This document shows positions 1 to 64,000 of a DNA stretch of 64,000 nucleotides, one piece after another. The stretch is from Candidatus Proelusimicrobium volucris. Its GTDB lineage: Bacteria; Elusimicrobiota; Elusimicrobia; Elusimicrobiales; Elusimicrobiaceae. The stretch covers positions 1-64,000 of the forward strand of contig CALUXD010000002.1 of assembly GCA_944324665.1 (NCBI GenBank), in the 5' to 3' direction. The notes beneath the pieces are model-generated. The model was not told where the DNA came from. It was given only the letters and a program-made list of their open reading frames with translations, and made no database searches. Both the position numbers and the translations under genes were made by a program. Within the stretch, counting starts at the first letter, position 1. Each line of letters starts with the position of its first letter.

Positions 1-70
1 AATGGAGCTGAGCCCGACGAGGGGCAATGCGGTGAAATCGCAGAAGGTAATCAAAATCCTTATACCATAA
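1..70 (+). CDS. 3' end of an unidentified gene (partial)
   Basis: A reading frame open at the window edge ends with TAA at 68-70, 18 bases before the next start codon. Only about 22 codons are visible and they show no recognisable motif. A second frame is also open to 102, overlapping the next gene, so the choice rests mainly on spacing. Given the downstream genes it is probably another Tad-locus or envelope gene on the same transcript. It could also be non-coding. Confidence 0.35.
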   Translation, partial: MELSPTRGNAVKSQKVIKILIP

Positions 71-88
71 TATCGGGACGACAGATTT

Positions 89-1075
89 ATGAAAAACAAT
101 AAATATATTAAGGTTTTAACGATAGTAACAATATTTTCCCTGCTTGGCGTCTGGGTGGAAGCTGCGGGCCCTTATAAAAGAGCAGGTACCAGTGCGAGTG
201 CATTTTTGAAACTCGGCACCGGCGCGCCTGAGGCCCAGGCTTTGGGTAATGCGTATACGGCTCTTTCCAGCGGAGCGCAGGCCTTGTTTTGGAACCCTGC
301 GGGTATAGCGACCAGCACTTCTAGAGAAATACAGGTCTCTCACATGCAGTGGTTTGAGGGCGTAGGCGACAGTGCCGTAGGGTATATACAGCCGATAGGC
401 AAAACCGTTTTGGGTGTCAGTTTAAGGTATATGCGCTTATCCGGCGATGACCTTAATGCCAGAGATCCGGAGGGTATACCGTATAATATTACGGGTGATG
501 CTATAAGGGACTTTGTCGCGACGGTATCTTTGGGAAGGACATTCTTTGGCGTATTGGACATAGGCGGTACGGCTAAATATATCAATGAAGACAACGTCGG
601 CGTAAAACATATCAACCCGGCATTTGACATCGGCGGTAAGCTGAGAATATCCAACAACAGATTCGTGATAGGCGTTATGGGGCAGAACCTTGGCGATCCC
701 GATGAAGTGCCTTCGGCGATTAGAGGCGGTGCGGCGATAAACACAAAATATTTTACCGTTTCGGGCGAAATAGTTGATTATGTAGATGATAAATTAAGAT
801 ATGGTGTAGGTCTTGCGATACATATCCCCGAAGATTTGGTGCAGGTCGCTTCTTTTGATATAAGGGTAGGTTACTATAACCGCGAGAATACGGGCTGGGC
901 GGAAGACGGCGACATAGCCGAGAAGATCGGCTTGGAGACGACTTCAAAGGTAACTTTGGGTTTCGGTTTTTACAGCAGCGAAGTGTTCGGATACGGTTTA
1001 GGGCTTGATTATGCTATGATGCCTTCGGGCGCATTGGGCACGGCCCATCAATTGGCGGTTAGATTACAGTTCTAG
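89..1075 (+). CDS. PorV/PorQ-like (UPF0164) outer-membrane beta-barrel protein
   Basis: The 328-aa product has an N-terminal signal peptide (about residues 1-25, hydrophobic core ending in VEAAG). It then has the family signature of a 'FLKLG.GA.EAQALGNAYTAL' block followed by 'FWNPAG', typical of PorV/UPF0164 barrels. Alternating hydrophobic strands fill the rest and the chain ends in an aromatic residue (RLQF), as expected of an outer-membrane barrel. It lies just upstream of the prepilin genes, so it may be an outer-membrane partner of the Tad apparatus or simply co-transcribed. A paralog sits at 49086-50189 beside a secreted protease. Family assignment is good; the role is not known. Confidence 0.75.
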   Translation: MKNNKYIKVLTIVTIFSLLGVWVEAAGPYKRAGTSASAFLKLGTGAPEAQALGNAYTALSSGAQALFWNPAGIATSTSREIQVSHMQWFEGVGDSAVGYIQPIGKTVLGVSLRYMRLSGDDLNARDPEGIPYNITGDAIRDFVATVSLGRTFFGVLDIGGTAKYINEDNVGVKHINPAFDIGGKLRISNNRFVIGVMGQNLGDPDEVPSAIRGGAAINTKYFTVSGEIVDYVDDKLRYGVGLAIHIPEDLVQVASFDIRVGYYNRENTGWAEDGDIAEKIGLETTSKVTLGFGFYSSEVFGYGLGLDYAMMPSGALGTAHQLAVRLQF

Positions 1076-1101
1076 AACTGTAAATCCGCGGGACGGCTGG
1101 T

Positions 1102-1266
1102 ATGAAAAGAAACAAGAAAGGTCAGGCTGCGGTTGAATATATATTGACTACGGCGGCGTTATTTGTGGCATTTGTTCTTTTTTATAAGTATTACAGCTGG
1201 GTGGTACCGCAACAATTTGAGCAGGGGGCGAAGATAATACTCTCTGTTTATGAGCTTGAAAATTAG
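1102..1266 (+). CDS. Flp-like Tad prepilin (small)
   Basis: This 54-aa product begins MKRNKKGQAAVEYIL and fits the Flp prepilin signature: a short basic leader, Gly at the cleavage site, and a Glu-Tyr pair at +5/+6 (G|QAAVEY). A hydrophobic helix of about 18 residues follows, then a short polar tail ending in VYELEN. Prepilin peptidase would cleave after Gly7. The ATG at 1102 lies 26 bases after the preceding stop; no strong ribosome site is obvious (GGACGG upstream). It could be a minor pilin, since a second Flp-like gene follows at 1308. Confidence 0.75.
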   Translation: MKRNKKGQAAVEYILTTAALFVAFVLFYKYYSWVVPQQFEQGAKIILSVYELEN

Positions 1267-1307
1267 TTTAAGGAAAAGATGTTTTTATATTTTCGGAGGA
1301 GTTGTTT

Positions 1308-1520
1308 ATGATGAGAATGATTGCTAAAATGCATTTGGCTTATGCCAATGCGATTGAGACGGTCAAAAATAAAAAAGGCCAGAATACCATCGAATATTTG
1401 TTCATGCTTGGTATTATCGTAGTAGTGGTAGGTATAGTCGGCGGTTTGATTAAAGCCTTTATGCCTGAGCTTTTCGACAGCGTAAAAGCAAAGATTATGG
1501 GAGAAGCGGGCAACCTGTAA
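1308..1520 (+). CDS. flp: Flp-type major prepilin candidate
   Basis: This is a 70-aa protein. After a 20-25 residue leader it has KKGQNTIEYLFMLG, the G|XXXXEY motif of Flp/Tad pilins, then a strongly hydrophobic stretch rich in Val/Ile/Gly and a short amphipathic tail. GGAGGA at 1295-1300 gives a well-spaced ribosome site for the ATG at 1308; a TTG at 1302 is also in frame but worse placed. The strong ribosome site and classical motif make it the best candidate for the main pilus subunit. The leader is longer than that of the preceding pilin. Confidence 0.8.
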   Translation: MMRMIAKMHLAYANAIETVKNKKGQNTIEYLFMLGIIVVVVGIVGGLIKAFMPELFDSVKAKIMGEAGNL

Positions 1521-1527
1521 TTTGACG

Positions 1528-1998
1528 ATGATAAAGAAACGTGATGGCCAAACTGTAATAGAGTTGATATTGATTCTGCCGGTATTCTTAATGATAATAT
1601 TTGTCGTTTTGGAACTGGGGAATATGGCCTATCGCATGATTTTGGCGCATCACGTTTCTTATGAGCTTGCGAGGGTAGGATCTTTGGTGGGCGTTAAGAA
1701 ACACAGCGGAAATACCGACAGCCAAAGAATAAACAGTAAGATGAAAGAAGCTCTTAACAAGATGTTTGGTCAACGCGGGGCGCAGAGCATGCAATTTTCC
1801 GCGGTTTTACAGAAGACGAGCAATGACCCTCAAGTAAAGAATCACGCCAATGAAGATTTGGTGGTAACTTTTGTGTACAAAGTGCAGTTATTGTTTCCTC
1901 TTACGAGCTATATTTTTGCCGATGAGCCCAAAAGATTGGGAATAAAGAGGATAAAAGCGACGGTAAGGATGCCGGTGGAACGGCCGTTGCTAAATTAG
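1528..1998 (+). CDS. tadE: TadE-like pseudopilin
   Basis: The 156-aa product starts MIKKRDGQTVIEL, a class III prepilin-like leader (Gly followed by QTVIE), then a long hydrophobic helix and a polar C-terminal domain with predicted strands. This is the TadE/TadF architecture: minor pseudopilins of the Tad pilus processed by prepilin peptidase. The ATG at 1528 is preferred to an in-frame TTG at 1522. The gene follows the Flp gene by 7 bases and precedes cpaB. A second TadE-like gene lies at 17142. Confidence 0.75.
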   Translation: MIKKRDGQTVIELILILPVFLMIIFVVLELGNMAYRMILAHHVSYELARVGSLVGVKKHSGNTDSQRINSKMKEALNKMFGQRGAQSMQFSAVLQKTSNDPQVKNHANEDLVVTFVYKVQLLFPLTSYIFADEPKRLGIKRIKATVRMPVERPLLN

Positions 1999-2083
1999 GC
2001 GCAGCCGTATTTAAGCGGCTATTTAAGGGATAAGAAGTCAGAACGGATTTTTATTATATAGGCAGTTTTTAAAGGAGCTTTAC

Positions 2084-2842
2084 ATGAACAAAAAGAATAT
2101 TATGCTTCCGGTAGTTATAGCTATAGCGGCGGCTTTAATATATTATTTTGTGCTTTATATGGCGCAGGGTAAGATAAGAGAAACTTCCAAAATGGAAAAG
2201 GTGGCTGTTGCCGCGGTTGATTTGCCCGAGGGGAAAATGATAGTAAGGGGCAATATAAAAGAAGTAGACATTCCCACTGCCTATATACAGAAAGACGCTT
2301 ATGTAATATCTAGAGGGGCAAATTTGAGCGATATAGAGAATTTAGTTACCAAAGTAGCCATAGCGCGCGGCAATCAGATAACGAAGCCGTCGGTAACAAG
2401 TTTGAGCCCCGAATCGGGTATAAGTTTAAAGGTAATGCCGTCTTACAGGGCTTTTATATTGCCGGTTGATACCAATGTTTCCAGTTTAATAAAGCCGGAA
2501 GACAAAGTTGACGTATTGCTCACTTTCGACGCCATGATAAAGAATGGTGGCGGCAAGGAAAAGATGACGGCTACGATTTTGCAGGATATACCGGTTCTCG
2601 GCGTAGGCGGGAACTTGGGGCAGGGTATGGATTCCGCTTCCAGGGCGGCGAATGCCGAACGGGAAGCGAACAATGCGGCGTTTTCCGACAGGTCGGTATT
2701 AAGCTTGTCGGTATCGCCGGTGGAAGCGCAGTATTTGGCCTTGGCGCAGGAAGAAGGCGTGATTACGGTTATCGTAAGGTCTAACGGCGACAGAAAGGTA
2801 TTGCCGATAGAGATATCCAGCTTCTCCAAACTGTTTAGTTAA
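2084..2842 (+). CDS. cpaB: Flp pilus assembly protein CpaB/RcpC
   Basis: This 252-aa protein has an N-terminal signal anchor (about residues 6-27) and then a SAF-like domain (VAAVDLPEGKMIVRGNIK). A CpaB/RcpC core follows, with 'RAFILPVDTN..SSLIKPEDKVDVLLT', and a C-terminal stretch in which PVEAQYLALAQEEGVITVIVR matches the usual CpaB ending. CpaB is a periplasmic partner of the Tad secretin. AAAGGAGC at 2070-2077 is the ribosome site for the ATG at 2084. Length is near the family norm. It directly precedes the secretin gene, as in other Tad loci. Confidence 0.9.
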   Translation: MNKKNIMLPVVIAIAAALIYYFVLYMAQGKIRETSKMEKVAVAAVDLPEGKMIVRGNIKEVDIPTAYIQKDAYVISRGANLSDIENLVTKVAIARGNQITKPSVTSLSPESGISLKVMPSYRAFILPVDTNVSSLIKPEDKVDVLLTFDAMIKNGGGKEKMTATILQDIPVLGVGGNLGQGMDSASRAANAEREANNAAFSDRSVLSLSVSPVEAQYLALAQEEGVITVIVRSNGDRKVLPIEISSFSKLFS

Positions 2843-2876
2843 AGGAATTTAAAATTATTTAAGGGATTATATAAAT

Positions 2877-3620
2877 ATGAAAAATCAGAAATATGTTTTA
2901 AAAGCTTTAACAATGATCTTAGCCTTCATGGCGCTGGGTATAAGCGCGGAAGCTAAGAAGACGGAGTTGGTAGCCGTCAGCGCCGACATCGTTGAGATCA
3001 GCGGTTCTTTGACGACCTCTAAGGGTTTTGCGTGGAACCAATTGCTGGATTTCAGCGAGAAGGAAATTCCCGGGATATTCTCGATAGGCGAGTTTGAGAG
3101 GAAGTCTTTGCTTACGACTCGTTTAAAACTTATGGAAAACGAAGGCAAGGCTCAGATACTTTCCAATCCGAAAGTGATAGCCCGTTCCAATACCAGTGCG
3201 AACTTCTCCGCAGGCGGGCAGATCCCTTATCCCGTGGTGAGCGACAGGAACGTCGGCACGGAAATGAAGGAATACGGCGTTAAATTGGACGTAATGCCCA
3301 CGATTATACCGGAAAGGAACAATATCATAATAGTACAGTTGGAGATTGAACTTTCCAACCCGGACTATTCCAGGAGTTTGACGATAAACGGTTCTACGGT
3401 ACCGTCAATGACGAAGAGGTTTTTAAGATCCGAGGTTGAGCTTAGCAGCGGGGAGACTTTGGTTATCGGCGGCTTAAAGAGCAGCACCAGAAGCGTTGCA
3501 GAAGACAGAGTGCCAATACTGGGCAAAATACCTTTAATAGGGTTGCTTTTCAGGAACAAAGACATAACCGAAGAACAAAGATCTTTATTCTTATTCATAA
3601 CGGTAGAGATCGTGGAGTAA
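2877..3620 (+). CDS. cpaC: Minimal Tad secretin (CpaC/RcpA family)
   Basis: A signal peptide (residues 1-26) is followed almost directly by the secretin core: 'TTRLKLMENEGKAQILSNPKV', 'GGQIPYPV', 'YGVKLDVMPTI' and the closing 'VPILGKIPLIGLLF' with 'LFLFITVEIV'. These are the marks of the type II/III/Tad secretin beta-barrel. At 247 aa it is about half the usual CpaC length: the N-terminal BON and N-ring modules that span the periplasm appear to be missing. It would form the outer-membrane pore of the pilus. The reading frame is intact, so it is a short form rather than a broken gene. Confidence 0.85.
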   Translation: MKNQKYVLKALTMILAFMALGISAEAKKTELVAVSADIVEISGSLTTSKGFAWNQLLDFSEKEIPGIFSIGEFERKSLLTTRLKLMENEGKAQILSNPKVIARSNTSANFSAGGQIPYPVVSDRNVGTEMKEYGVKLDVMPTIIPERNNIIIVQLEIELSNPDYSRSLTINGSTVPSMTKRFLRSEVELSSGETLVIGGLKSSTRSVAEDRVPILGKIPLIGLLFRNKDITEEQRSLFLFITVEIVE

Positions 3621-3624
3621 TAAT

Positions 3625-5844
3625 ATGGAAGAAACGCAGGGGATATCCGCCTCACCAAGAGTAATAGCGTTTACCGGCCCGAAAGAGGGTGTAGGTAAGA
3701 CGACGCTTGTATTAAATTTGGCCATAGCCTGGGCGGAAATGCAGAAGAGGCCGGTACTTATTGTACCTTTGGACCCTTTGGCCAGGCAGGAACACGGCTT
3801 TTATTTGGGGATAAGGAAACCTGTTACTGTGGCGGACCTCGTGCGTGCGTTAGGATCGGGCGCCATAGCGATAGCTGGCGGCCTTTTAAGAGGCAAGGTT
3901 TCAATGACTCAAGTGGGGGTCGGTGTTCTGCCTTTGGGTTCTACAAGGCAGGAAGTATCCTTAATATCTCCTAAGATATTGCTTCCGATGCTTTCAAGGC
4001 TGCAGCAGACTTTTGACATATTTCTTGATGTCGATTCCAGTTTTCCTATGGAATCGTTCGCTTTTGATATAGCCGATAAGATTTTTTGGGTTACGAATTG
4101 TACCCGTTCTCATTTGAATACGGCGGTATCGATGTTTACGGATTTTAAGGAGATGCATTTCCCTATTGACCGTATCGACATAATTTGCAATCAATACAAT
4201 TTGCCCGGAGCGATAGACCACGAAGAAGTAAACCAATTTTTTATAAAACTCGGGCGTGAGCCGATAGTATATCTTACCTGGGAGGAAAGCGTTTTTGAAT
4301 CCTCCAACAAGAGGGAGATAGAGATTTTGGTCAACCGCAGTTCTCTTTGGGTCCAGGAAGGTTTAAAGCCTATTTTGAAGGTGATAGAAGATACTCCTAC
4401 GATAGAGAAGAACTGGTCTACGGTAGTGCCCGACAGTGAATTTGTTTCGGCGGCAAAGAATATATGGGAAGCGGCGACGGTGTTGACCGGCAATGCGAAA
4501 GGGCCCAACCATTTTGACGCAGGCGATACGGAACTGTCCTATTGGGACTCTTTGAAGCAGCAAGTACATAAAGACGTTATTAAGACATTGGAAGTGGAAC
4601 GTATAGTTATCAGCGAGGAAGGCTCTCAGAACGAACAAACCAGGAAACGTGTTTCCGTAATTATAGACGAAGTTTTGCGAAAGAAAGCGAACGTACAGCT
4701 TTCCCGCGACCAAAAGATAAGGTTTATTAACGAATTATTGGACGAAATTTTGGGATTGGGGCCTTTAGAGGCTTTGATGAGGGATCCGTCCGTCACGGAA
4801 ATCATGGTAAACGCTTACGACAAGATTTTTATCGAGCAGAAAGGTAAGCTGACGCTTACGCGTTATAAATTCCGCAACAATGACCAAGTGGTGCAAGTAA
4901 TAAAGAGGATAGTGGCGCCGCTGGGCAGGCGTATAGACGAATCGGTACCGTTGGTGGACGCTAGATTGAAAGACGGTTCCCGTGTAAACGCGATTATAGC
5001 GCCTTTGGCGGTTTCCGGTCCTTCATTGACGATAAGGCGCTTCTCCCAGAAGCCGTTCGGGCCGGAAGATTATTATCGTTTCGGTACGATTGACAGGGAT
5101 ACGATGTACTTTTTGGAGAGCTGTGTTAAACTCAGAAAGAACATTATTATATGCGGCGGTACCGGTACCGGTAAAACCACGTTTTTAAACGCATTATCAA
5201 GTTACATTCCTGAGAATGAACGTATAGTAACGGTGGAAGATACCGCGGAGTTGAGACTCCAGCAGGAACACTGGGTTTCCTTGGAAAGCAGGCCGGCGAA
5301 CATCGAGGGCAAAGGCGAGATAACGATTAAGGACCTTGTAAAGAACTGTCTTCGTATGAGGCCGGACCGCATAGTAGTCGGTGAGTGCCGCGGCTCGGAA
5401 GCTTTGGACATGTTGCAAGCGATGAACACCGGTCACGAGGGTTCTTTGGCCACTATTCACGCAAACACGCCGCGCGACGGACTTACGCGTCTTGAGGCTA
5501 TGTGCATGATGGCAAGCGCGGACTTGCCGATATGGGCTATCAGGGAGATGATTTCCTCTGCCGTAAACTTGATAGTACAGCTTTCCAGGTTCTCCGACGG
5601 AAGCAGAAAGGTTACATACGTAACTGAGATATGCGGGCAGAAAGACGGAGTGATACAGAGCAAGGATTTATTCCGCTATGTGCAGACGGGCGTCAATAAA
5701 GAGGGCAAGGTCGAAGGCACCTTTGCGCCTACGGGCGATTTGCCTACATTCTTCCCTGAGTTTAAGGCAAAGGGTATAGATGTCCCCAAAGAAACGTTTG
5801 ATAGGAAAGAGCCGACGGCAAAAACGGAAGAGGCCGCGGCATAG
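3625..5844 (+). CDS. TadZ-TadA fusion: MinD-like localiser joined to the pilus assembly ATPase
   Basis: This 739-aa cytoplasmic protein joins two normally separate Tad proteins. Residues about 10-260 are MinD/ParA-like (TadZ/CpaE) with a deviant Walker [11 protein letters not shown] (Lys20, Lys25). Residues about 310-700 are CpaF/TadA, a secretion ATPase with Walker [10 protein letters not shown] (Lys517), a '[10 protein letters not shown]' Asp box, Walker B '[12 protein letters not shown]' and a His box '[12 protein letters not shown]'. The acidic tail is Ala/Glu-rich. It powers pilus extension and presumably carries its own positioning domain. The ATG at 3625 is 4 bases after the secretin stop. 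No frame break or internal stop is seen, so the fusion is in one open frame. Confidence 0.93.
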
Positions 5845-5856
5845 AAAGGACAGACG

Positions 5857-7461
5857 ATGAAATTTCTAAAAAGGTTTTTAATAACGGTTTTGATAAGCGG
5901 AGCTTCGGGCATAGCTTTGAATGCGCAGGGTATATTTACCACGAACCAAAGCGATAGGATAGCGTGCGCGAAGGAGCGTTTATACGCTATTTACAACTTT
6001 TTGGACGCTTCCAAGCCAACCGATCAAAAAACTTTTGAGCCTGTGGCCTGCGGCAGTGGGGCTAAAGCCGTTCCAATGCCGAAATATTTGGACAAGCTGC
6101 TGCCTGAAATGGATATGAGGAGATTATGGCAAGTATCGGCAGGCGAAGGCGGCGGTATGGAGTATTACAGCGAAGCCGAGATGTGGCGCCAGCCTATCGG
6201 GCTTATCTTTAACTTTTTGGAGCTGATGGAGCAAATAAACAGCGGCGGGGCCTATACTACGGCCGATACGATAGAGCGTATAACTAAATTTAAGACGCAG
6301 ATGATAGTGTATATCGACAGATTGAAGAGCCGCCCTTCAAATTATGAACTGCGCGACAGTATGGAAGGACGTGGCCGCTCCATGATAGCTACATTGGATT
6401 TGATAGATGCGGAGATGGGCAGCGTATTGGAATCTTTTAAAGTATCGCCTTGGCTGTGGCGCAATAGATTTAGAAAGGCCGTAATGGGCGTAGTGACATT
6501 ATCAAACAGTCTTTATGGCGATATGGTAACGACCAAGCCATTGGTAATGCCTGACCCGAAGAGTAAGCATACCACCAATGATATAGCGATAACGATATTT
6601 ATGCTGTTGGGTACGATATCCGTATTTATAAGCGGGTATATGTTAGTTTCCGATAGGAACGATCAAATATCCAAGGCTATCGGGCAGTATATGCAGAAGA
6701 GCTCTGTATGGGCAGATGATTACAGCAGGCAGTTCTTGGACATAAACGTAAAATATATAGTATTGGGGACTTTATTTTTCTTCTGCGTATTGGGTGCGCT
6801 GTTCGGTATGGGCGCAGGCGGATTTACGGGCGTATTGATGTTTGCGGTGTTCTTTGCGATGGGGTTGACCTTCGGGTTAAAGATGCCGGGGATAATATTG
6901 GGAGTACTTAAGAAACGCCGCGGCGAGAAAGTGAACGCCCAGCTGATGGACGCTTTAATATTGTTGTCAAACTCTTTAAAATCCGGTATGGATATAGTCC
7001 AGGGTTTTGATATGGTTTCAAGGGATTTAAAGCCGCCGATATCGGACGAATTTTCTTTGGTAATAAAGAACTATAAATTAGGTGCTCCGTTTGAGAAGGC
7101 TTTGGAAGGTATGGAAGACAGGATAGAGTCGAGATTGCTTTCGTATATGGTGAAGGCCATAGTACTGCAGAGGCAAGTCGGCGGTAACTTAACGAAGATT
7201 TTTGAAAGGATAGTGGAGAACATAAGGGAAGAGAGTAAACTGGAAGAGAAGTTGCAGGCGATGACGGCTCAGCAAAGGATACAGGCGATAGTGGTCGGTG
7301 TCATGCCGTGGGTGATGGTAGGCGTAATGTTTATGTTCCAGCCTGACACGATGATAAACTTTTATACTTCCACGATAGGTATAGTAGTATTGTTTATGTG
7401 CATAGTGTGGATAGGCATCGGTATAAAGTTGGTAAACAAATTAGGGGAAATAAAGGTATAA
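5857..7461 (+). CDS. tadB: TadB-like pilus inner-membrane protein with extra exported N-terminal domain
   Basis: The C-terminal half (about residues 270-534) is a T2SSF/TadB protein with membrane segments near 300-350 and 480-525 and the core 'LMDALILLSNSLKSGMDIVQGF' to 'LQRQVGGNLTKIFERI'. The N-terminal half is unusual. A signal-like segment (residues 1-25) precedes about 210 residues of soluble, helix-rich sequence and then a TM helix at about 243-265. That domain would therefore lie in the periplasm. Typical TadB is around 300 aa, so 534 aa is a large extension. The start at 5857 follows AGAAAGGAC and is 12 bases after the TadA stop. Confidence 0.87.
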   Translation: MKFLKRFLITVLISGASGIALNAQGIFTTNQSDRIACAKERLYAIYNFLDASKPTDQKTFEPVACGSGAKAVPMPKYLDKLLPEMDMRRLWQVSAGEGGGMEYYSEAEMWRQPIGLIFNFLELMEQINSGGAYTTADTIERITKFKTQMIVYIDRLKSRPSNYELRDSMEGRGRSMIATLDLIDAEMGSVLESFKVSPWLWRNRFRKAVMGVVTLSNSLYGDMVTTKPLVMPDPKSKHTTNDIAITIFMLLGTISVFISGYMLVSDRNDQISKAIGQYMQKSSVWADDYSRQFLDINVKYIVLGTLFFFCVLGALFGMGAGGFTGVLMFAVFFAMGLTFGLKMPGIILGVLKKRRGEKVNAQLMDALILLSNSLKSGMDIVQGFDMVSRDLKPPISDEFSLVIKNYKLGAPFEKALEGMEDRIESRLLSYMVKAIVLQRQVGGNLTKIFERIVENIREESKLEEKLQAMTAQQRIQAIVVGVMPWVMVGVMFMFQPDTMINFYTSTIGIVVLFMCIVWIGIGIKLVNKLGEIKV

Positions 7462-7464
7462 GAT

Positions 7465-8355
7465 ATGAACTTGGGCGCATATACTGTAATAATGTTGGTG
7501 GTTGCGGTGTTCGGATCGGTAGCGGTAATGGTGGCCGTATTGAGGATACTTTCCCCCTCGGACGAGAGAACCGACATAGCGGACTTGGAGGCGAAACAAA
7601 TAAAATCCACATCCAGCTTTGCGAAGCTGCGCCCTCAGGAACGTTTTTTAGATCGCATTGCTCTTTTTGTATTGGAAACATTTAAGCTGCAAAAGCCGTT
7701 GGAAGAGATGTATATGCTGATGGGCAGCCCGGCCAAGCCCCAGCCCGTGGACATACTGTATTATAAGATATATTGCGCGATAGGCTTGCCGATACTCTTG
7801 ATGTTGGTGTTTAAAACGCCGATACTTATAATAACGCTGCCTTTGGGCTTTTATTTGCCGGATTTGAAATACAAGGGCGAGATACAGAAGCGTCAGCAGG
7901 AGATGCTGGGCAATTTTGCGACGACGGTCGATTTGACTGCACTGATAATAGAGTCCGGATTGGACTATATGACTGCATTTGAAAGGATAATAAAGATAGC
8001 CAAGCAAAAGACCTTGCTTGAAGTCGAAATAGAGAAGACTTTAAACGAAACGAAGTTAGGGTATTCCAGGCGCGAGGCTTTGGAGCGTTTGGCGGCCAGA
8101 ACGGGCGTACAGGACATAAGGTCATTTGTAGGGTTGATAGTACAATCTGACGAATTGGGAACGAGCTTGGTTGATTTGCTTAGGAATTTTTCTACGGACT
8201 TGAGGTTTAGAAGATTGAATAAGGCCGAGAAATTGGCGGCGCAAGCGTCTACGAAGATGTTGATACCGTTGTTTATATTTATATTTCCGGTAGTCTTCAT
8301 TTTGATAATTGCGCCGATGGTTGCAGATTTTATGAGGGGCGGCATGCCCTTTTAA
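7465..8355 (+). CDS. tadC: TadC-like pilus inner-membrane protein
   Basis: This 296-aa protein has an N-terminal TM helix (about 6-28), a hairpin of membrane segments at about 100-130 and a C-terminal helix at about 270-290. They enclose a T2SSF core with 'TTVDLTALIIESGLDYMTAFERI' and 'LAARTGVQDIRSFVGLIVQSDELGTSL'. That is the TadC family, which pairs with TadB as the inner-membrane platform for the assembly ATPase. Length is near the norm. It starts 3 bases after the TadB stop, so the two are probably translationally coupled. Confidence 0.9.
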   Translation: MNLGAYTVIMLVVAVFGSVAVMVAVLRILSPSDERTDIADLEAKQIKSTSSFAKLRPQERFLDRIALFVLETFKLQKPLEEMYMLMGSPAKPQPVDILYYKIYCAIGLPILLMLVFKTPILIITLPLGFYLPDLKYKGEIQKRQQEMLGNFATTVDLTALIIESGLDYMTAFERIIKIAKQKTLLEVEIEKTLNETKLGYSRREALERLAARTGVQDIRSFVGLIVQSDELGTSLVDLLRNFSTDLRFRRLNKAEKLAAQASTKMLIPLFIFIFPVVFILIIAPMVADFMRGGMPF

Positions 8356-8367
8356 GAGGAACCGTTT

Positions 8368-9750
8368 ATGAAAAGAATATCATTTATATTACCGATATTG
8401 GCGATTATGACGCTTAGTCTAAACGCGGCTGACAGGCCGTTAAGGGAACGCGGGAAAGAGGCCGGTATGCTGTTGGACCTGCAGAAGATATCTTTGGGTA
8501 CGATTTCCAACGTGGAGCAGAAGAAGCAGTATCTCTCCACGGTACAGCTTGAGAAGCAGCGGATACAGAATTATACGCTAAGAATGGTATACGAAAACGC
8601 GTACGCTTTATACAAGCGCGGAGACTATCAAAGAGCGCACGAACTTGCCAATGTTATCTTGAGTATAGATCCGAGTCTAACCAAAGCTCAGACCTTATCA
8701 AAAGAGGCCGGGCGCATGGCGACGTACGGGACCTTGTCGGAAGACGAGATAGTAAATATGAAGTATGAAGAAGGCATAAACCTGTACAAGCACGGCAGAC
8801 TGGTGGAAGCGCAGAGCAAATTTGAAGAGATATTGGTATTAAGGCCGGGCGAATCTAAGGCTAAGGATTGGGTGAGAAGGATAGAAAACGAAATCGCCGA
8901 AGAACATACCCGCCGCGGCTATTACGCTTATAAGAACGGTGATTATAATGAGGCTTTAAATCAGTGGTACAGCGTACTTATCATAAAGAAAGAGGACGCA
9001 GGCCTTACCGCGAAGATAGCGGAAGTCGAAGCGGAGATGAAGCGTGAAGAAAACGAAAAGATTTTAAATAAGGCTTTCAGCTTGTATTCGCAAGGAAAGC
9101 TGATACCTGCATATAGGGAATTTGAAAAATCTTTGGAGATACAACCCGGCGAACAGCAAACTCAGAAGTTTACTATGCAGCTTAAGGAAGAAATCGCCAA
9201 AGGCTACTTTGAAGCAGGCAATAAGGCATACCGTAATAAGAGGTATAATACGGCGGTGGCAAATTGGAAAGAGGCGAAGAACTGGGGTTATGACCAAAAC
9301 GATGTGGCGATGAATATCAAGACGGCGGAAGCGGCTAAGTTAAGAGCCGCGGCGCAAGCCAATAAAGTGGAAACTAAACCTCAGCCCGAGCCGGCAACTC
9401 CGCCGGTGGTGGAGCCGCAGGAAGTTCCCATACCGATGCCGGAACCTATACCTACGACCAATTTAGGCGGGGAGGATACCTCACAACCCATAGCGCAGCC
9501 TCAGGCTCCGCAAGAAATCGCCGCGAGCGATTTCCCTACGGCGACTTTAACTAAGCAGCCCGGCATGATATCCGAGGACGCAAGGCAGGCCTCTAATGAG
9601 AGATATCTTATCGGTCTTAAATATTACTCCGACGGCGATTATGAAAGAGCCAAATCGGAATTTCAGGCGGCGTTGCAGCTTAATCCGGAGAATTCGGATG
9701 CGGCTCTTGGTTTAAAGAATATAGAGGCGAAGCTGAGCAGCGGCAGGTAG
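8368..9750 (+). CDS. Exported TPR protein (TadD-like)
   Basis: A signal peptide (about residues 1-20, ending LNAADR) is followed by a series of degenerate TPRs (about 60-310) with repeated 'ALYKRGDYQRAHELANVIL' patterns. Next is a Pro/Glu-rich linker (about 325-390) and a last clear TPR (about 405-455, 'YYSDGDYERAKSEFQAALQL'). Tad loci usually encode a TPR protein, TadD, thought to help secretin assembly, and position and topology fit that role. The overall sequence is diverged and 460 aa is long for TadD, so the equivalence is inferred. Confidence 0.75.
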   Translation: MKRISFILPILAIMTLSLNAADRPLRERGKEAGMLLDLQKISLGTISNVEQKKQYLSTVQLEKQRIQNYTLRMVYENAYALYKRGDYQRAHELANVILSIDPSLTKAQTLSKEAGRMATYGTLSEDEIVNMKYEEGINLYKHGRLVEAQSKFEEILVLRPGESKAKDWVRRIENEIAEEHTRRGYYAYKNGDYNEALNQWYSVLIIKKEDAGLTAKIAEVEAEMKREENEKILNKAFSLYSQGKLIPAYREFEKSLEIQPGEQQTQKFTMQLKEEIAKGYFEAGNKAYRNKRYNTAVANWKEAKNWGYDQNDVAMNIKTAEAAKLRAAAQANKVETKPQPEPATPPVVEPQEVPIPMPEPIPTTNLGGEDTSQPIAQPQAPQEIAASDFPTATLTKQPGMISEDARQASNERYLIGLKYYSDGDYERAKSEFQAALQLNPENSDAALGLKNIEAKLSSGR

Positions 9751-9754
9751 GTAT

Positions 9755-10876
9755 ATGATAAAAAAAATAAGCATACGATGGTTTTTGTGGTTTTCGCTTG
9801 TGGCGGGATATGCGCTTATTTTGGGTGCGCTTTTATATTTCAATTTATTTAAGAGGGTATTTGATACCAATTTGCAAAATCATATAATTAATATCGTAAG
9901 GACGAACGCCAATGTTTTGATAGAAGGCTTGGTGGGGCGTGATTTGATTACGATACCGGAAGTGGACTTGATATCGTCATGGCCGCGCCACGATAACAGA
10001 ATATCAAATATAGTCTATTTCAACGGGAACGGCACTATAAGGTGGCATAAGGATTCCGATAAGATAAGGATGTCTTTGTCGGAATATCACCGCGGCGGCA
10101 ACTTGGATACCGATGCCGTATTGGAAGCCTTAAAAATGGGTGTGCCGCGGGTAATACTCAAAGACGACGGCTATTCCTACGAGATAGCGATACCGCTTAA
10201 AGCCAAGGACGGCAAAGTCGCGGGCGTAATAAGTTTTGACGTCTCCAGGGAGCAGGTGAAGTCGGAAATAAACAGGGCTTTGGTAAATTATTTGGCGGGA
10301 TCAATATTGATTTTTATATTGATGGGCATTGTCCTTTATATATTCGTAATAAAGAACGTTACCAAACCGATACTTGCGCTTACCGACAGCATAGAGAATA
10401 TTTCGACTAAGAGTTTTCAGCTGGACTTTATGGAGCGTAATGACGAAGTTGGCGAATTGGCAAGAGCGGTGCAAGGCTTTTTGAGCAAGGTAAAGAAAGA
10501 GCTTGAGGAACGCGAGATTTTGGATAAGAGCCGCCATCATTATGAGCAGGAGTGGTGGTCTTCTGTGTTGGCGATAACGATACCCAAAGGCAGCAGGGCT
10601 TTGGTTGTTGACGAGAATAACAATGTAATGCATGCGAACTTTGAGCTTGCGATAAAGAAAGACGGGCCGATACACTTGCTGGATATTTTTGGCGGGACTC
10701 AGCAGGATATAGTGCATATAGTGGGGCAGGCGATGGATAATCCCGGCAAGATATTCCGCGCGAAGACGCAAAGCGGCGGGCGCGCATTTGGAATAAAGAC
10801 TTTGCAACTTTCTTCTAAGGGCGGGATAGTCAGGACCATAATCGTATTGGAACCGCTGTCCGCGGTAAAGAAGTAG
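9755..10876 (+). CDS. Membrane sensor protein with HAMP domain, no kinase
   Basis: This 373-aa protein has a TM helix at about 10-32, an extracytoplasmic region of about 145 residues that looks cache/PAS-like, and a second TM at about 178-202. A HAMP domain follows (about 200-250, 'VTKPILALTDSIENIST' to 'NDEVGELARAV'), then a short coiled coil and a PAS-like C-terminal segment. No histidine-kinase, GGDEF or methyl-accepting signature is visible. It may pass a signal from the periplasm by protein contact, perhaps to the kinases encoded at 12.3-15.2 kb. It lies 4 bases downstream of the TPR gene. Confidence 0.7.
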   Translation: MIKKISIRWFLWFSLVAGYALILGALLYFNLFKRVFDTNLQNHIINIVRTNANVLIEGLVGRDLITIPEVDLISSWPRHDNRISNIVYFNGNGTIRWHKDSDKIRMSLSEYHRGGNLDTDAVLEALKMGVPRVILKDDGYSYEIAIPLKAKDGKVAGVISFDVSREQVKSEINRALVNYLAGSILIFILMGIVLYIFVIKNVTKPILALTDSIENISTKSFQLDFMERNDEVGELARAVQGFLSKVKKELEEREILDKSRHHYEQEWWSSVLAITIPKGSRALVVDENNNVMHANFELAIKKDGPIHLLDIFGGTQQDIVHIVGQAMDNPGKIFRAKTQSGGRAFGIKTLQLSSKGGIVRTIIVLEPLSAVKK

Positions 10877-10895
10877 AGGAATTTAAGGAGAATAT

Positions 10896-11204
10896 ATGAA
10901 GCTTGAAATAAAGAATATAAACTTGGGTACGGTAGTGTTCTCAGTCTATCCGCTTGTACTTTTTGTACTGAGCTTTTTAAACGCCATATTCGCTATTGGC
11001 GATTTAAGCGACTATACAATGATGCAAAAGATAATGCAGGTTGTATTATGGACTTTGGCGCAAACCTTGACGTTGGTGGTTATATCATTGGCGTTGGCGT
11101 TTGTGTACAACCTTCTTTGCGCGTTCGGCATAAGGGGTATAAGATTTGATATAGAAGAAGCCGGAGTGCCTTCCGAAGGAACGGAAGATAGTTCGGCCCA
11201 GTAA
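10896..11204 (+). CDS. Small two-TM membrane protein, function unknown
   Basis: The 102-aa protein has hydrophobic helices at about 11-34 and 47-76 separated by a short acidic loop, then a hydrophilic tail ending in Ser/Ala/Gln. TTAAGGAGAATAT upstream gives a good ribosome site for the ATG at 10896. It resembles short membrane proteins with DUF3566-like topology, but I do not recognise a family. Being inside the Tad operon it may be an accessory membrane factor. Confidence 0.6.
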   Translation: MKLEIKNINLGTVVFSVYPLVLFVLSFLNAIFAIGDLSDYTMMQKIMQVVLWTLAQTLTLVVISLALAFVYNLLCAFGIRGIRFDIEEAGVPSEGTEDSSAQ

Positions 11205-11225
11205 TTATCAGGAGGAGTAAATTAA

Positions 11226-12167
11226 ATGAAAATCAGCAGAATATTGACTTTCGTTTTGTCTTTAGGATTGCTTAGCGTCGGCGTCGCCAATGCGGCTCCG
11301 GCAAAAAAGGCTGCCAAAAGCAAGCCCGTAACTATAACGGTGATAGAAATGACGGGTGATGCCAACGGCGGTGAAGACGAAGCGTTAAACGAGGGGCTTA
11401 AACAATTTATCGGCGGGGAAGTCGAGATTGTAAAAGTGGATAGAGAGCAAGCTCTTAAAGACGCCAAATATAAAGGATTGAACTTGGATTATATGCCTTT
11501 GTACTTGGTAGAGAAGACAAAATTAACGGAAGAAAAATTTGCCGAACCAATAAAATACGGCCAGTTGCCTACGACCGATGATTTTATTGTTTTTGAAAAA
11601 CAAACCAGAAACGGGGTATATGCCAACAAAGAAGCCGTACCCAATCAGCTTGAGATTTTTGTAATGTCTCAGTGCCCGTACGGCGTTTTGGCCGAGAACA
11701 GAATAATAGATGCGATGAAACTTGAAAGACTTCCCAAAGACGTGAACGTTAATATCAGGTATATCGTCAGCGAAGGCAGAAACGGCGAGCAGTTCAGCAG
11801 CTTGCACGGTTCGGCCGAGTGGGAAGAAAACGTAAGACAGTTGATCATCAAGAAAAGATACCCTAAAAAATTCTGGAAATATCTTGAAATAAGAAACAAA
11901 AATTATCAATCCAGCTTATGGGATCAGGCCGCAGAACAGGCCGGTATCAACCCGAAAGTATTCAGAAAATACTGGGACGAAGGCGTCGAGATGCTTAAAG
12001 AAGAAATTAAGCACAGTAATGAGTATAACGTAAACGCTTCTCCGACCGTAATCTGGGAAGGCAGAGTGGTAACCGATATGAACAGCTTGGCTTCAATGCC
12101 TGGTTTTGAGGGATTGGCTCAGACTTATGGTGCCGCACCTCAAGGAGCCCCTGCCGGACAGTGCTAA
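11226..12167 (+). CDS. Exported double-thioredoxin-fold protein, single active-site Cys
   Basis: A signal peptide (about 1-23) precedes two thioredoxin-like halves in 313 aa. The first (about 32-130) lacks cysteines. The second (about 140-295) carries 'MSQCPYGV' with Cys150 where a DsbA-type CxxC would be, and a cis-Pro loop 'NASPTVIWEG'. The second Cys of the motif is Gly. The only other Cys is the last residue, in 'PAGQC'. This fits a DsbA/DsbG-like oxidoreductase family but with altered chemistry: an isomerase, reductase partner or binding protein. It is the last gene before a terminator and may serve Tad proteins that contain cysteines. Confidence 0.72.
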   Translation: MKISRILTFVLSLGLLSVGVANAAPAKKAAKSKPVTITVIEMTGDANGGEDEALNEGLKQFIGGEVEIVKVDREQALKDAKYKGLNLDYMPLYLVEKTKLTEEKFAEPIKYGQLPTTDDFIVFEKQTRNGVYANKEAVPNQLEIFVMSQCPYGVLAENRIIDAMKLERLPKDVNVNIRYIVSEGRNGEQFSSLHGSAEWEENVRQLIIKKRYPKKFWKYLEIRNKNYQSSLWDQAAEQAGINPKVFRKYWDEGVEMLKEEIKHSNEYNVNASPTVIWEGRVVTDMNSLASMPGFEGLAQTYGAAPQGAPAGQC

Positions 12168-12189
12168 AGCAGTGAAAATTTAAAACGGA

Positions 12190-12223
12190 TTGGGGCATAA
12201 GAATATTATGCCCCAATTTTTAT
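12190..12223 (+). terminator. Rho-independent terminator ending the first Tad operon
   Basis: An 11-bp inverted repeat, TTGGGGCATAA / TTATGCCCCAA, has a 5-base loop and is followed by TTTTTAT. It lies 22 bases after the thioredoxin-like gene and separates it from the kinase genes. Confidence 0.9.
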
Positions 12224-12257
12224 AGTAGAGAATAAATACGATAGAAAAGTAATAGAT

Positions 12258-14087
12258 ATGAAGAGCGGACACCTTAGAAATACCGTTTTAGTTGTTGTTA
12301 TAATAGCGGCTTTATTGCCTGCGCTGCTGATAATATTTTATATGGCGCAGGTGGGCGGTATAATGCTCAAAAACGAACAGAGGGAGCGTTTTGAGATGTT
12401 TAACAATCGCTTTTCAAACGAGGTGTCCTCCTACATTTCCCAGAACGAGAAACTGATAGAAACTTTCCTGGAGATACGTGCCGCGGGCTATGTCGACGAT
12501 GAAAACTATGCCAAATTGGTGGAAGTATTCTTGGCGAAGAATAAATCTGTTATAGGAATAGCCTTCCTGGATAATAACGGGCGGGAAAATTCCTACTACG
12601 GAATGCGTCCGAAAATAAGCTATAACGACATACTGCCCGAAATATTGACAAAGACCATAGACGGCAAGAAGATTTATATAGGATCCCTAAACAAAAACCC
12701 CGCGCGCGGGATAATATCTTTGACGATGTCTTTCCCGGACAGTTATAGAGGCTTAAACAGGGCGGTGGTGGTGCAGTTCAATCTTGAGGTTTTGGCCCAG
12801 ATGATAGAGCCTTCTATATCCAAAGAGGATTTAACTTTAATATTTACCAGCAACGGATTTTTGATATATTCAAGTACCGGCGGGCTAAGTACGGAACTGG
12901 ACGACGCCTATGATTTACAGATAAGCCAGCTTGTTAATTTGGCCAAAAACGATAATTACGGTTTTGTTGACATTAGGGATTACAGCGGGGTACTGAGCAA
13001 GCTTCCCACTAGTGACTGGATGGTCTTTACGGGAAAGCTGAACAGCGAGCTTAATTTGCCTATAATGGCGTATTTGGAGAGCTATCCTTTATTGCTTGCC
13101 GGCGTAATAACGGTGGCATTTTTAGTATTGTTGATTTTGAGTTTATATTTGACAGGGATAATATTGCGTCCGATTAAAGATATGACGAAAGCCGTTAGGA
13201 TAGTTGAACAAGGCGATACGGATTTGCCGGTATTGCCTGCGCCGGATAATGAGATTGGCATATTATCAAAATCGTTTGCTAGGATGTTGGATACCATAAA
13301 AATACAGTTCGACGAGATGCGCCAGGAAAGGAAAGATTTGGAAGAATTAAATCAATCTTTGGAGCTGCGGGTGGGCAGTAGGACGAAGGAATTAAGGACG
13401 GCACTTAATGAACTGATAAAGAAAGAACGTTTGGCGGCGATAGGGCAAATGGCGTCGATAGTAAGCCACGAAATAAAAAATCCCTTGGCGGTGATAAAGA
13501 ACGCCGTATATTTGATAAAAGCGCGTTTGGGCGATAATGCGGAGCCTAAAATATTAAAAAACATTTCCGTAATAGATCAAGAGATACAGCAGGCCAACGG
13601 GATAATCGAGGAGATTTTGGGCTATGCCAGAAGCCGCGAACAGATACTTACGGTAATAGATTTGACTTTGTATATAAAAGAGATAATGGCATCATATCCG
13701 ATGCCGGGCAATATAAAAGTTGTGACGGAGTACAGCCCCCTGCCGCTTCCCGTAAGGATAGATACGGAAGAAATAAAACAGGCGGTACGCAACATTATCG
13801 GCAACGCCGTAGAGGTTATGCCCGACGGCGGGCAACTGATAATAAAAACCTTCTTGGGGGAGAACTACACTTGTGTTTTAAGCATAAGGGACAGCGGGCC
13901 AGGCATACCCAAAGAAATAAGGGAAAATATTTTTGCGCCGTTTTTCACTACCAAGGCGCGCGGTACGGGGCTTGGCCTGGCGGTTGTTAAGAAAGTGGCC
14001 GGGCGCAACAATGTGCAGATAGAGCTTGTAAGCGAAGAAGGGAAGGGAACCAAGATAAGCATGATATTCAAGACTCATAGGGATTAA
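12258..14087 (+). CDS. Membrane sensor histidine kinase
   Basis: This 609-aa protein has a TM helix at about 10-30, a cache-like periplasmic domain (about 35-270), a second TM (about 275-300) and a HAMP domain ('[20 protein letters not shown]'). A coiled coil comes next, then HisKA with '[16 protein letters not shown]' (phospho-acceptor His404) and a HATPase with N box '[14 protein letters not shown]', G1 'DSGPGIP' and G2 'GTGLGLAVV'. It should sense an external signal and autophosphorylate. It heads a three-gene signalling set (kinase, hybrid, regulator) that continues into pilus genes at 15.9-17.7 kb, which suggests control of the pilus. Confidence 0.93.
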
Positions 14088-14100
14088 GGAAAGTAACGAT

Positions 14101-15216
14101 ATGGAAGAGAAACAGGAAAAAATATTAGTAGTAGATGACGATGATAATTTGCGCGGCACGCTTAGCGAACTGTTGGAGATAGAGGGCTATGACGTTTACC
14201 AGGCCGGCAGCGCGAAGGAATGTATGAGTCTGGTCAGGAATGATTTTTTTAATGTGATACTGATGGATTACAATTTGGTGGACGGCACCGGTTTGGACGT
14301 AGTAAAGCAGATAAGGCAATTTAATACACAATCGCAGATAATAATGATAACGGCGCACGCGTCGTTAAATGCGGTTGTCAAGGCGATACAGGAATCGGTA
14401 TACGACTTTTTGATAAAGCCGGTTGATTTCGACTATTTAAAACGCACGATAAAGATGGCTTTAGAGAAATTTTATTTGGAACAAAGCAACAGGAAACTGG
14501 TGGAGCAGTTAAAAGCGACGAATGCTGATTTGAGCAATCTCAACAGTATGAAGAGTAAATTTTTCTCGATAGTATCACACGATTTATCCAACTCTCTTAT
14601 GGCTTTGAAGATGAGCTATGATATGCTTCAAAAAACGATAAAAGATCCTGACGATAACCAAAAGAAGAAGATGCAATATATGAACGAGAGCTTAGGGCAG
14701 ATATTTCTGTTGGTTAAGGATTTGGTGGATTGGGCTGCCATAGAGAAGGGGAAATTGCGTTTGGAGAAAGCGGAATTTGATTTAACATCTTCTATACGCA
14801 GCGCTTTTGAGGTGTTTAAGGAAAAGGCAAAGCTTAAAGATATATATATGAGTTTTGAGGGGGAAGAAGATATACGCGTATACGGCGACGCCAAGAGAAT
14901 CAGGCAGGTAATATCGAATATAACCGAGAACGCGATAAGGCATACCCCCGAAAACGGATTGATAAAGATAAGCGTAGTGAAAATTGACGCCAAAAATGCT
15001 AAAGTGTCTGTTAAGGACAGCGGCGCGGGGATCAACCCTGAAGATACAAAGGAGCTGTTCAAAAGTTTTTATCAGAAGGGCACGGGCGGACGTTTGGGGC
15101 TGGGCCTTTCAATAGCGCAGGATATAGTTTTAAATCACGAAGGTAAGATATGGGCCGAAAGTGAGGGCGAAGGATGCGGTGCCACTTTCAATTTTACATT
15201 GCCCGTCATAAATTAG
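14101..15216 (+). CDS. Receiver-histidine kinase hybrid
   Basis: Residues 5-125 are a receiver domain with the acidic pocket DDDD (about 12-15), phospho-acceptor Asp56 in 'LMDYNLVDG', Thr in 'ITAHAS' and Lys in 'IKPVD'. Residues about 150-371 are a soluble kinase with H box 'SIVSHDLSNSL' (His160), N box 'NITENAIRHTPENG', G1 'DSGAGI' and G2 'LGLGLSIAQD'. There is no TM segment. The receiver-first order suggests a middle step in a phosphorelay from the kinase at 12258. It starts 13 bases after that gene. Confidence 0.92.
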   Translation: MEEKQEKILVVDDDDNLRGTLSELLEIEGYDVYQAGSAKECMSLVRNDFFNVILMDYNLVDGTGLDVVKQIRQFNTQSQIIMITAHASLNAVVKAIQESVYDFLIKPVDFDYLKRTIKMALEKFYLEQSNRKLVEQLKATNADLSNLNSMKSKFFSIVSHDLSNSLMALKMSYDMLQKTIKDPDDNQKKKMQYMNESLGQIFLLVKDLVDWAAIEKGKLRLEKAEFDLTSSIRSAFEVFKEKAKLKDIYMSFEGEEDIRVYGDAKRIRQVISNITENAIRHTPENGLIKISVVKIDAKNAKVSVKDSGAGINPEDTKELFKSFYQKGTGGRLGLGLSIAQDIVLNHEGKIWAESEGEGCGATFNFTLPVIN

Positions 15217-15225
15217 GAGAAATAT

Positions 15226-15891
15226 ATGCCAGCCAAGAAAAAAACAGTAAAAGTTCTTATAGCTGACGATCAAACTCTCTTCCGAGAAGGTATAAAAGAT
15301 GTTCTTACCGGGGAGAAGTGGATAGAGGTCGTCGGTGAGGCGGCTGACGGAGAGGAAGCCGTTTCTCTTACCAAGAAGCTGAAACCGGAAGTCGTTTTAA
15401 TGGATATAAAACTTCCGAAACTTGACGGGATAGCGGCTACCAGACAGATAAAGAAGAATCAGCCTGAAGTAAACGTATTGATGTTATCTAGCTTTGAGGA
15501 CGAGGCTCATGTAATGGAAGCGATACAAGCCGGAGCCAACGGCTATTTGTCAAAGATGCTGCCGGCGGCGGAATTGGTAAACTCCATACGGACGTTTACT
15601 TCAGAGGGCTTGATGATACCGCAGCAGCTTATGGGTAAATTGTTGCAGGGCTTAAGAAAAATGGGCGACAGTAATACCCCCGCACAAGCCGCATTGACAA
15701 AGACGGAGATAAGGGTATTGGACTTGCTCGGCCACGGTATGAGCAATAAGGAGCTGGCTCTGGAACTTGGCTGCAGTGTCAAGACGATAAAAAATCATTT
15801 AAACAGCGCGTTTCACAAGCTGGACGTTACGAGCAGAACGGAAGCGGTGGTAAAGGCTATCAAACTTGGGATAATATCTTCCGACAGGTAA
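15226..15891 (+). CDS. NarL/FixJ-family response regulator
   Basis: This 221-aa protein has an N-terminal receiver ('IADDQTLFREG', Asp60 in 'VLMDIKLPKLDG', 'LSS', and Lys in 'GANGYLSKMLP') and a C-terminal LuxR-type HTH (about 155-215, 'LTKTEIRVLDLLGHGMSNKE' then 'CSVKTIKNHL'). It is the probable DNA-binding output of the adjacent kinases. ATTAGGAGAAATAT gives its ribosome site. The prepilin gene follows 6 bases later, so the regulator and the distal pilus genes are likely on one transcript. Confidence 0.93.
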   Translation: MPAKKKTVKVLIADDQTLFREGIKDVLTGEKWIEVVGEAADGEEAVSLTKKLKPEVVLMDIKLPKLDGIAATRQIKKNQPEVNVLMLSSFEDEAHVMEAIQAGANGYLSKMLPAAELVNSIRTFTSEGLMIPQQLMGKLLQGLRKMGDSNTPAQAALTKTEIRVLDLLGHGMSNKELALELGCSVKTIKNHLNSAFHKLDVTSRTEAVVKAIKLGIISSDR

Positions 15892-15897
15892 ACTAAG

Positions 15898-16068
15898 ATG
15901 CTAAAGAATGCTATAAGAACGGTAAGCAATAACAGAGGACAGCAGACGGTGGAGTTTTTGCTGATGCTGGGCTCCGTTATTACCTTCGTATTGGCGTTCA
16001 TCGTTACGTTTCATAAAGAAATCGCGGGCGGATTTTTTACGATAATAGGCAGCATATTGGGGGGCTGA
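15898..16068 (+). CDS. Third Flp-like prepilin (small)
   Basis: A 56-aa product with a 13-residue leader ending in RG, then QQTVEFLLMLG and a long hydrophobic helix. The G|QQTVEF motif keeps the +5 Glu and has Phe in place of the usual Tyr at +6. It starts 6 bases after the response regulator and its stop abuts the next start (TGA then ATG), so translation is probably coupled. It is likely a minor or alternative Flp subunit. Confidence 0.72.
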   Translation: MLKNAIRTVSNNRGQQTVEFLLMLGSVITFVLAFIVTFHKEIAGGFFTIIGSILGG

Positions 16069-17145
16069 ATGTCGTTTTGTTTTTATTCTATAAAGAACAA
16101 AAGAGCGCAGATAGTATTGCCGGCTATATTGTTGATACCGACGATATTGCTTGTAATATATCTGTTGTTTGAAACGGCAAAACTTTCCAGGGAAAAAATT
16201 CGCCATCAATTTGCGTTGGATACGGCCGCGTTTACGGAGCTTACGTCGGCTTCTCAGTATCTGAACGCGACGGCGTATTTAAACGGGGCGTTCCCGTTTA
16301 GGATTTTTAGGGAGAACTTGGCTCCGGAGGAGCCTGCTTTCCCTTTGAAAGGAGAAGAGAATAAAGAACTTAGCATTTATGAACTGTTTTATAGGGGCGG
16401 AGCTTTCCCCGCATTGGGCGACGCGGGAGAGTGGAACAGCGAACCGAAAGAGAGCGACACCGAATGGGAATTGAAATTTTATACCGAAGAATCCCCCGAG
16501 CGTTCGTCGTGGAATGATGCCGCGCCTCCTAGTATCGACGAGGACACCTTCTTCCCGGTAATGTCTAAGAAATATGCCGACGAATATTCCATCGGCTGGA
16601 ACCCGGACGCCGTAAAACTGTATATATTGGTATATTATTTTGTTAGCCAAATATACGAGGACCAGAAGAGTGTTTATATGCGTTTGAGCAAAGAGGGGGA
16701 ATTCTTCCGCAAAGGATACTATCTTAACGCCGGCGACTGCAAAATGAGCGAATGCGGGAGAGAGGGTTCAAAAGTTTTTAAGAATTATATAGCCGATACC
16801 GAACCGGTATATATAAAGAAAATAAAATTCTACTTTGTTAACCCAGATGACGGCACCGAGGACGCTAAGGAAATACAGTTTGACTTGGAAGAAGAAGACA
16901 TGATGGACGGGCGATTGTTTCAATATGCCCATGTAGGACGCAGCTATTTGAGCAAATTAAAGCGTTTGTATAAGGGGTTGGATATAACGCAAGAGTTTAA
17001 AGCGCCAAGCAACTATTTCAACGTTAATTTAAATAAGTTTAATCCGCGAAATCACGTTAGGGTGGCGTTACAATGTACGAAAGAGGACAACAACTGTATA
17101 TGGCCCAATCCTACGCCTAAATATCAAGTGAGGATATTTCCGTGA
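16069..17145 (+). CDS. TadG-like membrane-anchored pseudopilin
   Basis: This 358-aa protein has a short basic start (KNKRAQIVLPAIL), a single hydrophobic helix (about 14-36) and then a large extracytoplasmic domain rich in acidic and aromatic residues with two Cys pairs. The helix resembles TadG/TadE leaders but lacks the Glu5 of classical prepilins and has Ala at the expected Gly. Position between a Flp and a TadE gene supports a minor pseudopilin or tip role. The large C-terminal domain has no motif I recognise. Confidence 0.65.
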   Translation: MSFCFYSIKNKRAQIVLPAILLIPTILLVIYLLFETAKLSREKIRHQFALDTAAFTELTSASQYLNATAYLNGAFPFRIFRENLAPEEPAFPLKGEENKELSIYELFYRGGAFPALGDAGEWNSEPKESDTEWELKFYTEESPERSSWNDAAPPSIDEDTFFPVMSKKYADEYSIGWNPDAVKLYILVYYFVSQIYEDQKSVYMRLSKEGEFFRKGYYLNAGDCKMSECGREGSKVFKNYIADTEPVYIKKIKFYFVNPDDGTEDAKEIQFDLEEEDMMDGRLFQYAHVGRSYLSKLKRLYKGLDITQEFKAPSNYFNVNLNKFNPRNHVRVALQCTKEDNNCIWPNPTPKYQVRIFP

Positions 17146-17696
17146 GAATATTTGACAGGATAAGAACCAAAAAAGGGCAGGCGACTACGGAAGTTGTATT
17201 ATTGTTTCCGATATTCTTTATATTGACTTTGTTTATTATAAAGATATACGGGTTGCTGATCATAGTCCAGAAGACGGAGATAGCCTCTTTTTATGCGGCG
17301 CGCCGTTGGCAGCTGGAAAGCCACCGCGCGGTAAAATATGCCGACGGTTGGGATAATATGTTTTTAAAGAGAGACATAGAAAAGAAAGTAAGGGAATATA
17401 TCGGTTTTAATAATGCGGCTATGCGCAAGTTTTTGTCTTTAAAGAGCGTAGATCTTGAGGTAGAACGCACAAACGTGTGGAATAATATGACTTTAAAGGT
17501 AAGCACTTATCCGCCAAATATACCGTTTTTATGTTCGTACGATATAAGACAAGTGTGTAAGAAGCCTTACGGTTTGGCGTGCGAGCGCGGTTATAATTTT
17601 ATATGTAAGCGCGGCGGTTCAATAGAAGTAATCAAGAGAGTTCCCAACAGGGATAGGCCGATATCGTTCAGATTGCCGATGTCTAATCCTAACTGA
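17142..17696 (+). CDS. TadE-like pseudopilin, second copy
   Basis: A 184-aa protein that starts with GTG overlapping the previous stop (GTGA). It has a prepilin-like leader 'RTKKGQATTEVVLL' with Gly then QATTE, a hydrophobic helix (about 18-40) and a soluble domain with 'SFYAARRWQLESHRA', typical of TadE/TadF proteins. Four Cys lie in the C-terminal third. It is the last gene of the second pilus block. Together with the TadG-like gene it probably forms a minor-pilin complex. Confidence 0.75.
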   Translation: MRIFDRIRTKKGQATTEVVLLFPIFFILTLFIIKIYGLLIIVQKTEIASFYAARRWQLESHRAVKYADGWDNMFLKRDIEKKVREYIGFNNAAMRKFLSLKSVDLEVERTNVWNNMTLKVSTYPPNIPFLCSYDIRQVCKKPYGLACERGYNFICKRGGSIEVIKRVPNRDRPISFRLPMSNPN

Positions 17697-17714
17697 TAGA
17701 GCTAATTGCCGCGG

Positions 17715-17743
17715 TTGACAAATAATAGGTTTGTTTGTAGACT
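17715..17743 (+). promoter_or_regulatory. Sigma70-type promoter, copy 1
   Basis: TTGACA at 17715-17720 and TAGACT at 17738-17743 are separated by 17 bases. The same -35, spacing and -10 recur at 19251-19279 ahead of the paralogous gene. Transcription would start near 17750, just before the structured leader. Confidence 0.8.
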
Positions 17744-17749
17744 TATTAT

Positions 17750-17864
17750 AAGTACATTCGTGCTGAAGATAGCTCCGTGTTTGAGGGCTCAGCAATAAAA
17801 AGCTGAGTCGGTCATCAGGGGCAAGATTTTTTGTATAAGAATTTAAATTTTAGGGGATAGGAAT
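17750..17864 (+). ncRNA. Structured leader RNA motif, copy 1 (candidate cis-regulatory RNA)
   Basis: The leader opens with a small hairpin, GTAC/GTGC (17752-17763). Invariant block TAGCTCCGTGTTTGAGG follows (17770-17786), then a variable 7-bp stem GCTCAGC/GCTGAGT (17787-17808), then invariant block TCGGTCATCAGGGGC (17808-17822). GCTCC (17772-17776) can pair with GGGGC (17818-17822), and TGA with TCA inside it, so the blocks close a bulged stem. The start codon is 42 bases downstream. The second copy at 19287 keeps the blocks and all stems with different stem sequence. I do not recognise a known riboswitch class. Structure is well supported; ligand and function are unknown. Confidence 0.72.
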
Positions 17865-19229
17865 ATGGCGGTAGTATTAAAAAGCAAAAACGGCGGAATG
17901 AAGAAAAGCCCCGTAAGCGCATGGCTGGGCTACGGTGCGGTAGCGGTATTTGGTTTGGCAATAATATCTACGGCTTTTATGGGCGGTGGAAATGCGCCGG
18001 ATCCGATGGATTCGGCATATAGCTATTCCGACTTTAAAGATTTGGCGGACATGCCTTTTTCCAATGAGGAAGCAGAAGCGCAGTTGTTATCGAGCGTAAG
18101 ATACGGCGATATAGCCAAGAACGATTTGATAAACGCATTATTTACGGAAGAAGACAAAGCAGAACGCCAAGCTGAAGACGCTGCAAACGGAGTGCCGGAG
18201 CCTCCAGACGAGGAGTATGCAGAAGCGGCAAAGGCCAAGGAAAATGTAAAAAGCGCGAAGGAGCGATATCAAAGAAGTAAGCAAGCGGCTAGGAATGCGG
18301 TAGCGCAGAGAACATCAAAAGGCTCTTTAAACGCGTCCAGCGGGGTTAGGGCGACGGGCGGAAGCAGCGGTGTAAGTGCGACTATTTGGCGTGCGGACGA
18401 TAAAAACAATAAATCTTCCGGTTCATCGGCGAATGTAAACAGCAGGGGCGGCGGCACTTTAAGCAACCAGCTGGCGCAGGAGTTAAAGAAAGGCGGACGC
18501 GGGGGCGGTTTTATGTCTGCTTATGAAAAGAGCCGCGCAGCAGCTAATGCGCAGGATTTAGAAGCGGCGCATGCGTTGGCGGCGGACGCGTTTCAAAATT
18601 CAGGCGATTTGGAAGGCGATTTGAAAGGAGATTTGGAGGATATGGCCGCGGAGATGGATTTGGATAAAGCGATTGGTGCGATAGATAAGGAAAAAGGTTT
18701 GACTAATACCTTAGACGAGAAACTTTCCGAAGCTAAAGACAATGCAGAAAAGAAGAGCAAGAAAGATTATAAATGTGACGGCGCTATGAGAAACGGGAAA
18801 ATAGATGGCGGCTGTATGGCTAACGAGTTTATGAATGCACTTATGGATATTGGTAAGCAAGCTTTAACATCATTGCTTAACAGAGGTAAGGGCGAATTAA
18901 CTCCGGAGGAAGCGGCAAATAAAAACTCTAAAATAGAAGCAATTGACCAAGAAATAGAGGGTTTGGAGGCTAAAGGCGAATTAAGCGCGAGTGATAAAGC
19001 GCGGTTGCAGCAATTAAAACAAGATAGTGCGTATCTCAATACTCCGGGGGTTGCAGATTTTAGTGAAGATTATATGAAGAGCAGGACAGAGAGATATAGT
19101 GAGGCGTTTCGACGTTATCAAATGGAAGACATGACAAAGAAAATGCAAGCGGAAAATAGAAAATTACAGCAAGAGCGGTTTGATAATTGGGTTAAAGATA
19201 GTCTGTTACGAGACAGTAAAAATCTTTGA
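17865..19229 (+). CDS. Region-2 protein 1: signal-anchored, low-complexity, paralog of protein 2
   Basis: This 454-aa protein has a TM helix at about 22-42, then a conserved module (about 50-125, 'DLADMPFSNEEAEAQLL' to 'NGVPEPPDEEY') shared with the protein at 19406. A charged coiled region comes next, then a Gly/Ser-rich stretch (about 145-215), an Ala-rich helical part, and a C-terminal half of long Lys/Glu/Gln helices likely to form coiled coil. Two Cys flank about residues 304-315. I know no family for it. Topology suggests an inner-membrane anchor with a large periplasmic part. AGGGGATA precedes the ATG. Confidence 0.8.
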   Translation: MAVVLKSKNGGMKKSPVSAWLGYGAVAVFGLAIISTAFMGGGNAPDPMDSAYSYSDFKDLADMPFSNEEAEAQLLSSVRYGDIAKNDLINALFTEEDKAERQAEDAANGVPEPPDEEYAEAAKAKENVKSAKERYQRSKQAARNAVAQRTSKGSLNASSGVRATGGSSGVSATIWRADDKNNKSSGSSANVNSRGGGTLSNQLAQELKKGGRGGGFMSAYEKSRAAANAQDLEAAHALAADAFQNSGDLEGDLKGDLEDMAAEMDLDKAIGAIDKEKGLTNTLDEKLSEAKDNAEKKSKKDYKCDGAMRNGKIDGGCMANEFMNALMDIGKQALTSLLNRGKGELTPEEAANKNSKIEAIDQEIEGLEAKGELSASDKARLQQLKQDSAYLNTPGVADFSEDYMKSRTERYSEAFRRYQMEDMTKKMQAENRKLQQERFDNWVKDSLLRDSKNL

Positions 19230-19250
19230 ATATAAAGTATATTTTTACCA

Positions 19251-19279
19251 TTGACAATTAAGGGGTTTATTGGTAGACT
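19251..19279 (+). promoter_or_regulatory. Sigma70-type promoter, copy 2
   Basis: TTGACA at 19251-19256 and TAGACT at 19274-19279 have a 17-base spacer, identical in -35, -10 and spacing to the promoter at 17715. It gives the downstream genes their own start inside the cluster. Confidence 0.8.
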
Positions 19280-19286
19280 TAAAGTA

Positions 19287-19405
19287 GGCACTTGGTGTGC
19301 CAATAAATTAGCTCCGTGTTTGAGGATATTCCGGCGGTAATGGGGTATCGGTCATCAGGGGCCGATTTTATTGCATATCAGATTTGTATTTTAAGAGGAT
19401 AAAGT
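19287..19405 (+). ncRNA. Structured leader RNA motif, copy 2
   Basis: The order matches copy 1: hairpin GGCAC/GTGCC (19287-19301), block TAGCTCCGTGTTTGAGG (19309-19325), 7-bp stem ATATTCC/GGGGTAT (19326-19348) and block TCGGTCATCAGGGGC (19348-19362). The ATG lies 43 bases later. GCTCC (19311-19315) pairs with GGGGC (19358-19362). The inner stem has a wholly different sequence from copy 1 yet still pairs over 7 bp, which indicates selection on RNA structure rather than leftover duplication. Confidence 0.72.
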
Positions 19406-20401
19406 ATGTCGATAATTATTAGGGGCGCCGGCGGCAAGAGAGGCGGAGAAAAGAACCAAATATATACATGGGCTGCGTGTATAATGGTGTTGGTTTTTGC
19501 AATCTCTATAGGAGTTGCCGTAAAAGGTGCGAAGAAACAAACTCCCTCAGAGGCGGCATACCGCAAACAGGCATTTGATTTGGGCAATATGCCTTTTGAC
19601 GACGACAGTGCCGAGGCGTATTTGTTGGCATCCAATAAATATGACGATATAGCGCGAAAAGATTATATAAACGGCTTATTTACTAAGAAACAGAAAGAGG
19701 AGCGGCAAGCCGATGACGCTTTGAACGGAGTACCGGTCGCTCCAGATGACGAATATAAAGCGGCGCAAGATGAAAAAGAGGCAAAGAAGATAAGAGAGAG
19801 TATTGCTGAGAAAAAGAGGAAAGAAGCTAGACCAAAAAATGCACGCCCGATTACTCCTAAAGGCTCTTTAAGTGGTGGTTCGATGGTAAGTGTTTCTGGC
19901 GGCGGTGGCGGAATGAGAGGGACGGTTTCCAATGTGGGAAGTAGTTCCGCCAATGTCCAATCTGGCTCGAAGATGACCCAAGCGCAAGCCGCTTTAATAA
20001 ATCAAGTAAAAGGCGGAAAGGCATTGGGCTTCCAGCATGCGGTGATGGCAAGTGCTCAAGCTGCTAACAGCAGAGATTTAGAGTCGGCGGCAGGCGGCTC
20101 GGTGGATGCTTTTCAAAAAGGGGCAATGGATGTTGGCCAAGACTTTTTAGAAAGCGATTTGGAAAAAGATTCTGGCGCTTTAAACGTTGATGAAGAAGAT
20201 TTAAGAGATAAGCTGGAACGTGCTGGCAACAGTGGAGAGCTAGAAGGGTTGGACTCTAAATTAGAAGATTTAAAAAAAGAGAAAGAGGAAGAAGAAGCAG
20301 AGACTTGTGAGCAAAATCCTCTCCAAGGTGCGTGTCTTATAAACTGGGGTATGGATTTGGCTAAAATGGCATTGGGTGCATGGTTAGGCGGAATATTTTA
20401 A
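19406..20401 (+). CDS. Region-2 protein 2: paralog of protein 1
   Basis: The 331-aa protein has a TM helix at about 19-40 and then the shared module (about 52-118, 'DLGNMPFDDDSAEAYLL' to 'NGVPVAPDDEY'), clearly homologous to protein 1. A charged helix, the segment KGSLSGG and a Gly/Ser/Val-rich stretch ending in SSANVQSG follow, also shared. The C-terminal third is acidic coiled coil with two Cys and a final hydrophobic segment. It lacks the last 120 residues of protein 1. The two genes arose by duplication together with promoter and leader. Function unknown. Confidence 0.8.
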   Translation: MSIIIRGAGGKRGGEKNQIYTWAACIMVLVFAISIGVAVKGAKKQTPSEAAYRKQAFDLGNMPFDDDSAEAYLLASNKYDDIARKDYINGLFTKKQKEERQADDALNGVPVAPDDEYKAAQDEKEAKKIRESIAEKKRKEARPKNARPITPKGSLSGGSMVSVSGGGGGMRGTVSNVGSSSANVQSGSKMTQAQAALINQVKGGKALGFQHAVMASAQAANSRDLESAAGGSVDAFQKGAMDVGQDFLESDLEKDSGALNVDEEDLRDKLERAGNSGELEGLDSKLEDLKKEKEEEEAETCEQNPLQGACLINWGMDLAKMALGAWLGGIF

Positions 20402-20430
20402 CTTTAAATAGCATAATAGGAGTTTGGTGT

Positions 20431-21939
20431 ATGAAAAATATATTAAACAGAATAGGAGCGGTGTCAAAACCCGTAATATTCGGTGCGGCTTTGGGCGTTG
20501 CCACCGTTGCGGTTGGTATTGGAGTAGCTACCAACTTGATGAGTGACGGGCCTAAAGGCGTATCCGGGCGCGTATTGGGGCAATACAGTGCGGATACCGC
20601 TTCGGTGGGCTCAGGCGGTGGATATGGAGCTTTTTCCAAAGAAGCCTTGGAACAGCAAATGGCTGCAGCTCAGGCCGCGCGTGAAGGCGGAACTGCGTTA
20701 GATTATTTGGGAGCAGCCGGCAGAAATAGATTTGCTTATGGTGACAATGCAAGCTCTTATGGAAGCGGAGTAGTGGATCCTATGGCTATGAACAATGCCG
20801 CTTATGAAGGCGGGGAGAACCTAGCCTCAGTTGGTGGTATGCCATCTGACATAGGTGCGGCAATGAATCAATTTAATGCTACTGCGGCGGCCGTAAGTGC
20901 TAAAGCTGGCCAAGGCGAAGGCGCAGCTGGGGAAGAGGGCGGAACGGAAAAAGGTGCTTTAGAAAAAGCGGAAGCGTCTGCTACCCAGCTTAACAAACTT
21001 AACAGAAGCAATATGTTTGGCGGAAGTTCAGCTTCCGGAGTTTCTTCAGGCGGCGGCGCTCGCAATATGGGCGGTATTATGGGGGCTATGTCTTCCGATA
21101 AAGCTGCTCAGAAAGCTGTTCCTTCTGTAAATATGGGCAATATTCCGGAAAGTAATATAAGCGGCATTGCAAGCGCAAAACACGGGCGTCTTGGCGCCAT
21201 GGGTGGCAGCAATTCAAGAGGCGGAACAAGCGGTAATGGCGGCAGCGGACAGGCTTACTTTACCAGCACAATGGGAGAGTTGGTTTCCGCGCAGAAATAT
21301 TCGGCTTTGGGAAAAGGCACGGTATATAGTGATGCGGAAAAAGGCTTTGTAGAAGCATCAGCGGCTTTTGACGGCAGCGGAGACGTTGAGGAGGGTACGC
21401 AAATAACCGGCAGTACTCCTATGATAGAAAAAGCAGCTGCTTTGGATAGAGAAGCTAGTACTATTAACAAGAACGGAAAGGGTACGACTGTCGGAGGTAT
21501 TGATAATTTTACGCAGGCTAGTGATAAATATCGTGACGCTGTCTCTAAGATATGGACTACAATTATTACAATGATAGGTATGACTATCGGCGGTATTATA
21601 GCAGTTATGGCAGCGCATAAGGCTACGGCATGGCTAGGGGGCGTTGGCGGCTATATAGTTGCAGCTATTATGACCGCAGTGATTATTGGATTCGGAATGG
21701 GAATGATGGGCCTGTATGTAAATAGAATAAACAATTTGGGATATGGCTTATCTGCGGGTCCTTGGAACCATATGAGATATTGGTTGCCGATAGCTTTCGG
21801 GGCATTGCCATGGTTGGGCCTGTTGACTTCTACGGGTACTAAGATGTCAGCTGTCTTGGGAACTTTGGGCGGCAAATTAATGGCAGGCGTAGGGGCAATG
21901 GCTCTTTTAAAAGGAGCTTCAGGTTATTTAGGTTTTTAA
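20431..21939 (+). CDS. Region-2 protein 3: Gly/Ala/Ser-rich multi-TM protein
   Basis: A 502-aa protein with an N-terminal TM helix (about 12-33), then about 340 residues of Gly/Ala/Ser-rich sequence. The C-terminal part has four to five hydrophobic segments (about 375-500) resembling a membrane domain. Residues about 245-335 share a module with protein 5: 'KHGRLGAMGGSNSRGG', then a 'YFTS..' segment and 'DGSGDVEEGTQITG'. ATAGGAG gives the ribosome site for the ATG at 20431. An earlier in-frame ATG at 20380 would overlap the previous gene. I cannot name a family. A pore or anchor role is conceivable from the topology. Confidence 0.75.
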   Translation: MKNILNRIGAVSKPVIFGAALGVATVAVGIGVATNLMSDGPKGVSGRVLGQYSADTASVGSGGGYGAFSKEALEQQMAAAQAAREGGTALDYLGAAGRNRFAYGDNASSYGSGVVDPMAMNNAAYEGGENLASVGGMPSDIGAAMNQFNATAAAVSAKAGQGEGAAGEEGGTEKGALEKAEASATQLNKLNRSNMFGGSSASGVSSGGGARNMGGIMGAMSSDKAAQKAVPSVNMGNIPESNISGIASAKHGRLGAMGGSNSRGGTSGNGGSGQAYFTSTMGELVSAQKYSALGKGTVYSDAEKGFVEASAAFDGSGDVEEGTQITGSTPMIEKAAALDREASTINKNGKGTTVGGIDNFTQASDKYRDAVSKIWTTIITMIGMTIGGIIAVMAAHKATAWLGGVGGYIVAAIMTAVIIGFGMGMMGLYVNRINNLGYGLSAGPWNHMRYWLPIAFGALPWLGLLTSTGTKMSAVLGTLGGKLMAGVGAMALLKGASGYLGF

Positions 21940-21970
21940 ATATTATGTAAGAATACAGTAACAGGTGTTT

Positions 21971-22480
21971 ATGTATAATAAAAAAGATTATTTAACTATA
22001 TTGGCGGCATTTGTTGGCAGCTGGATATTAACATCGATTGTAAGCGGATATATAGATGTTAAAACTAAAAAGGAAATTGAAACCATAAAAGCCAACTATG
22101 AAGCAGAGCTAAGAGAGCAAGGCCTGCTGCCTAAAGAGGAACCCCGTCGTATTAAGACAGAGATATATATACCGGTAGACAGAACGGGGCAGGCCAATAG
22201 GGCAGACAGTACGGCAATGTTCTTAAAGTCGGCGCAAGATACTTTCGGCTATAAGGAAGAGGATCGACTTGAAACGGTTGATTACGGATCCCAAGTTGAT
22301 GAGTATCAGCAGAGAGTTAATGCTATTAAGAGGGCTGAAGCTCAGAAATTGCAGCAACAGAGGGCTCAGCAAGAGGCGTTAAACAGAAAGATTAACAGGC
22401 CTTCTCAGCCCAAAAGCGGAGTTTCAGGCGGGCAGAGCGGAAGTACGAGGGTCAACAAATTGAGGACTTCCAGCCTATAA
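21971..22480 (+). CDS. Region-2 protein 4: small signal-anchored coiled-coil protein
   Basis: The 169-aa protein has one TM helix (about 6-25), then a Lys/Glu helix, a Pro-containing linker, and a Gln/Arg/Ala-rich coiled coil (about 110-145). Its tail is Ser/Gly-rich and basic. No known motif is seen. The ATG at 21971 is preferred to a GTG at 21965. The anchor-plus-rod layout would suit a linker between inner membrane and periplasmic parts of the complex made by its neighbours. Confidence 0.65.
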   Translation: MYNKKDYLTILAAFVGSWILTSIVSGYIDVKTKKEIETIKANYEAELREQGLLPKEEPRRIKTEIYIPVDRTGQANRADSTAMFLKSAQDTFGYKEEDRLETVDYGSQVDEYQQRVNAIKRAEAQKLQQQRAQQEALNRKINRPSQPKSGVSGGQSGSTRVNKLRTSSL

Positions 22481-22539
22481 GGTTCTCAAGGCGATAAAAT
22501 CTAGACGCCGCGATAAAGAAAAGGGAAAAGGGTAATGGT

Positions 22540-24072
22540 ATGAAAAACAAAAACATAGTTAGAGACAGAAACAAAAAGACTCCTTTTTATAAGAATAAGA
22601 GGGGCATATTGGCGGTAATTTTACTGCTGTTACTGTTCTTTCTTACGGCTATAACTATGCCTATGTCGGAAATACCTTTGCTTGGACGTATGGGAATAAT
22701 GTTTGGGCTTACCGACGAATCCATGCGGGCTTTGACATTATCTGATTTCGCGGCGTATACTTTTGGTATAGAGGGCGGAGGAAGGCTGGCTTCCGTCCGG
22801 AACGGACAATATTCCGTTTACGAAAGCAGCGGTGGGCTTTCTCCTTTTACTTTGCAAAGCTCCAACCGTCTTTTAGATGCGCAAGAAGCGTATAGAAAGG
22901 AATTTGAGAAAATGGGCCGTTACAGTGCGATAGCGGGATCGGCTTCTGGTTTAAATTTGGAGGATCCGGAAGGGATCGCGTATCAGATGGGAATGAATGC
23001 TGTAAGCCCGTATATAGATGGGACAACGAACGCCGCAGCGGCGGACGAATACGGCCAGCCATTTGTGAAGCCTTTTGATGAAATGGCTTTAGATCAGGTA
23101 TATGCTGCAAGTTCTAGCGGTAAAAGAGATGCGAAGGGTAATATCATTTTATCAGGCAGCGATAAAACAAAAATTTTAAAGCCGTCTAATTTGGGGGATA
23201 TAAAATCTGCCAGAAGTGATGAGAACAGCATGTATTTCCAATCTTTAGATAGCCAAGCCAAGAAACTGCACGGCGGTCGTTTGGGAGCCTTTGGCGGTAT
23301 AAACGCAATGACAAGCAGAATAAGAACCAGTATTTCTTCGGGACGGCAAATGGGAGCTTTTGGTCATTCCGGCAGAGAGATGGGCCGTGTATATTATTTG
23401 AGTGCCACCGCAAAAGGGCAGAAGTATAACGATGTGGCAAAAAATGTTGTAGAGGCGGCCTGGGATGGCGGCGAGGTTGAGGAAGAGGATTTACTGGCCG
23501 TAGGGGAGGAAACGGAAAAAGCTGTTGACTCTTTGGAGCCTCCTTCAACGATAATAGATAAGGCGACGAAAGCCCGCGGAGCATGCGCTGCGGCGCGCGC
23601 CGCTTTTGATCAGGCTTTAAACGATACGGGCAAGGCATACAGAAATTTAGAAGCAAAACTGATACAGGCAGGTAAAGATTCTGGCTCCAACACGGGTGTT
23701 CCGGGATCATGCAGCGCAAATTGGCCGAAAGGCTCTGCGAAATCAAAAGCTAAGCGGAAGGAATGGAATGCCTATATAGACGCGATGAAGACTACGTGTA
23801 ATGAATTGCGCAATATCGGCGGTGATTATGCCGGTCAATGCGGGCTTAATTATGAGACTACTGTATCTTGCAGCAAACTTGACGAGGCAAAAGCCAAAGG
23901 GAAGACTTGGGGCGGCAATGTTTGGACTTTATTGACAAGATTTAAGAAGTGTAAGAATAATTCAATAGACAATAACGGCAACAGTTTAAAAATAGATAAA
24001 GTCAACACGATACTTACCGATGTCCGCAAAGGTGCGGGTTTAGACGGTACGGTAGCGGATAATTTCTTTTAA
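22540..24072 (+). CDS. Region-2 protein 5: signal-anchored protein sharing a module with protein 3
   Basis: This 510-aa protein has a TM helix at about 23-42 after a basic N-terminus. Next comes a long region with 'SDFAAYTFGIEGGGRLASV', then the module shared with protein 3 (about 243-330, 'LHGGRLGAFGG' ... 'YYLSATAKGQKYNDVAKNVV' ... 'DGGEVEEEDLL'). The C-terminal domain carries seven Cys (about 345-480), probably disulphide-bonded in the periplasm. AAAAGGGTAATGGT precedes the ATG. No family is recognised. It ends 145 bases before the next gene, which has its own promoter. Confidence 0.75.
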   Translation: MKNKNIVRDRNKKTPFYKNKRGILAVILLLLLFFLTAITMPMSEIPLLGRMGIMFGLTDESMRALTLSDFAAYTFGIEGGGRLASVRNGQYSVYESSGGLSPFTLQSSNRLLDAQEAYRKEFEKMGRYSAIAGSASGLNLEDPEGIAYQMGMNAVSPYIDGTTNAAAADEYGQPFVKPFDEMALDQVYAASSSGKRDAKGNIILSGSDKTKILKPSNLGDIKSARSDENSMYFQSLDSQAKKLHGGRLGAFGGINAMTSRIRTSISSGRQMGAFGHSGREMGRVYYLSATAKGQKYNDVAKNVVEAAWDGGEVEEEDLLAVGEETEKAVDSLEPPSTIIDKATKARGACAAARAAFDQALNDTGKAYRNLEAKLIQAGKDSGSNTGVPGSCSANWPKGSAKSKAKRKEWNAYIDAMKTTCNELRNIGGDYAGQCGLNYETTVSCSKLDEAKAKGKTWGGNVWTLLTRFKKCKNNSIDNNGNSLKIDKVNTILTDVRKGAGLDGTVADNFF

Positions 24073-24124
24073 TTAGCAGGGGTAAATAGGTATTAAGGGC
24101 GTTTTTATATACATTACAAACAAG

Positions 24125-24153
24125 TTGACAGGGGTATAAAATTGTAGTGTAAT
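24125..24153 (+). promoter_or_regulatory. Sigma70-type promoter for protein 6
   Basis: TTGACA at 24125-24130 and TGTAAT at 24148-24153 are 17 bases apart. The start codon at 24218 has the ribosome site AGAGGAGG. The leader lacks the conserved blocks found at 17770 and 19309. Confidence 0.6.
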
Positions 24154-24217
24154 GGTGGGAAGAAGGCAGGACCAGATTTGCAGTTGCAGTAAATAATAAA
24201 TGTAAAGAGGAGGCACT

Positions 24218-27200
24218 ATGCCAAATAAGGATAGCTTTACGTTTAGCGATAAGTTAAAGAAGAGTAAATCTCTTCCATTATCCAAACGTATTCCCTCCCG
24301 TGTAGGAGGAGACGGCAAAGCCAAGCGGACTCTAATTCAAAGAGCCCAACGGGATTTGCCATTTATAATAGTGGCTGCCGCAGCCTTATTGCTGCTGCCA
24401 TTATTAAGCCGCAACAGCGGCACTGACGCGACCGGGTTTGAAGGTTCGGGCTATGACGATTTTGTAGGTGAATCCCTGTACGACTATCCGTCTTCGGGTG
24501 ATGGTGAAATCGTTCCCAGCACGGGCTATAGAGATCCTATGGACTACATTATAACCAATCGCAGCGGAATGGATACTCCCAGCTTAAGCGATAGCTATGA
24601 TTCCGAGGATACTTCTTCTTATATATCGCATGCGCAGTCATCTTATGAGGAAGAGAAGCCTCAAAGAGAGATATATAAGAATGTAGCCAAGCCGTCTATC
24701 CGTAATGCCGTTCAGCGCAAAGCTACGGCCATAGGTGCTTTTAGAAACCGCGCGATGAGTTTTGGCAACAGCAGTTCAGGATTAACTCGCAACTTGGCGA
24801 TTGGCGGGGCTCCTACGACTACGGGTACAGCGGCAGCTAGAGTTGGCGTTAGGCCAGTGGCTTTACAGCCGCTTAGCTCGGCAGGCAAAGGCAGAGTACT
24901 TACCGGGGAAGGTTTATATGCTGAGGCGGCTCGTTCCTTAGGAGCTTTAAACCAAGGTTCAGCCAAGCAGGCATTGTTTGAAGCTCAGCTTCGCGATGTA
25001 GACGGTGCTCCGTTAGGTGCGGCCGGAGATCCGAGGAGAGCTGCTGCCAGGATAGGTTCTCAAGGCGGGGTTCCCGATCATAAATTCGGATACACCAATG
25101 AGCGTCCTTGGTGGTGGGATATGATGAAAGAGCGTTCCCAAAAGATGTGGGAGCTTTGGAACTACAACTGGCAGAAGGCTTTGTCCGATTCGTTGATAAA
25201 AGTATCTACGAACTTGGCGATGTGTCTTTTGACGGGTTCCGAAGACGGTTCGGTAAAGAACTTTTTGGGTATAAAAGGCGGTTCTAAAGATGTTTGCTGT
25301 TTGGTAGACGGTATGGAACTTTGCGCGGGCGACATTGGCGATTATACGTCCTCTACAAGCGGCTCAGGCGACAGCAAAGAAACGACGAATAATTCTTTCT
25401 CTTCGATACAGGCTTTCTGCGATTCCCACGGAGCTAAGACTTATGTTTCCGAATCAGGAGCCAAAAACGCTTTACAGGCGAGGCTTGAATGTATGGGCTT
25501 GAAAGCCGGCAAGTTGGCTTGGGCTTCCGGGACGAACTATGCGGGTTCTTGCGCGGACGTGAATAAGACTCCTATGGTTTATAAAGCCACCGCTACGCGT
25601 AAAGCCGACGGCAAAGTGCGTGACAGAAAGAATGAGAAGATTGTCGTATACGTAAAGGCCAAACCCAGAGAGAATATTGATACTAAAACAGCTAACAATG
25701 AGTTTGTTATAGCCTTGGAAAAGACTAATGAATTTGCTTTGAGTGCCGAAGAATTAAAGGCCATTAACACAAACTGCGAAATTACCAGAGTTGGGTCTTT
25801 CGTATCGAAGAATACAAAGAGGAAAATATCCAATAAGGTCGGGCAGTATAATGACGACAAGGAATCTATAACGGAGGAAAATGCTGAGGAAAATTCGGAT
25901 AAATTAAAGAGCGGCAGATATACAAAACAAGAAGAAAAGAATTCTAGCGAAGGTGGAGAACTTAAGATCAGCGAGTATATAATAGGCAAGGTGAATGATC
26001 AGTACAATTATTGTATCAGCGAGAATGCCGTCAAGCCTGCGGAATTTATTGATGAAGATGATATCATGGAAGATATCAAGGTTAAAACCGAAATCAATGA
26101 AGTCTGCCCGATATGGTATTCCGACGGATATTTGGATAATCAGCAAACAAACAGCATATCCTGTGTTTCGGAAGATCCCGTAGAAATTGATGTGTTGGCG
26201 GAATCCAACTTCTCTGTAGATGTTGTTAATCCCAAAGATAATATCTTTGCGATATTTGTGGAGTATGTACAAACAGGATCCGGCAAAGACGGCAAAATAG
26301 GGCCTGTAGTAAAAGAAATGAAAAATGCCTCTGGCATGGTAAAGACTAAAATCGGCGACAAAGTAAGATATACAGTGCCGGGTTTCAGGCCGGGTAAATC
26401 CTTATCCAGCAGCACGGAAGATTCCAGCGGCAAAGCGAGCCCTGGCAACGGAAAGGTGTTTTGGCTGATGACCAATAAAGAAACGCCCACAGTGGATGTC
26501 GGCCATATCTTTGAGGGCAGGTTTCTTGATGATATAAAAGCCGAAGATCTTATCGGCCCTACTGCGGGATATAAACAGGCTCAGTGTTTCTACAAATGGG
26601 GTTGTAACGGAGAAGAGTGTCCGCCCGCACCGGTTACCGGTACCTTCTGTAGAGAAGACGGTAAACTCTATAAAGCTGTGCAGGTTGAAGGATATTTCTT
26701 TAGAGCCACCGACAAAACCCAGAATGTGATGGGGGAGGATCTTAAGAATTATTCTAGGAGCGATAAAGAATGTGGAGAGGATACTAATAAGTTCATCTCT
26801 AAACAACCTCAATGCTCTAAACTGTGCAAATATACGGATACGGAGATGTATGGTATATATCCGTATAGCAAAGATACTATATTGAAGAAAGAAAGTCTGC
26901 AAAATGTTGCCAAAGATGTATTGGATAACTGTGAGGAATGTTATCCTAAAGATGAAGGCGAACAAAGAGAAGTAGAACAAACGGGAGATTGTGTTTTTAA
27001 TGTATCCTCGACATTCTGCACTTATCAGTTTACGAGATTTGGTTCTGGCAGCAGTTCCAATTGTAAAGATATGGATGAGGATGGCATTAAGAAAGTTCAG
27101 TCTCAGACTGCTGATTTACTCCAATGCTTAAAGGGAAATGAGATGAAGATCGGCTTGTATGGGTGGACTTCCGCTTCCGGAGGCGAGAAAAATAAGGGAC

Positions 27201-27925
27201 TTTCCCAAGCTAGGGCTCTTAAGGTTGCGCAGATCGTATATGAATATATACAGCAGAAAGATCCGAACCTCTATATAGAGTTTGCTTTCCCCTCTGACTT
27301 TACGGGTATTCCCGGATTTAACAGGAATAATAAGAGCGGATATACTTCGGAGTCTGATTATATATCCAATGTGAAACAAAATTATCCTGTTGATCAGGGT
27401 GAAAATCCTCATAAAGCGAAAATAGAGGAAGCCAGAAAGACCTATATTGCCAAAAGAGAAGCGACTGACGCTGCTAGACGTGCATTGAATAATTATAGCA
27501 GTGATACTGTGAATGGTGCGGCTATACTCAGCAAACTTGACAACAATGAGGACGCTAAAATTGAGGAAGAAATACGCGTCTTGGAAAAGAAACTCAATGA
27601 GGCTGGCTTTGATGAAAGTATAGAAATTCAAGTGCAGATTAACGAAAAGAATAGACTCCTTGAGGAAACTAGAGCCAAAGTACAGTTGTCGCCTGAAGAG
27701 GAGGCTTTGCCGGAATATCAAGCTTATAGGCAAGCCAAACAGGAAGAGCTTGATTATAAGAATAACGAATTGGCGGAAGCACGCAGATTATCAAGAAGAT
27801 TGGTAATTTACGTAAGCGGACAAGGTGCTTCTGCTGGTTCTAAAGCTGATGAACATTGGGCTAAATGTATTGCGGGTAAAGTGATAAACGATAACGACTA
27901 TACACCTCAACCTTGCAGACAATAG
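24218..27925 (+). CDS. Region-2 protein 6: giant signal-anchored protein with split OmpA-like C-terminus
   Basis: The 1235-aa protein has a TM helix at about 46-64 after a basic N-terminus, then a Ser/Gly/Tyr-rich stretch and an Ala-rich part (about 150-290). A Trp cluster sits near 302-322 and a Cys-rich central region at about 355-930. From about 965 it resembles an OmpA/MotB peptidoglycan-binding domain: 'GLYGWTSASGGEKNKGLSQA' continuing RALKVAQIV, and, after about 155 residues of mostly coiled coil, the final strand 'SRRLVIYVSG' near 1192. If correct, the domain is split by a helical insertion. It may tether the assembly to the cell wall. The OmpA match is by eye only. Confidence 0.75.
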   Translation: MPNKDSFTFSDKLKKSKSLPLSKRIPSRVGGDGKAKRTLIQRAQRDLPFIIVAAAALLLLPLLSRNSGTDATGFEGSGYDDFVGESLYDYPSSGDGEIVPSTGYRDPMDYIITNRSGMDTPSLSDSYDSEDTSSYISHAQSSYEEEKPQREIYKNVAKPSIRNAVQRKATAIGAFRNRAMSFGNSSSGLTRNLAIGGAPTTTGTAAARVGVRPVALQPLSSAGKGRVLTGEGLYAEAARSLGALNQGSAKQALFEAQLRDVDGAPLGAAGDPRRAAARIGSQGGVPDHKFGYTNERPWWWDMMKERSQKMWELWNYNWQKALSDSLIKVSTNLAMCLLTGSEDGSVKNFLGIKGGSKDVCCLVDGMELCAGDIGDYTSSTSGSGDSKETTNNSFSSIQAFCDSHGAKTYVSESGAKNALQARLECMGLKAGKLAWASGTNYAGSCADVNKTPMVYKATATRKADGKVRDRKNEKIVVYVKAKPRENIDTKTANNEFVIALEKTNEFALSAEELKAINTNCEITRVGSFVSKNTKRKISNKVGQYNDDKESITEENAEENSDKLKSGRYTKQEEKNSSEGGELKISEYIIGKVNDQYNYCISENAVKPAEFIDEDDIMEDIKVKTEINEVCPIWYSDGYLDNQQTNSISCVSEDPVEIDVLAESNFSVDVVNPKDNIFAIFVEYVQTGSGKDGKIGPVVKEMKNASGMVKTKIGDKVRYTVPGFRPGKSLSSSTEDSSGKASPGNGKVFWLMTNKETPTVDVGHIFEGRFLDDIKAEDLIGPTAGYKQAQCFYKWGCNGEECPPAPVTGTFCREDGKLYKAVQVEGYFFRATDKTQNVMGEDLKNYSRSDKECGEDTNKFISKQPQCSKLCKYTDTEMYGIYPYSKDTILKKESLQNVAKDVLDNCEECYPKDEGEQREVEQTGDCVFNVSSTFCTYQFTRFGSGSSSNCKDMDEDGIKKVQSQTADLLQCLKGNEMKIGLYGWTSASGGEKNKGLSQARALKVAQIVYEYIQQKDPNLYIEFAFPSDFTGIPGFNRNNKSGYTSESDYISNVKQNYPVDQGENPHKAKIEEARKTYIAKREATDAARRALNNYSSDTVNGAAILSKLDNNEDAKIEEEIRVLEKKLNEAGFDESIEIQVQINEKNRLLEETRAKVQLSPEEEALPEYQAYRQAKQEELDYKNNELAEARRLSRRLVIYVSGQGASAGSKADEHWAKCIAGKVINDNDYTPQPCRQ

Positions 27926-27944
27926 CGTTAAGTAAAAATCTTAA

Positions 27945-27976
27945 AATCCCCCGGTTTAAACCGGGGGATTTTTATT
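27945..27976 (+). terminator. Terminator at the end of the novel cluster
   Basis: AATCCCCCGG/CCGGGGGATT forms a 10-bp stem with loop TTTAAA, followed by TTTTTATTT. It closes the region begun at 17.7 kb. Confidence 0.93.
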
Positions 27977-28007
27977 TATTTATTCTCAGTTTAATAATCC
28001 TGTCGTT

Positions 28008-28036
28008 TTAACTGGTTTAAATTAAAGCGGTATAAT
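28008..28036 (+). promoter_or_regulatory. Promoter-like element with no nearby start codon
   Basis: TTAACT at 28008-28013 and TATAAT at 28031-28036 are spaced by 17 bases. No ORF begins directly after it; the next gene starts 150 bases on and has its own -10. It may provide a longer leader for that gene or a small RNA, or be chance in AT-rich sequence. Confidence 0.35.
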
Positions 28037-28175
28037 GCGCTTTTATAGTTACAAAACTCTTTTTAGGGAACTTATTTCACGTGGATAGAATTAAAACGGT
28101 TAAATAAAATCTTTCCCAAAGTTTTACTTTCTGTTTTAAATAAATAGGGGTTATAATTACAATCTTGCTAAATGA

Positions 28176-28181
28176 TATAAT
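28176..28181 (+). promoter_or_regulatory. -10 box immediately before a start codon (leaderless candidate)
   Basis: TATAAT ends 6 bases before the ATG at 28188. Transcription normally starts 6-8 bases after the -10 box, so the mRNA would begin at or next to the start codon. No ribosome site precedes the ATG. The -35 region is poor. Confidence 0.5.
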
Positions 28182-28187
28182 TTATCT

Positions 28188-30065
28188 ATGTTTAAGGCGC
28201 GTGAGTGTAAGATATATATACTGCTTTTTGTTCTGGCTTTTGCTGTGGGGCATCTCAACGCCGCATTGCCTAAATTCTTGGGCGGCAGCGGCATCGGCGT
28301 AAGCGGAAATAAAGCCAATTTGGAGGGCAAATATCCCACTTTTTGGGATAATTTGATGGTAAATCAATCCTATACCAATATGTATCAAGGCATAAGGGAA
28401 TTGAGCGTATCAAAGTATAAAGAGGCCTCCCAATCTTTTGCAAAGGCGGTAATAAAAAATCCAGATGACCCTTACCCACATATATTTTTGGGTGCCGCGC
28501 TTTATTGGCAGGGGCAGGTTGATCAGGCGATGTCGGAATATCGCGCGGCTTTAAAACTAGACCCGGAAAACGCGCACGCGCACCAGCTTATGGGCATAGC
28601 TTATGCTTGGAAGGGCGACATAAATTCAGCCTTGGAAAGTTTCAAAAAAACCGTCGAGATTGATCCCGACCGCCCCGACAGCCAAATGAATTTGGGCTCC
28701 ACTTACGCCGCCTTGGGCAATTACGACGAAGCACTGTTCCATTTCCGCAACGCCGTGCGCTTGGATAAAAACCACCCTTTGTACCACTATCAGCTTGGCT
28801 CGCTCTACGAGGTTATGGGGCGGGATAATTTGGCTGAGGACTCTTTTAAAAAAGCTTTGCGCCTTTACCCGAATTATGAAGAAGCTATGCTTGCTTTGGC
28901 GGTGCTTAGCGAGAAACAGGGCTCCTCTACCAAGGCCGAATTAAATTACAGAAAAGCGCTTAAAATTAAACCGGGCGACAGCGTGGCGCGTTTCCGTCTG
29001 GCCAATTTATTGGCGCGCGAAAACAGAAAAGACGAAGCGGTGGAATTTATCAGCCGCGCGTTTTTAATATCGCCGCTTTCCGATGAGGGCCTTGCTCTTT
29101 CGCTTTCCTATTCAGGCGGCAAGAAAAACGAATCGGAGCCTTCGGCCTCGGCGGGCGATTCAAACGGGGGGCCAAATGCAGACTCTTTAAAATCTGATGG
29201 CGGGGAACAATCTCTTGAGGATAGTTCCGAATCCAATTTGCCCAATACCGCTCCCGATCTAAAAATGCCGCCGCCCGACAAACAGCTCGATAGCTTCAAA
29301 AAACGGCTTGAACGCATACCCGCCGATAAACCGCTTAATATAGATTTGGAAATTCAGCTTGAGCCTAAACTAAAACCCTCGGATTTATTTGACGCGCCCC
29401 CTGAGGAAGGCGGCGTGCCGATAGCTCCGCCCTCGATGCTGCAAGCCTCTTGGGAGACTGCCGAGAAGCAGGCTCTGACGCGTTCGTTCAGCCGTTCCTT
29501 CGCGCTTAGGCCTTCGACCGAGGAAGAACGCAAAGAGTATATAGAAAGGATTTTTAACGGCCTTAACGACGTATTAAACAACGCTTCCAAAGAGTATGAC
29601 GTAAAAATGTCTATACGCGGCGGCGCGGCGGTAAACGACAGCTCCACGCTGAGAAATCAATCCAAATCTAATTCAAAAGCGGCATATAATCCGTATATGG
29701 TGGGTAATGATATGGGGCTTTGGGTCGCGGGCAAAGGCTGGGTTAAATACGTCAAAGAAGTAGGGCAGGAGGTTTCCGCCAGATTAAGCGGGGGCGACGG
29801 ACGCGATTATATGATAGCAGGCCTTTCCGCTTTAACTTTGGGTGAAGGCAAAGAAGCCTTGCTCTCTTTTACTCAAGCATATGACACCGCTGAAAAAGAG
29901 GGGAATAAAACCCTTATGGAAATGGCACTTTTGGGAAGAGGAACGGCCTATATAATACTCGGCGGGGAAGATGAAGCTCTTAAAGAGTATGAAGCCGTCT
30001 TAAAACTTAACCCCGAAAATAAAATAGCTTTGGAAAATAAAAATATATTGTTGAGCGAAAAATAA
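28188..30065 (+). CDS. Exported TPR-repeat protein
   Basis: The 625-aa protein has a signal peptide (about 1-25, ending HLNAA). Seven or so TPRs fill about 60-310 ('PHIFLGAALYWQGQVDQAM', 'DPENAHAHQLMGIAYAWKGD' and similar), followed by a low-complexity Ser/Gly/Asp linker (about 310-350), a region of unknown fold (about 370-540) and a closing TPR pair (about 545-620). It probably scaffolds envelope protein complexes. It is followed 2 bases later by ksgA, an unrelated housekeeping gene. The start is possibly leaderless. Confidence 0.82.
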   Translation: MFKARECKIYILLFVLAFAVGHLNAALPKFLGGSGIGVSGNKANLEGKYPTFWDNLMVNQSYTNMYQGIRELSVSKYKEASQSFAKAVIKNPDDPYPHIFLGAALYWQGQVDQAMSEYRAALKLDPENAHAHQLMGIAYAWKGDINSALESFKKTVEIDPDRPDSQMNLGSTYAALGNYDEALFHFRNAVRLDKNHPLYHYQLGSLYEVMGRDNLAEDSFKKALRLYPNYEEAMLALAVLSEKQGSSTKAELNYRKALKIKPGDSVARFRLANLLARENRKDEAVEFISRAFLISPLSDEGLALSLSYSGGKKNESEPSASAGDSNGGPNADSLKSDGGEQSLEDSSESNLPNTAPDLKMPPPDKQLDSFKKRLERIPADKPLNIDLEIQLEPKLKPSDLFDAPPEEGGVPIAPPSMLQASWETAEKQALTRSFSRSFALRPSTEEERKEYIERIFNGLNDVLNNASKEYDVKMSIRGGAAVNDSSTLRNQSKSNSKAAYNPYMVGNDMGLWVAGKGWVKYVKEVGQEVSARLSGGDGRDYMIAGLSALTLGEGKEALLSFTQAYDTAEKEGNKTLMEMALLGRGTAYIILGGEDEALKEYEAVLKLNPENKIALENKNILLSEK

Positions 30066-30067
30066 TT

Positions 30068-30856
30068 ATGCGTAAATACGGACAGCACTTTTTGGTAAAT
30101 AAAGGAATAATAGATAAAATAGCCGATACGGTTATAGACAATATGGAAGGCTCTTTGACGGAAATAGGCCCCGGCAAAGGGGCGATAACGCAGGCTCTGC
30201 TTGAGCGCGGCGTCAATGATTTTACTTTGGTGGAAATAGACCCGGAAATGGTAACCTACCTAAAGGAGAATTTGCCCTCTTACGCGCAAGTGTGTATAAA
30301 AAACAATGATTTTTTAAAGGACGATCTTTCCTGGCTGCCTGATGGCCCCGTCACTTTTGTCAGCAATTTGCCGTATATAGACGCGGCCGATATTCTGCTT
30401 AAAGTATTGGCTTTGCCCAATTTTCAGGCGGCCGTTTTTATGTTCCAGCGCGAGCAGGCCCAACGCTTAAGCGCGAAAGTCGAAAGCAAGCATTACGGCC
30501 CTTTGTCGGTGATATTTCAGGCTTCAGCCTCGTGCAGGAGCGTTTGCAGGGTGAGCCCCGGCAGTTTTAATCCTCCTCCGAAAGTCGACAGCGAAGTGCT
30601 TTTGATAAAACCCGAAGGCCAAATAACTTTCAAGAACCAAAAGCATAAGGAAGATTTTACGGTTTTGGTAAAAGCAGTGTTTGCCTACCGAAGAAAAACC
30701 GTCCTCAACGCTTTGTGCGAAGTATATAAAAAAGACAAAGAGCTTTTGGCTAAAACCTTGCAGAAAGCGGGTGTAAAAATATCGGCCCGCGCAGAGGAAC
30801 TTACCCCGCGCAAATACGCTGATTTAGCCTCCGCGCTTGACGGTATCATCTTTTAG
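30068..30856 (+). CDS. rsmA: 16S rRNA dimethyladenosine transferase RsmA/KsgA
   Basis: The 262-aa protein starts MRKYGQHFLVNKGIIDKIAD, the usual KsgA opening. It has the SAM motif 'LTEIGPGKGAITQALLERG', the acidic motif 'LVEIDPEM' and the catalytic 'SNLPY' motif in place of the more common NLPYN form. The C-terminal helical domain (about 185-262) is complete. It methylates two adjacent adenines near the 3' end of 16S rRNA during 30S maturation. The 3' end overlaps the convergent serC-like gene by 11 bases. Confidence 0.93.
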   Translation: MRKYGQHFLVNKGIIDKIADTVIDNMEGSLTEIGPGKGAITQALLERGVNDFTLVEIDPEMVTYLKENLPSYAQVCIKNNDFLKDDLSWLPDGPVTFVSNLPYIDAADILLKVLALPNFQAAVFMFQREQAQRLSAKVESKHYGPLSVIFQASASCRSVCRVSPGSFNPPPKVDSEVLLIKPEGQITFKNQKHKEDFTVLVKAVFAYRRKTVLNALCEVYKKDKELLAKTLQKAGVKISARAEELTPRKYADLASALDGIIF

Positions 30857-32000
30857 ATTTTTTAAGTTCTTTATAGATGAAATCCAGAGTCAGGCAGAGT
30901 TTCTCAAACTGCCCGATTCCTTTTGTATCTACGAAGGGGAAGCACCCTATCCTTAAAGAATTCTCTTTTATTGAGGAATATTTTTCTATCCCGTCAATCA
31001 GGTTGGTTTTTTTTGTCTGCGCCAGCGCGCGGTTGATTTGTTCGTCTTTGATGTCCTTATCGGTAATTTCAAGCGTAAGAGTTGTGTAAGAACGATATTT
31101 CGCGTCTTTTATAAGCGGCTCAAGCCAGGTACTTTTTTTGACATAGTTTAAAATGGCGGCGGCATGCGCTTTGGATAGCTTTTGCATATTCTTTATTCCG
31201 CCGAGCTTCAGCATAAATTCGCACGCTTGGGCTATGGCCCATATCGTAGTATTGCAAGGAGTATTGAAAGGCTGATATGCTTGCGCTTTTTTTACGGCGT
31301 GCGCGAGATTTAAGAAATACGGGATATTGCCGTCGTTTTCTTTGGATAAAGCCCTTTCCGCGGCTTTGGGGCTTAGGAATATTACGCAGGTGCCGCCCGG
31401 CGCGCCGAAGGCTTTTTGCGCGCCGAACAACATTATGTCAAAGCATTTGGGCAGAACTCTTGCGCCCGCGCAGGAAGTGGCGTCCCAAGCGATAAGGGTA
31501 TTTTTGCCTTTATCTTTATAAATTGATTCCAGCAAAGAATCGGGCAGTGCTATGCCGTTTGAAGTTTCGTTCGGGGTAAGCAGAAGCAAAGAAGCTTTAG
31601 TATCAAGACGCTTTGCCGAGGACGGATTTTTATAATCAAAATCCACGAATTCTTTTTTTACTTTTGGTGGAAGGCTGCGGCATATTTTCTCGTTCCACAG
31701 TGTGGAAAAAGCTCCGAAGCTAAGCCCTGATATATGTCCGTCGTTTAAAGTCCAAACGACGGCATCCATCGCCGCCGTAGCGCCGCCTGGGAAAAATACG
31801 ACCAAATAATCCTGCGGCAAATTAAATAATTTCCTTAGGTTTACGGCTGTTTTTTTGTAAAGGTTTTCCGTTATGAATGGGGTGCGGTGCCTTCTTTCGA
31901 ACATAGTCTCGCTTAGAGGCGTTTCGCGCACGGCTTCAAGCCCTTGCGCGGGCCCCGCCGCGAAAGTGGAGGAAGGCAAAATCCTTTTGGGTATCTTCAT
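30846..32000 (-). CDS. serC: Phosphoserine aminotransferase-like PLP enzyme
   Basis: This 384-aa class V aminotransferase opens with 'STFAAGPAQG', the substrate loop of SerC. It also has 'VVFFPGGATAAMDAVVWTL', an Asp in 'LIAWDATSCAG' and the PLP lysine in 'FGAQKAFGAPGG'. 'FNTPCNTTIWAI' matches the conserved 'TPPT..IY' region. SerC makes phosphoserine from 3-phosphohydroxypyruvate. It lies 1 base downstream of ftcD on the same strand. The sequence resembles the longer SerC group seen outside E. coli; a related serine-glyoxylate-type enzyme is less likely. Confidence 0.85.
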   Translation of the reverse strand: MKIPKRILPSSTFAAGPAQGLEAVRETPLSETMFERRHRTPFITENLYKKTAVNLRKLFNLPQDYLVVFFPGGATAAMDAVVWTLNDGHISGLSFGAFSTLWNEKICRSLPPKVKKEFVDFDYKNPSSAKRLDTKASLLLLTPNETSNGIALPDSLLESIYKDKGKNTLIAWDATSCAGARVLPKCFDIMLFGAQKAFGAPGGTCVIFLSPKAAERALSKENDGNIPYFLNLAHAVKKAQAYQPFNTPCNTTIWAIAQACEFMLKLGGIKNMQKLSKAHAAAILNYVKKSTWLEPLIKDAKYRSYTTLTLEITDKDIKDEQINRALAQTKKTNLIDGIEKYSSIKENSLRIGCFPFVDTKGIGQFEKLCLTLDFIYKELKKSKR

Positions 32001-32001
32001 A

Positions 32002-33006
32002 TTAAGAATTCATTGATTTAAGTTTAAATTCCAATATGCGTTCATTCATATTGAAGGGCGATATTTCGCTAAGACCCAGGTTTTCCACCGCTTCGTTTAT
32101 TACGTCTTTCATCGGCATTCCGAGCGTTATTTTGCCCTTCTTGTTTAAATAGAACTTGGCCGTATCGAGCATAAGATCTTTGGGGACAAGCCCTATAATC
32201 TCGCTGCCAGTAACTTTTACGCCGCGCTTTTTGGCTTCCGCCACGCAGGTTTCGTAGACGACATACAGCGGGGTTCTTTTATAGTCTTCCAAATTCATTG
32301 ATACTTGGCATTTGCCGTATTCTTCTATATACCACCCTATCGCTTTTACGGCTTTGAGTATGCCCATGCCGCTGTGATTTTTGCCGCTTTCCCTAATGAC
32401 GGAGGCGATCTCTTTGGCGATATTTACGTCTTTTGTGTCAAGATTGACATTATAGGCTATAAGGTAGTTCCTGGCGCCGATGCATATCGCGCCGGATTTC
32501 TTTACTACTGCGTCGTAGGTGTCGGTGCCGAAGTCGGGCGGCGTATTTTGCAGTTTTATGGCCAAGTGTTCGTATTCGCCGCTGCGGATATAGGCCAGAT
32601 CTTTCCTGGCCAAACTGCTTGCGGCGTATCCGTATAAATATACCGGTATGCCCAACTCCCCGCCGACTTGCGCGCCGAGTTCCTGCGCTATTACCACGCA
32701 GTCTTGGATATCGGCTTTGGCTATCGGTATGAAAGGGCAGACGTCCACGCAGCCCATACGCATATGCTTGCCGTGGTGGTTGGACATATCAATAAGTTCA
32801 TAGCTTTTCTTTATGCAGGCAAAGGCGGCTTTTTTAACTTCCTCGGGCGCTCCCGCGAAAGTTATTACCGTACGGTTAACGTCATATCCGCTTTCGGCGC
32901 CCAAAAGCTGTATGTTGGCGCTTTTCTTTACCGTATCTATTATCGCTTTGATTATTTTTTTGTCCCGTCCCTCGGATATGTTGGGGACGCATGCTATCGT
33001 TGACAT
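32002..33006 (-). CDS. ftcD: Glutamate formimidoyltransferase (stand-alone FtcD domain)
   Basis: The 334-aa protein opens with 'ACVPNISEGRDKKIIKAI', followed by 'DVNRTVITFAG' and 'HHGKHMRMGCVDVCPFIPI', all typical of the formiminotransferase N and C subdomains. The enzyme moves the formimino group from formimidoyl-glutamate to tetrahydrofolate in histidine breakdown and feeds one-carbon units into folate. The cyclodeaminase domain is absent and no hut gene is nearby. GAGG lies 8 bases before the ATG, and a TATAAT lies upstream at about 33039-33044 on this strand. It leads a two-gene unit with serC. Confidence 0.92.
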   Translation of the reverse strand: MSTIACVPNISEGRDKKIIKAIIDTVKKSANIQLLGAESGYDVNRTVITFAGAPEEVKKAAFACIKKSYELIDMSNHHGKHMRMGCVDVCPFIPIAKADIQDCVVIAQELGAQVGGELGIPVYLYGYAASSLARKDLAYIRSGEYEHLAIKLQNTPPDFGTDTYDAVVKKSGAICIGARNYLIAYNVNLDTKDVNIAKEIASVIRESGKNHSGMGILKAVKAIGWYIEEYGKCQVSMNLEDYKRTPLYVVYETCVAEAKKRGVKVTGSEIIGLVPKDLMLDTAKFYLNKKGKITLGMPMKDVINEAVENLGLSEISPFNMNERILEFKLKSMNS

Positions 33007-33099
33007 CTTTATACCTCTTTAAATATCTTAATCCATAAATTATATATAATTTGGAGTTTTTGCTAAATAAGGCCCCTCAATCGATAAAAGAGTTATATT

Positions 33100-33969
33100 T
33101 TATTCTTTTACAATCCAAAAACCGCTTTCTCGGCCTCTGGGGTGGCAGGGCGCAAAGACGTTTTGCAATGATTCTGGGTGGTACTTTCTTAAATAGGCGC
33201 TGGGGAAAACGGGTTTATAGCCGCCGCCGTTAAGAAGTATTGCCAGGCAGGACTGCTCGTTGAAGGCCCACCAATCCCAATCCTCGTCATGGGGATAGTC
33301 GTCGGGCAGAAAAATATCGTGGAAGTGTATATATACTCCTTTAGGCAAAGCTGGCAGCACCTGGAGAAAAATAGTTTCCAGATCGGTGCCGGGCATAAAC
33401 AGGTGGGAGGCGTCTATAAATAGGATATCGTTTCGCTTCAGATCGCAAAGCAGAGAAAGAGGCACTTTATCCAAAGTACAGTTAAAAAATTTTGAGCATA
33501 GTTTCGCCTCGCCGTGCAATTCCTTGGGGTTGACGGAATAAATTAAAGTGGAAAGATTTTCGTCTTTGACGGCCTGCGCCAGAAAGCGGGTGGAAAAACC
33601 GGTGCCAACTTCCACTATTTTGGAGGGTTTTAACATACGCGTTAAAACGTAAGCGGCGGCGCCGTCTATGCCGCAGAACCAGTCCTGATTAAAGCGCGGA
33701 GCCAAAGGCGTCAGCTTTGAGCTCTTTTTAAAAGTTTGCAGAACATTGTTGTATTTTTCCATTTCCGAGCATAATTTTTTAAACTCTTTAAGATTTGCGT
33801 CCAGCAAGCTTTTTATATTTTTTAAAGGATATAAATCTTTTTTAGAGCAATCGTCGTTTGCGTATGGATAGGGAATATAATATCCGTATTTTTTGCCCGG
33901 CAGACCAAGCCGCTTTAAGACGGTGGAAAACCCTTGAAGGCAGCGTTTTATAAGTTTTGTTTTTTTCAT
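33100..33969 (-). CDS. Class I SAM-dependent methyltransferase, unknown substrate
   Basis: The 289-aa protein has a SAM-binding fold of the Methyltransf_24 type: 'IVEVGTGFSTRFLAQAV' (motif I), an acidic partner in 'LIYSVNP' and 'ILFIDASHLF' followed by 'GVYIHFHDIFLPDDYP'. These resemble methyltransferases and hydroxylase-like relatives of sugar or antibiotic modification clusters. No glycan genes lie beside it, so no substrate can be proposed. It faces the cold-shock gene across a shared promoter region. Confidence 0.75.
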   Translation of the reverse strand: MKKTKLIKRCLQGFSTVLKRLGLPGKKYGYYIPYPYANDDCSKKDLYPLKNIKSLLDANLKEFKKLCSEMEKYNNVLQTFKKSSKLTPLAPRFNQDWFCGIDGAAAYVLTRMLKPSKIVEVGTGFSTRFLAQAVKDENLSTLIYSVNPKELHGEAKLCSKFFNCTLDKVPLSLLCDLKRNDILFIDASHLFMPGTDLETIFLQVLPALPKGVYIHFHDIFLPDDYPHDEDWDWWAFNEQSCLAILLNGGGYKPVFPSAYLRKYHPESLQNVFAPCHPRGRESGFWIVKE

Positions 33970-34008
33970 AATAAATTCCGTATCGGCACAAAATAATATT
34001 ATTTATTG

Positions 34009-34081
34009 TATAATTTAAGTGAGGAGAAAATCCTCTACGTCTCTTTGAGACTTAAAGTTAATTAACAAGGAAGTAAATGTA
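34009..34081 (+). promoter_or_regulatory. Promoter and structured leader of the cold-shock gene
   Basis: TATAAT at 34009-34014 precedes a leader of about 60 bases with two small hairpins, GAGGA/TCCTC (34021-34035) and GTCTC/GAGAC (34039-34051). The ribosome site AAGGAAG is at 34067-34073. Leaders that refold with temperature are known for csp genes, and these hairpins would suit that. Confidence 0.55.
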
Positions 34082-34285
34082 ATGGCAAACGGAAAAGTAA
34101 AGTGGTTTAATGATCAAAAAGGTTATGGTTTCATAACCCCTGAAGACGGTTCAAAAGATCTTTTTGTTCACTATCAGGAAATACAAGGCGACGGTTTCAA
34201 AACCTTAGCCGAAGGTCAGGAAGTAACCTTTGAAGTCGTAGAATCCGAAAAGGGTCCTAAGGCTGTAAAAGTCTCAAAGAAATAA
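34082..34285 (+). CDS. csp: Cold-shock protein (CspA family)
   Basis: This 67-aa protein is a single OB-fold cold-shock domain with RNP1 'KGYGFITP' and RNP2 'LFVHYQEI'. It starts [16 protein letters not shown], the standard CspA opening. It binds single-stranded RNA and DNA and melts mRNA structure. It is a single-gene unit with its own promoter and terminator. The phenylalanine-rich RNA-binding face is intact, with Tyr in place of the usual Ser in the VHY motif. Confidence 0.96.
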
Positions 34286-34302
34286 AACGCTTTTATGACT
34301 AA

Positions 34303-34337
34303 AACCTCAGCAGCCTTCGGTTGCTGAGGTTTTTTTT
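34303..34337 (+). terminator. Terminator of the cold-shock gene
   Basis: AACCTCAGCA/TGCTGAGGTT stem with a 9-base loop, followed by a run of T. Confidence 0.93.
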
Positions 34338-34374
34338 GCGTGATATAAAGTTTAAGATGTAAGGTGTAGTTTGT

Positions 34375-35754
34375 ATGAAAGACATATTAAAAATAGTAAA
34401 GAGTGACAAACCCGGTTCCGTAGGACTGTTGCTTAGGATAGCCGTACCTTTGATAATCACGACGTCTTCGGCCAGTATAATGCAGTTTACCGACAGGATG
34501 TTTCTTTCGTGGTATTCGGCCGACGCTTTGGCGGCGTGTCTGCCCGCGGGTTTGATTTCTTTTTCCATGGTATCCTTTTTTATGGGTACCTGCGGTTATA
34601 CCAGCGTATTCGTGGCCAATTATTATGGCCAGCGCCGTTACGCCCGCTTGAGCGTGGCTCTGTGGCAAGGCGTATTGGTGGGTGCTTTTTTTGGTTTGGT
34701 TATTGCGGCTTTGGTGCCGCTGGGCCTGTTTTTTATAGATTTGTCTTCTCATGCGCCGGAAGTTAAAGAATTGGAAAAACAATACTTTACTATACTTACG
34801 CTCTTTGGCGGATTTACGATAGTGAACAATGCCTTGGCGGGGTTTTTCAGCGGGCAGGGCAAGACGGGCATTACTATGTTGGTCAACTTGGCGGGCAATG
34901 TACTTAATATAGGTTTGTCTTACGCGATGATATTCGGCAAATGGGGCTTTCCTCAGATGGGTATAAAGGGGGCGGCATGGTCCACCGTAATAAGCGGCCT
35001 AAGCGTGACATTAATATTTTTTGCCATTATTTTTAATCCCAAAATAAACAATAAATTTAAACTGGGCAGGCTGTTCGGTTTTAACAAGCAGGCGGCGTGG
35101 CGGCTTATCAAGTACGGAATGCCGAACGGATTTGGGTTCTTTATGGATATATTTTCCTTTTCGGTATTTGCGTTTTTTGTGGGGAATATAGATAAAATAT
35201 CCTTAGCCGCGAGCAATATAGTAATGACTCTTCAGTCCATAGTATTTATGCCGCTTATGGGCTTGGCGATAGCGACGCAAATACTTATGGGGCAATATGT
35301 TGGGCGCAAACAGCCGGACTTGGGCGTAAAGACGACGCTTACCGCCCTTAAAACTGGTGCTTTTTACGTAATATGCATAACGGCGGGTTTTTATTTCTTT
35401 CCGCATTTCTTTACGGGTTTTTTTGAGGGGAATGTCTTGACGGAAGATATGATTCTTATTCAAAAACAGACTGTCCCTCTTTTGCACCTTTTGTGTCTAT
35501 TTACCTGGGGCGATTTGACTTATCTGTGCTTTGGTGACGCTATAAGGGGTGCCGGCGATACCAAATTTCATATGAAAGCTATGATATGCTGTGCGGCTAT
35601 GCTGGTTCTGGGCAGTTGGTTTATCGTAGGTGTTATGGGTATGGGTATAGTTGCGGCGTGGAGTTGGATAACGTCTTATGCCTGGCTGACGGGTATAATT
35701 ATGGGGTGGCGGTTTTTCAGCGGCAGGTGGCGCAATATAGACATTACCAAATAA
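34375..35754 (+). CDS. MATE-family multidrug/metabolite exporter
   Basis: The 459-aa protein has twelve predicted TM helices in two bundles. The opening 'GLLLRIAVPLIITTSSASIM' with 'DRMFLSWYSADALAA' and the later 'NVLNIGLSYAMIFGKWGFP' and 'GMGIVAAWSWITS' match the MATE fold (MatE domains 1 and 2). These are cation-coupled exporters of drugs or lipid-linked compounds; the substrate cannot be told. ATG at 34375 is 89 bases after the csp gene and beyond its terminator. No clear ribosome site is seen. Confidence 0.9.
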   Translation: MKDILKIVKSDKPGSVGLLLRIAVPLIITTSSASIMQFTDRMFLSWYSADALAACLPAGLISFSMVSFFMGTCGYTSVFVANYYGQRRYARLSVALWQGVLVGAFFGLVIAALVPLGLFFIDLSSHAPEVKELEKQYFTILTLFGGFTIVNNALAGFFSGQGKTGITMLVNLAGNVLNIGLSYAMIFGKWGFPQMGIKGAAWSTVISGLSVTLIFFAIIFNPKINNKFKLGRLFGFNKQAAWRLIKYGMPNGFGFFMDIFSFSVFAFFVGNIDKISLAASNIVMTLQSIVFMPLMGLAIATQILMGQYVGRKQPDLGVKTTLTALKTGAFYVICITAGFYFFPHFFTGFFEGNVLTEDMILIQKQTVPLLHLLCLFTWGDLTYLCFGDAIRGAGDTKFHMKAMICCAAMLVLGSWFIVGVMGMGIVAAWSWITSYAWLTGIIMGWRFFSGRWRNIDITK

Positions 35755-35773
35755 AAATATATTTAATCCAAAA

Positions 35774-35806
35774 AATAACCCGCCATTTTGGGCGGGTTAT
35801 TTTATT
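35774..35806. terminator. Bidirectional terminator between convergent genes
   Basis: AATAACCCGCC/GGCGGGTTATT is an 11-bp stem with a 6-base loop. T-runs on both sides serve the MATE gene and the opposing bioY gene. Confidence 0.9.
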
Positions 35807-35821
35807 CCGTAAAAATTATTT

Positions 35822-36328
35822 TTACCAACGTTTTACTTTTTTTGCTATGTAAGTTGCCAGACAAACTTTAAACAATCCGCCCAAGAGGAAGGGGAAAAAT
35901 CCCAACGCAAAAGCATGTTCTATGAACAGCGAGAGCCAAAGGCTGCCCATGGTAAGGATAAGAAGTTCGCCCGCGGTAAAAGCTAGAAAAGCGGTAAAAA
36001 CGTTTTTTACTATTTTCGTTTCAAACAAGTATCCTATTAAATAGGCGGCGACGGCAAAACCCAGCAAATAGCCGGCAGTGAACATACCCACATTAAGAAC
36101 AGGCAGCCCCATAACGCCGAGTGCTATATAGGTTATTACGGAGAGCGCGCCTTTTTTGCCCAAAGCTGCGCCGACAAGCATACAGGCCAAAGTTTGCAAC
36201 GTTACCGGTACAGGCGTAAAAGGCAAAAACAAAGCTATTTTTGCTAACAAAGCTATGAATAAAGCACCACCGATAATGGCGGCAATTTCTTTGGAAATTA
36301 CGTTTTTGATAGTCTTTACGAGTTCCAT
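35822..36328 (-). CDS. bioY: BioY biotin transporter S component
   Basis: The 168-aa membrane protein has about six TM helices and the BioY signatures 'FTPVPVTLQTLACMLVGAAL' and 'YIALGVMGLPV' plus 'GYLLGFAVAAYLIG'. BioY binds biotin for an ECF transporter; the energising EcfA/EcfT partners are not in this window and may be shared from elsewhere. This implies the cell takes up biotin. Length is near the family norm. It is monocistronic and convergent with the MATE gene. Confidence 0.92.
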   Translation of the reverse strand: MELVKTIKNVISKEIAAIIGGALFIALLAKIALFLPFTPVPVTLQTLACMLVGAALGKKGALSVITYIALGVMGLPVLNVGMFTAGYLLGFAVAAYLIGYLFETKIVKNVFTAFLAFTAGELLILTMGSLWLSLFIEHAFALGFFPFLLGGLFKVCLATYIAKKVKRW

Positions 36329-36368
36329 TTTTTAGTTTCCCTCTTGTTAAATGCTGTTTAGGATATTA

Positions 36369-36374
36369 TATAAT
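36369..36374 (+). promoter_or_regulatory. -10 box close to a start codon
   Basis: TATAAT ends 10 bases before the ATG at 36385, leaving at most a few leader bases. No ribosome site is present. A leaderless or near-leaderless mRNA is likely. Confidence 0.45.
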
Positions 36375-36384
36375 AAATATAAAT

Positions 36385-37947
36385 ATGAAGACTAGGCGCA
36401 TTTCAAAATTGATTATTTGCGCGGCGTTGTTGCTTGCCTTATTTCCGTTATGCGGAAATGCGGTTTTGTTTTCAGCGCCGGATAAAGCGTTTACGATAGA
36501 TTTGCCCTCCGGCTGGAAGACCTCCGCCAAGGAAGGCGCGGTGGTATACGCGCAGCGCGGAAAGGCAAGTTTCAGGATAGACGCGCTTGAAAAATGCGCC
36601 GACGTCAAGTGCCTTGAAGACGCGATAAACAAAGATATCGCGGCCACTAAAAAGAAGAAATATAAAATAATCGTCAATACCTATACGGGCGAGACCATAA
36701 AAAAGACGGAGTTTTCCACTTCCGATCCATTGCTTTCATTTAATTTTACGGGCAACGGTTCGGAGTTTACGCATGGATATTTCTTGGCCGATTCCAAAGG
36801 CTATAAAGTGGATATCAAAGGTTTGCCCTATGTTGAGGCGGATTTGATATTATCCTTTATTTCGCCGGCGCCAAAACCCGTTGAACTGGCCGGCGCCGAT
36901 ACCGCCGCCGAACTTACGGATTTGCAGATGGGCGATATATCGATAGACGAACAACCGATAGTAGATGAGGATATGTCAGCTCTGTTAAACGGAGACTCGC
37001 TGGAAGATAGTCCCGAAAATTTAAAGCCCACGCCCAAACTTCAAGCGGGCGAGGCGAAGGTCAAATTCAGCCTGAATACCGGCGGCTGGTCGGGGATATT
37101 ACTCATAGCTGTAATGATTTACGCTTTGCTTTTGGTGTGTGTTTTTGCGCTTAGGCTGTTTTTCCCGGCAAAAGCCATTCGCGCGCATTCAAATCCCCGT
37201 TCGGTCTACCCTATTCGCGGGAAGCGTTTTTACGGTTCGCCCGATTTGTTTTTCAGATTTTACGATAACCAAGGCAATAATTTTATAACTACGGCTCCAA
37301 GATGGGGCGGGATATTTACCGGCTTGGGTTTTTTGTGTGCCTTGTTTTTCTTTTTGCTAAGGGTGTTCTTAATCTTTATAATCACGGGCAATTATATGAA
37401 CTTGCACCCCGTGGTGATAAATACGGCGCTGTCTTTGTGTTCGCTGTTTTCCGTTTTCGGATTATTGATATTCTGCGCGGGGTTGCTGACATCGTTTCTT
37501 TTCGGCTCGAAATTTTACTTTTACGGCGATAGCGGCAAGCTGGCTTTCCGCTGTGTACAGCAGGGGGTGCCCTTGCTTAAAGAGGAATATGCGGTTGCCG
37601 ATACAAGCAATGCCGTCATATTCCGCATCAGCAGGGATCGATTTCGCCTGAGCAGGAAGTGGACTATATATAACGGGGAAGAAATCATAGCCATTATACA
37701 AGAAGCTTCGCTTTGGCGCTCCGTTTTGCGCAAATGTTTCGGGCATTTAAGCGGGCTGCTGCGGGCCGATTATGTTTTGCAGGGGCGGGTGGACTGTAAA
37801 GGAACTATAAAATATGAGAAGAACATTTTTTCCAGGCTGACCTGCGAAATCGACAAACCCGAAGCGATAAACAGCAAGACTTTGATAATAGCCTGTGCCG
37901 TAATAGCGATGCGCGACAGGGATAAATGGTATCCTTGGGTAAATTAG
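36385..37947 (+). CDS. Exported/membrane protein of unknown function
   Basis: The 520-aa protein has a signal peptide (about 1-28). Next is a soluble domain of about 150 residues ('KAFTIDLPSGWKTSAKEGAV', a PsbP/lipoprotein-like fold by eye). An acidic linker, a TM helix (about 235-258) and two more hydrophobic segments (about 312-338 and 345-375) follow, and then a cytoplasmic or outer C-terminal domain. I recognise no family for the whole. It is followed 14 bases later by a PBP4-type peptidase, so a cell-envelope role is plausible. Confidence 0.7.
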   Translation: MKTRRISKLIICAALLLALFPLCGNAVLFSAPDKAFTIDLPSGWKTSAKEGAVVYAQRGKASFRIDALEKCADVKCLEDAINKDIAATKKKKYKIIVNTYTGETIKKTEFSTSDPLLSFNFTGNGSEFTHGYFLADSKGYKVDIKGLPYVEADLILSFISPAPKPVELAGADTAAELTDLQMGDISIDEQPIVDEDMSALLNGDSLEDSPENLKPTPKLQAGEAKVKFSLNTGGWSGILLIAVMIYALLLVCVFALRLFFPAKAIRAHSNPRSVYPIRGKRFYGSPDLFFRFYDNQGNNFITTAPRWGGIFTGLGFLCALFFFLLRVFLIFIITGNYMNLHPVVINTALSLCSLFSVFGLLIFCAGLLTSFLFGSKFYFYGDSGKLAFRCVQQGVPLLKEEYAVADTSNAVIFRISRDRFRLSRKWTIYNGEEIIAIIQEASLWRSVLRKCFGHLSGLLRADYVLQGRVDCKGTIKYEKNIFSRLTCEIDKPEAINSKTLIIACAVIAMRDRDKWYPWVN

Positions 37948-37961
37948 AACTTGGGGGCGCT

Positions 37962-39452
37962 ATGAGGTTTGCCATTGTGCTGTTAAGTTTTACCGTTCTG
38001 TTTGCTCACGCTTTTGCCGAATGCGAAGGCTGCGGGGAGATATCTTCCGTTTTTGACGAAAGGCCCGCTTTAAAAGACGCGCAGTTTTCCGCCTATGCCA
38101 AGTATGTGGGCGGGGAGGATATAGTAAGCATAAATCCCACCATGCGTTTGGCGCCAGCCAGCGTTTTAAAACTTTTCACTACGGCGGCGGCCTTGGACTT
38201 GCTTGGGCCGGACTTCACCTTTGAAACCAAAGTATATTACGACGGCGAAATAAAAGGCAAAAAACTTTTGGGCGACGTCTACATAAAAGGAGCGGGTGAC
38301 CCGACTTTGGGCTCTCCCCGATTGGCTTTTGTGCCGGATTTGCCCGTTTTGATGGAAAGCTGGGTCGGGCAGTTTAAGGAAGCGGGGATAAATAAAATAC
38401 AAGGCAATATCTACGCCGACAACAGCATTTTCAGCGGGGTTATGCTGCCGTGGAGAACAAGTTATCAGAACATAGGCAATTATTACGCCGCGCCGAGCGA
38501 CGGATTAAGCGTGAGGGATAACTCCTATGAAATTTATTTCGCGCCAGTATCGGAAGACGGCGCCCCGGCCGAGATACTCAAGACCGAGCCGGAAATGTCC
38601 AATTTGAGCTTACAAAGCAGGGTAAAAGGGTTGGCGTCTTTGAGGTCGGAGGATACTTTTGTAAATTTTGTTCCCGCGAGTTCGGAAGCGAGAATATTAG
38701 GGGCAATACCGCTTAGCAAAAATCCCGTAAAAATATCCGCCGCAATGCCTAGCCCAGCGGCTTTTATGGCCGATTATTTTAGGCGCTCTTTGGAAAAGAA
38801 CGATATCCAGGTTAAAGGAACTCCACTGTTAAAAGCGCCCGAAAGTTATGACGACAAAAAAATGCTTATAAGCTATTTTTCGCCTCCGCTTAAAGATATA
38901 GTGTCCTATACAAACAAACGCAGTTTTAATTTATACGCCGATACTCTTATAAGGGTTATAAGCGCATATAACGAAGGCAGCGGCAGTTCGGGTGAAGGGG
39001 TGCGCAAGGTTAAGGAATTTCTTGAAAGTTTGGGCATAGATACGGCTAATTTTGACGTATTTGACGGCAGCGGCTTGGCGCGTGATAATATCGTAGATTG
39101 CAAGATAACGGTGGAGATGTTGGAAAAAGTTTTGGACAAGCCTTACGGGGAAGTGTTTTTGAACAGTCTTCCCGTGGCCGGCGATCCCGATGATAACGGC
39201 ACGATGTCAAGGCGGCTAAGATACAGCACCGCGGCTTTTGAGGCTTTTGTAAAGACGGGCTCTTTGGATAGAGTCCGCGCGGTTGCGGGCTATACCAAGG
39301 ACCATAACGGCAGGCGCATAGCGTTCTGCTCGATAGTAAACAATTACTCGGGGCGTATGCGCGGAGTGGATGAAGTACATGACGATTTTATCGGCAAGCT
39401 TTCGGACATAGGCCTAAACAAGAAGCCGCAGGCGCGCCGCGCGGGCAAATAA
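37962..39452 (+). CDS. dacB: D-alanyl-D-alanine carboxypeptidase/endopeptidase (PBP4 type, S13)
   Basis: The 496-aa exported protein has a signal peptide (about 1-19) and the three penicillin-binding motifs in order: SxxK 'PASVLKLFT' (Ser67, Lys70), SxN 'RSFNLYADTL' and KTG 'FVKTGSLDRV'. The insert between the first two carries 'GDVYIKGAGDPTLGS' and 'NYYAAPSDGLSVRDN', typical of S13 peptidases. It trims peptidoglycan stem peptides and cross-links in the periplasm. The ATG at 37962 with GGGGGCGC upstream is preferred to an earlier in-frame ATG at 37926, which would add 12 residues before the signal peptide. Confidence 0.93.
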   Translation: MRFAIVLLSFTVLFAHAFAECEGCGEISSVFDERPALKDAQFSAYAKYVGGEDIVSINPTMRLAPASVLKLFTTAAALDLLGPDFTFETKVYYDGEIKGKKLLGDVYIKGAGDPTLGSPRLAFVPDLPVLMESWVGQFKEAGINKIQGNIYADNSIFSGVMLPWRTSYQNIGNYYAAPSDGLSVRDNSYEIYFAPVSEDGAPAEILKTEPEMSNLSLQSRVKGLASLRSEDTFVNFVPASSEARILGAIPLSKNPVKISAAMPSPAAFMADYFRRSLEKNDIQVKGTPLLKAPESYDDKKMLISYFSPPLKDIVSYTNKRSFNLYADTLIRVISAYNEGSGSSGEGVRKVKEFLESLGIDTANFDVFDGSGLARDNIVDCKITVEMLEKVLDKPYGEVFLNSLPVAGDPDDNGTMSRRLRYSTAAFEAFVKTGSLDRVRAVAGYTKDHNGRRIAFCSIVNNYSGRMRGVDEVHDDFIGKLSDIGLNKKPQARRAGK

Positions 39453-39455
39453 TGC

Positions 39456-39461
39456 TATAAT
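39456..39461 (+). promoter_or_regulatory. -10 box of the pyrR transcript
   Basis: TATAAT lies 3 bases after the dacB stop. Transcription would begin near 39468, just ahead of the ribosome site GGGAGG (39471-39476) of the small leader ORF. The -35 falls in the end of dacB. Confidence 0.5.
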
Positions 39462-39482
39462 AAAATATTAGGGAGGCCGCTG

Positions 39483-39551
39483 ATGAAAAATAAAAAATAC
39501 GGGCATATCTTGCTTATCGGCAAAAAAGCTTTGGCCTCTTTATTTTCATAA
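39483..39551 (+). CDS. Short leader peptide upstream of pyrR
   Basis: A 22-codon ORF starts with ATG at 39483 behind a strong ribosome site GGGAGG with 6-base spacing. The product begins MKNKKYGHILLIGKK and ends LASLFS. The last codons are U-rich. The ORF stops 3 bases before an inverted repeat that precedes a T7 tract. Such peptides couple translation to transcription attenuation in pyrimidine operons. Whether it is translated is not known. Confidence 0.5.
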   Translation: MKNKKYGHILLIGKKALASLFS

Positions 39552-39553
39552 AT

Positions 39554-39580
39554 CCGCAGCTTTTACAGGGCGGTTTTTTT
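39554..39580 (+). terminator. Weak terminator-like hairpin in the pyrR leader
   Basis: CCGC (39554-39557) pairs with GCGG (39570-39573) and is followed by T7. The stem is only 4 bp. An alternative pairing is possible between AAAAGCT (about 39525-39531) and AGCTTTT (39558-39564), the loop of the hairpin. Both could act as an attenuator switch. Confidence 0.4.
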
Positions 39581-39598
39581 ATTTTTGAGGGAGATATT

Positions 39599-40141
39599 AT
39601 GCAGAAAGATATAGTAAGCGAAGCTTTAATGAGCAGGATTTTAGACAGAATAGCCAATGAAATACTCGAAAGATATGAAGACACCAAAGACTTGTGCCTT
39701 GTCGGCATAAAGACGCGCGGCGTACATATCGCGAAGCGGCTTCAGGACAAGATAGAAAAATTTTCGGGCATAAAACTGCCTTTGGGCGAGCTTGACATAA
39801 CCCTTTACCGTGACGACTTGACCACCGTAGCTGAAGACCCTCAAATGAAAGCGGCCAATATAGGTTTTGACATTAACGGCAAGAATATTGTTATAGTAGA
39901 CGACGTTCTTTATACCGGGCGCACCGTCCGCTGCGCGCTGGACGCGATAATGGACTGCGGCCGCCCGCGCAAAGTGGAACTTATGGTCTTGGTTGACAGG
40001 GGGCACAGGGAAATACCGGTAATGGCCGATTATGTAGGCAAATACGTGGTGACGGGTGACGACGATATTATACATGTGCATATCAAGGAACATGACGGCG
40101 ATGACAGAATAGTACACAATATCGGCGGGCAGAAGAAATAA
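39599..40141 (+). CDS. pyrR: Bifunctional pyrimidine regulator/uracil phosphoribosyltransferase PyrR
   Basis: The 180-aa protein has the type I phosphoribosyltransferase PRPP loop 'NIVIVDDVLYTGRTVRCALD' and the PyrR features 'LCLVGIKTRGVHIAKRL' and 'PLGELDITLYRDDL'. PyrR binds pyr mRNA in response to UMP and UTP and has a weak UPRTase activity. No pyr biosynthesis gene follows; a terminator and era do. GAGGGAG provides the ribosome site. It could also act mainly as a salvage enzyme in this organism. Confidence 0.93.
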   Translation: MQKDIVSEALMSRILDRIANEILERYEDTKDLCLVGIKTRGVHIAKRLQDKIEKFSGIKLPLGELDITLYRDDLTTVAEDPQMKAANIGFDINGKNIVIVDDVLYTGRTVRCALDAIMDCGRPRKVELMVLVDRGHREIPVMADYVGKYVVTGDDDIIHVHIKEHDGDDRIVHNIGGQKK

Positions 40142-40193
40142 AACGCCGATTTCTCGTTGAATTGAGCCGAGTGATTTAAATCGTACAAAAAGG

Positions 40194-40222
40194 AACCGTC
40201 CCTTTTGGGGGCGGTTTTCTTT
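40194..40222 (+). terminator. Terminator after pyrR
   Basis: AACCGTCCC/GGGGCGGTT stem (one G-U pair) with a 5-base loop, then TTCTTT. Confidence 0.85.
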
Positions 40223-40258
40223 ATGTTAAAATACTTAACGCACGCGACTTTAAATTGA

Positions 40259-40264
40259 TAGAAT
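40259..40264 (+). promoter_or_regulatory. -10 box next to the era start codon (leaderless candidate)
   Basis: TAGAAT ends 8 bases before the ATG at 40273, so transcription would start almost at the AUG. No ribosome site is visible. Confidence 0.45.
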
Positions 40265-40272
40265 ATTAATAT

Positions 40273-41184
40273 ATGGAAAATAATGCCGAACAAAAATTCA
40301 AAAGCGGTTTTGCCGTAATGGCGGGGCTTGCCAATGCCGGGAAATCCACGCTGCTTAACCAGTTTGCGGGCGTGGCGCTTTCGCCCGTTACGCACAAGCC
40401 GCAGACTACCAGACAAAACATTTTGGCGATATGCGAAGGCGACGATTATCAAATAGTGTTTGTGGATACGCCGGGTTTCTTGCATGCTGAATACAAATTG
40501 CAGCAGATAATGCTCAACTCGCTCAATCAGGCGATAAACGAGGACGCCGATTTGGTTATTTTCGTATACGACCCTACGGCGCCGATGGCGCGGCATACGC
40601 CGCTGATAAAGAAACTAAAAGGATTATACTGCCCGCTGTTTCTGGTAGTCAACAAAGTTGATTTGATAAAGAACAAAGACGAGCTGGACAGAATAGTAAA
40701 GGCGCTGTCGTGCGAGCTTAAATTTAAGAAAGTTTTCTTGGTGAATGCGAAGAAGGGCGAAGGAGTCAAAGATTTGGAGCGCGCGGTGGTGGACTATATA
40801 CCGTACGGCCCCGCCTATTTCCCCAAAGGCCAGCTTACCGACCGCTGGGAACGTTTTTATATAGGGGAATTTATAAGAGAGCAGATTTTCCTTCAGTACG
40901 GGGAGGAGATACCGTACAGCACTTATGTAGAGGTGGAAAAATTTACCGAGGACTTGGGAGAAAAAAATTATATCAGCGCGGTAATACACGTGGAACGGGA
41001 ACGCCAAAAGCCTATTATCATAGGCAAAGGCGGCAGCGCGATAGCCAAGCTGAGGGAGGCCGCCCAACGCCGGATAAACGACTTTTTGGGTATGAAATAT
41101 CGCCTTCAGCTGCACGTAGCCGTTACGCCGAACTGGCGGCAAAGCGTAAAGTATCTTAAGCGGTTTGGGTATATAAATGATTAG
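40273..41184 (+). CDS. era: GTPase Era
   Basis: The 303-aa protein has the GTPase motifs G1 'GLANAGKST', G2 'TTRQNI', G3 'DTPG' and G4 'NKVD', then a C-terminal KH domain with 'IIGKGGSAIAKLREAAQRR'. Era binds 16S rRNA near its 3' end during 30S assembly. G1 is slightly unusual: Leu-Ala instead of the usual Arg-Pro after the Gly. It overlaps the next gene by 8 bases. Its function is linked with that of KsgA encoded at 30 kb. Confidence 0.95.
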   Translation: MENNAEQKFKSGFAVMAGLANAGKSTLLNQFAGVALSPVTHKPQTTRQNILAICEGDDYQIVFVDTPGFLHAEYKLQQIMLNSLNQAINEDADLVIFVYDPTAPMARHTPLIKKLKGLYCPLFLVVNKVDLIKNKDELDRIVKALSCELKFKKVFLVNAKKGEGVKDLERAVVDYIPYGPAYFPKGQLTDRWERFYIGEFIREQIFLQYGEEIPYSTYVEVEKFTEDLGEKNYISAVIHVERERQKPIIIGKGGSAIAKLREAAQRRINDFLGMKYRLQLHVAVTPNWRQSVKYLKRFGYIND

Positions 41185-42010
41185 CAGAAACAAAATAAAA
41201 GCGCTTATTGATTTAATGGACAAGGAGCCTTCTTTGAAGCCGCGCCTTCAGGCTACTTTGGCGCAGTTTATAAGGCAAGACCCGTTAAAATTCAAGAACG
41301 TACTCGAGGAAAGCTACGGCGCGAATATACCCGGCTATATCAAGGACATTCTGGTAAACATAAAGCGGGAGGAACGTTCTGCGGCTTTCGGGAACTATTT
41401 TAAGGCGGGCAATCCCTCGTTGTTGAAAGGTATGCTTCTTATAGCGGGAATAATAAACCCTTATTTGAGCGAGAGGCAAGCCCTGGCCAAATTTGAACTT
41501 TTAAAGAGGGATTTGGCCGCCGAAATGGATTGCGGTTTTGACATATTTCATAAGGCGGAGGTATTGTCACAATACTTTTTTGTCCGCGGGAAATACCGCC
41601 TTGAGAGTTTAAACTCGGGCGTAAAGGTTTTAAGTCTGCCCGATATAATATCAGACGGCGGGGCGAGCAGTTTCGCGATGGCGGCTTTATATTGCTGCGC
41701 GGCGGAATGTTTTGACGTAAAGGCAGATATGTTTGACGCGGGAGGCAAAGTTATGGTAAGGCTGCGCGACAAATACTCCTACGAGCCCGTATATGTAGAC
41801 GTTTTCGCGGGCGGGCGGTTCGTAGGCGAGGACGAGTGTAATATTTATGCTTCCGCGCACGGATTTTCTTGGAGCGACGCTCTGATTACCCCGCTCACAA
41901 GCAAACAAATTATAAGGCGCTTTTTGGCCAACTTGATATATGTCTATTCCAAGAACGGGGAGGACGGAGCGCTTGCGATTGTACGCAAGAGCCTCAGCTT
42001 GGCGGAATAG
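41177..42010 (+). CDS. SirB1/transglutaminase-like protein, degenerate
   Basis: The 277-aa protein resembles the SirB1 (Transglut_core2) family. It has a helical N-terminal part, a middle with 'LLIAGIINPYLSERQALAKFE', and the closing 'ITPLTSKQIIRRFLANLIYVY' followed by a TPR-like helix. In the core, the usual 'NS.L..VL..R.GIPIsLs' region and the HFL motif are not seen; the place is held by 'VLSLPDIISDGGASSFAMAA'. The catalytic residues thus seem lost. It overlaps era by 8 bases, so coupled translation is likely. Function unknown. Confidence 0.7.
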   Translation: MISRNKIKALIDLMDKEPSLKPRLQATLAQFIRQDPLKFKNVLEESYGANIPGYIKDILVNIKREERSAAFGNYFKAGNPSLLKGMLLIAGIINPYLSERQALAKFELLKRDLAAEMDCGFDIFHKAEVLSQYFFVRGKYRLESLNSGVKVLSLPDIISDGGASSFAMAALYCCAAECFDVKADMFDAGGKVMVRLRDKYSYEPVYVDVFAGGRFVGEDECNIYASAHGFSWSDALITPLTSKQIIRRFLANLIYVYSKNGEDGALAIVRKSLSLAE

Positions 42011-42019
42011 GGAGATTTT

Positions 42020-42913
42020 GTGAAAGACATAACTTTCGCGATAGGGCATACGCCTCTTATCAAAATAAACAGGGAATTACCCGCAAACATTTACATAAAA
42101 GCGGAGAAGTTTAATCCTTTCTCCAGCATAAAAGACCGGGCTGCCTTGTATATGATAAACTCGGCCTTAAAAGAAGGACTGCTTAAGCCGGGCGGGGCAA
42201 TAGTTGAGCCTACCAGCGGCAATACTGGCATAGCCTTGGCGGCGCTGGGGCGTTTAAAGGGTTTTAGGGTAATTTTGTGTATGCCCGAGAGTATGAGCGA
42301 GGAGCGGCGCAAACTGCTTAAGCTGTTGGGGGCGGAGCTTATTCTTACGCCCGCGAGTGACGGAATGGGCGGCTCCATAGCCAAGGCCAAGGAAATTTTA
42401 AAAGAAATTCCATCTGCGTATATGCCCGATCAATTTTCCAATAAGGCCAATGCTCTTTCCCATTACGAAACCACCGGGCCTGAAATATATAATGATTTAG
42501 GCGGGAAAGTAGATATACTGGTAGCCGGGGTTGGTACGGGCGGTACTATAAGCGGCACGGCGAAATACCTAAAAGAGAAAAACGCCAAGATTAAAGCCGT
42601 CGCGGTAGAGCCATCGGAAAGCGCGGTGCTTTCCGGCGGCAAGAGCGGCGCGCATAAGATACAGGGTATAGGTGCGGGTTTTGTGCCGGCCTTGTTTGAC
42701 GCGAGCCTTATCGATGAGATTTTGCCCGTCGCCGGTGAAGCGGCTTTCAGCGCGGCGCGGGAGCTGCGCCTTGAGCAAGGTTTGTTTTGCGGCATATCTT
42801 CCGGTGCGGCGTATGCCGCCGCTTTGGAATTGGCCGGCAGGGCGGAAAATAAAGGATTGAACATCGTCGCGATAGCGCCCGACGGCGGCGACAGATATTT
42901 AAGCGTACTTTAA
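42020..42913 (+). CDS. cysK: Cysteine synthase A
   Basis: The 297-aa PLP enzyme has the Schiff-base lysine Lys38 in 'FNPFSSIKDRAA', the substrate loop 'VEPTSGNTGIALA' and the phosphate loop 'VGTGGTISGTAKYLKE'. The serine near the end in 'GISSGAAYAAALEL' is also typical of CysK. It makes cysteine from O-acetylserine and sulphide. The start is a GTG with GGGAGATT upstream. At 297 aa it is on the short side. No cysE or sulphate genes are nearby. Confidence 0.93.
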   Translation: MKDITFAIGHTPLIKINRELPANIYIKAEKFNPFSSIKDRAALYMINSALKEGLLKPGGAIVEPTSGNTGIALAALGRLKGFRVILCMPESMSEERRKLLKLLGAELILTPASDGMGGSIAKAKEILKEIPSAYMPDQFSNKANALSHYETTGPEIYNDLGGKVDILVAGVGTGGTISGTAKYLKEKNAKIKAVAVEPSESAVLSGGKSGAHKIQGIGAGFVPALFDASLIDEILPVAGEAAFSAARELRLEQGLFCGISSGAAYAAALELAGRAENKGLNIVAIAPDGGDRYLSVL

Positions 42914-42922
42914 GGAGGAATA

Positions 42923-44104
42923 ATGAAAAAAGTTTTGGCTTTGTTGTTTATGGGAGTTTCTTTTACGGCCTTTGCTCAGGATTATTATCTTACCAAAGAG
43001 CGCAACAAGCAACCCTTGAAAGTTGCATCCGTTCAGGATATAAATAAGGTATTGAAGGAGCAAGGCAAGGCCGATAAATATAAGCCCGTAATTTTGACGC
43101 AAAACGCGAGCGAGGCGGTATTTCTTTTGCTGCCGGCAAGTTTGAATGTAAGAAAAGAAGAGGAAGGTTTCTTGGTAAGCAATTACGATATTGAGGCCAA
43201 TGCCGAAGACGTTAAGGACGGCTTTGACATCAATATAGCCTTACGTGACGAGGCGGAAGACATAAAAGCCAGAATCGCGGAATATTCCCTTGAAAGCGGG
43301 GAAGATGTGAAGCCTTTATTTTCCAAGAAGATGTACGGACGGATAATGTATGAGGTTTGCACTTTTGATATGGGGGAATTGAGCTCGATAGTTTTAACTG
43401 CGCCGTTTAACGGTAAATTTGTCGAACTTAATTATATGACGCCAAGAAAGACTAAGAAAGATCTTTTGGAAGGTAAAAAGGTTGATGCCGGCAACAAGAA
43501 AGGCGAGGCCGCTTTGGGGATAGCCGCCTCGAGCTTGACTAAAGCTTTGTTCGGGAAGAACGCTGCCAAAGGGGGAAAAATATCGGCAGATGTCGACGAC
43601 TTGCAAAGCGGCAGACAAGAGCGTCCCGCGCCCGAGCTTACAGAGTGGAACGTAAAGAGATTGTCCCCTCGCAATTTGCAAGCCGCGTTTAACATAACCG
43701 AAGGCGAAGATTTATATTCTTATGTTATTGTTTTGCCGGCGGAACTTTCACCCAAACCGCAGGACAGGAAAGAGGGCCGTATAACGATAAAAGAGGATCC
43801 CGACGCCATAATGTGGCTTGAGCCTGTATATAAGAACAGCAAGAATTTTAATGACGAAATGACCGCTAAATATGCGCCCGAGAAGAAATTTGCCGCAAAT
43901 CCAGGCCGAAAGGTAAATATCGGCGGGAAGAATGTCAGCTTTTCAAAGAAGACGGCGCTTAACGTCAATTCATACAGCTATTTTTTTAATGAAGGAGGAC
44001 GCAAGTTTGTGCTTTCTTTTATAGCGCCTTCTTCTAAACTGAAGGATTATGAATTGCTATCCGGCGAAGTCCTAAACGGATTTAAGAGCGTTAAACCCCG
44101 ATAG
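42923..44104 (+). CDS. Exported protein of unknown function
   Basis: This 393-aa protein has a signal peptide (about 1-18, ending AFAQ) and then a mixed domain with 'VILTQNASEAVFLLLPASLN'. A Lys-rich linker (about 165-235) follows, then a second domain with 'YSYVIVLPAELSPKPQDRKE' that looks like a repeat of the first ('LLLPASLNV' against 'IVLPAELSP'). No known family is recognised. AAGGAGGAATA gives a strong ribosome site. It is probably a periplasmic protein, co-transcribed with cysK and ended by a strong terminator. Confidence 0.7.
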   Translation: MKKVLALLFMGVSFTAFAQDYYLTKERNKQPLKVASVQDINKVLKEQGKADKYKPVILTQNASEAVFLLLPASLNVRKEEEGFLVSNYDIEANAEDVKDGFDINIALRDEAEDIKARIAEYSLESGEDVKPLFSKKMYGRIMYEVCTFDMGELSSIVLTAPFNGKFVELNYMTPRKTKKDLLEGKKVDAGNKKGEAALGIAASSLTKALFGKNAAKGGKISADVDDLQSGRQERPAPELTEWNVKRLSPRNLQAAFNITEGEDLYSYVIVLPAELSPKPQDRKEGRITIKEDPDAIMWLEPVYKNSKNFNDEMTAKYAPEKKFAANPGRKVNIGGKNVSFSKKTALNVNSYSYFFNEGGRKFVLSFIAPSSKLKDYELLSGEVLNGFKSVKPR

Positions 44105-44119
44105 TTTTAATAGCGAAAA

Positions 44120-44155
44120 AACGGCCCGAGCATAAATAGCCCGGGCCGTTTTTAT
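44120..44155. terminator. Bidirectional terminator
   Basis: AACGGCCCG/CGGGCCGTT stem with a 12-base loop and T/A runs on both sides, between the exported protein gene and the convergent qmcA. Confidence 0.9.
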
Positions 44156-44168
44156 TGTCAAATGCGGA

Positions 44169-45152
44169 TTACTGCGGCTTTACTGCTGTATTGGAAACTA
44201 TTTCCTTGACTGCGCCTACCGCGCCTAAGATGCCGGTGGCCTCATAGGGCATATAGACGAGCTTATTATCCTTCCCATCGACCATTTTTTGCAGTGCCTC
44301 GATGTATTTTATCGATATTAAGTAGTTCGCGGGATTGGCGATATTGCTTAAGTTGTCACGGACAATTTTAATCGCTTCCGCTTCCGCCTGCGCCACCTTT
44401 ACTTTAGCCTGCGCCTCGCCTTCGGCGGAGAGTATTTTAGCCTGTTTTAAACCTTCGGCTTTATTTATGGCGGCTTCCTTTTCACCTTCAGCCTGCAGGA
44501 TTTGCGCGCGCTTGGTTCCTTCCGCTTCCAAAATCACGGCGCGGCGTTCCCTTTCGGCGCGCATTTGTTTTTCCATCGCGTCGCGTATGGCGGGCGGGGG
44601 AGTTATGTCTTGGAGCTCCACGCGGTTTACTTTCACGCCCCATTTGTTGGAGGCTTCGTCAAGGATTGCTCTTAATTTCGCGTTTATCGTTTCGCGCGAT
44701 ATCAAAGTCTGGTCCAGTTCCAATTCGCCGATGACGTTCCTCAAAGTCGTCTGGGTCAGTTTTTCTATCGCGGTGGGCAGGGAAGTAACCTCATAAACGG
44801 CCTTAAGCGGATCGGTAATTTGAAAGTATATCAAAGCGTTTATTTGTATGCTTACATTATCTTTGGTAATGACGTCTTGCCTTGGAAAATCGTAAACGGT
44901 TTCCCTAAGGTCTATGCGGTCTATCATAACCAGGTAAGAAATAAGCCTTCCTGCGGTATCGCGGGAGTATTTCCATTCGATTTTTCTGGGTTTGTCCAGC
45001 AGCGGTATAATGAAGTTCGGCCCCGATGTGAGTGTGGTATTGTATTTGCCCAATCTTTCCACTATCATTACTTCCGCCTGTTGGACAATCCTTATGCCGA
45101 ATATAAAAAATATAACGGCCAGGACTACAAGTGCTATAAGTACGCTTTCCAT
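44169..45152 (-). CDS. qmcA: SPFH/stomatin-like protein (QmcA family)
   Basis: The 327-aa protein has an N-terminal TM helix (about 2-20), an SPFH domain ('VQQAEVMIVERLGKYNTTLT', 'DVITKDNVSIQINALIYFQI', 'ITPPPAIRDAMEKQMRAERE') and a long Ala/Glu-rich coiled coil ('AEGEKEAAINKAEGLKQAKI'). Such proteins form membrane cages and affect proteolysis and membrane organisation. It is paired with nfeD directly upstream, the usual operon. Length is near the family norm. Confidence 0.95.
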   Translation of the reverse strand: MESVLIALVVLAVIFFIFGIRIVQQAEVMIVERLGKYNTTLTSGPNFIIPLLDKPRKIEWKYSRDTAGRLISYLVMIDRIDLRETVYDFPRQDVITKDNVSIQINALIYFQITDPLKAVYEVTSLPTAIEKLTQTTLRNVIGELELDQTLISRETINAKLRAILDEASNKWGVKVNRVELQDITPPPAIRDAMEKQMRAERERRAVILEAEGTKRAQILQAEGEKEAAINKAEGLKQAKILSAEGEAQAKVKVAQAEAEAIKIVRDNLSNIANPANYLISIKYIEALQKMVDGKDNKLVYMPYEATGILGAVGAVKEIVSNTAVKPQ

Positions 45153-45580
45153 TATTTGTTCTCCTTTTTGACGAAAAGTTTTATTCCGTCTACTTTAAAA
45201 ACTTTAACGTTGTCGCCCTGAGATAGTTTTTCCTCGCAGGCGAGTTCCCATAAATCCCCGTCGTTTTTTGCGTAACATTTACCGGTTTGTGTATTTGTCT
45301 GGCTTACGGTAAGTTCTTTGCCTATTAGAGCCTCCATATTGCTTTTGAAAGCCTGCCCTTTTTTGTTCAGATATTTAAGCACCAGCGGCCTAAGGGTAAA
45401 GAGCAGGATAAATATAGTCGCGGCCACCGCGGCCAGCTGCCAATATGTTCCCAAGCCTATCCAGCTTAAGACTGCGGCAACGAAGCATGCTATCGCAAAG
45501 CAGGTTAGGGAAAAATCCATTGTAAAGATCTCGCCTATAAGCAATACAATGCCCAAGATAACCCAATAATGAGCGGTCAT
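45152..45580 (-). CDS. nfeD: NfeD-like membrane protein
   Basis: The 142-aa protein has three TM helices in the first half ('YWVILGIVLLIGEIFTMDF' and two more) and a C-terminal OB-fold ('LIGKELTVSQTNTQTGKCY' to 'VFKVDGIKLFVKK'). This is the short NfeD type that accompanies stomatin-like proteins. It overlaps the start of qmcA by 1 base. It diverges from the protease gene at 45686. Confidence 0.9.
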   Translation of the reverse strand: MTAHYWVILGIVLLIGEIFTMDFSLTCFAIACFVAAVLSWIGLGTYWQLAAVAATIFILLFTLRPLVLKYLNKKGQAFKSNMEALIGKELTVSQTNTQTGKCYAKNDGDLWELACEEKLSQGDNVKVFKVDGIKLFVKKENK

Positions 45581-45685
45581 AATCCCTCCGAAAAGCGAAA
45601 AAAGTATGAAAAATTATACAAATATTTAATCTTATGCTACAATAAAAATATATTTTTGTATTTTATCCTTGTAGGAGGGCTGTTG

Positions 45686-48600
45686 ATGCTTTTATCCAAA
45701 AAGCAGTTATGTGCGTTTTTAGCCGCAGTTTTTTTAATGCAGCAAAGCGCTTTTGCATCGCCTTTAGAAATGGCTCGGGCTTTGGATGCGCGTCGGTTCC
45801 CGATAGTAAAAACGGATTCCGAAGAGCCCGTTAAACTTGAAAGTTCCGAGTTGGAAAAACTTGAAAAGTTTAACAAGAAGACGGATTCCTCTTGGCAAAT
45901 AAGAATAAACGCCAAGACGAAGAAACCTCGCTCGCTTGTCGGCGGCAGAAGCGTAAAAGTCGGTTCGACCGAGAAAAACGCCTTAAAATTCATCAAAAGC
46001 AACAAGGATTTTTTGGGCGTAGACGAGGACGACCTTAAACTTTTAAGAGCACCTTTAAAGTCTGAAGTCGGCACGCACTACTACTTCAGGCAATACTACA
46101 AGAATTTGCCGGTGGAAAACGCTTACGTAAAAGTAAACGTAGATAAGAGCGGGGCTTTGCTTAACTATCAGTCCACGTATATCCCCAATTTGAATATCGA
46201 CACCAAAGAAAGCATATCTGCTGCCAATGCCGCGGGCGTGGCGGCTCAGGATGCGGGCGGAAAGGCTTTATCCGCCGCGGAAAAAGTTGTTTATGTAATT
46301 CCCGGTACCGGTGAAGCCAAATTGGCTTGGAAGGTGCTTGTCCAAGGCGGAGAAAACGCCCCCGCGAAATGGGACTACTATGTAGACGCTCAGAGCGGTG
46401 CCGTATTAAACAGAATAAGCAAACTGTTATACGCGGCGCGAAACGCACAGTTCTCTATAAACATCAACCCGGTATATCCCAAGGCGCCGGGCATCTCCAC
46501 GCAGACTCTGCCTTTGGAAAATATGTATGTTTATTCCTTTGACGGTTCAGGCAGCCCTCAGGCCCCGCAGCTTACGGACGAAAACGGACAGGTAACCACC
46601 AGCGGCAGAATGTGGGCGACTTTTTCCGGGCCGTATTTCACCGTTACCAATGAGGCTTCTCTGACAAAGTATTATGTGGAAAAAGGTTCGGGCGAAACTT
46701 TCAGCGATAATTTGTGGACGGAATTTTTCAAAGGGCCGACTTGGCAGACTTACAGTGATTGCGATACGGCGGGGTATTATCCGGTATTTTCCTATCCTCT
46801 GATAACCAATCTGAATATCGGTTCGATGAATACTTCCGGCGATATAACCGATAAGAAGTTCCTTTTCTTGGGCAGCAATTTGCCCCAGGCTATGACTTTG
46901 GGCGCTTATATCGGCAGGTTCAACTCTTTAAACGGCCCGCTTATATCCAATTACAGCCCTAGCCAAGTTATGACAATCGGCGCTTATCCTTCAGACTATA
47001 CGCCGGGCGTGAACGATTATTCTATAACTACTTTCAAAAAATTGTGCGTACCGACGAGTACTCCCTCCAGATATACCTCCACCGATACGGCTACTCTTTC
47101 GGTATCTTTGGCTAATGACTACATTCAAACGCCGGAAGCGGTCGCGTTTTACAATTTGAACGCGATGCGCTCGTACTTTGTTGACTTGGCCGGCAGCAAT
47201 TTTAATTTGAACGAACATATCCCTGTAATGGTAAACGCGTCCGGCTCCAAGTACAGCAGTCACGACGACGGCTTGCAAAACGCGTTTTACGATTTGGACG
47301 CCAATGTAATTTTGATTGGTCAGGGCCGCTATGACGTAAGCACTGGCCAATACGTCAACTTTGCGCTTGAAAGCGCGATAGTCCGCCACGAATACGTACA
47401 CGCGGTGGTAAACAAGATTTGGCCGATAATATATTTTGACGAAGGTGCGGCGATATCCGAGGCTATATCGGATTACTTTGCCCTGTCTTCTTTGAAGAAT
47501 GCTTCGGGCCAGCCTTATACCTCTATAATCGGCGCATACGTCAACGGAGAAGGCGAAGGTATGGCGCGCGACTTGGACGGTACGGATTCTTATACGGCGG
47601 AGAAGTGGGTAGCAAACGGCGCTCCTATGGGCCAGCATACAAACAGTTTGTTCCTAAGCCAGGCTTTATGGGATTTGAGAAAGACGGGTTCTTCCGTGTC
47701 AAGCCAAGCCGACAGCTTGGTATGGAACGCTTTGATGTTCTTTCCGGATAGTTTGCTTGAATTTAGGGACGCGATGATAGCCGTTGCTACGGTTAAGGGC
47801 GGTGCGGGCAGTGCTTTAGTCAGCGCGGTTGAGGCGGCTTTTGACGCGCACGGTTTAACGTATGACAATATAATAACCGCCAACGGCGACATATACGAGC
47901 CCAACAACGGCCCAGGTTCCGCGGCGGACGTTGATATAGCCTCTATCGCTAAGAAAGAACTTCAGGCCAAAATAAATCCCGCCAGCGATATGGATTATTA
48001 CAGCATATCTCTGCCTGAGGGCGAATTTAAAGCGGTTCTTACCATGCCCAAGATAAAGGAAAATATGTATATGCCTTTGGGTATGTTATTGCTGGACGCT
48101 GATATGCAAACGGCTGTGGACTTGATACTGCCGCCCGACGTGCCGGAAGATCAACAGGGGCATACGGGCATTACGACCACTTATGAAACTACGGAATTAA
48201 CGTTTAGCGCGCCTTCTTTGCTCAACGGCAATACGGGCCGCTATATTTTGGGCGTATATAAAATGGCGAACGGATATTATCCTTCAACCGTAACGGAAGA
48301 CACCGGTGCGTATAAACTTAATTTCACTTTTGCTTCCGGCAGCAATATCGGCGGGGTTCAAACGCAGGTGGACAGCTTCGACAATGGCCAGACTATAACA
48401 TTCACGGCTCCGTTTGCCACTACCGTGGATAGTGGGCTCAGTACTACTTTGGACGGTTTAGGCCTTGGCGAATGGTCGCCTTCTTCGTACGAATTCTTCC
48501 ATTCGGCGAGGTTGCTGGATTCCGATATGAACCCAATACCGGGCGCGAATACGGTGGACGCGACCTATTTGGATATCCCCAGGAATTTATCTATAAACGA

Positions 48601-49084
48601 CAACACCTTAAGCGGCGAAGTTACTATCCAGAACGGATTTTCAGCGTTGGGATACAACTTGGTGTATTTGCAGATATTCGGCAAACTGCGTTCCAATAAG
48701 GCCAATCAAGATGCCGCCAATACCGAATACCGCGAGAATTACGGCGTTGTATCCTTGGGCATATCCAACCCGATAGTAACAAAATCTACCAGCGGGCAGG
48801 AAGTTTTTATAAGGGATTCGGTGTTTAATCCGATGCAGGGCGGCAAGGTAAAGATGGAGATCGTGCCGAAATCCGACGGTAATATAAAGGTGCAGATTTT
48901 CACCATAGACGGATTGCTTGTTAAAACGATAAAAGACGGCAATGTCCAACGCGATATAACGCAGGTAATCGAGTGGGACGGCCGAAACGGCAACGGCAAT
49001 ATAGTTGCCAGCGGCGTATATCTGCTGCGCGTAGACGGCGCGGGGATAGACCGGAAGCTTAAGAAAATAGTGGTGGTGAAATAA
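45686..49084 (+). CDS. Secreted thermolysin-like metalloprotease with PPC and FlgD-type Ig C-terminal domains
   Basis: The 1132-aa protein has a signal peptide (about 1-25), an FTP/PepSY-type propeptide (about 50-230) and a thermolysin-fold catalytic domain with 'RHEYVHAV' (zinc ligands His568 and His572, base Glu569). The third ligand is Glu592 in 'GAAISEAISDYF', close to the M4 motif. A PPC-like domain ('EPNNGPGSAADVDIAS') follows, and a FlgD-type Ig fold closes the chain ('VKTIKDGN..' to 'WDGRNGNGNIVASGVYLLRV'). It is presumably exported and activated by propeptide removal. The start at 45686 has GTAGGAGGG upstream; an upstream in-frame ATG at 45569 would bury the signal peptide. A PorV-like gene follows after 1 base. 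Confidence 0.88.
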   Translation: MLLSKKQLCAFLAAVFLMQQSAFASPLEMARALDARRFPIVKTDSEEPVKLESSELEKLEKFNKKTDSSWQIRINAKTKKPRSLVGGRSVKVGSTEKNALKFIKSNKDFLGVDEDDLKLLRAPLKSEVGTHYYFRQYYKNLPVENAYVKVNVDKSGALLNYQSTYIPNLNIDTKESISAANAAGVAAQDAGGKALSAAEKVVYVIPGTGEAKLAWKVLVQGGENAPAKWDYYVDAQSGAVLNRISKLLYAARNAQFSININPVYPKAPGISTQTLPLENMYVYSFDGSGSPQAPQLTDENGQVTTSGRMWATFSGPYFTVTNEASLTKYYVEKGSGETFSDNLWTEFFKGPTWQTYSDCDTAGYYPVFSYPLITNLNIGSMNTSGDITDKKFLFLGSNLPQAMTLGAYIGRFNSLNGPLISNYSPSQVMTIGAYPSDYTPGVNDYSITTFKKLCVPTSTPSRYTSTDTATLSVSLANDYIQTPEAVAFYNLNAMRSYFVDLAGSNFNLNEHIPVMVNASGSKYSSHDDGLQNAFYDLDANVILIGQGRYDVSTGQYVNFALESAIVRHEYVHAVVNKIWPIIYFDEGAAISEAISDYFALSSLKNASGQPYTSIIGAYVNGEGEGMARDLDGTDSYTAEKWVANGAPMGQHTNSLFLSQALWDLRKTGSSVSSQADSLVWNALMFFPDSLLEFRDAMIAVATVKGGAGSALVSAVEAAFDAHGLTYDNIITANGDIYEPNNGPGSAADVDIASIAKKELQAKINPASDMDYYSISLPEGEFKAVLTMPKIKENMYMPLGMLLLDADMQTAVDLILPPDVPEDQQGHTGITTTYETTELTFSAPSLLNGNTGRYILGVYKMANGYYPSTVTEDTGAYKLNFTFASGSNIGGVQTQVDSFDNGQTITFTAPFATTVDSGLSTTLDGLGLGEWSPSSYEFFHSARLLDSDMNPIPGANTVDATYLDIPRNLSINDNTLSGEVTIQNGFSALGYNLVYLQIFGKLRSNKANQDAANTEYRENYGVVSLGISNPIVTKSTSGQEVFIRDSVFNPMQGGKVKMEIVPKSDGNIKVQIFTIDGLLVKTIKDGNVQRDITQVIEWDGRNGNGNIVASGVYLLRVDGAGIDRKLKKIVVVK

Positions 49085-49085
49085 T

Positions 49086-50189
49086 ATGAGAAATATAAAC
49101 AAATATTTTGTTTCCTTGGTTTTTACCGCCGTTTTGGCGGCTTCCGCATACGCACAGGATGCTGGCCGTACGGCTTTGCCTTTCCTTAAAATGGATATGG
49201 GCGCGCGTTATTACGGTATGGCGGGCGCGGCTACGGCGTATGCCGACGATGTTACCGGTATGACGTTCTATAACCCGGCGGCTTTGGGTATGGTTGAATC
49301 GTTCCAGCTTGCGGGTACGGTATCGGAAGCGCAGCTGGATATGAAGTACCATTACGGCGGTTTGGCTTTACCCGTAGGGTTTTTGAGCATATTCGGCAAT
49401 AATCCTTTGAACATCGCCGTTTCCGGCTATATGTTCGATAAGGGAAATACGGACGATATTTACAGCAGATCCATCGGCGATGATTGGTCGTTCACGTTCA
49501 GCATAGGCGAACATATCGGCACTACTCCGTGGGAAGTTTTCGGATCTTCGGCCGATTTGGAACATTACTTTGGTATTAGCGGTAAATATCTTCGCTCCGA
49601 ACTTGCAAAACCGGTGGAAGGCAACGTCACCGGCGACGCCTTCGCTTTTGACGCGGGCTATACGGCGGTGTTGGATAAACATTTCGGCGTCGGTGTAGCT
49701 ATCAAGAACTTGGGGACGGACATAAAATATATAGAAGAATCCGATCCTCTTCCCGCGACATTGTCTGCGGGTATGTTCTTCGTGCCGGTAGACGTTGAAA
49801 ATATCTATTGGGCCGTCAGCGGCGATTTTATCGCTTACTTAAAAGAGAAAGAGAACAGAGTCCGCATCGGTACGGAGATGTATCTGTTCGATTTATTGGC
49901 GGTTCGCGGCGGCGTAAAGCTGATGGAGGAAATACGTGAAGAATGGAGCCTAGGTTTCGGCCTTAAGCTGTTCGGTTTTGAAATTGACGTGGGCACCATA
50001 TTGAACCCTCAGCTTAACGACGATAAAGTCTATCAGGTGAGTTTGGCCTATAAGTTCCCCGTTAAGAAAGAGGATTCTTACAGCGCGAAGGAAGACAATC
50101 GCAACGATTATAAAGAGTACAAAAAGAAGCAGGAGGAAAGCGCTTTTGAAAGAGCTCAGCGCAACTCCAATCCTTTGATATACCAATAA
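49086..50189 (+). CDS. PorV/PorQ-like outer-membrane barrel, second copy
   Basis: The 367-aa protein has a signal peptide (about 1-23, ending AYAQ) and the PorV signature 'LPFLKMDMGARYYGMAGAAT' followed by 'FYNPAAL'. Repeated amphipathic strands and a charged Lys/Glu tail follow; it ends in PLIYQ. It is 1 base downstream of the secreted protease, so the two are coupled. In Bacteroidota PorV shuttles CTD-bearing cargo in the type IX system. Whether such a system exists here is not shown in this window. Confidence 0.8.
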   Translation: MRNINKYFVSLVFTAVLAASAYAQDAGRTALPFLKMDMGARYYGMAGAATAYADDVTGMTFYNPAALGMVESFQLAGTVSEAQLDMKYHYGGLALPVGFLSIFGNNPLNIAVSGYMFDKGNTDDIYSRSIGDDWSFTFSIGEHIGTTPWEVFGSSADLEHYFGISGKYLRSELAKPVEGNVTGDAFAFDAGYTAVLDKHFGVGVAIKNLGTDIKYIEESDPLPATLSAGMFFVPVDVENIYWAVSGDFIAYLKEKENRVRIGTEMYLFDLLAVRGGVKLMEEIREEWSLGFGLKLFGFEIDVGTILNPQLNDDKVYQVSLAYKFPVKKEDSYSAKEDNRNDYKEYKKKQEESAFERAQRNSNPLIYQ

Positions 50190-50211
50190 TCTATTGCAAT
50201 AAAAAATATTA

Positions 50212-50243
50212 AAATCCCTCGGATAAAATCCGGGGGATTTTTT
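50212..50243 (+). terminator. Terminator after the PorV-like gene
   Basis: AATCCCTCGG/CCGGGGGATT stem (one T-G pair) with a 7-base loop, then a T-run. Confidence 0.9.
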
Positions 50244-50427
50244 ATTTGCGGAAGTTAAGGAAGAATATTATGCTTGTATGTCGTGTCTAAAGTTTCTAAG
50301 AGAGAAAAGAACTTTAGTTTAAAAAGGGAATATTATTCTCTTATGTTTTATAAGGTATTGTGAATGGCGGTAAATATAATCTTTTTTCTTTATTCCGTCG
50401 TTACTCTTCTGCTAAATTACAGAACGC
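50244..50427. other. Intergenic region upstream of the Cys-rich gene
   Basis: Between the terminator and the promoter I see AT-rich sequence with no ORF and no tRNA. A short imperfect repeat, CTAAAGTTTCT then ACTTTAGTTT, could fold into a hairpin. Nothing else is recognised. Confidence 0.4.
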
Positions 50428-50455
50428 TTGACTGTTTTTTTTTTTTTGATAAATT
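50428..50455 (+). promoter_or_regulatory. Promoter with T13 tract in the spacer (phase-variable candidate)
   Basis: TTGACT at 50428-50433 is followed by G, thirteen T (50435-50447), GA and TAAATT at 50450-50455. Spacing is 16 bases. Adding one T would give the optimal 17. Slippage in such a tract would change the spacing and thus promoter strength. Confidence 0.55.
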
Positions 50456-50545
50456 TTACTCATCTTCTTGGCAGGCGTTTCTATGATTGCCGTAAAATGC
50501 TCAAAAATATTTTTATGGACGTTTGACGGGAGAAAGGAGGAGAAA

Positions 50546-51367
50546 ATGGTTGGTTTAAGAAGAATCGCTATATGTTTTTTATTTGTTTTGGCATTCTTAG
50601 TTATTCCGGCAGCAGAAGGTATATGTCTTGAACTGTTTTGCCGGACCGGATATAAACAATGCTGTGTTAACGGTGTTGAGAAGTGCGTAGAGGATACAGG
50701 GCAGCTTTGTATCGTGAATTGTGGGGGGGGGATTTTGCCTCCGATAGTTGATAATTGTACGGTCGGCAATGTTGAATATAAACCTTCCGGCACTTGCGGT
50801 ACGATAAGCAGAACATGCTGCATTGGCAAAACCTGGAGCGGCTGGGGAGAATCTTGCCCGAAGCCTTGCGACGTCGTCGTAAAGCCGGCGACTACGCAGT
50901 TTTGCACAGCTTCCAACGGGAAGAAGGGGACGCAAACCCGCAGCGTAACTTGTGACGGCGATACCGGCGAATGGGTAACGGGAAGCTGGGGGACTTGTGT
51001 TGCACCCGATTGCACAGTCGGGGAGACTAGAACTTGCCCCAGTAATTCAAAACAAGTTCAGGTATGTACTTCTTCAGGTAAGTGGAGCACATCTTGCCAG
51101 TGTGCCAATGAAGGCAACGGAACGGTTTATTGTCAGGGTATGAGATTGACGACTTCACAAGCTAATAGTTGTATGCACGGCATATGGTCTACGGAAACAT
51201 GCAGCGGTATTTGTTGCTGTCCGGAGGATACCCCTAAGCTAATGAACAACGGTTATCCCGGTTGTTGGGGGACTAGTACTTCAGGGAAATTTCCAACTAC
51301 CGGTTGGCAATATGCCTGTTCATGTCAAAGGCCCGGCTACTCAGATGGAATGTTGCCTATGTTATAA
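50546..51367 (+). CDS. Secreted cysteine-rich protein with TSP1-like repeats
   Basis: The 273-aa protein has a signal peptide (about 1-26) and more than 30 Cys. Segments such as 'KTWSGWGESCPKPC', 'TGEWVTGSWGTC' and 'SSGKWSTSCQC' resemble thrombospondin type-1-like disulphide modules. The ATG at 50546 has a textbook AAAGGAGG upstream; an in-frame start at 50468 would hide the signal peptide. Codons 60-62 are a G9 tract (50723-50731): loss or gain of one G gives a stop within about ten codons. It is probably a surface or secreted factor that can be switched. Confidence 0.75.
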   Translation: MVGLRRIAICFLFVLAFLVIPAAEGICLELFCRTGYKQCCVNGVEKCVEDTGQLCIVNCGGGILPPIVDNCTVGNVEYKPSGTCGTISRTCCIGKTWSGWGESCPKPCDVVVKPATTQFCTASNGKKGTQTRSVTCDGDTGEWVTGSWGTCVAPDCTVGETRTCPSNSKQVQVCTSSGKWSTSCQCANEGNGTVYCQGMRLTTSQANSCMHGIWSTETCSGICCCPEDTPKLMNNGYPGCWGTSTSGKFPTTGWQYACSCQRPGYSDGMLPML

Positions 51368-51417
51368 ATAAAGTCCGTTAATAAGTTTTATAGAGAGAAG
51401 CTCTCTCTAACTAACCG

Positions 51418-51447
51418 CCCCGCCGTTAAAAAAACGGCGGGGTTTTT
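51418..51447 (+). terminator. Terminator of the Cys-rich gene
   Basis: CCCCGCCGTT/AACGGCGGGG, a 10-bp stem with an A-rich loop, is followed by TTTTT. A second small hairpin (AGAGAG/CTCTCT) lies just before it, at about 51392-51408. Confidence 0.93.
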
Positions 51448-51557
51448 GCGTCTAATAATAGAGACGATAAACTTTCTATGCTGGAGGGGCCTTTCGAAGG
51501 ATATTAAGCCGTGATCGGGATATTGCTTTCAAACGGGCTTTCATTTGTTTTAGGCAA

Positions 51558-51582
51558 ATAAAAAGCGCCGCGAAAGCGGCGC
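51558..51582 (-). terminator. rnpB: Terminator of rnpB
   Basis: On the minus strand GCGCCG/CGGCGC forms a 6-bp stem with loop CTTTCG and is followed by TTTTTATT. It sits directly after the P1 helix of the RNase P RNA. Confidence 0.85.
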
Positions 51583-51900
51583 GCTGAACTATACCCCGGA
51601 TTCTGTACGCTTGCGCGCGCAGACCATTTATCTATGCGGCCTACTCTGCCTTAACATACGGGCCGTATATCGGCATATTTGGCCTTGCTCCGAGCGGGGT
51701 TTACCTTGCCGCAGGCGTTGCCGTCTGCGCGGTAAGCTCTTGCCTTACCATTTCACCCTTACCCTTGCGGGCGGTATCTTTTCTGTTGCACTTTCCGTCG
51801 AACGGGGATATGGCCCCGCCCTCCCGCGCTTTCGCGCGGCGCCCTGCCCTGGGAGTCCGGAAGTTCCTCCGCTTTTACGCGGCGGTCTGCCGTTCAGTAC
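51583..51900 (-). ncRNA. rnpB: RNase P RNA, bacterial type A-like
   Basis: Read on the minus strand, the RNA has P1 pairing CUGAAC (51892-51897) with GUUCAG (51584-51589). A CR-I-like block GAGGAACUUCCGGACUCC, CAACAGAAAAGAUACCGCC, a GGUAAGGGUGAAAUGGU segment, AGAGCUUACCGC and the 3' block ACAGAAUCCGGGGUAU follow. Together these are the core of bacterial RNase P RNA, which trims tRNA 5' ends. Length is about 318 nt. P4 differs from the usual sequence but compensates (see findings). TATAAAAT lies near the start, at about 51904-51912, inside the end of the RNase H-like gene. Confidence 0.93.
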
Positions 51901-51907
51901 TTATATT

Positions 51908-52471
51908 TTATAAATTATTTAGATCGAAAAGTTCAAGCTGTATCGGGCTTTTCTTGCCTTTCTTCCCGCTGGCTTCTTTCTTTTCGGGAGTTTTTTGCGC
52001 TTGCGTTCCCTCTTGTTGGGGAGAGGCGGAAAACTGATTGTTTATCGGCGCTTGGGGCGAGAGAGGCCTTTTTAAAGCTTTATCCATCGTCTGATTACAG
52101 ATAAGGTCTGGCTCTTTGTTTTGTTCGCGCGGGACATGTTGTATATTTATTTTTTTAAAAGAGGAGCATAGTTGCTTTATTTCCGCCATCAAATCTTTTA
52201 GCTGCGGATTTTTTATTTTATATTCGCCCAGAAATTGTTTTACCAATAGTTGGGAGTCTGCCTTTATGTAAAGTTCCGTGCCGCCAAGTTCCCTAGCCCT
52301 TTGTAAAGCAAGTTTAAGGGCATTAAATTCCGCCTGATTATTGGTGCACTGCGGCCAAAACTGGCCTTCGCCTTTAAGCAGAGTGCCCTTTTTATCCTTG
52401 ATGACGCACGCGCTCGCCCCGGGGCCGGGATTGCCGCGGCTTCCGCCGTCTATATTGATGAATAATTGCAT
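51908..52471 (-). CDS. Ribonuclease HI-like protein with Pro/Lys-rich tail
   Basis: The N-terminal 130 residues form an RNase H fold: 'INIDGGSRGNPGPGASACVI' (first Asp), a Glu in 'NNQAEFNALKLAL', an Asp in 'LYIKADSQLLVKQF' and an Asp in 'REQNKEPDLICN'. The catalytic acid set is present. This is the short RHL type ('DGGSRGNPGPGA'). A basic, Pro/Gln-rich tail of about 55 residues follows, with no known domain. It probably removes RNA from RNA-DNA hybrids. It is convergent with nothing; rnpB follows on the same strand. Confidence 0.87.
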   Translation of the reverse strand: MQLFINIDGGSRGNPGPGASACVIKDKKGTLLKGEGQFWPQCTNNQAEFNALKLALQRARELGGTELYIKADSQLLVKQFLGEYKIKNPQLKDLMAEIKQLCSSFKKINIQHVPREQNKEPDLICNQTMDKALKRPLSPQAPINNQFSASPQQEGTQAQKTPEKKEASGKKGKKSPIQLELFDLNNL

Positions 52472-52692
52472 ATCTTAAAGTATATAAAGTTTGAAGGGGG
52501 ATTGTCCTATCTAAATATTAAAAATGAGTTGCTTTTTTTGTTTATTCGTTATTTATTTTATACTTTCGTGCGGGCAGCTCCGTTTTTATCGGGATTTAGC
52601 GTAAGAATATGCGGGGTGCTGGGTATTTTCTAGGTTTATTTTCTTTCGATTGTTTTATGCAAAACGCATAAAATGTTTTATCAAGGCGATAA

Positions 52693-52718
52693 AAAACCCG
52701 CTTGTTTAAGCGGGTTTT
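52693..52718 (-). terminator. gdhA: Terminator of gdhA
   Basis: AAAACCCGCTT/AAGCGGGTTTT, an 11-bp stem with loop GTTT, has T-runs on either side. It is placed just after the gdhA stop on the minus strand. The 200 bases between it and the RNase H-like gene hold no gene that I can see. Confidence 0.88.
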
Positions 52719-52737
52719 TATTTTCGGATTTGTTGTT

Positions 52738-54087
52738 TTATATTACGCCTTGCGCTATCATGGCATCGGCCACTTTTTTAAAGCCCGCCACATTTGCGCC
52801 CAGTACATAATCGCCGGGTTTATTGTATATGGCGGCTTCGTTGACGCAGGCGGAATGTATATTCTGCATAATTTTCTTAAGCTGGATTTCCACTTCCTCG
52901 CGCGTCCAAGAAAGGCGAATGGTGTTTTGAGTCATTTCGAGGCCGGATACCGCCACCCCGCCCGCATTTGCCGCCTTGCCGGGCGCGTATAATACGCCAG
53001 AATTTTGGAACAGGTCGACTGCTTCGGGCGTGCAGGGCATATTGGCGCCCTCGCATACTATTTTTACGCCGTTTTTGACTAAAGTTTTCGCGTCTTCAAG
53101 CTGCAGTTCGTTTTCGCAGGCGGTTGGGAAAGCAGCATAGCAGGGTATAAACCAAGATTTTTTGCCCGCGTGGAATTCCGCCGTCTTAAACTTTTTGGCG
53201 TATTCTTTGATGCTGCCTCTTTTTACAAAGACCAAATCTTTTAAGAAAGCCAGTTTCTCGGCATTGAGGCCCTCTTTATCGTAGATGGCGCCGTCGTAAT
53301 CGTTGAAGCCGACCACTTTTCCGCCCATTTGAAGTATTTTCTCGGCGGTGTGTATGCCGACATTCCCCGTCCCCGATATGATACATGTTTTGCCGCGTAT
53401 GCCTTCGCTTTTGCATTTAAGCATTTCTTCCGCGAAGAATACTACGCCGTAGCCCGTAGCTTCCGGCCTTATCAAACTGCCGCCGAAGGACGGCCCTTTG
53501 CCAGTAAATACTCCGACGAATTTATTTGTTATCTTCTTATAATGCCCGAACATAAAACCCACTTCCCTGGCTCCTACACCGAGGTCGCCTGCTGGTACGT
53601 CGGTTCTTTCCCCGATATGGCGGTAAAGTTCGTCCATAAAGGCTTGGCAGAAGCGCATAACTTCGCCTTCGCTTTTGCCTCTGGGGTCAAAGTCGGATCC
53701 GCCTTTGGCTCCGCCCAAAGGCAGGCCCGTAAGGCTGTTTTTGAAAGTCTGTTCGAAAGCCAAAAATTTTAAGGAACTTAAAGTAACGCTCTCGTGAAAT
53801 CTGATGCCGCCTTTAAACGGCCCGATCGCGCTGTTAAATTGTATGCGGAAGCCGCGGTTGACGTGCGTAAGGCCTTTGTCGTCGTTCCACGGCACTCTGA
53901 AGTATATTACTCTTTCCGGTTCCACCAATCTGTCCAGTACGGCGTATTTTATGTATTTGGGTTCTGCGTCCAATATCGGTTCTAAAGAGGTTAGGACTTC
54001 GCTCGCCGCTTGATGAAATAATTTCTCGGCGGGATCTTTCTTAATGATACTCTGCATAAGATTATGCAGATATTCTTTTGTTTGCAT
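52738..54087 (-). CDS. gdhA: Glutamate dehydrogenase (NADP-type)
   Basis: The 449-aa protein shows the hexameric GDH layout: 'RVPWNDDKGLTHVNRGFRIQ', 'GPFKGGIRFHESVTLSSLKF', the catalytic lysine region 'GLPLGGAKGGSDFDPRGKSE' and the dinucleotide fold 'CIISGTGNVGIHTAEKIL'. Acidic 'FNDYDGA' follows. These match the 450-aa GdhA that assimilates ammonia into glutamate with NADPH. Length fits exactly. It is monocistronic with its own terminator. Confidence 0.96.
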   Translation of the reverse strand: MQTKEYLHNLMQSIIKKDPAEKLFHQAASEVLTSLEPILDAEPKYIKYAVLDRLVEPERVIYFRVPWNDDKGLTHVNRGFRIQFNSAIGPFKGGIRFHESVTLSSLKFLAFEQTFKNSLTGLPLGGAKGGSDFDPRGKSEGEVMRFCQAFMDELYRHIGERTDVPAGDLGVGAREVGFMFGHYKKITNKFVGVFTGKGPSFGGSLIRPEATGYGVVFFAEEMLKCKSEGIRGKTCIISGTGNVGIHTAEKILQMGGKVVGFNDYDGAIYDKEGLNAEKLAFLKDLVFVKRGSIKEYAKKFKTAEFHAGKKSWFIPCYAAFPTACENELQLEDAKTLVKNGVKIVCEGANMPCTPEAVDLFQNSGVLYAPGKAANAGGVAVSGLEMTQNTIRLSWTREEVEIQLKKIMQNIHSACVNEAAIYNKPGDYVLGANVAGFKKVADAMIAQGVI

Positions 54088-54196
54088 TGTTTGGCTCCCT
54101 TCGTGAAAGTGATTGCCTTCTCTAGTTTGAGAATAACATTAAGCTACTGTAAAAGTCAATAATCTTATACTATAATATAACAATCAAGGGGGGCGT

Positions 54197-54445
54197 ATGC
54201 AGATAAAACATTACATCGAAGTTGACGGCGAAGTAAAAAGGATAAAAGACCGCATAGCCGCGGGCATTTTGGCCATTATGGGCGGCTGGTTCGGTTTGCA
54301 CAAATTTTATAACGGCAGGATACTTGCCGGCATTATATATTTGTTGTTTTCCTGGACTATTATCCCGGCCATAGTCGGTTTTATAGAGGGAATACTCTAT
54401 TTGTTGATGACCGATCAGGAGTTCGACGCCAAATATAACAGCTGA
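54197..54445 (+). CDS. TM2-domain membrane protein
   Basis: This 82-aa protein has a TM2 domain: 'AAGILAIMGGWFGLHKFYNG', then 'AGIIYLLFSWTIIPAIVGFI' and 'EGILYLLMTDQEFDAKYN'. The 'G.HKFY.G' motif and 'E.' after the second helix are typical. Function of TM2 proteins is not known. AGGGGGGCGT gives a strong ribosome site. It is monocistronic with its own terminator. Confidence 0.93.
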   Translation: MQIKHYIEVDGEVKRIKDRIAAGILAIMGGWFGLHKFYNGRILAGIIYLLFSWTIIPAIVGFIEGILYLLMTDQEFDAKYNS

Positions 54446-54494
54446 AACTTCCGCTCGGCAGATTATGCTGCCGCGGCTTAAAAGGAAGAATTTA

Positions 54495-54521
54495 AAAGGC
54501 CCCGATATCGGGGCCTTTTAT
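54495..54521. terminator. Bidirectional terminator
   Basis: AAAAGGCCCCGA/TCGGGGCCTTTT is a perfect 12-bp stem with a tight loop. It serves both the TM2 gene and the opposing regulator. Confidence 0.92.
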
Positions 54522-54531
54522 ATGATTGAAA

Positions 54532-54927
54532 TTATTTTTCCTGTGGTTTTTGTTTCGTATGATTATTTACAAATTCCATCAGCTTTAGGAAAGTTTCTTT
54601 GCTTAGTACGTGTTCTATTTTACAGGCGTCTATTTCTGCCGTGGCGGGCCTCACGCCGACTATATCCCTCAAAAATTCCGATATTATATAGTGTCTTTTC
54701 TTTACTTCCCTAGCTATGGCTTGGCCTTCTTTAGTCAGTTTTACGCGGCCGTATTTCTCGTGGGTTATAAGACCGCGCGCCTCAAGCGATTTTAAGGCCC
54801 CGCTTACGCTGGGTGTCTTGACGTTCATCAGTATCTTGATGTCGGTAACGCGCGCGCCCTTCTCGCCGTCATAGGCGATGGATATGGCCTCAAGATAATC
54901 TTCCATACTGCTTGTTATGCCGTTCAT
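54532..54927 (-). CDS. mntR: DtxR/MntR-family metal-dependent regulator
   Basis: The 131-aa protein starts 'MNGITSSMEDYLEAISIAYD' and contains a winged HTH ('ARVTDIKILMNVKTPSVSGA', 'LITHEKYGRVKLTKEG') and a dimerisation/metal domain ('RHYIISEFLRDIVGV', 'DACKIEHVLS'). These are the marks of MntR/IdeR-like repressors that sense manganese or iron. The start at 54927 is chosen because the frame upstream continues through the operator and lacks family sequence. The C-terminal SH3 domain is absent, as in MntR. Confidence 0.9.
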   Translation of the reverse strand: MNGITSSMEDYLEAISIAYDGEKGARVTDIKILMNVKTPSVSGALKSLEARGLITHEKYGRVKLTKEGQAIAREVKKRHYIISEFLRDIVGVRPATAEIDACKIEHVLSKETFLKLMEFVNNHTKQKPQEK

Positions 54928-54931
54928 AATA

Positions 54932-54962
54932 TTAGTTTGCCTAACTTTATGCCCGCTGTCAA
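54932..54962 (-). promoter_or_regulatory. Promoter with DtxR-like operator
   Basis: On the minus strand TTGACA (54962-54957) lies about 17 bases upstream of a weak -10 region. Overlapping it is the near-palindrome TTAGgcaaaCTAA (54944-54932), resembling DtxR-family boxes (TTAGG...CCTAA). It lies just before the start at 54927, so self-regulation is likely. Confidence 0.5.
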
Positions 54963-55032
54963 GAGTTTTTGCGTTTGGAAGGGGCGCGCGCATATTATAT
55001 AATAATATATATATCCAAAACGCAGGATTGTA

Positions 55033-57852
55033 ATGATGAAAGATAACAAGAACAAATATTCAGCTACGGTTTTACTTCCTAAAACTGATTTTCCGATGAG
55101 GGCGGGCCTTCCCAAGAAGGAACCCGTTCTGCTTAAGTTCTGGCAGGATATGGAACTTTACAAAAAGATGATGGCCAAAGCCAGCGGCAAAGAAAAATTT
55201 ATTTTAGCCGACGGCCCCCCGTACGCAAACGGCCGTATACATATGGGCCATGCCTTAAATAAAGTGTTGAAGGATATTGTCAATAAATCACACTCTTTAA
55301 TGGGGTATTACGCTCCTTATGTGCCGGGGTGGGATTGTCACGGTCTGCCGATAGAGCAGGCGCTCATCAAGGAAATGAAAATCGACAAGAAGGAGATAAA
55401 AGATATTCCCGCTTTCAGGAAGAAAGCCCGCGCTTTCGCGCAGAACTTTGTAAACATACAAAGGGAAGGCTTTAAAAGGCTGGGCATCACCGGCGATTGG
55501 GATAAACCTTATCTTACGATGTCAAACGTATACGAAGGCCTTACCGTAGGGGCTTTCTTCGAGGCTTTGGAAAAGGGGTATGTCTATAAAGGCAAAAAGG
55601 CGATTTATTGGTGCCCCAACTGCGAAACGGCTTTAGCCGACGCGGAAACGGAATACCACGATAAAACCTCAACCTCCATTTATCTGCGTTTTAAAATTAA
55701 GGAGTATAAAGACGCTCTTTTTGAGGGTTTGGATAAGTCCAAAGCCATTTATCTGGCCGTTTGGACCACTACCCCCTGGACTATACCGGCCAATATGGCC
55801 GCGGCGGTAAACTTTGACGAGGATTACCGCGTAATGACTCTAAACGACGGCAGCTATATAATAGCGGCCGATAAACTTGCCGACGCTTTCGCCTCGGAAT
55901 GCGGCTTTGACGCGCAAGCCGCGGCAAAAGTGAAAGGGGAGGACCTTGTCGGCATAAAATACGAGCACCCGTTAAATGGGCGGCTTAATCCGGTGATATA
56001 TACGGATTTCGTTACGATGGACGCGGGCGTCGGCATAGTGCATATAGCGCCGGGCCACGGCGAGGAAGACTTCCACGCCGGTCTTAAATGGGATATCCCC
56101 GCTTTCTGCCCCGTCAACGAGAAAGGCGTATTTACCAAAGAGGCGGGCGAGTTTGAAGGGCAAAGCATATTTAAAGCCAATCCCGTCATCATAGAAAGGT
56201 TGAAGGAATTGGGCTCCCTGATTAAGCAAGCAGATATTAGCCACAGCTATCCGCATTGCTGGAGATGCAAAAAACCGATTATTTTCCGCGCGACGGAGCA
56301 GTGGTTTTTGGGTGTGGACAAGTTTGATTTAAGAAAGCGCCTCGTGGAGCAAATAGAGCAGACAAAATGGTATCCCGCGATAGGCGAAAACAGGATAAAA
56401 TCGATGGTGGAACAGCGCCCCGACTGGTGTTTGAGCCGCCAGCGCTTCTGGGGTGTGCCGTTAATGGTATTCTATTGCAAGAAATGCGGGAAGGTACAGA
56501 TAAACCACGAGCTTTTTGAGCATGTCAAAGCGCGCGCTATGAAGGAAGGTAGCGATTTCTGGTTTGAATGCGACGCCAAAGACATCTTGCCGCAAGGATA
56601 CAAATGCGAATGCGGCGGCGAGGAGTTTGAAAAGGAAAAAGACATTTTGGACGTTTGGTTTGATTCGGGCGTATCGTGGGAAGAAGTCTTGCAGTACAGA
56701 GGCTTGGGCTTCCCCGCCGATGTATATTTGGAAGGATCCGATCAGCACAGAGGCTGGTTCCAAACTTCTCTTATAGCGGCCACGGTGCTGGAAGGCAAAG
56801 CCCCGTTTAAGAATGTAATTACGCACGGCATGATATTGGACCAGCAGGGCAAAGCCATGCACAAATCCGCGGGCAACAGCGTGGAGCCGGAAGATATTAC
56901 CGAGAAATTCGGCGCCGACATTTTAAGGCTGTGGGTGAGCTTTACCGATTATTCCGAGGATGTCAGATTGTCTTCGGAGATATTGGAAGGCCCGATAGAT
57001 TCTTACCGCAAAATAAGGAACACGGTAAGATACGCTTTGGGCAATTTATCCGATTATATTCCGCAGGAGCATAAAGTAGCTGGCCCCGATATGGCGGAGT
57101 TGGACCAATATATGCTCAAGCGCTTGGACGAACTTATAAAAGGCGTAAGAGAGGATTACAAGAACTTCCGCTTCAGAAAAGCGGCCAGAGCGATAACGGA
57201 TTTCTGTATTTTGGATTTGTCTTCTTTGATGTTGGACGCTTCCAAAGACAGGCTTTATACGTTAGGTGCGTCTTCACACGCCAGGCGTTCTGCGCAGACT
57301 GCTTTGTTTGAAATAGTGACGGCTTTGCTGAGGCTTTTGGCGCCGATATTATGCTTCACGTGCGAAGAAGCGTGGCAGGAGATAAAGAAACTTCCGTGCG
57401 GGGCGGGTTTGGAAGAGAGCATATTCCTTTCCGATATGCCGCAAGGCGCGAGTTTTGTAGCCTCAAAAGAGGTTGAAGACAAGTGGGACCGTATCCGCGA
57501 GATAAGGGGTGCGGTGCTCAAATCTTTGGAAGAAGCCCGGCAGCAAGGCCTTATAGGCGCGCCTTTGGAAGCAAAGATAATATTCAACTCAAATGACGCT
57601 GAAACCAAGGCTTTCCTTAAGGAGACTTTGCCTCTATGGCCGGAAGTGGCGATAGTGTCGCAGGCGGAAATTTCCGAAGAAGAAGGTCAGGAACAACTTA
57701 AAGTTAAGGTGGAACATGCCGAAGGCCAAAAATGTCCGCGCTGCTGGCAGTGGCGCAAAGACATCGGCCAGAACGGGAAGTATTCCGATCTGTGCGGACG
57801 CTGCGCGAAAGTGCTGGAAGAAGAAAAAATAAATGTCGATGTCGCGGCTTAA
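55033..57852 (+). CDS. ileS: Isoleucyl-tRNA synthetase
   Basis: This 939-aa class I synthetase has the HIGH-type motif 'PPYANGRIHMGHAL', an editing CP1 domain ('WTTTPWTIPANMA', 'HIAPGHGEEDFHAG') and the KMSKS position occupied by 'KAMHKSAGN'. An anticodon-binding domain and a C-terminal zinc site with four Cys ('CPRCWQWRKDI' and 'LCGRCAKVL') follow. It charges tRNA-Ile. The MHKSAGN variant is unusual to me but seen in related synthetases. lspA overlaps its end. Confidence 0.96.
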   Translation: MMKDNKNKYSATVLLPKTDFPMRAGLPKKEPVLLKFWQDMELYKKMMAKASGKEKFILADGPPYANGRIHMGHALNKVLKDIVNKSHSLMGYYAPYVPGWDCHGLPIEQALIKEMKIDKKEIKDIPAFRKKARAFAQNFVNIQREGFKRLGITGDWDKPYLTMSNVYEGLTVGAFFEALEKGYVYKGKKAIYWCPNCETALADAETEYHDKTSTSIYLRFKIKEYKDALFEGLDKSKAIYLAVWTTTPWTIPANMAAAVNFDEDYRVMTLNDGSYIIAADKLADAFASECGFDAQAAAKVKGEDLVGIKYEHPLNGRLNPVIYTDFVTMDAGVGIVHIAPGHGEEDFHAGLKWDIPAFCPVNEKGVFTKEAGEFEGQSIFKANPVIIERLKELGSLIKQADISHSYPHCWRCKKPIIFRATEQWFLGVDKFDLRKRLVEQIEQTKWYPAIGENRIKSMVEQRPDWCLSRQRFWGVPLMVFYCKKCGKVQINHELFEHVKARAMKEGSDFWFECDAKDILPQGYKCECGGEEFEKEKDILDVWFDSGVSWEEVLQYRGLGFPADVYLEGSDQHRGWFQTSLIAATVLEGKAPFKNVITHGMILDQQGKAMHKSAGNSVEPEDITEKFGADILRLWVSFTDYSEDVRLSSEILEGPIDSYRKIRNTVRYALGNLSDYIPQEHKVAGPDMAELDQYMLKRLDELIKGVREDYKNFRFRKAARAITDFCILDLSSLMLDASKDRLYTLGASSHARRSAQTALFEIVTALLRLLAPILCFTCEEAWQEIKKLPCGAGLEESIFLSDMPQGASFVASKEVEDKWDRIREIRGAVLKSLEEARQQGLIGAPLEAKIIFNSNDAETKAFLKETLPLWPEVAIVSQAEISEEEGQEQLKVKVEHAEGQKCPRCWQWRKDIGQNGKYSDLCGRCAKVLEEEKINVDVAA

Positions 57853-58324
57853 AAATTTCCTTACGCGAAATAAGAGCCTTTTTATAATAACGGCTCTTAT
57901 TTTCGCGGCGGACAGGATAAGCAAGATATTGGCGCTTAAATATTTGACGGCGGTCGGATCTATCGAGGTGGCACCCTTTTTCCGTCTTACTTATGTGGAA
58001 AATACGGGTGCGGCTTTTGGAAGTTTCAAAAACGGCAATTTGTATTTGGCGTTGATTTCCGTCGCCGTTTTGTTTATGATGTTTAAGTGGAAGGCGGAAG
58101 TGGAAAAGCTGGGGCGTTGTGCTTCTGTGGGGTTCATTTTTATAGTTGCTGGCGCGCTGGGTAATATGTACGACCGATTGGCTTTGGGCTTTGTGGTCGA
58201 CTATTTTGATTTTATTGTATGGCCGGTATTTAACGTGGCTGATTCTTTTATATGTATAGGGGCGGGCCTGATAATGCTGGACATTTTTAAAGACTGGAGA
58301 AGGAAGAAATCGGAGGTTAAATGA
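57833..58324 (+). CDS. lspA: Lipoprotein signal peptidase (signal peptidase II)
   Basis: The 163-aa protein has four TM helices and the LspA motifs 'AADRISKILALKYL', 'YVENTGAAFG', 'GALGNMYDRLALGFVVDYFDF' and 'FNVADSFI'. The two catalytic Asp are in 'YDR' and 'NVADS'. It cleaves prolipoproteins in the inner membrane. It overlaps ileS by 20 bases and its stop overlaps the ATG of the TPR lipoprotein (ATGA), so the three are coupled. This agrees with a lipoprotein gene being next. Confidence 0.96.
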   Translation: MSMSRLKNFLTRNKSLFIITALIFAADRISKILALKYLTAVGSIEVAPFFRLTYVENTGAAFGSFKNGNLYLALISVAVLFMMFKWKAEVEKLGRCASVGFIFIVAGALGNMYDRLALGFVVDYFDFIVWPVFNVADSFICIGAGLIMLDIFKDWRRKKSEVK

Positions 58325-59280
58325 AAAAATATTTCTTATCTATGCTGGCTTTAAGTTTTATTCTTACCGGCTGCGGCAGCAATGACAGATTATTCAAAAA
58401 AGGCGTAGCCTACGCCAAGGCGGGCAAGACGGAAGCTGCTCTAAACGCGTATAATAAAATTTTGAAAGACGATCCCGATTATCTTTCGGCTTTGATAAAC
58501 CGCGCCATACTTTTGGAAAAGCTCGGCGATTTCGACCGCGCCGAGGCCGATTATAAACACGCCGTTAAGTTAAATCCGTATCACCCCAATGTGCTTACGA
58601 ATTTAGGTTCTTTTTATCTTAACCGCAACAATCCTTTGGACGCTTTAAGCAATTTTAATATCGCCTTGGAAATAGATCCCAACAATGTATTGGCTTTGAT
58701 AAACCGTGCGGCGGCCTATCAGGCGATAGGGTATAAACAACGCGCCTTGGAAGATTTGGAGGAAGCGTTGTTTATAGATCCGGAAAATCAAATCGCGATA
58801 GTCAATAAAGCCATTTTGGATTACGATATGTTCCATTATGATGACGCCATCGACGGCTATACCCACGCTTTATACAATGATCCAAAGAACGCGCAGAACT
58901 TTTACAGGCGCGGTAAAGCTTTTCAATATTCTGGCAGATACGGCAATGCTTTGGCGGATTTCAATATGGCGGTAAATTTGAAGCCCTCGTATATACCGGC
59001 GCTCTTTGCGCGGGCTCAGCTGCAGTTTAAGAGCGGGGATTACCAGTCTGCCTTGGCCGATTTAAATAAAATAAAAACGATAGACAATAAATATGTTCCG
59101 GCATACGAGTTCACCGGCGACATTATGGCGATAGAGGATCCGGTAACGGCGACTTCCAACTATATGGTTGCCAAGAGGCTGGACCCGGCAAACTATCGCC
59201 GTTATAATGCCAAGATAGCTTTAATGCGCACCAGTGCGGGGCGCAGGAAGGTAGTAACTAGAGCGGTGGACGATATCTAA
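58321..59280 (+). CDS. TPR-repeat lipoprotein
   Basis: The 319-aa protein has a lipoprotein signal (lipobox LTGC, Cys18) and eight TPR-like repeats ('LSALINRAILLEKLGDFDRA', 'NPYHPNVLTNLGSFYLNRN' and similar). It is expected to sit on the outer or inner membrane facing the periplasm and to scaffold other proteins. It is encoded with lspA, whose product should process it. Function beyond this is unknown. Confidence 0.9.
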   Translation: MKKYFLSMLALSFILTGCGSNDRLFKKGVAYAKAGKTEAALNAYNKILKDDPDYLSALINRAILLEKLGDFDRAEADYKHAVKLNPYHPNVLTNLGSFYLNRNNPLDALSNFNIALEIDPNNVLALINRAAAYQAIGYKQRALEDLEEALFIDPENQIAIVNKAILDYDMFHYDDAIDGYTHALYNDPKNAQNFYRRGKAFQYSGRYGNALADFNMAVNLKPSYIPALFARAQLQFKSGDYQSALADLNKIKTIDNKYVPAYEFTGDIMAIEDPVTATSNYMVAKRLDPANYRRYNAKIALMRTSAGRRKVVTRAVDDI

Positions 59281-59292
59281 GAGGTTTTGCCG

Positions 59293-61209
59293 ATGCAAAA
59301 GAGAAAGATAATTCTTTTTGCGCCTTCGTCTTATTTTGTTCGAGGCTGGGTAAGCGTGTTTGCGGCCGCGTTGCTATTTATGGCGTATATGGCCGGATTT
59401 TCAGATACGAGCAAATTTCTGATAATATTGCTTGCGTTCTTTTGGGGGGGAGAACTCTTCCTAAGGGGCGCGATTTTGGAGTTAAAACAATTTTATATCG
59501 GTTTTAACGCTTATGCCGCAGTAAGCGGCGGGGCGGCTTTTCTGTTTGCCGTTCTTAACAACTTGCACGAGACTCCTCTCTTCCCCGTATCGGGTGCGGG
59601 CGCTTTGCTTCCTTTTATTTTTATTGCTGCGAATTTTATTAAATATTTCGAACTGAAGCATATAGGCAGCAGCAAGAAGTTTATAGAAAGCTTGGACGGT
59701 TTTATATCGAAATCCGTTTTTAAAGTTCAAGACAATGGCGAGACTAAAAAGATTTTCGTATCTGAAGCCGAAATAGGCGATATATTGCTTATAAAGAACG
59801 GGGAGCGCGTCGCACTTGACTGTAAAATAGTGAAGGGTTCCACGATAGTGGACGAGAGTTTGCTTACCGGCAATGTTACTTTGGCGGCCAAGCAAAGCGG
59901 CGATATGCTTTTCGCGGGCAGCGTCAATAAAGGTACTGCGGTACAGGCCGAGGCTCTAAGCCTTAAGAACAGCTCCAGAATCGCACGTATTTTGGAAGAG
60001 GTCAAGAAGAGCGAAAATAAGAAAATGATTTTTCCCAGCCTATTGGAGAGCTATGCGCTTAACGTTTTTTTGTTTTTCCTTATATTGGCACTGATACAAT
60101 TTGGTGTGGGTGCCGTTTTAGAGAAAGATAAGATTTTGTATTGGCTGTTGGTTTCATTGTTCATAATGGTTTTAAGCGGGCCTGTTACGTATATGGCGGC
60201 CGTTCTGATACCGGTTTGGTTTTGCGTACGCAACGGCAAGAAGAGCGATATTTATATACAGAACGTCCCCGCGTTGGAGATTTTGCGCGACAGCGACATT
60301 ATCTATATAGATAAAACCGGAACATTGACTACGGGGCGTTTGGAAGTGGCGGGCGCTTGCGCAGCTGATGGCGTATCGGAAGAAGACGTATTAAAGGCGG
60401 CGTATACGGCGCAAAGCGGGGCTGATAATATTTTCGCCTGCGCTTTAAAAGAATACGGACGGAAGCATAAATTTACCGCGCACAAGTTAAGTTCGGTGGA
60501 GCTGCACCCCAGTTTCGGCACGGTGGTAAAAGAAGGTAAAAATACTATAATAGCCGGGCGAAAAGTATGGCTGGAAGACAAAGGAATAGAAGGTTTGCCT
60601 TCCTGCGAGGATACTAAAAGGACGGTTTTCTATGTAGCCAAGAACGGTAAATATATAGGCGCGGTCTATTTTAAGGACAGGCTGAGAGCAAACGCAAAGA
60701 CCACAATCGGCTTTTTGAAAGGCTTGGGCAAGAAGATATGTCTGCTTTCGGGCGACAATGAAGGCGCAGTAAGTGCGGCGGCAAAAGCCGCGGGGATAGG
60801 AGAATATTGCGCGGCGATGTATCCGCAGGATAAAGCGGCTAAGATAGCGGCTTCCTCAAATATGGGGGAAAGAACGGTAATGCTGGGCGACGGCTTTAAC
60901 GATATCTTGGCTTTATTGCAGGCGGGTGCGGGCGTGGCGTTCAGTTCGGCTAGCAATGTGTTTTCCAGTTGGGTGGATATTATAATTAAGGATAGGGATT
61001 TTGCCGCATTTAGAAGAGTTTTTGAATTGGAGAAAAGCCGCCGGGAAGTCATAAAACAGAATATATACATATCGGTTTTTTCCGGTGTGTTTATGTTTTG
61101 GCGGGTTTTTACGGAATGTGACATATTGTCGTGGTATGATTTAGTTTTAATTATGTTTTTGACGGTGCTTATAATAGCCGTCAATTCAGCGAGGATAAAA
61201 CATGGATAA
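59293..61209 (+). CDS. P-type ATPase, P1B-like, without metal-binding motif
   Basis: This 638-aa P-type ATPase has six to eight TM helices, an actuator domain with 'DESLLTGN' (usual TGE is TGN), phosphorylation motif DKTGTLT (Asp340) and hinge 'GDGFND'. In the helix where P1B pumps carry CPC, the sequence is 'LSGPVTYMAAV' (Ser295-Gly-Pro297). The P1B His-Pro motif of the N domain is also missing. Thus it keeps core energy residues but lacks the usual metal site. The ATG at 59293 follows GAGG. Substrate unknown. A G7 run lies at 59444-59450. Confidence 0.85.
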   Translation: MQKRKIILFAPSSYFVRGWVSVFAAALLFMAYMAGFSDTSKFLIILLAFFWGGELFLRGAILELKQFYIGFNAYAAVSGGAAFLFAVLNNLHETPLFPVSGAGALLPFIFIAANFIKYFELKHIGSSKKFIESLDGFISKSVFKVQDNGETKKIFVSEAEIGDILLIKNGERVALDCKIVKGSTIVDESLLTGNVTLAAKQSGDMLFAGSVNKGTAVQAEALSLKNSSRIARILEEVKKSENKKMIFPSLLESYALNVFLFFLILALIQFGVGAVLEKDKILYWLLVSLFIMVLSGPVTYMAAVLIPVWFCVRNGKKSDIYIQNVPALEILRDSDIIYIDKTGTLTTGRLEVAGACAADGVSEEDVLKAAYTAQSGADNIFACALKEYGRKHKFTAHKLSSVELHPSFGTVVKEGKNTIIAGRKVWLEDKGIEGLPSCEDTKRTVFYVAKNGKYIGAVYFKDRLRANAKTTIGFLKGLGKKICLLSGDNEGAVSAAAKAAGIGEYCAAMYPQDKAAKIAASSNMGERTVMLGDGFNDILALLQAGAGVAFSSASNVFSSWVDIIIKDRDFAAFRRVFELEKSRREVIKQNIYISVFSGVFMFWRVFTECDILSWYDLVLIMFLTVLIIAVNSARIKHG

Positions 61210-61612
61210 AGATATAGATTTTGGATATACTAAAGATCATGCGCGCAAAGGCGCAAATACTCAACTCCCTGCGATACAATGCTGGGAAAATCAGTATAAG
61301 AGGGATTATTTGATAAAGATAGTTCTGCCGGAATTTACTTCGGTATGCCCTAAGACGGGCCTTCCCGATTTCGGGGTTATAACGATAGAGTATATCCCTG
61401 ACGAGCTATGTTTGGAGCTTAAATCCTTAAAGTACTATTTGCTAGAATACCGCGATATGGGTATTTTTATGGAGAATATCGCTAACAAAATATTGGATGA
61501 CGTGGTAAAGGCCTGCAACCCGAAGGCGGCCAGAATAACCGGAGAGTTTACTCCGCGCGGCGGGCTAAAATCCGTAATAGTTGCGGAACACGGGAAATGG
61601 ACGGTAAAATGA
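61202..61612 (+). CDS. queF: PreQ0 reductase QueF
   Basis: The 136-aa protein has the QueF core: nucleophile Cys49 in 'FTSVCPKTGLPDFG', then 'IPDELCLELKSLKYYLLEYR' and 'GEFTPRGGLKSV'. In B. subtilis QueF the residues at 'FHED' are His and Glu; here the region reads 'FMEN' (Met90, Glu91), keeping only the Glu. It reduces preQ0 to preQ1 for queuosine. It overlaps the ATPase gene by 8 bases. Length is typical. Confidence 0.93.
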   Translation: MDKDIDFGYTKDHARKGANTQLPAIQCWENQYKRDYLIKIVLPEFTSVCPKTGLPDFGVITIEYIPDELCLELKSLKYYLLEYRDMGIFMENIANKILDDVVKACNPKAARITGEFTPRGGLKSVIVAEHGKWTVK

Positions 61613-62346
61613 AATATAGGAACATAACGGCGCTTTTGTTGGGAGTTTTTGTTGCCGGCCTTTTGTGGGAGTATTATTTAAAGCCGAAATATCAGATAAA
61701 GATGGGCGACGAGGAAGTGTTATCCGCGATAGCGCAGGCGGATATCGCCGCGCTTAACGAGGCCACGGCGGCAATAGAAGGGGAGGTGTTGTTCAAAGAT
61801 TACGGCGAGGGCGCGGAATTTAAAAACGATATAATCAACAATTCCTCTGGAGAGACGGAAGAATTCGATTTCCACAGCACGGCCAATAGAAAGCCGGATT
61901 TTTTTGAACAGGCCGCCATGCCGCTCAAAAAAACGACTAAGATAATATTGGAAGACGATTCCCCCGTTATGAACCCAGAAGATATAGCGGCCGAGCAGGG
62001 GGTTGCTTTGGCAGATTCTACAGAGTTGCCCAACAGGATTACGATGATAAGGGCGCCTGCCAGATTTTCTTTAATATCTTCCGCGGCGGATTATAAAAAG
62101 TACAAGGCCGAGAATAAAGGGGAATATCCTTCTGTTGATTTTAAGAAGGAACGAATAGTTTTCGTGGAATCGGACAGTATGCTTTCAAACGGGTTTTTTC
62201 AAGTGGCGGATTACGAGGATACGCCCGATAAGATAATAGTACGATACCGCGTAAATATATTCGGGGCAGAGAAACGCGACGGCCGCGCACCGTACATTAT
62301 AATACCCTTTGGCGATAAAAAAGTGGCGATAGAGCAGATAAAATAA
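61609..62346 (+). CDS. Membrane-anchored protein of unknown function
   Basis: The 245-aa protein has an N-terminal signal-anchor helix (about 6-22), an acidic linker (about 35-125) and a C-terminal domain with alternating strands ('KKERIVFVESDSMLSNGFF', 'KIIVRYRVNIFG', 'PYIIIPFGDKKVAIEQI'). This C-terminal part resembles protein-complex beta folds but I cannot name it. ATGA at 61609-61612 overlaps the queF stop, so translation is coupled. An in-frame ATG at 61597 is also possible. Confidence 0.7.
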   Translation: MKYRNITALLLGVFVAGLLWEYYLKPKYQIKMGDEEVLSAIAQADIAALNEATAAIEGEVLFKDYGEGAEFKNDIINNSSGETEEFDFHSTANRKPDFFEQAAMPLKKTTKIILEDDSPVMNPEDIAAEQGVALADSTELPNRITMIRAPARFSLISSAADYKKYKAENKGEYPSVDFKKERIVFVESDSMLSNGFFQVADYEDTPDKIIVRYRVNIFGAEKRDGRAPYIIIPFGDKKVAIEQIK

Positions 62347-62408
62347 TTATAATTTGCAGTTATCCTGTTTTTTCTAGATAGCAGGCAATTTATTTAAGAT
62401 AAAGATAA

Positions 62409-62444
62409 ACAGCCCGCGGCTCTAAATGCCGCAGGGCTGTTTTT
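62409..62444. terminator. Bidirectional terminator with one bulged base
   Basis: ACAGCCC-GCGGC pairs with GCCGC-A-GGGCTGT (bulged A), loop TCTAAAT, with T-run TTTTTAT. It lies between the ileS operon end and the convergent guaC. Confidence 0.88.
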
Positions 62445-62459
62445 ATGGGATTTTATCGG

Positions 62460-63563
62460 TTATTCCGCGCCAAAGATATTATTAAGCTGTCTGTTGACGC
62501 GGTAGAAGGTGGCGCATTTGGGCATATCTTTGATGCGTTTTGCGCCGATATAAGTCATGGCGCTTCTTATGCCGCCGAGTATGGCCAGTATGGTATGTTC
62601 GATATCTCCGCGGAAAGGGATTTCCACTACTTTGCCTTCGCTGGCGCGGTAGTTCTTCATCCCGCCGTAGAACTTTTCCTGAGCGTAATCGGAGCTCATA
62701 CCATAGAATTTTTTGAACAATTTTTCCTGTACTATACGGGAAATTTCGCCGTTATCCTTAGCGGCAAGTTCGTTTGTCTCATATAGTTTTTTGGATATTT
62801 CTCCTCCGCTTTCCTCATGGCCGGCCAGCATTCCGCCCAGCATAACGAAATCCGCCCCCGCGCACAGGCTTTTGCAAACGTCGCCGGGCACGGTGCATCC
62901 GCCGTCGGCGCAGATCATTCCGCCGACACCGTGTGCCGCGTCGGCACATTCTATTACGGTGGAAAACTGCGGCCTTCCCACGCCGGTAAGTTTGCGCGTG
63001 GTGCATACCGATCCCGGCCCTATGCCGACTTTAACGATATCCACTCCGTTAAGGATAAGATCTTCGGTCATGTCGCCCGTAACGACATTGCCCGCCATTA
63101 TCAGAGCTTTTGGGAATTGCTTTCTTACTTTCTGAACATATTGGATCAAATAGGGCGAATAGCCGTTCGCCACATCTATACAGATATTATTTACGAGTTT
63201 AGAAGCCATAACGTCGGCAAGTTTATCGTAGTCGTTTTGCCCTACGCCGCTGCTGATGAAAATAAGGTCATTGTTTTTGAATTGTTTTTGATTTTCTTTC
63301 AAAAAAACGACAAGTTCTTTAGCGTCATAGTGTTTATGAAGTGCGCAGAACAGATTATGCTTCTCAAGGGCTTTAGCCATCTCGAAAGTTCCCGTGGTGG
63401 CCATATTGGCGGCGATAATTCCGGTGCCTTTTATGGCGGAGGACGCCCATTTGAAATTATATTCTCTAATAATGTCCACTTGCGAGCGCGAAGCCAAAGT
63501 AGAACGTTTTGGTCTAAGCAAAACGTCTTGATAATCCAGTTGGATATCGTCGTAAATTCTCAT
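62460..63563 (-). CDS. guaC: GMP reductase
   Basis: The 367-aa TIM-barrel protein opens with 'IYDDIQLDYQDVLLRPKRST' and has the IMPDH/GMPR loop 'KVGIGPGSVCTTRKLTGVGR' with the catalytic Cys, 'CADGGCTVPGDVCKSLCAGA' and 'MLGGMLAGHEESGGE'. The lack of a CBS insert and the length favour GMP reductase over IMP dehydrogenase. It turns GMP into IMP. The region upstream holds only AT-rich sequence. Confidence 0.93.
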   Translation of the reverse strand: MRIYDDIQLDYQDVLLRPKRSTLASRSQVDIIREYNFKWASSAIKGTGIIAANMATTGTFEMAKALEKHNLFCALHKHYDAKELVVFLKENQKQFKNNDLIFISSGVGQNDYDKLADVMASKLVNNICIDVANGYSPYLIQYVQKVRKQFPKALIMAGNVVTGDMTEDLILNGVDIVKVGIGPGSVCTTRKLTGVGRPQFSTVIECADAAHGVGGMICADGGCTVPGDVCKSLCAGADFVMLGGMLAGHEESGGEISKKLYETNELAAKDNGEISRIVQEKLFKKFYGMSSDYAQEKFYGGMKNYRASEGKVVEIPFRGDIEHTILAILGGIRSAMTYIGAKRIKDMPKCATFYRVNRQLNNIFGAE

Positions 63564-63738
63564 AAAAGCTCCGTTAAATAAAGAAAGTGGGTAAAATCAA
63601 CCCTTTGATATGATATAAAATTTTTGGGATTGAAGCGCAACCGCTTGAAAATAAGCCAATATCGTTTATAATTTAAACGGATATTGGTAGTGGACATAAA
63701 CGGCAAAATTCTATAAGATATACGAAACGGAGGATTAC

Positions 63739-64000
63739 ATGAAACAGATTATAGTTTTATTACTGATTATAGGCGGCGGATATTATTTATACAATAACGG
63801 TTTGTCTGATGTCCTTAGGAAAGCCAATTTAGACCCGAAAGATTTTGTAGAGGAAGTAAAAGAGGCCACCGGCGGCACTGTCGGCGGAGTTTCAAAGGCG
63901 GCCGAACTGCCTGAAATAGCGCCGGAACGCGCCAGCGGGCTAAAGATGAACGCCGCGAATATGAGATTGGTGGAAACTACGGTTTTTAACACTTACGATA
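63739..64000 (+). CDS. Exported protein of unknown function (cut by window end)
   Basis: An ORF starts at 63739 after GGAGG (63729-63733) and runs to the end of the window. It has a signal-like helix (about 3-17, 'IIVLLLIIGGGYYLY') and then a polar, acidic region with 'VKEATGGTVGGVSKAAELPE'. No family can be assigned to 87 visible residues. It looks membrane-anchored. Confidence 0.6.
   Translation, partial: MKQIIVLLLIIGGGYYLYNNGLSDVLRKANLDPKDFVEEVKEATGGTVGGVSKAAELPEIAPERASGLKMNAANMRLVETTVFNTYD

What the first reader, a model, noticed from the sequence alone, without database searches (positions are those of the whole stretch)
17715..27976. Six-gene cluster of unrecognised membrane-anchored proteins next to the Tad pilus
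All six proteins carry one N-terminal anchor and large periplasmic parts; two are paralogs, two share a module, some are Cys-rich and the last ends OmpA-like. The cluster has its own promoters, leader RNAs and terminator, and starts directly after a TadE-like gene. Together this suggests a trans-envelope machine or surface structure not yet described. Function is inference; no family is recognised for any of them.
Basis: partly seen in the sequence, partly recalled or inferred. Interest (0 to 1): 0.75.

Follow-up and report, generated by a model that had tools for sequence, protein, structure and literature searches.

The report
RNA-led envelope gene cluster of Elusimicrobia
Six neighbouring genes of a gut-type Elusimicrobia bacterium encode membrane-anchored, outward-facing proteins of no known family, conserved as a gene set across much of that bacterial class, and in one family of it they are preceded by a newly recognised folded RNA leader that was found nowhere else in the genomes searched.

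Summary
The cluster is real. Window genes A (17865), B (19406), C (20431), D (21965), E (22540) and F (24218) each carry an N-terminal membrane anchor and a large, presumably periplasmic part. Pfam, NCBIfam, PHROGs and PDB name none of them; F alone ends in a degenerate OmpA-like domain. Corrections: C is polytopic (about 3-4 more C-terminal helices); only F is truly Cys-rich; the shared module is wider than two proteins. The organism belongs to Elusimicrobiales. A-C-(C2)-E-F order persists in a second family of the order, and C relatives occur in four more families of the class. Lying next to Tad is a local trait, so the Tad link is not general. The strongest result is RNA: A and B are each preceded by a sigma-70-type promoter, a 17-pair hairpin with an invariant internal loop, and a U-tract. 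Covariation over 39 copies is strong, Rfam has no such family, and all 37 testable copies precede A/B or F. In the presumed E. minutum genome, A and F lie 65 kb apart and both have it. Best reading: a lineage-specific inner-membrane-to-peptidoglycan envelope complex, expressed through a dedicated attenuator-like leader RNA. RNA and synteny are shown; complex, attenuation and role are inferred.

The parts
16069..17145 (+). TadG-like/minor pilin-like gene of the Tad locus upstream (context)
   Evidence: no family hit; syntenic with TadE in f1
17142..17696 (+). TadE-like gene (context)
   Evidence: PF07811 E 0.001, below cut-off
17715..17743 (+). promoter of A, TTGACA-17-TAGACT
   Evidence: conserved in relatives; all 38 RNA copies examined have a >=10/12 promoter 5' of them
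17772..17822 (+). leader RNA hairpin copy 1 (before A), followed by U-tract 17827-17832
17865..19229 (+). gene A, 454 aa, bitopic, paralog of B
19251..19279 (+). promoter of B, TTGACA-17-TAGACT
19311..19362 (+). leader RNA hairpin copy 2 (before B), followed by U-rich TTTTATTG
19406..20401 (+). gene B, 331 aa, bitopic
20431..21939 (+). gene C, 502 aa, N-terminal TM, disordered Gly/Ala/Ser-rich middle, C-terminal TM bundle; most widely conserved member
21965..22480 (+). gene D, 171 aa, small bitopic protein (84-219 aa in relatives)
22540..24072 (+). gene E, 510 aa, bitopic, shared module plus domain with 4 invariant Cys
24125..24130 (+). conserved TTGACA in the E-F gap, probable separate promoter of F
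   Evidence: alignment of 4 relatives
24218..27925 (+). gene F, 1235 aa, invariant cytoplasmic SFTFSDK motif, TM 46-64, invariant PWWWD, 26 Cys
26138..26614 (+). Ig-like beta-sandwich of F (aa ~641-799)
   Evidence: AF2 model and VIA-align Z 8.2, rmsd 3.0, 106 aligned
27107..27241 (+). OmpA-like match of F (aa 964-1008)
   Evidence: PF00691 E 0.0039, below cut-off
27943..27972 (+). intrinsic terminator after F (13 pairs)
28188..30065 (+). gene G, TPR protein with putative signal peptide; follows F in 17 loci, probable seventh member

Best explanation
A-F encode subunits of a lineage-specific envelope complex of the class Elusimicrobia. Paralogous inner-membrane proteins (A/B, C/C2, E, and X in the other family) sit side by side through their anchors and a shared short helical module; C forms the polytopic membrane base; F, the largest, crosses the periplasm with an Ig-like domain and touches peptidoglycan or outer membrane through its OmpA-like end. 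In family f1 (Elusimicrobiaceae-like) production is gated by a dedicated leader RNA: transcription starts at a sigma-70-type promoter, and within about 90 nt the nascent RNA folds a conserved hairpin followed by a U-tract, which acts as a conditional terminator; a factor or ligand reading the invariant internal loop (UGUUUGAG / GGUCANCA) decides read-through. Shown: gene set and order, topology signals, paralogy of A/B and C/C2, shared module in part, the RNA structure, its promoter, U-tract and its exclusive association with A/B and F. Inferred: complex formation, peptidoglycan contact, attenuation, and what is sensed.
For: Synteny TadE-A-(B)-C-D-(C2)-E-F-TPR in f1 and X-A-C-C2-E-F in f2. C family in 120 of 294 phylum genomes: nearly all f1, most f2, and f7, f8, f12, f13. 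Paralogy: A-B E 4e-42, C-C2 3e-35, X-AB 82%, AB-C 95% (5e-8; reversed control 2.5%), C-E 93%. RNA: 39 copies, 98.3% of pair cells standard, 11 of 17 pairs with two-sided changes, covariation 0.532 against 0.206 shuffled and at most 0.163 slid. A >=10/12 promoter before 38 of 38; 6.3 T in 9 nt after the hairpin against 3.3 background. 37 of 37 testable copies precede A/B (34) or F (3). 73 of 294 phylum genomes, 1-2 copies each, four f1 genera only. No Rfam family. F: Ig-like fold, OmpA-like end.
Against: No protein-protein evidence; the periplasmic part of C is predicted disordered. In F of the window the OmpA Asp of the GHTD motif is replaced (GWTS), though the presumed E. minutum copy has GHTD, and the f2 F proteins read here show no obvious OmpA end. 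F is unlinked from A-C/E in several genomes. In some leaders the global MFE does not keep the basal stem (8 of 38), and 2-5 nt separate stem and U-tract, which would weaken a terminator. The RNA was not found in f2 or in f1 genera g3 and g5, so it is not needed for the protein system.
Confidence: 0.5

Rival explanations
1. A-F are lineage-specific accessory parts of the Tad (type IVc) pilus: a tether, tip or adhesin complex that works with TadE/TadG.
For: Directly follows TadG-TadE in about 18 f1 loci with the two-component genes and the rest of the Tad locus upstream; Tad marker RcpC in 56 of 60 relatives.
Against: In other f1 genomes and in the f2 loci read the cluster stands among unrelated genes. 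No TadE or class III signal family hit in A-F.
Confidence: 0.2
2. The cluster is a secretion or conjugation-like channel, with C as a VirB6/TrbL-like polytopic base.
For: Weak TrbL/VirB6 match of C in 2 of 19 members, E about 0.01-0.02; polytopic C-terminal bundle.
Against: Match below cut-off, sparse, and no better than unrelated SDF, ABC or DUF2207 matches; no T4SS gene was recognised in the loci read; structure search finds nothing specific.
Confidence: 0.07
3. A-F are structural envelope proteins (scaffold or tether of peptidoglycan and outer membrane) with no moving or exporting role, taking the place of Pal/OmpA-type tethers in this class.
For: Wide conservation within the class; OmpA-like and Ig-like parts of F; rapidly diverging C-terminal half of F.
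Against: A dedicated leader RNA argues for conditional rather than constant need; no test of other OmpA/Pal proteins in these genomes was made.
Confidence: 0.2
4. The hairpin is not an attenuator: it is the terminator of a separate small RNA that acts in trans, or a translational switch whose CUCY strand can mask the Shine-Dalgarno sequence.
For: Promoter to U-tract spans about 70-100 nt, the size of a small RNA; the CUC of the 5' basal strand is complementary to the GAG of the ribosome-binding site in many copies (sequence).
Against: Every testable copy sits just upstream of A/B or F, which points to action in cis; alternative pairing with the ribosome-binding site was not tested for significance.
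Confidence: 0.3

Closest known systems
Tad / Flp (type IVc) pilus locus
   Same: Neighbouring Tad locus with RcpC, secretin, TadZ-TadA-like ATPase, TadB/TadC, TPR, TadG/TadE-like genes in the window; same strand
   Different: A-F carry no recognisable prepilin signal or Tad family; they occur away from Tad in many genomes
OmpA/Pal-type peptidoglycan-binding envelope proteins
   Same: F has a C-terminal OmpA-like segment
   Different: F has an inner-membrane anchor, an Ig-like domain and a coiled-coil insertion; the Asp of the OmpA motif is lost in the window
VirB6/TrbL of type IV secretion
   Same: Polytopic C-terminus of C; weak profile match
   Different: No other T4SS gene recognised; match below cut-off and not consistent over the family
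Attenuator-type leader RNAs and riboswitches (known kinds, e.g. LicT/BglG-type antiterminator targets; from general knowledge)
   Same: Promoter, conserved hairpin with an internal loop, U-tract, regulated gene just downstream
   Different: Sequence and structure match no Rfam 15 family; associated genes are all of one envelope cluster

Membership tests
Tad pilus component | TadE/TadF/TadG or Flp family or class III signal peptide in A-F | tested here: not met
   No such hit for A-F in Pfam or NCBIfam; the only TadE-like gene is the one before A
Tad pilus component | Genomic linkage with Tad genes wherever the cluster occurs | tested here: not met
   Linked in part of f1 only; unlinked in the f2 loci read, the E. 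minutum group and part of g1
Tad pilus component | Need for pilus assembly | not testable with these tools
   needs mutants
OmpA-like peptidoglycan-binding protein (F) | PF00691 domain over cut-off | tested here: not met
   E 0.0039, 18 bits against 27.2; 5 of 15 members match, best E 0.0022
OmpA-like peptidoglycan-binding protein (F) | Conserved Asp (GHTD) and Arg of the binding site | tested here: inconclusive
   Asp lost in window (GWTS), present in L043; Arg kept
VirB6/TrbL | Family match over cut-off and T4SS neighbours | tested here: not met
   15 bits against 25.9, 2 of 19 members; no T4SS genes recognised in loci read
Known structured RNA (any Rfam 15 family) | Match at gathering score | tested here: not met
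   none on the leaders; sub-threshold matches are chance-like in four copies from three lineages
Cis-acting leader RNA | Covarying secondary structure | tested here: met
   11 of 17 pairs covary, score far above shuffled and slid controls
Cis-acting leader RNA | Consistent position between promoter and a gene of one family | tested here: met
   38 of 38 promoters; 37 of 37 testable downstream genes A/B or F
Transcription attenuator | Hairpin plus U-tract | tested here: met
   6.3 T per 9 nt after the stem against 3.3 background
Transcription attenuator | Condition-dependent termination | not testable with these tools
   needs in vitro transcription or RNA-seq

The most novel reading that the evidence does not exclude
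A previously undescribed, class-wide trans-envelope machine of Elusimicrobia, built from a tandem-duplicated family of bitopic proteins around a polytopic base and a long OmpA/Ig-tipped subunit, whose synthesis in one family is governed by a new ligand- or protein-sensing RNA class dedicated to this system alone.
Probability: 0.3. Interest if true: 0.85.

Novelty: new variant of a known kind. Interest (0 to 1): 0.66.

Why it matters
The cell envelope of Elusimicrobia is, to my knowledge, little studied. A gene set kept over a large part of the class but matching no family in the libraries searched is a direct handle on what is special about it. The leader RNA gives a clean, testable entry: a small, strongly covarying element associated with one system only, findable by model in new genomes, and linking A and F even where they are far apart. 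Finding what it senses would say when the bacterium builds the structure.

Tried and rejected
TrbL/VirB6, SDF, ABC and DUF2207 matches of C: sub-threshold and inconsistent. Haemagglutinin and gp120 matches of E (E 0.025 or worse): helical/coiled-coil chance, gone with the wider alignment at E 0.1. Fibrinogen match of A/B (E 0.02): coiled-coil chance. FliQ match of C (E 0.97): chance. Foldseek with C: no hit under E 0.7; VIA-align gave only generic helical bundles. Foldseek with F: Ig-like domains of many proteins, so a fold and not a family; the other parts of F were barely tested by that search. Rfam sub-threshold hits on four leaders: rejected as chance. Tad co-occurrence as evidence: rejected because Tad is nearly universal in the relatives. 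A literature search on Elusimicrobi with 'RNA motif' gave one paper, which from title and abstract concerns histidine regulation (PMC9413887; not read further); searches with pilus and Tad pil gave no paper whose title or abstract bears on this locus.

Full report
What is there. Six same-strand genes fill 17865-27925: A (454 aa), B (331), C (502, start at 20431), D (171), E (510), F (1235). Each has one N-terminal hydrophobic segment; in A, C, E and F the flank before it carries more basic residues than the flank after it, fitting N-in/C-out, while in B and D the charge rule gives no clear answer. C is the exception to 'one anchor': in most relatives it has about 3-4 hydrophobic segments in all by hydropathy, and the window protein has a C-terminal four-helix bundle, modelled at pLDDT 70-85 while the rest is mostly disordered. 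Pfam, NCBIfam, PHROGs and PDB sequence searches name no family for A-E. F has a weak OmpA match, no PDB sequence match and an Ig-like beta-sandwich at about aa 641-799.

Who has it. The genome is a 1.5-Mb member of Elusimicrobiales (record titles of close relatives). In genus g1 near the window the order is TadG-TadE-A-B-C-D-E-F-TPR-KsgA; in genus g6 it is TadG-TadE-A-C-D-C2-E-F-TPR-KsgA, with some local variation. Other g1 genomes have A-C-D-C2-E elsewhere and F alone; the E. minutum group has A-C(-D) and F apart. In family f2 the order is X-A-C-C2-E-F among unrelated genes. A widened C profile matches 120 of 294 phylum genomes, including most of f2 and one or two genomes each of f7, f8, f12, f13. 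So the unit is a property of a good part of the class, and its place beside Tad is a property of part of f1. Tad itself is near-universal in the relatives (RcpC in 56 of 60), so joint presence says nothing.

Paralogy. A and B are paralogs; C and C2 also. Profile comparison ties X to A/B over 229 columns (82%), A/B to C over 74 columns (95%, E 5e-8; the reversed control gives 2.5%), and C to E over 90 columns (93%). F joins only weakly: its profile picks up two further proteins 7 kb upstream of F, in the place of A, at E about 1e-3, and A against F gave 83% on one alignment set but 5% on another. The common part is a short helical stretch ending in AF(D/E)G-like residues. I read the cluster as an old tandem expansion of one bitopic protein type, with F's membership in that family unsettled.

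The leader RNA. The gaps of 168 and 176 nt before A and B hold near-identical blocks: TTGACA-17-TAGACT, then GCUCC-GUGUUUGAGG-stem-CGGUCAUCA-GGGGC, then a U-run. A covariance model from nine copies found 37 matches in 28 of 60 relatives at E up to 0.1, three of them weak. On the 39-copy alignment, 98.3% of pair cells are standard, 11 of 17 pairs change on both sides, and the covariation score is 0.532 against 0.206 for shuffles and at most 0.163 for slid partners. That alignment was fitted to the model, which favours the structure; but the independent nine-copy alignment already showed five pairs with compensatory changes. One of the 39 (L070, E 0.14) is doubtful and was left out of the next counts. 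All 38 others have a promoter of at least 10/12 matches just 5', and the 9 nt after the stem hold 6.3 T on average against 3.3 in the rest of the leader. Of 37 copies with a readable gene downstream, 34 precede A/B and 3 precede F; the 38th lies at a contig end. In the presumed E. minutum genome the copies at 646144 and 711412 precede F and A, 65 kb apart. A second model found the RNA in 73 of 294 phylum genomes, 1-2 copies each, in four f1 genera and not in f2. Rfam 15 has no match at gathering score on the leaders, and nothing convincing at E up to 5 on four copies from three lineages.

How it most likely works. Transcription would start some 10-30 nt before the hairpin; hairpin plus U-tract has the form of an intrinsic terminator. 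Because the variable tip covaries but the internal loop (UGUUUGAG against GGUCANCA) hardly changes, a binding partner probably reads the loop and sets read-through into A and its followers. The proteins would then assemble in the inner membrane, C as base, F reaching outward to peptidoglycan or outer membrane. The RNA fold, promoter, U-tract and gene association are computed results; attenuation, partner, assembly and peptidoglycan contact are inference. A translational switch (the CUCY strand can also pair with the ribosome-binding site) and a separate small RNA are live rivals and were not tested.

Novelty. I file the whole as a new variant of a known kind: multi-protein envelope complexes and attenuator-like leaders are known kinds, while the protein families and the RNA family here matched nothing in the libraries searched. 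A categorically new machine is not excluded, but no functional evidence supports it yet.

Limits. Gene calls in relatives come from a simple ORF picker. Structure models are of modest confidence (mean pLDDT 43 and 63). E-values of the RNA models are rough by construction. Nothing outside this phylum was searched with profiles. Papers were searched only by a few terms in an open-access library.

Noticed in passing
window 3625-5844: One 739-aa protein joins a ParA/CbiA-like N-terminal part to a T2SSE ATPase, i.e. an apparent TadZ-TadA fusion in the Tad locus.
   Followed up: no
window 2877-3620: The Tad secretin homolog is only 247 aa long, little more than the secretin domain itself.
   Followed up: no
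window 11226-12167: Weak DsbA/thioredoxin-like match in the Tad locus upstream; could serve the Cys-rich F and E.
   Followed up: no
window 12258-15891: Histidine kinase, hybrid kinase-receiver and LuxR-type regulator upstream of TadG-TadE, kept in order in f1.
   Followed up: partly
window 28188-30065: TPR protein with a putative signal peptide follows F in most linked loci, also where Tad is absent; probable further member.
   Followed up: partly
L109-L114, gene upstream of A: Family f2 carries an extra bitopic protein X (about 400 aa) related to A/B, first in the cluster.
   Followed up: partly
L066 1839-2631 (reverse-complement coordinates): In one genome about 700 nt of apparently inserted sequence separates the leader RNA from A.
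   Followed up: no
window 51576-51901: RNase P RNA class A gene on the minus strand.
   Followed up: no

What the first reader, a model, noticed from the sequence alone, without database searches (positions are those of the whole stretch)
17750..19405. Duplicated structured leader RNA with covarying stem before a paralogous gene pair
Two leaders of similar layout share a promoter (TTGACA-N17-TAGACT), two invariant blocks (17 and 15 nt) and 42-43 bases to the ATG. The stem between the blocks is 7 bp in both copies yet shares almost no sequence: GCTCAGC/GCTGAGT against ATATTCC/GGGGTAT. The outer GCTCC-GGGGC pairing and the 5' hairpin are also kept. Stem change with pairing kept is direct evidence of selection on RNA structure. 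I do not recognise the motif among riboswitches I know, so this may be a new cis-regulatory RNA, perhaps sensing a small molecule or being bound by a protein.
Basis: partly seen in the sequence, partly recalled or inferred. Interest (0 to 1): 0.8.

Follow-up and report, generated by a model that had tools for sequence, protein, structure and literature searches.

The report
New leader RNA before pilus-cluster genes
Two neighbouring genes in an Elusimicrobium-type gut bacterium each start with a small folded RNA that turns out to be a previously undescribed RNA family, kept for the same surface-apparatus genes in nearly every member of its bacterial family, so it is almost certainly a real gene-control element whose partner is still unknown.

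Summary
The two leaders (core 17772-17822 and 19311-19362) belong to an RNA family of which I found 89 copies in 81 of 90 genomes of the same bacterial family (Elusimicrobiaceae). There were none above chance in the other 251 genomes of the phylum, and no Rfam match. The core is a 17-bp hairpin with fixed unpaired positions (a G facing GG in 88/88, a single-base bulge, a second small loop). 96.7% of pair positions are pairable. In a phylogeny-aware test only five column pairs covary significantly, all in the proposed structure. G.U outnumbers A.C 99 to 6, so it folds as plus-strand RNA. Copies follow a near-consensus promoter and are followed 2-4 nt later by a locked U-tract, then a Shine-Dalgarno and start codon. 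All but three with a readable downstream gene precede the same membrane-anchored protein, here next to a Tad pilus locus. The three exceptions, all in genus Elusimicrobium, precede the OmpA-like giant protein that is downstream in the same operon here. Most likely it is a cis-regulatory hairpin read by a protein or by RNA polymerase while the U-tract is transcribed. A metabolite riboswitch is less likely. The partner is unknown.

The parts
17715..17743 (+). Promoter of leader 1, TTGACA-N17-TAGACT
   Evidence: same promoter layout with 17-nt spacer in 86 of 87 scorable copies
17751..17764 (+). 5' hairpin of leader 1 (accessory, not in all relatives)
   Evidence: absent where the 5' leader is only 9-17 nt
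17772..17822 (+). Core hairpin, copy 1
   Evidence: CM hit 17768-17835, 70.1 bits, E 2.3e-16
17827..17832 (+). U-tract 4 nt after the core stem, copy 1
17865..19229 (+). ORF 454 aa, membrane-anchored protein of unknown function, downstream of copy 1
19251..19279 (+). Promoter of leader 2, TTGACA-N17-TAGACT
19287..19301 (+). 5' hairpin of leader 2 (accessory)
19311..19362 (+). Core hairpin, copy 2
   Evidence: CM hit 19307-19375, 68.8 bits, E 5.4e-16
19366..19372 (+). U-rich tract (UUUUAUU) after core, copy 2
19406..20401 (+). ORF 331 aa, paralogue of 17865-19229, downstream of copy 2
20431..24072 (+). Three further ORFs of the same apparent operon
24218..27925 (+). 1235-aa protein with weak OmpA-like match; its homologue in Elusimicrobium has its own copy of the RNA
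27943..27972 (+). Strong terminator-like hairpin ending the apparent operon

Best explanation
Shown: the leaders carry a conserved, covarying RNA hairpin followed at a locked 2-4 nt by a U-tract. It is a lineage-specific cis element tied to one gene set (an envelope operon lying next to a Tad locus in the window). Inferred: the bulged helix with its invariant G/GG internal loop is recognised while it is being transcribed, either by a dedicated RNA-binding protein or by RNA polymerase itself. This governs whether polymerase pauses or stops at the U-tract or continues into the long downstream operon, so output of the surface apparatus is set in the leader.
For: 89 copies with 96.7% paired cells and 250 double-changed cells against 71 in shuffles. 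A tree-aware null gives 5 significant pairs, all in the structure. G.U 99 against A.C 6 and invariant G/GG loop 88/88. U-tract position is locked (T 92-100% at +5 to +7, only 5% at +1 and +2), while the distances from transcription start (9-29) and to ATG (13-131) drift. The Shine-Dalgarno does not pair with the core (median probability 0.0). In all three Elusimicrobium genomes, where the two gene groups lie apart, both carry the motif, which fits a shared trans-acting input. Motif and gene co-occur: 81 of 83 gene-bearing family genomes, and one of the two misses lacks upstream sequence.
Against: No transcript data. No partner protein identified. The U-tract could serve RNA stability or Hfq-like or S1 binding instead of transcription. 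The motif before both tandem paralogues in the window is also explained by duplication of gene plus leader.
Confidence: 0.45

Rival explanations
1. Leader hairpin acting after transcription: a binding protein controls translation or mRNA decay, or the hairpin protects the 5' end of a highly expressed mRNA.
For: Near-consensus promoters and 5'-terminal position suit a stability element. A U-rich stretch lies upstream of the Shine-Dalgarno in nearly all copies.
Against: The core does not pair with the Shine-Dalgarno and its distance to ATG varies widely. Plain stabilising hairpins would not need an invariant G/GG loop. CsrA is not detected in nine genomes although the search rings in control genomes.
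Confidence: 0.25
2. Metabolite riboswitch: the bulged hairpin is a small aptamer, for example for a nucleotide second messenger.
For: Invariant unpaired bases; GGDEF proteins exist in all genomes tested; control of pilus-type genes would fit.
Against: Single hairpin with small bulges and a variable apical loop; no conserved alternative structure; no Rfam match at E<=5 in the window or E<=1 at the motif in 13 relatives.
Confidence: 0.15
3. The element is simply an intrinsic terminator acting as a constitutive attenuator.
For: Hairpin followed by a U-tract; the terminator score turns positive in 85/89 if the spacer is ignored.
Against: With the real 2-4 nt purine-rich spacer 0/89 score as terminators, whereas the operon's 3' terminator scores +21. 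Internal loops and bulges are conserved, which a plain terminator does not need.
Confidence: 0.1
4. A DNA-level inverted repeat (operator) rather than RNA.
For: It lies close to the promoter.
Against: G.U pairs are common and A.C pairs rare on the plus strand (99 against 6). The variable stem covaries without sequence conservation. Always downstream of the promoter and oriented.
Confidence: 0.02

Closest known systems
HK022 put RNA (phage nascent-RNA antiterminator)
   Same: Leader RNA just downstream of a promoter with important unpaired bases; acts on the polymerase that made it; putL also suppresses a pause at a fixed distance downstream (PMC9378689).
   Different: put has two stem-loops of about 70 nt forming a V and its pause is 21 nt downstream; here there is one conserved hairpin and a U-tract 2-4 nt away. 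No sequence test against put was made.
BglG/LicT ribonucleic antiterminator (RAT)
   Same: Hairpin with asymmetric internal loops in a leader (general knowledge).
   Different: The CAT RNA-binding domain (PF03123) is not detected in nine genomes searched while the search rings in controls.
c-di-GMP riboswitches
   Same: Leader RNAs, often upstream of pilus and surface genes (general knowledge).
   Different: No Rfam match to any c-di-GMP family at relaxed thresholds; far simpler fold.
NusG-paralogue systems (RfaH/ops, LoaP)
   Same: Leader element for long operons of surface or secondary-metabolite genes (PMC7593976).
   Different: One NusG-domain protein in 12 of 13 genomes searched and none found in the other; no paralogue.

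Membership tests
Any Rfam 15 family | Covariance-model match at or above gathering score | tested here: not met
   no motif-overlapping match, even at E<=5 (window) or E<=1 (13 relatives)
Structured cis-regulatory leader RNA | Covarying helix conserved beyond phylogenetic expectation | tested here: met
Structured cis-regulatory leader RNA | Fixed place between promoter and coding start, same strand | tested here: met
Structured cis-regulatory leader RNA | Measured effect on expression | not testable with these tools
   no transcript or reporter data
Intrinsic terminator | U-tract directly at the base of a stable hairpin, positive d'Aubenton-Carafa-type score | tested here: not met
   0 of 89 positive; positive only if the spacer is ignored
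c-di-GMP-I/II riboswitch | Match to the family's aptamer model | tested here: not met
   (the genome-wide RF01051 search is uninformative because no control rang)
Translational riboswitch by Shine-Dalgarno sequestration | Alternative pairing of aptamer with the Shine-Dalgarno | tested here: not met
   median pairing probability 0.0, above 0.3 in 2 of 83; thermodynamic prediction only
BglG/LicT RAT | CAT-domain regulator in the genome | tested here: not met
CsrA leader | CsrA in the genome | tested here: not met
LoaP/RfaH leader | NusG paralogue in the genome | tested here: not met
   single NusG match in 12 genomes, none in G087
HK022 put-like antiterminator | RNA binds the polymerase beta' zinc-binding domain and suppresses termination | not testable with these tools
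   needs in vitro transcription

The most novel reading that the evidence does not exclude
A chromosomal, factor-independent nascent-RNA element of the put type: the leader hairpin binds the RNA polymerase that made it, at the adjacent U-tract, and drives it through the 10-kb envelope operon. This would be a cellular RNA-only antiterminator in a deep-branching phylum.
Probability: 0.12. Interest if true: 0.85.

Novelty: new member of a known kind. Interest (0 to 1): 0.58.

Why it matters
I found no described RNA regulation in Elusimicrobiota in the held literature. This is a well-supported RNA family that is near-universal in the family Elusimicrobiaceae and tied to one surface-apparatus gene set. 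It gives a ready covariance model and a sharp test of how leader hairpins with a fixed U-tract act. If the partner is polymerase itself or a new RNA-binding protein, it would add a mechanism.

Tried and rejected
Rfam scan of the window and relatives: nothing. Viral contigs: no exact-pattern match. Extra pair between columns 13 and 51 of the core: pairable in most copies but not supported by covariation. A lower stem pairing the U-tract with the 5' flank: native flanks pair better than swapped ones (-4.21 against -3.55 kcal/mol, 0/200), but phylogeny is not controlled and fold predictions are inconsistent. Competing hairpin in copy 2 (19347-19366): only in some copies. Literature search for a described RNA in this group: none found in the held library; one large catalogue of bacterial RNA candidates is not held.

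Full report
Observation. The two leaders are as described: promoter, two invariant blocks, a 7-bp stem unlike in sequence but alike in pairing, closing stem, 42/43 nt to ATG. The two genes are paralogues with 37% identity over 283 aa. No other copy was found in the own genome.

Expansion. A pattern search in the order gave four genomes with six copies whose inner stems again differ but pair. Homologues of the first protein then showed, upstream, 29 distinct copies including diverged ones. A covariance model built from these found the motif in 81 of the 90 genomes of the same family, none in the rest of the order at E<=0.01, and only two chance-level matches (E about 0.04) elsewhere in 341 phylum genomes; 89 copies were collected and aligned. 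The organisms are Elusimicrobiota; G067 and G069 contigs correspond by length to records titled Elusimicrobium sp. and Elusimicrobia bacterium. G068, a single contig of 1,643,562 bases, is, from memory of its size, Elusimicrobium minutum; the family name Elusimicrobiaceae rests on these identifications.

Structure. Consensus: [A/G]CUC[C/U] - single bulge - UG - YU - UG[A/G] - G - variable stem and loop - GG - [U/C]C[A/G] - N - CA - [A/G]G[A/G]G[U/C]. On 88 distinct rows, 96.7% of cells pair against 81% in shuffles and 31-52% in slid controls; 250 cells changed on both sides against 71. Because shuffles ignore ancestry, I ran a tree-based null in which each column keeps its number of changes: five pairs reach E<0.05, all within the structure, none outside. 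The lower stem varies too little to be tested with power (E 0.1-0.4 for its two most variable pairs), though GC/AU exchanges at columns 5-83 and CG/UA at 9-79 keep pairing. G.U pairs number 99 and A.C pairs 6, as expected for plus-strand RNA. The G opposite GG is invariant in 88/88. The alignment was fitted to the model, which leans towards the structure; the MAFFT alignment of 29 copies, not so fitted, gives the same result.

Context. The copies sit between a TTGACA-N17-TATACT-type promoter (86 of 87 scorable with a 17-nt spacer) and a Shine-Dalgarno. The distance from expected transcription start (9-29) and to ATG (13-131) drifts, but the U-tract is locked, mostly 2-4 nt after the stem: T in 92-100% at +5 to +7, in 5% at +1 and +2. 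By an intrinsic-terminator score none of 89 qualifies with that spacer, while the operon's own terminator scores +21.

Genes. Of the copies with a readable downstream gene, all but three precede one protein family (short N-terminal segment, one hydrophobic segment, conserved DLAxMPFxxDEAE motif). The three exceptions, all in genus g3 (Elusimicrobium), precede the large protein homologous to window ORF 24218-27925. So where the gene set lies in two places, both carry the RNA. A profile of the protein family finds it in 83 of 90 family genomes. All 81 motif genomes are among them; of the two without motif, one contig ends at the ATG and one (G081) lacks it. Genera g4 and g5 lack both. Four weak protein matches outside the family (E 2e-4 to 1e-3) are not counted. 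Upstream in the window is a Tad pilus locus: TadE, RcpC/CpaB, a fused ParA-T2SSE ATPase, two T2SSF proteins, then two-component regulators and a TadE-like gene.

Mechanism. What is shown is an RNA-level, lineage-specific cis element coupled to a U-tract and to one gene set. What is inferred is recognition of the bulged helix during transcription. Against a translational switch, the core does not pair with the Shine-Dalgarno. Against named known regulators: CsrA and CAT-domain proteins were not detected, and there was at most one NusG-domain protein per genome. GGDEF proteins are present, so c-di-GMP cannot be excluded. The nearest mechanistic relative I know is HK022 put (PMC9378689), but membership was not testable.

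Verdict. A real RNA family, undescribed as far as Rfam 15 and the held literature show, of a known general kind (leader RNA), with mechanism open.

Noticed in passing
L062, L067, L111 and other leaders of genus g2, just before the Shine-Dalgarno: A start-stop ATGTAA lies between the U-tract and the Shine-Dalgarno in many g2 leaders; it could be a minimal upstream ORF or chance in AT-rich sequence.
   Followed up: no
window 19347-19366: In copy 2 an alternative hairpin ATCGG/CCGAT followed by TTTATT competes with the core; variants exist in some g1 copies, not in copy 1 or in g2.
   Followed up: partly
window 3625-5844: In the Tad pilus locus, a 739-aa ORF fuses a ParA-like and a T2SSE ATPase domain.
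   Followed up: no
L151 (G081:C20:1-1400): The one genome that has the downstream gene with upstream sequence but no RNA motif and no matching promoter.
   Followed up: partly
L072:5916-5976: The copy before the 367-aa gene in the E. minutum-sized genome is degenerate (lacks the UG of the core; 40.6 bits) compared with the copy before the OmpA-like gene (61.5 bits).
   Followed up: no
window 51576-51901: Bacterial RNase P class A RNA on the minus strand, ordinary.
   Followed up: no

What the first reader, a model, noticed from the sequence alone, without database searches (positions are those of the whole stretch)
50428..50731. Doubly phase-variable Cys-rich secreted protein
T13 lies between -35 TTGACT and -10 TAAATT (spacing 16; one more T gives 17), and G9 lies in codons 60-62. 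Loss of one G leads to TAG and gain of one G to TGA within about ten codons. Each tract alone is a known form of phase-variation switch; both together on one surface-type gene suggest strong selection for variation, perhaps immune or phage evasion.
Basis: partly seen in the sequence, partly recalled or inferred. Interest (0 to 1): 0.7.

Follow-up and report, generated by a model that had tools for sequence, protein, structure and literature searches.

The report
Slippery poly-T promoters driving surface genes
A run of 13 Ts inside the promoter of a secreted gene turns out to be one of a large set of look-alike promoters in a family of gut bacteria, nearly all in front of pilus or secreted-protein genes, and it probably lets the cells vary those proteins at random; the second run, of Gs inside the gene, looks incidental.

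Summary
In detail: TTGACT-G-T13-GA-TAAATT (spacer 16) precedes a 273-aa Cys-rich exported protein, and G9 fills codons 60-62. The T tract belongs to something larger. All 11 T>=10 tracts of this 1.5-Mb genome lie in one element, TTGACT-G(G)-T10..14-GATAAATTT. A related pattern occurs in 39 of 52 sampled genomes of its family (Elusimicrobiales; up to 118 matches each) and hardly elsewhere in the phylum (10 of 146 genomes, 1-3 matches). Of 195 scorable elements, 140 precede pilin-like and 47 signal-peptide genes. Three near-identical pilin promoters of this genome carry T10, T12 and T14; T runs shorten when other bases lengthen the spacer; one congener has poly-G in the same position. Best explanation: many independent slipped-strand promoter switches or tuners, working like Mycoplasma vlp or Neisseria porA/opc. 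Expression and strain-level variation could not be tested, and one species shows uniform T12 (20 of 20 listed), so a structural T-spacer promoter remains a rival. The G9 is absent from the only close orthologue and no other gene of the set has G>=8: the double switch is not supported.

The parts
50428..50433 (+). -35 hexamer TTGACT
   Evidence: invariant TTGAC in the element family
50435..50447 (+). T13 tract in the promoter spacer (spacer 16 with G 50434 and GA 50448-50449)
50450..50455 (+). -10 hexamer TAAATT; family variants keep T1, A2, A4 and T6
50535..50540 (+). Shine-Dalgarno-like AGGAGG, 5 nt before the ATG
50546..51367 (+). gene for a 273-aa Cys-rich (11%) exported protein with N-terminal signal peptide; no Pfam or NCBIfam match
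50723..50731 (+). G9 tract, codons 60-62; not conserved, probably incidental
51417..51443 (+). predicted intrinsic terminator after the gene

Best explanation
The T13 is the spacer of a sigma-70-type promoter that belongs to a family of promoters shared by type IV pilin-like and Cys-rich exported-protein genes in Elusimicrobiales gut bacteria. Shown: the element, its genomic and phylogenetic spread, its target genes, tract-length differences between near-identical copies, spacing compensation, and a T-to-G swap of the tract in one species. Inferred: replication slippage in the homopolymer changes the -35/-10 distance, so that each gene is stochastically and reversibly turned up, down or off, each promoter on its own; about 16-17 bp is probably the active spacing and 13-14 weak or off. 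Cells of one clone would then carry different sets of pilins and secreted proteins. The G9 in the coding region is not part of the mechanism.
For: All 11 T>=10 tracts of the genome lie in the element. It is widespread in the family and near-absent outside, reversed control 0 in 52 of 52. 187 of 195 scorable elements precede pilin-like or signal-peptide genes. Near-identical promoters T10/T12/T14; L075 and L083 differ by 2 Ts with 2 mismatches in 47 bases upstream and the first downstream mismatch after 493 bases. 6 of 8 near-identical pairs (4 of 6 groups) differ in length. Spacing compensation (orthologues GG-T12 and G-T13). Poly-G in the same place in G009. About 75 of 78 spacers in the family are uninterrupted T runs although the pattern allowed any spacer.
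Against: 61% of elements share one spacing, 16 (127 of 207); G134 shows one length in 20 of 20 listed elements of 87; 3 of 4 orthologous pairs of G000 and G007 keep their spacer; one class in G014 has spacers of 19-20. No expression, read-level or strain-level data. Any long T run slips, so length differences alone do not show function. MAG homopolymer lengths may be wrong.
Confidence: 0.6

Rival explanations
1. A co-regulated promoter class with a structural T-tract spacer: rigid T-tract DNA of a preferred length sets promoter strength or is read by a regulator or a special sigma factor; length differences are tolerated noise, not a switch.
For: Strong mode at spacing 16; uniform T12 in 20 of 20 listed elements of G134; further shared sequence such as CGTACG upstream in 14 of 26 TTGACTG-type elements and a fixed ATG position in TTGACTC-type pilins.
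Against: Poly-G replaces poly-T in G009; spacers from 12 to 18 occur, and three near-identical promoters of one genome have spacers 13, 15 and 17.
Confidence: 0.3
2. A double switch in this gene: promoter T13 plus coding G9.
For: The frame consequences are right; G9 is the longest G run of the genome, and the 11 genes behind the element are only about 0.6% of it (my arithmetic); a promoter tract and a coding tract on one gene have a precedent in Helicobacter pylori sabA (PMC2715451, start of abstract in listing).
Against: Absent from the G007 orthologue; no other gene of 187 behind the element has a G or C run of 8 or more.
Confidence: 0.1
3. Assembly or sequencing error in homopolymers, without biology.
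For: These are mostly MAG assemblies and homopolymers are error-prone; one element of G207 has NN inside its T run.
Against: Existence and placement of the tracts agree over dozens of separately assembled genomes, with reversed-pattern controls at 0 in the family.
Confidence: 0.03

Closest known systems
Mycoplasma hyorhinis vlp promoters
   Same: A family of surface-protein genes, each with its own promoter holding a homopolymer whose length sets expression (PMC10502178, passage).
   Different: There poly-A in a handful of lipoprotein genes; here poly-T (poly-G in one species), tens to over a hundred matches per genome, pilin and Cys-rich genes, another phylum; switching not demonstrated here.
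Neisseria porA, fetA and opc promoters
   Same: Unstable homopolymer between the -10 and -35 elements (PMC2791445, passage).
   Different: Single genes there; here one element family shared by many genes and many species.
Helicobacter pylori sabA
   Different: The coding tract is not conserved here.

Membership tests
Homopolymer-spacer phase-variable promoters (porA/opc/vlp type) | homopolymer between -35 and -10 | tested here: met
   same in 11 of 11 elements of the genome
Homopolymer-spacer phase-variable promoters (porA/opc/vlp type) | tract length varies between otherwise equal copies | tested here: met
   T10/T12/T14 in near-identical paralogous promoters; 6 of 8 pairs differ. Met between paralogues only.
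Homopolymer-spacer phase-variable promoters (porA/opc/vlp type) | length varies between strains or cells of one species, reversibly | not testable with these tools
   one genome per species held, no reads
Homopolymer-spacer phase-variable promoters (porA/opc/vlp type) | expression follows tract length | not testable with these tools
   no expression data
Homopolymer-spacer phase-variable promoters (porA/opc/vlp type) | genes encode surface or secreted products | tested here: inconclusive
   187 of 195 by simple sequence rules (pilin N-terminus or signal peptide); location not shown
Coding-tract (translational) phase variation, G9 | one-base change gives an early stop | tested here: met
Coding-tract (translational) phase variation, G9 | tract kept, with varying length, in orthologues or paralogues | tested here: not met
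   absent in the G007 orthologue; no G or C run of 8 or more in the other 186 genes
Known Cys-rich domain families (the 273-aa protein) | profile or fold match | tested here: inconclusive
   no Pfam or NCBIfam match; model mean pLDDT 64.4; best Foldseek E 0.03, fibronectin type I modules; best VIA-align Z 3.2

The most novel reading that the evidence does not exclude
Members of one family of gut Elusimicrobiales carry a genome-wide contingency regulon of tens to over a hundred independently slipping promoters that diversify pilins and Cys-rich secreted proteins cell by cell. The tract base can be swapped (T to G) while its position is kept, and in one genus the promoters drive apparently leaderless pilin mRNAs, so that promoter spacing is the main switch left.
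Probability: 0.35. Interest if true: 0.8.

Novelty: new variant of a known kind. Interest (0 to 1): 0.62.

Why it matters
If the tracts slip, these little-known gut bacteria would hold a very large promoter-type set of phase-variable genes, and the combinatorial state of their pilus and secreted-protein repertoire could be read straight from tract lengths in metagenomes. It also offers many natural replicates of one promoter with different spacers. I found nothing in print on it in the searches made (listings only, open-licence papers only).

Tried and rejected
Rejected: chance or low complexity. Rejected as a family feature: the coding G9. Loss of mismatch repair as the cause: MutS found in 14 of 14 genomes; MutL was not searched. 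Phage carriage: no match of the promoter pattern in viral contigs and no tblastn match of the protein in phage records. Fold of the protein: no clear relative, only weak resemblance to fibronectin type I and other small disulphide modules.

Limits: signal-peptide and pilin calls come from simple rules of mine; a first caller mis-started many pilins and was redone. Of the 8 near-identical pairs 3 come from one trio. Loci L009-L038 were found through the protein, so the 187 of 195 is partly seeded; most elements came from promoter patterns alone. The 195 leaves out 12 elements cut by contig ends. Listings were truncated by the tool, so per-genome length tallies use listed rows only. Papers: only listings and the passages named were seen; the 2009 Elusimicrobium minutum genome paper was not held.

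Full report
What is there. The window lies in a 1,496,100-base, 4-contig genome. At 50428-50455 stands TTGACT-G-T13-GA-TAAATT, spacer 16, followed by a leader of about 85 nt, AGGAGG and a 273-aa ORF from ATG 50546 to 51367, with a predicted terminator at 51417-51443.

The T tract is one of a set. T>=10 occurs at 11 places in the genome, on either strand. All 11 have the same context, TTGACT-G or GG-T10..14-GATAAATTT, upstream of a gene. Ten of the 11 are T12-T14; runs of exactly 8 T number 98, so the long tracts form a separate group and are not the tail of a decaying distribution. The 11 spacers are 13 (1), 15 (3), 16 (5) and 17 (2).

Spread. The pattern TTGACN{1,5}T10N{0,7}TANNNT matches in 39 of 52 genomes of the window's family and in 10 of 146 other genomes of the phylum (1 to 3 matches each); the reversed-pattern control gives 0 in all 52. 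Counts reach 47 in G014, 87 in G134 and 118 in G026, with some double counting of overlapping matches. NCBI places Elusimicrobiales in the phylum Elusimicrobiota. G018, a single contig of 1,643,562 bases with 76 pilin matches, has none; from memory that length is that of Elusimicrobium minutum Pei191, which would explain why the element was not met in a cultured strain.

Genes behind it. I collected 207 distinct GATA-type elements. Twelve are cut by contig ends. Of the other 195, 140 precede a type IV pilin-like N-terminus, 41 a signal-peptide protein with at least 6% Cys and 6 another signal-peptide protein. Of the remaining 8, four were called without signal peptide (L142, L229 and L256 look by eye like exported or pilin genes cut or mis-started) and four had no gene called (L187 and L250 look like chance matches). 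The window gene is of the Cys-rich class, whose members share a stretch QYKP.G.C.T..RTCCS.G.WS.W...C; four members tried match no NCBIfam model and the window protein no Pfam model.

Why spacing matters. In 127 of 207 elements the distance between hexamers is 16; 36 have 15, 19 have 17, and the range is 12-18. When more non-T bases follow the -35, the T run is shorter: mean 12.57, 11.70 and 11.20 for 1, 2 and 3 such bases, Spearman -0.36, p 8e-8. Other species reach 16 with other letters: in listed rows, TTGACA-TCG-T11-GC-TACATT (G026), TTGACC-CG-T12-CT-TACAAT (G032) and TTGACG-CG-T12-GA-TATTCT (G134). The orthologues L076 (G000) and L201 (G007), 97% identical in protein, have GG-T12 and G-T13. 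The -10 is TAAATT in most elements, and most variants keep T1, A2, A4 and T6.

Why the homopolymer matters. Under a pattern that let the spacer be any 12-22 bases, 78 hits fell in the family and about 75 were uninterrupted T runs. In G009 the same place holds poly-G, G7 to G16 in 15 listed elements, before pilin genes in the three looked at. A requirement for T-tract DNA, or for a protein that reads T, would not predict this.

Evidence for length change. Three pilin cassettes of G000 (L083, L075, L080) have T10, T12 and T14 with 2-3 differences in 217 flanking bases. L075 and L083 have 2 mismatches in 47 bases upstream and their first downstream mismatch after 493 bases. Over the 207 elements, 8 pairs are at least 88% alike in the flanks and 6 of them differ in length; counted as groups, 4 of 6. 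Two random elements would differ 61% of the time (my arithmetic on the counts), so close relatives differ about as often as strangers: length has lost memory faster than the flanks. In G003, L352 and L362 have T12 and T18 with similar flanks.

Evidence against, or not fitting. G134 shows one length in 20 of 20 listed elements of 87, so in that species length is held. G032 shows 11, 4 and 2 of 17 at spacers 16, 15 and 14. Three of four orthologous pairs of G000 and G007 keep their spacer; four pairs are too few to say more. In G014 one class (TTGACAACG-T15 or T16-CTACAAT) has spacers of 19-20. MutS is present in 14 of 14 genomes tried. MAG consensus lengths can be wrong, and one element of G207 has NN inside its T run. 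No expression or population data were available.

Other conserved sequence. In TTGACTG-type elements CGTACG stands within 70 bp upstream in 14 of 26 (under 1 expected from shuffles), and in 8 of 60 of the TTGACTTG type (0.6 expected); the window's own copy has CCGTCGTTAC instead. In TTGACTC-type elements the first ATG lies 14 bases after the G of GATAAATTT in 81 of 89 pilin cases, and it is in frame with the pilin motif in 78: the start codon is where transcription should begin, so these mRNAs are probably leaderless (inference). Both facts show that the promoters are a coherent class, perhaps with a common regulator, which keeps the structural rival alive.

The G9. It is the longest G run of the genome. 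The G007 orthologue reads TGTTCCGGATTTATA there. Among 187 genes behind the element (114 kb) no other has a G or C run of 8 or more. Its chance of falling in one of the 11 genes is small (they are about 0.6% of the genome), so a private switch of this strain is not excluded, but nothing supports it.

How it most likely works. Slippage in the T run changes the -35/-10 distance one base at a time; RNA polymerase binds best near 16-17; each gene thus moves between levels, or on and off, independently of the others. The precedents are porA, fetA and opc, whose unstable homopolymers lie between -10 and -35 (PMC2791445, passage), and the vlp genes, each with a homopolymer in its promoter region (PMC10502178, passage). 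By this reading the window gene at spacer 16 is on or nearly so, and the T10 pilin (spacer 13) is off. These states are predictions.

Verdict. Real, more general than reported, and of a known kind in a new place and number. The double-switch claim is not supported; the promoter claim is supported by comparative evidence and awaits reads or reporters.

Noticed in passing
TTGACTC-type elements, e.g. L258, L263, L268: Pilin genes whose ATG lies a fixed 14 bases after the G of GATAAATTT (81 of 89), so probably leaderless mRNAs; the -10 also forms a palindrome with the first codons (GATAAATTTTG...CAAAATTTATC), which could be an operator.
   Followed up: partly
L381, L396, L336 (G009); L379 (G008): Poly-G (G7-G16) in place of poly-T between -35 and -10; before pilin genes in the three G009 loci looked at, no pilin seen behind L379.
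   Followed up: partly
L074, L075, L080, L081, L083 and others, about 35 bp upstream of the -35: Shared palindrome-like motif GTCGTACGTCGAGG, a candidate regulator site.
   Followed up: partly
genomes G003, G008, G012, G014, G015, G018: Very many type IV pilin-like genes (72 to 112 PF07963 matches per 1.1-1.6 Mb genome, against 3-11 in the sister family), some with no T-tract promoter found.
   Followed up: no
window 45569-50189: Thermolysin-like secreted metallopeptidase with a FlgD-like C-terminal domain, followed by an outer-membrane FadL/PorV-like protein, just upstream of the finding.
   Followed up: no
G000:C1:366742-366767 (L039, L040): Two G8 runs facing each other on opposite strands, 10 bases apart.
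   Followed up: no
L075 and L083 (G000): A pilin cassette duplicated almost exactly at two distant places, from just upstream of the promoter into the gene, with divergence near the 3' end and likeness again behind it; suggests recent copying or gene conversion.
   Followed up: partly
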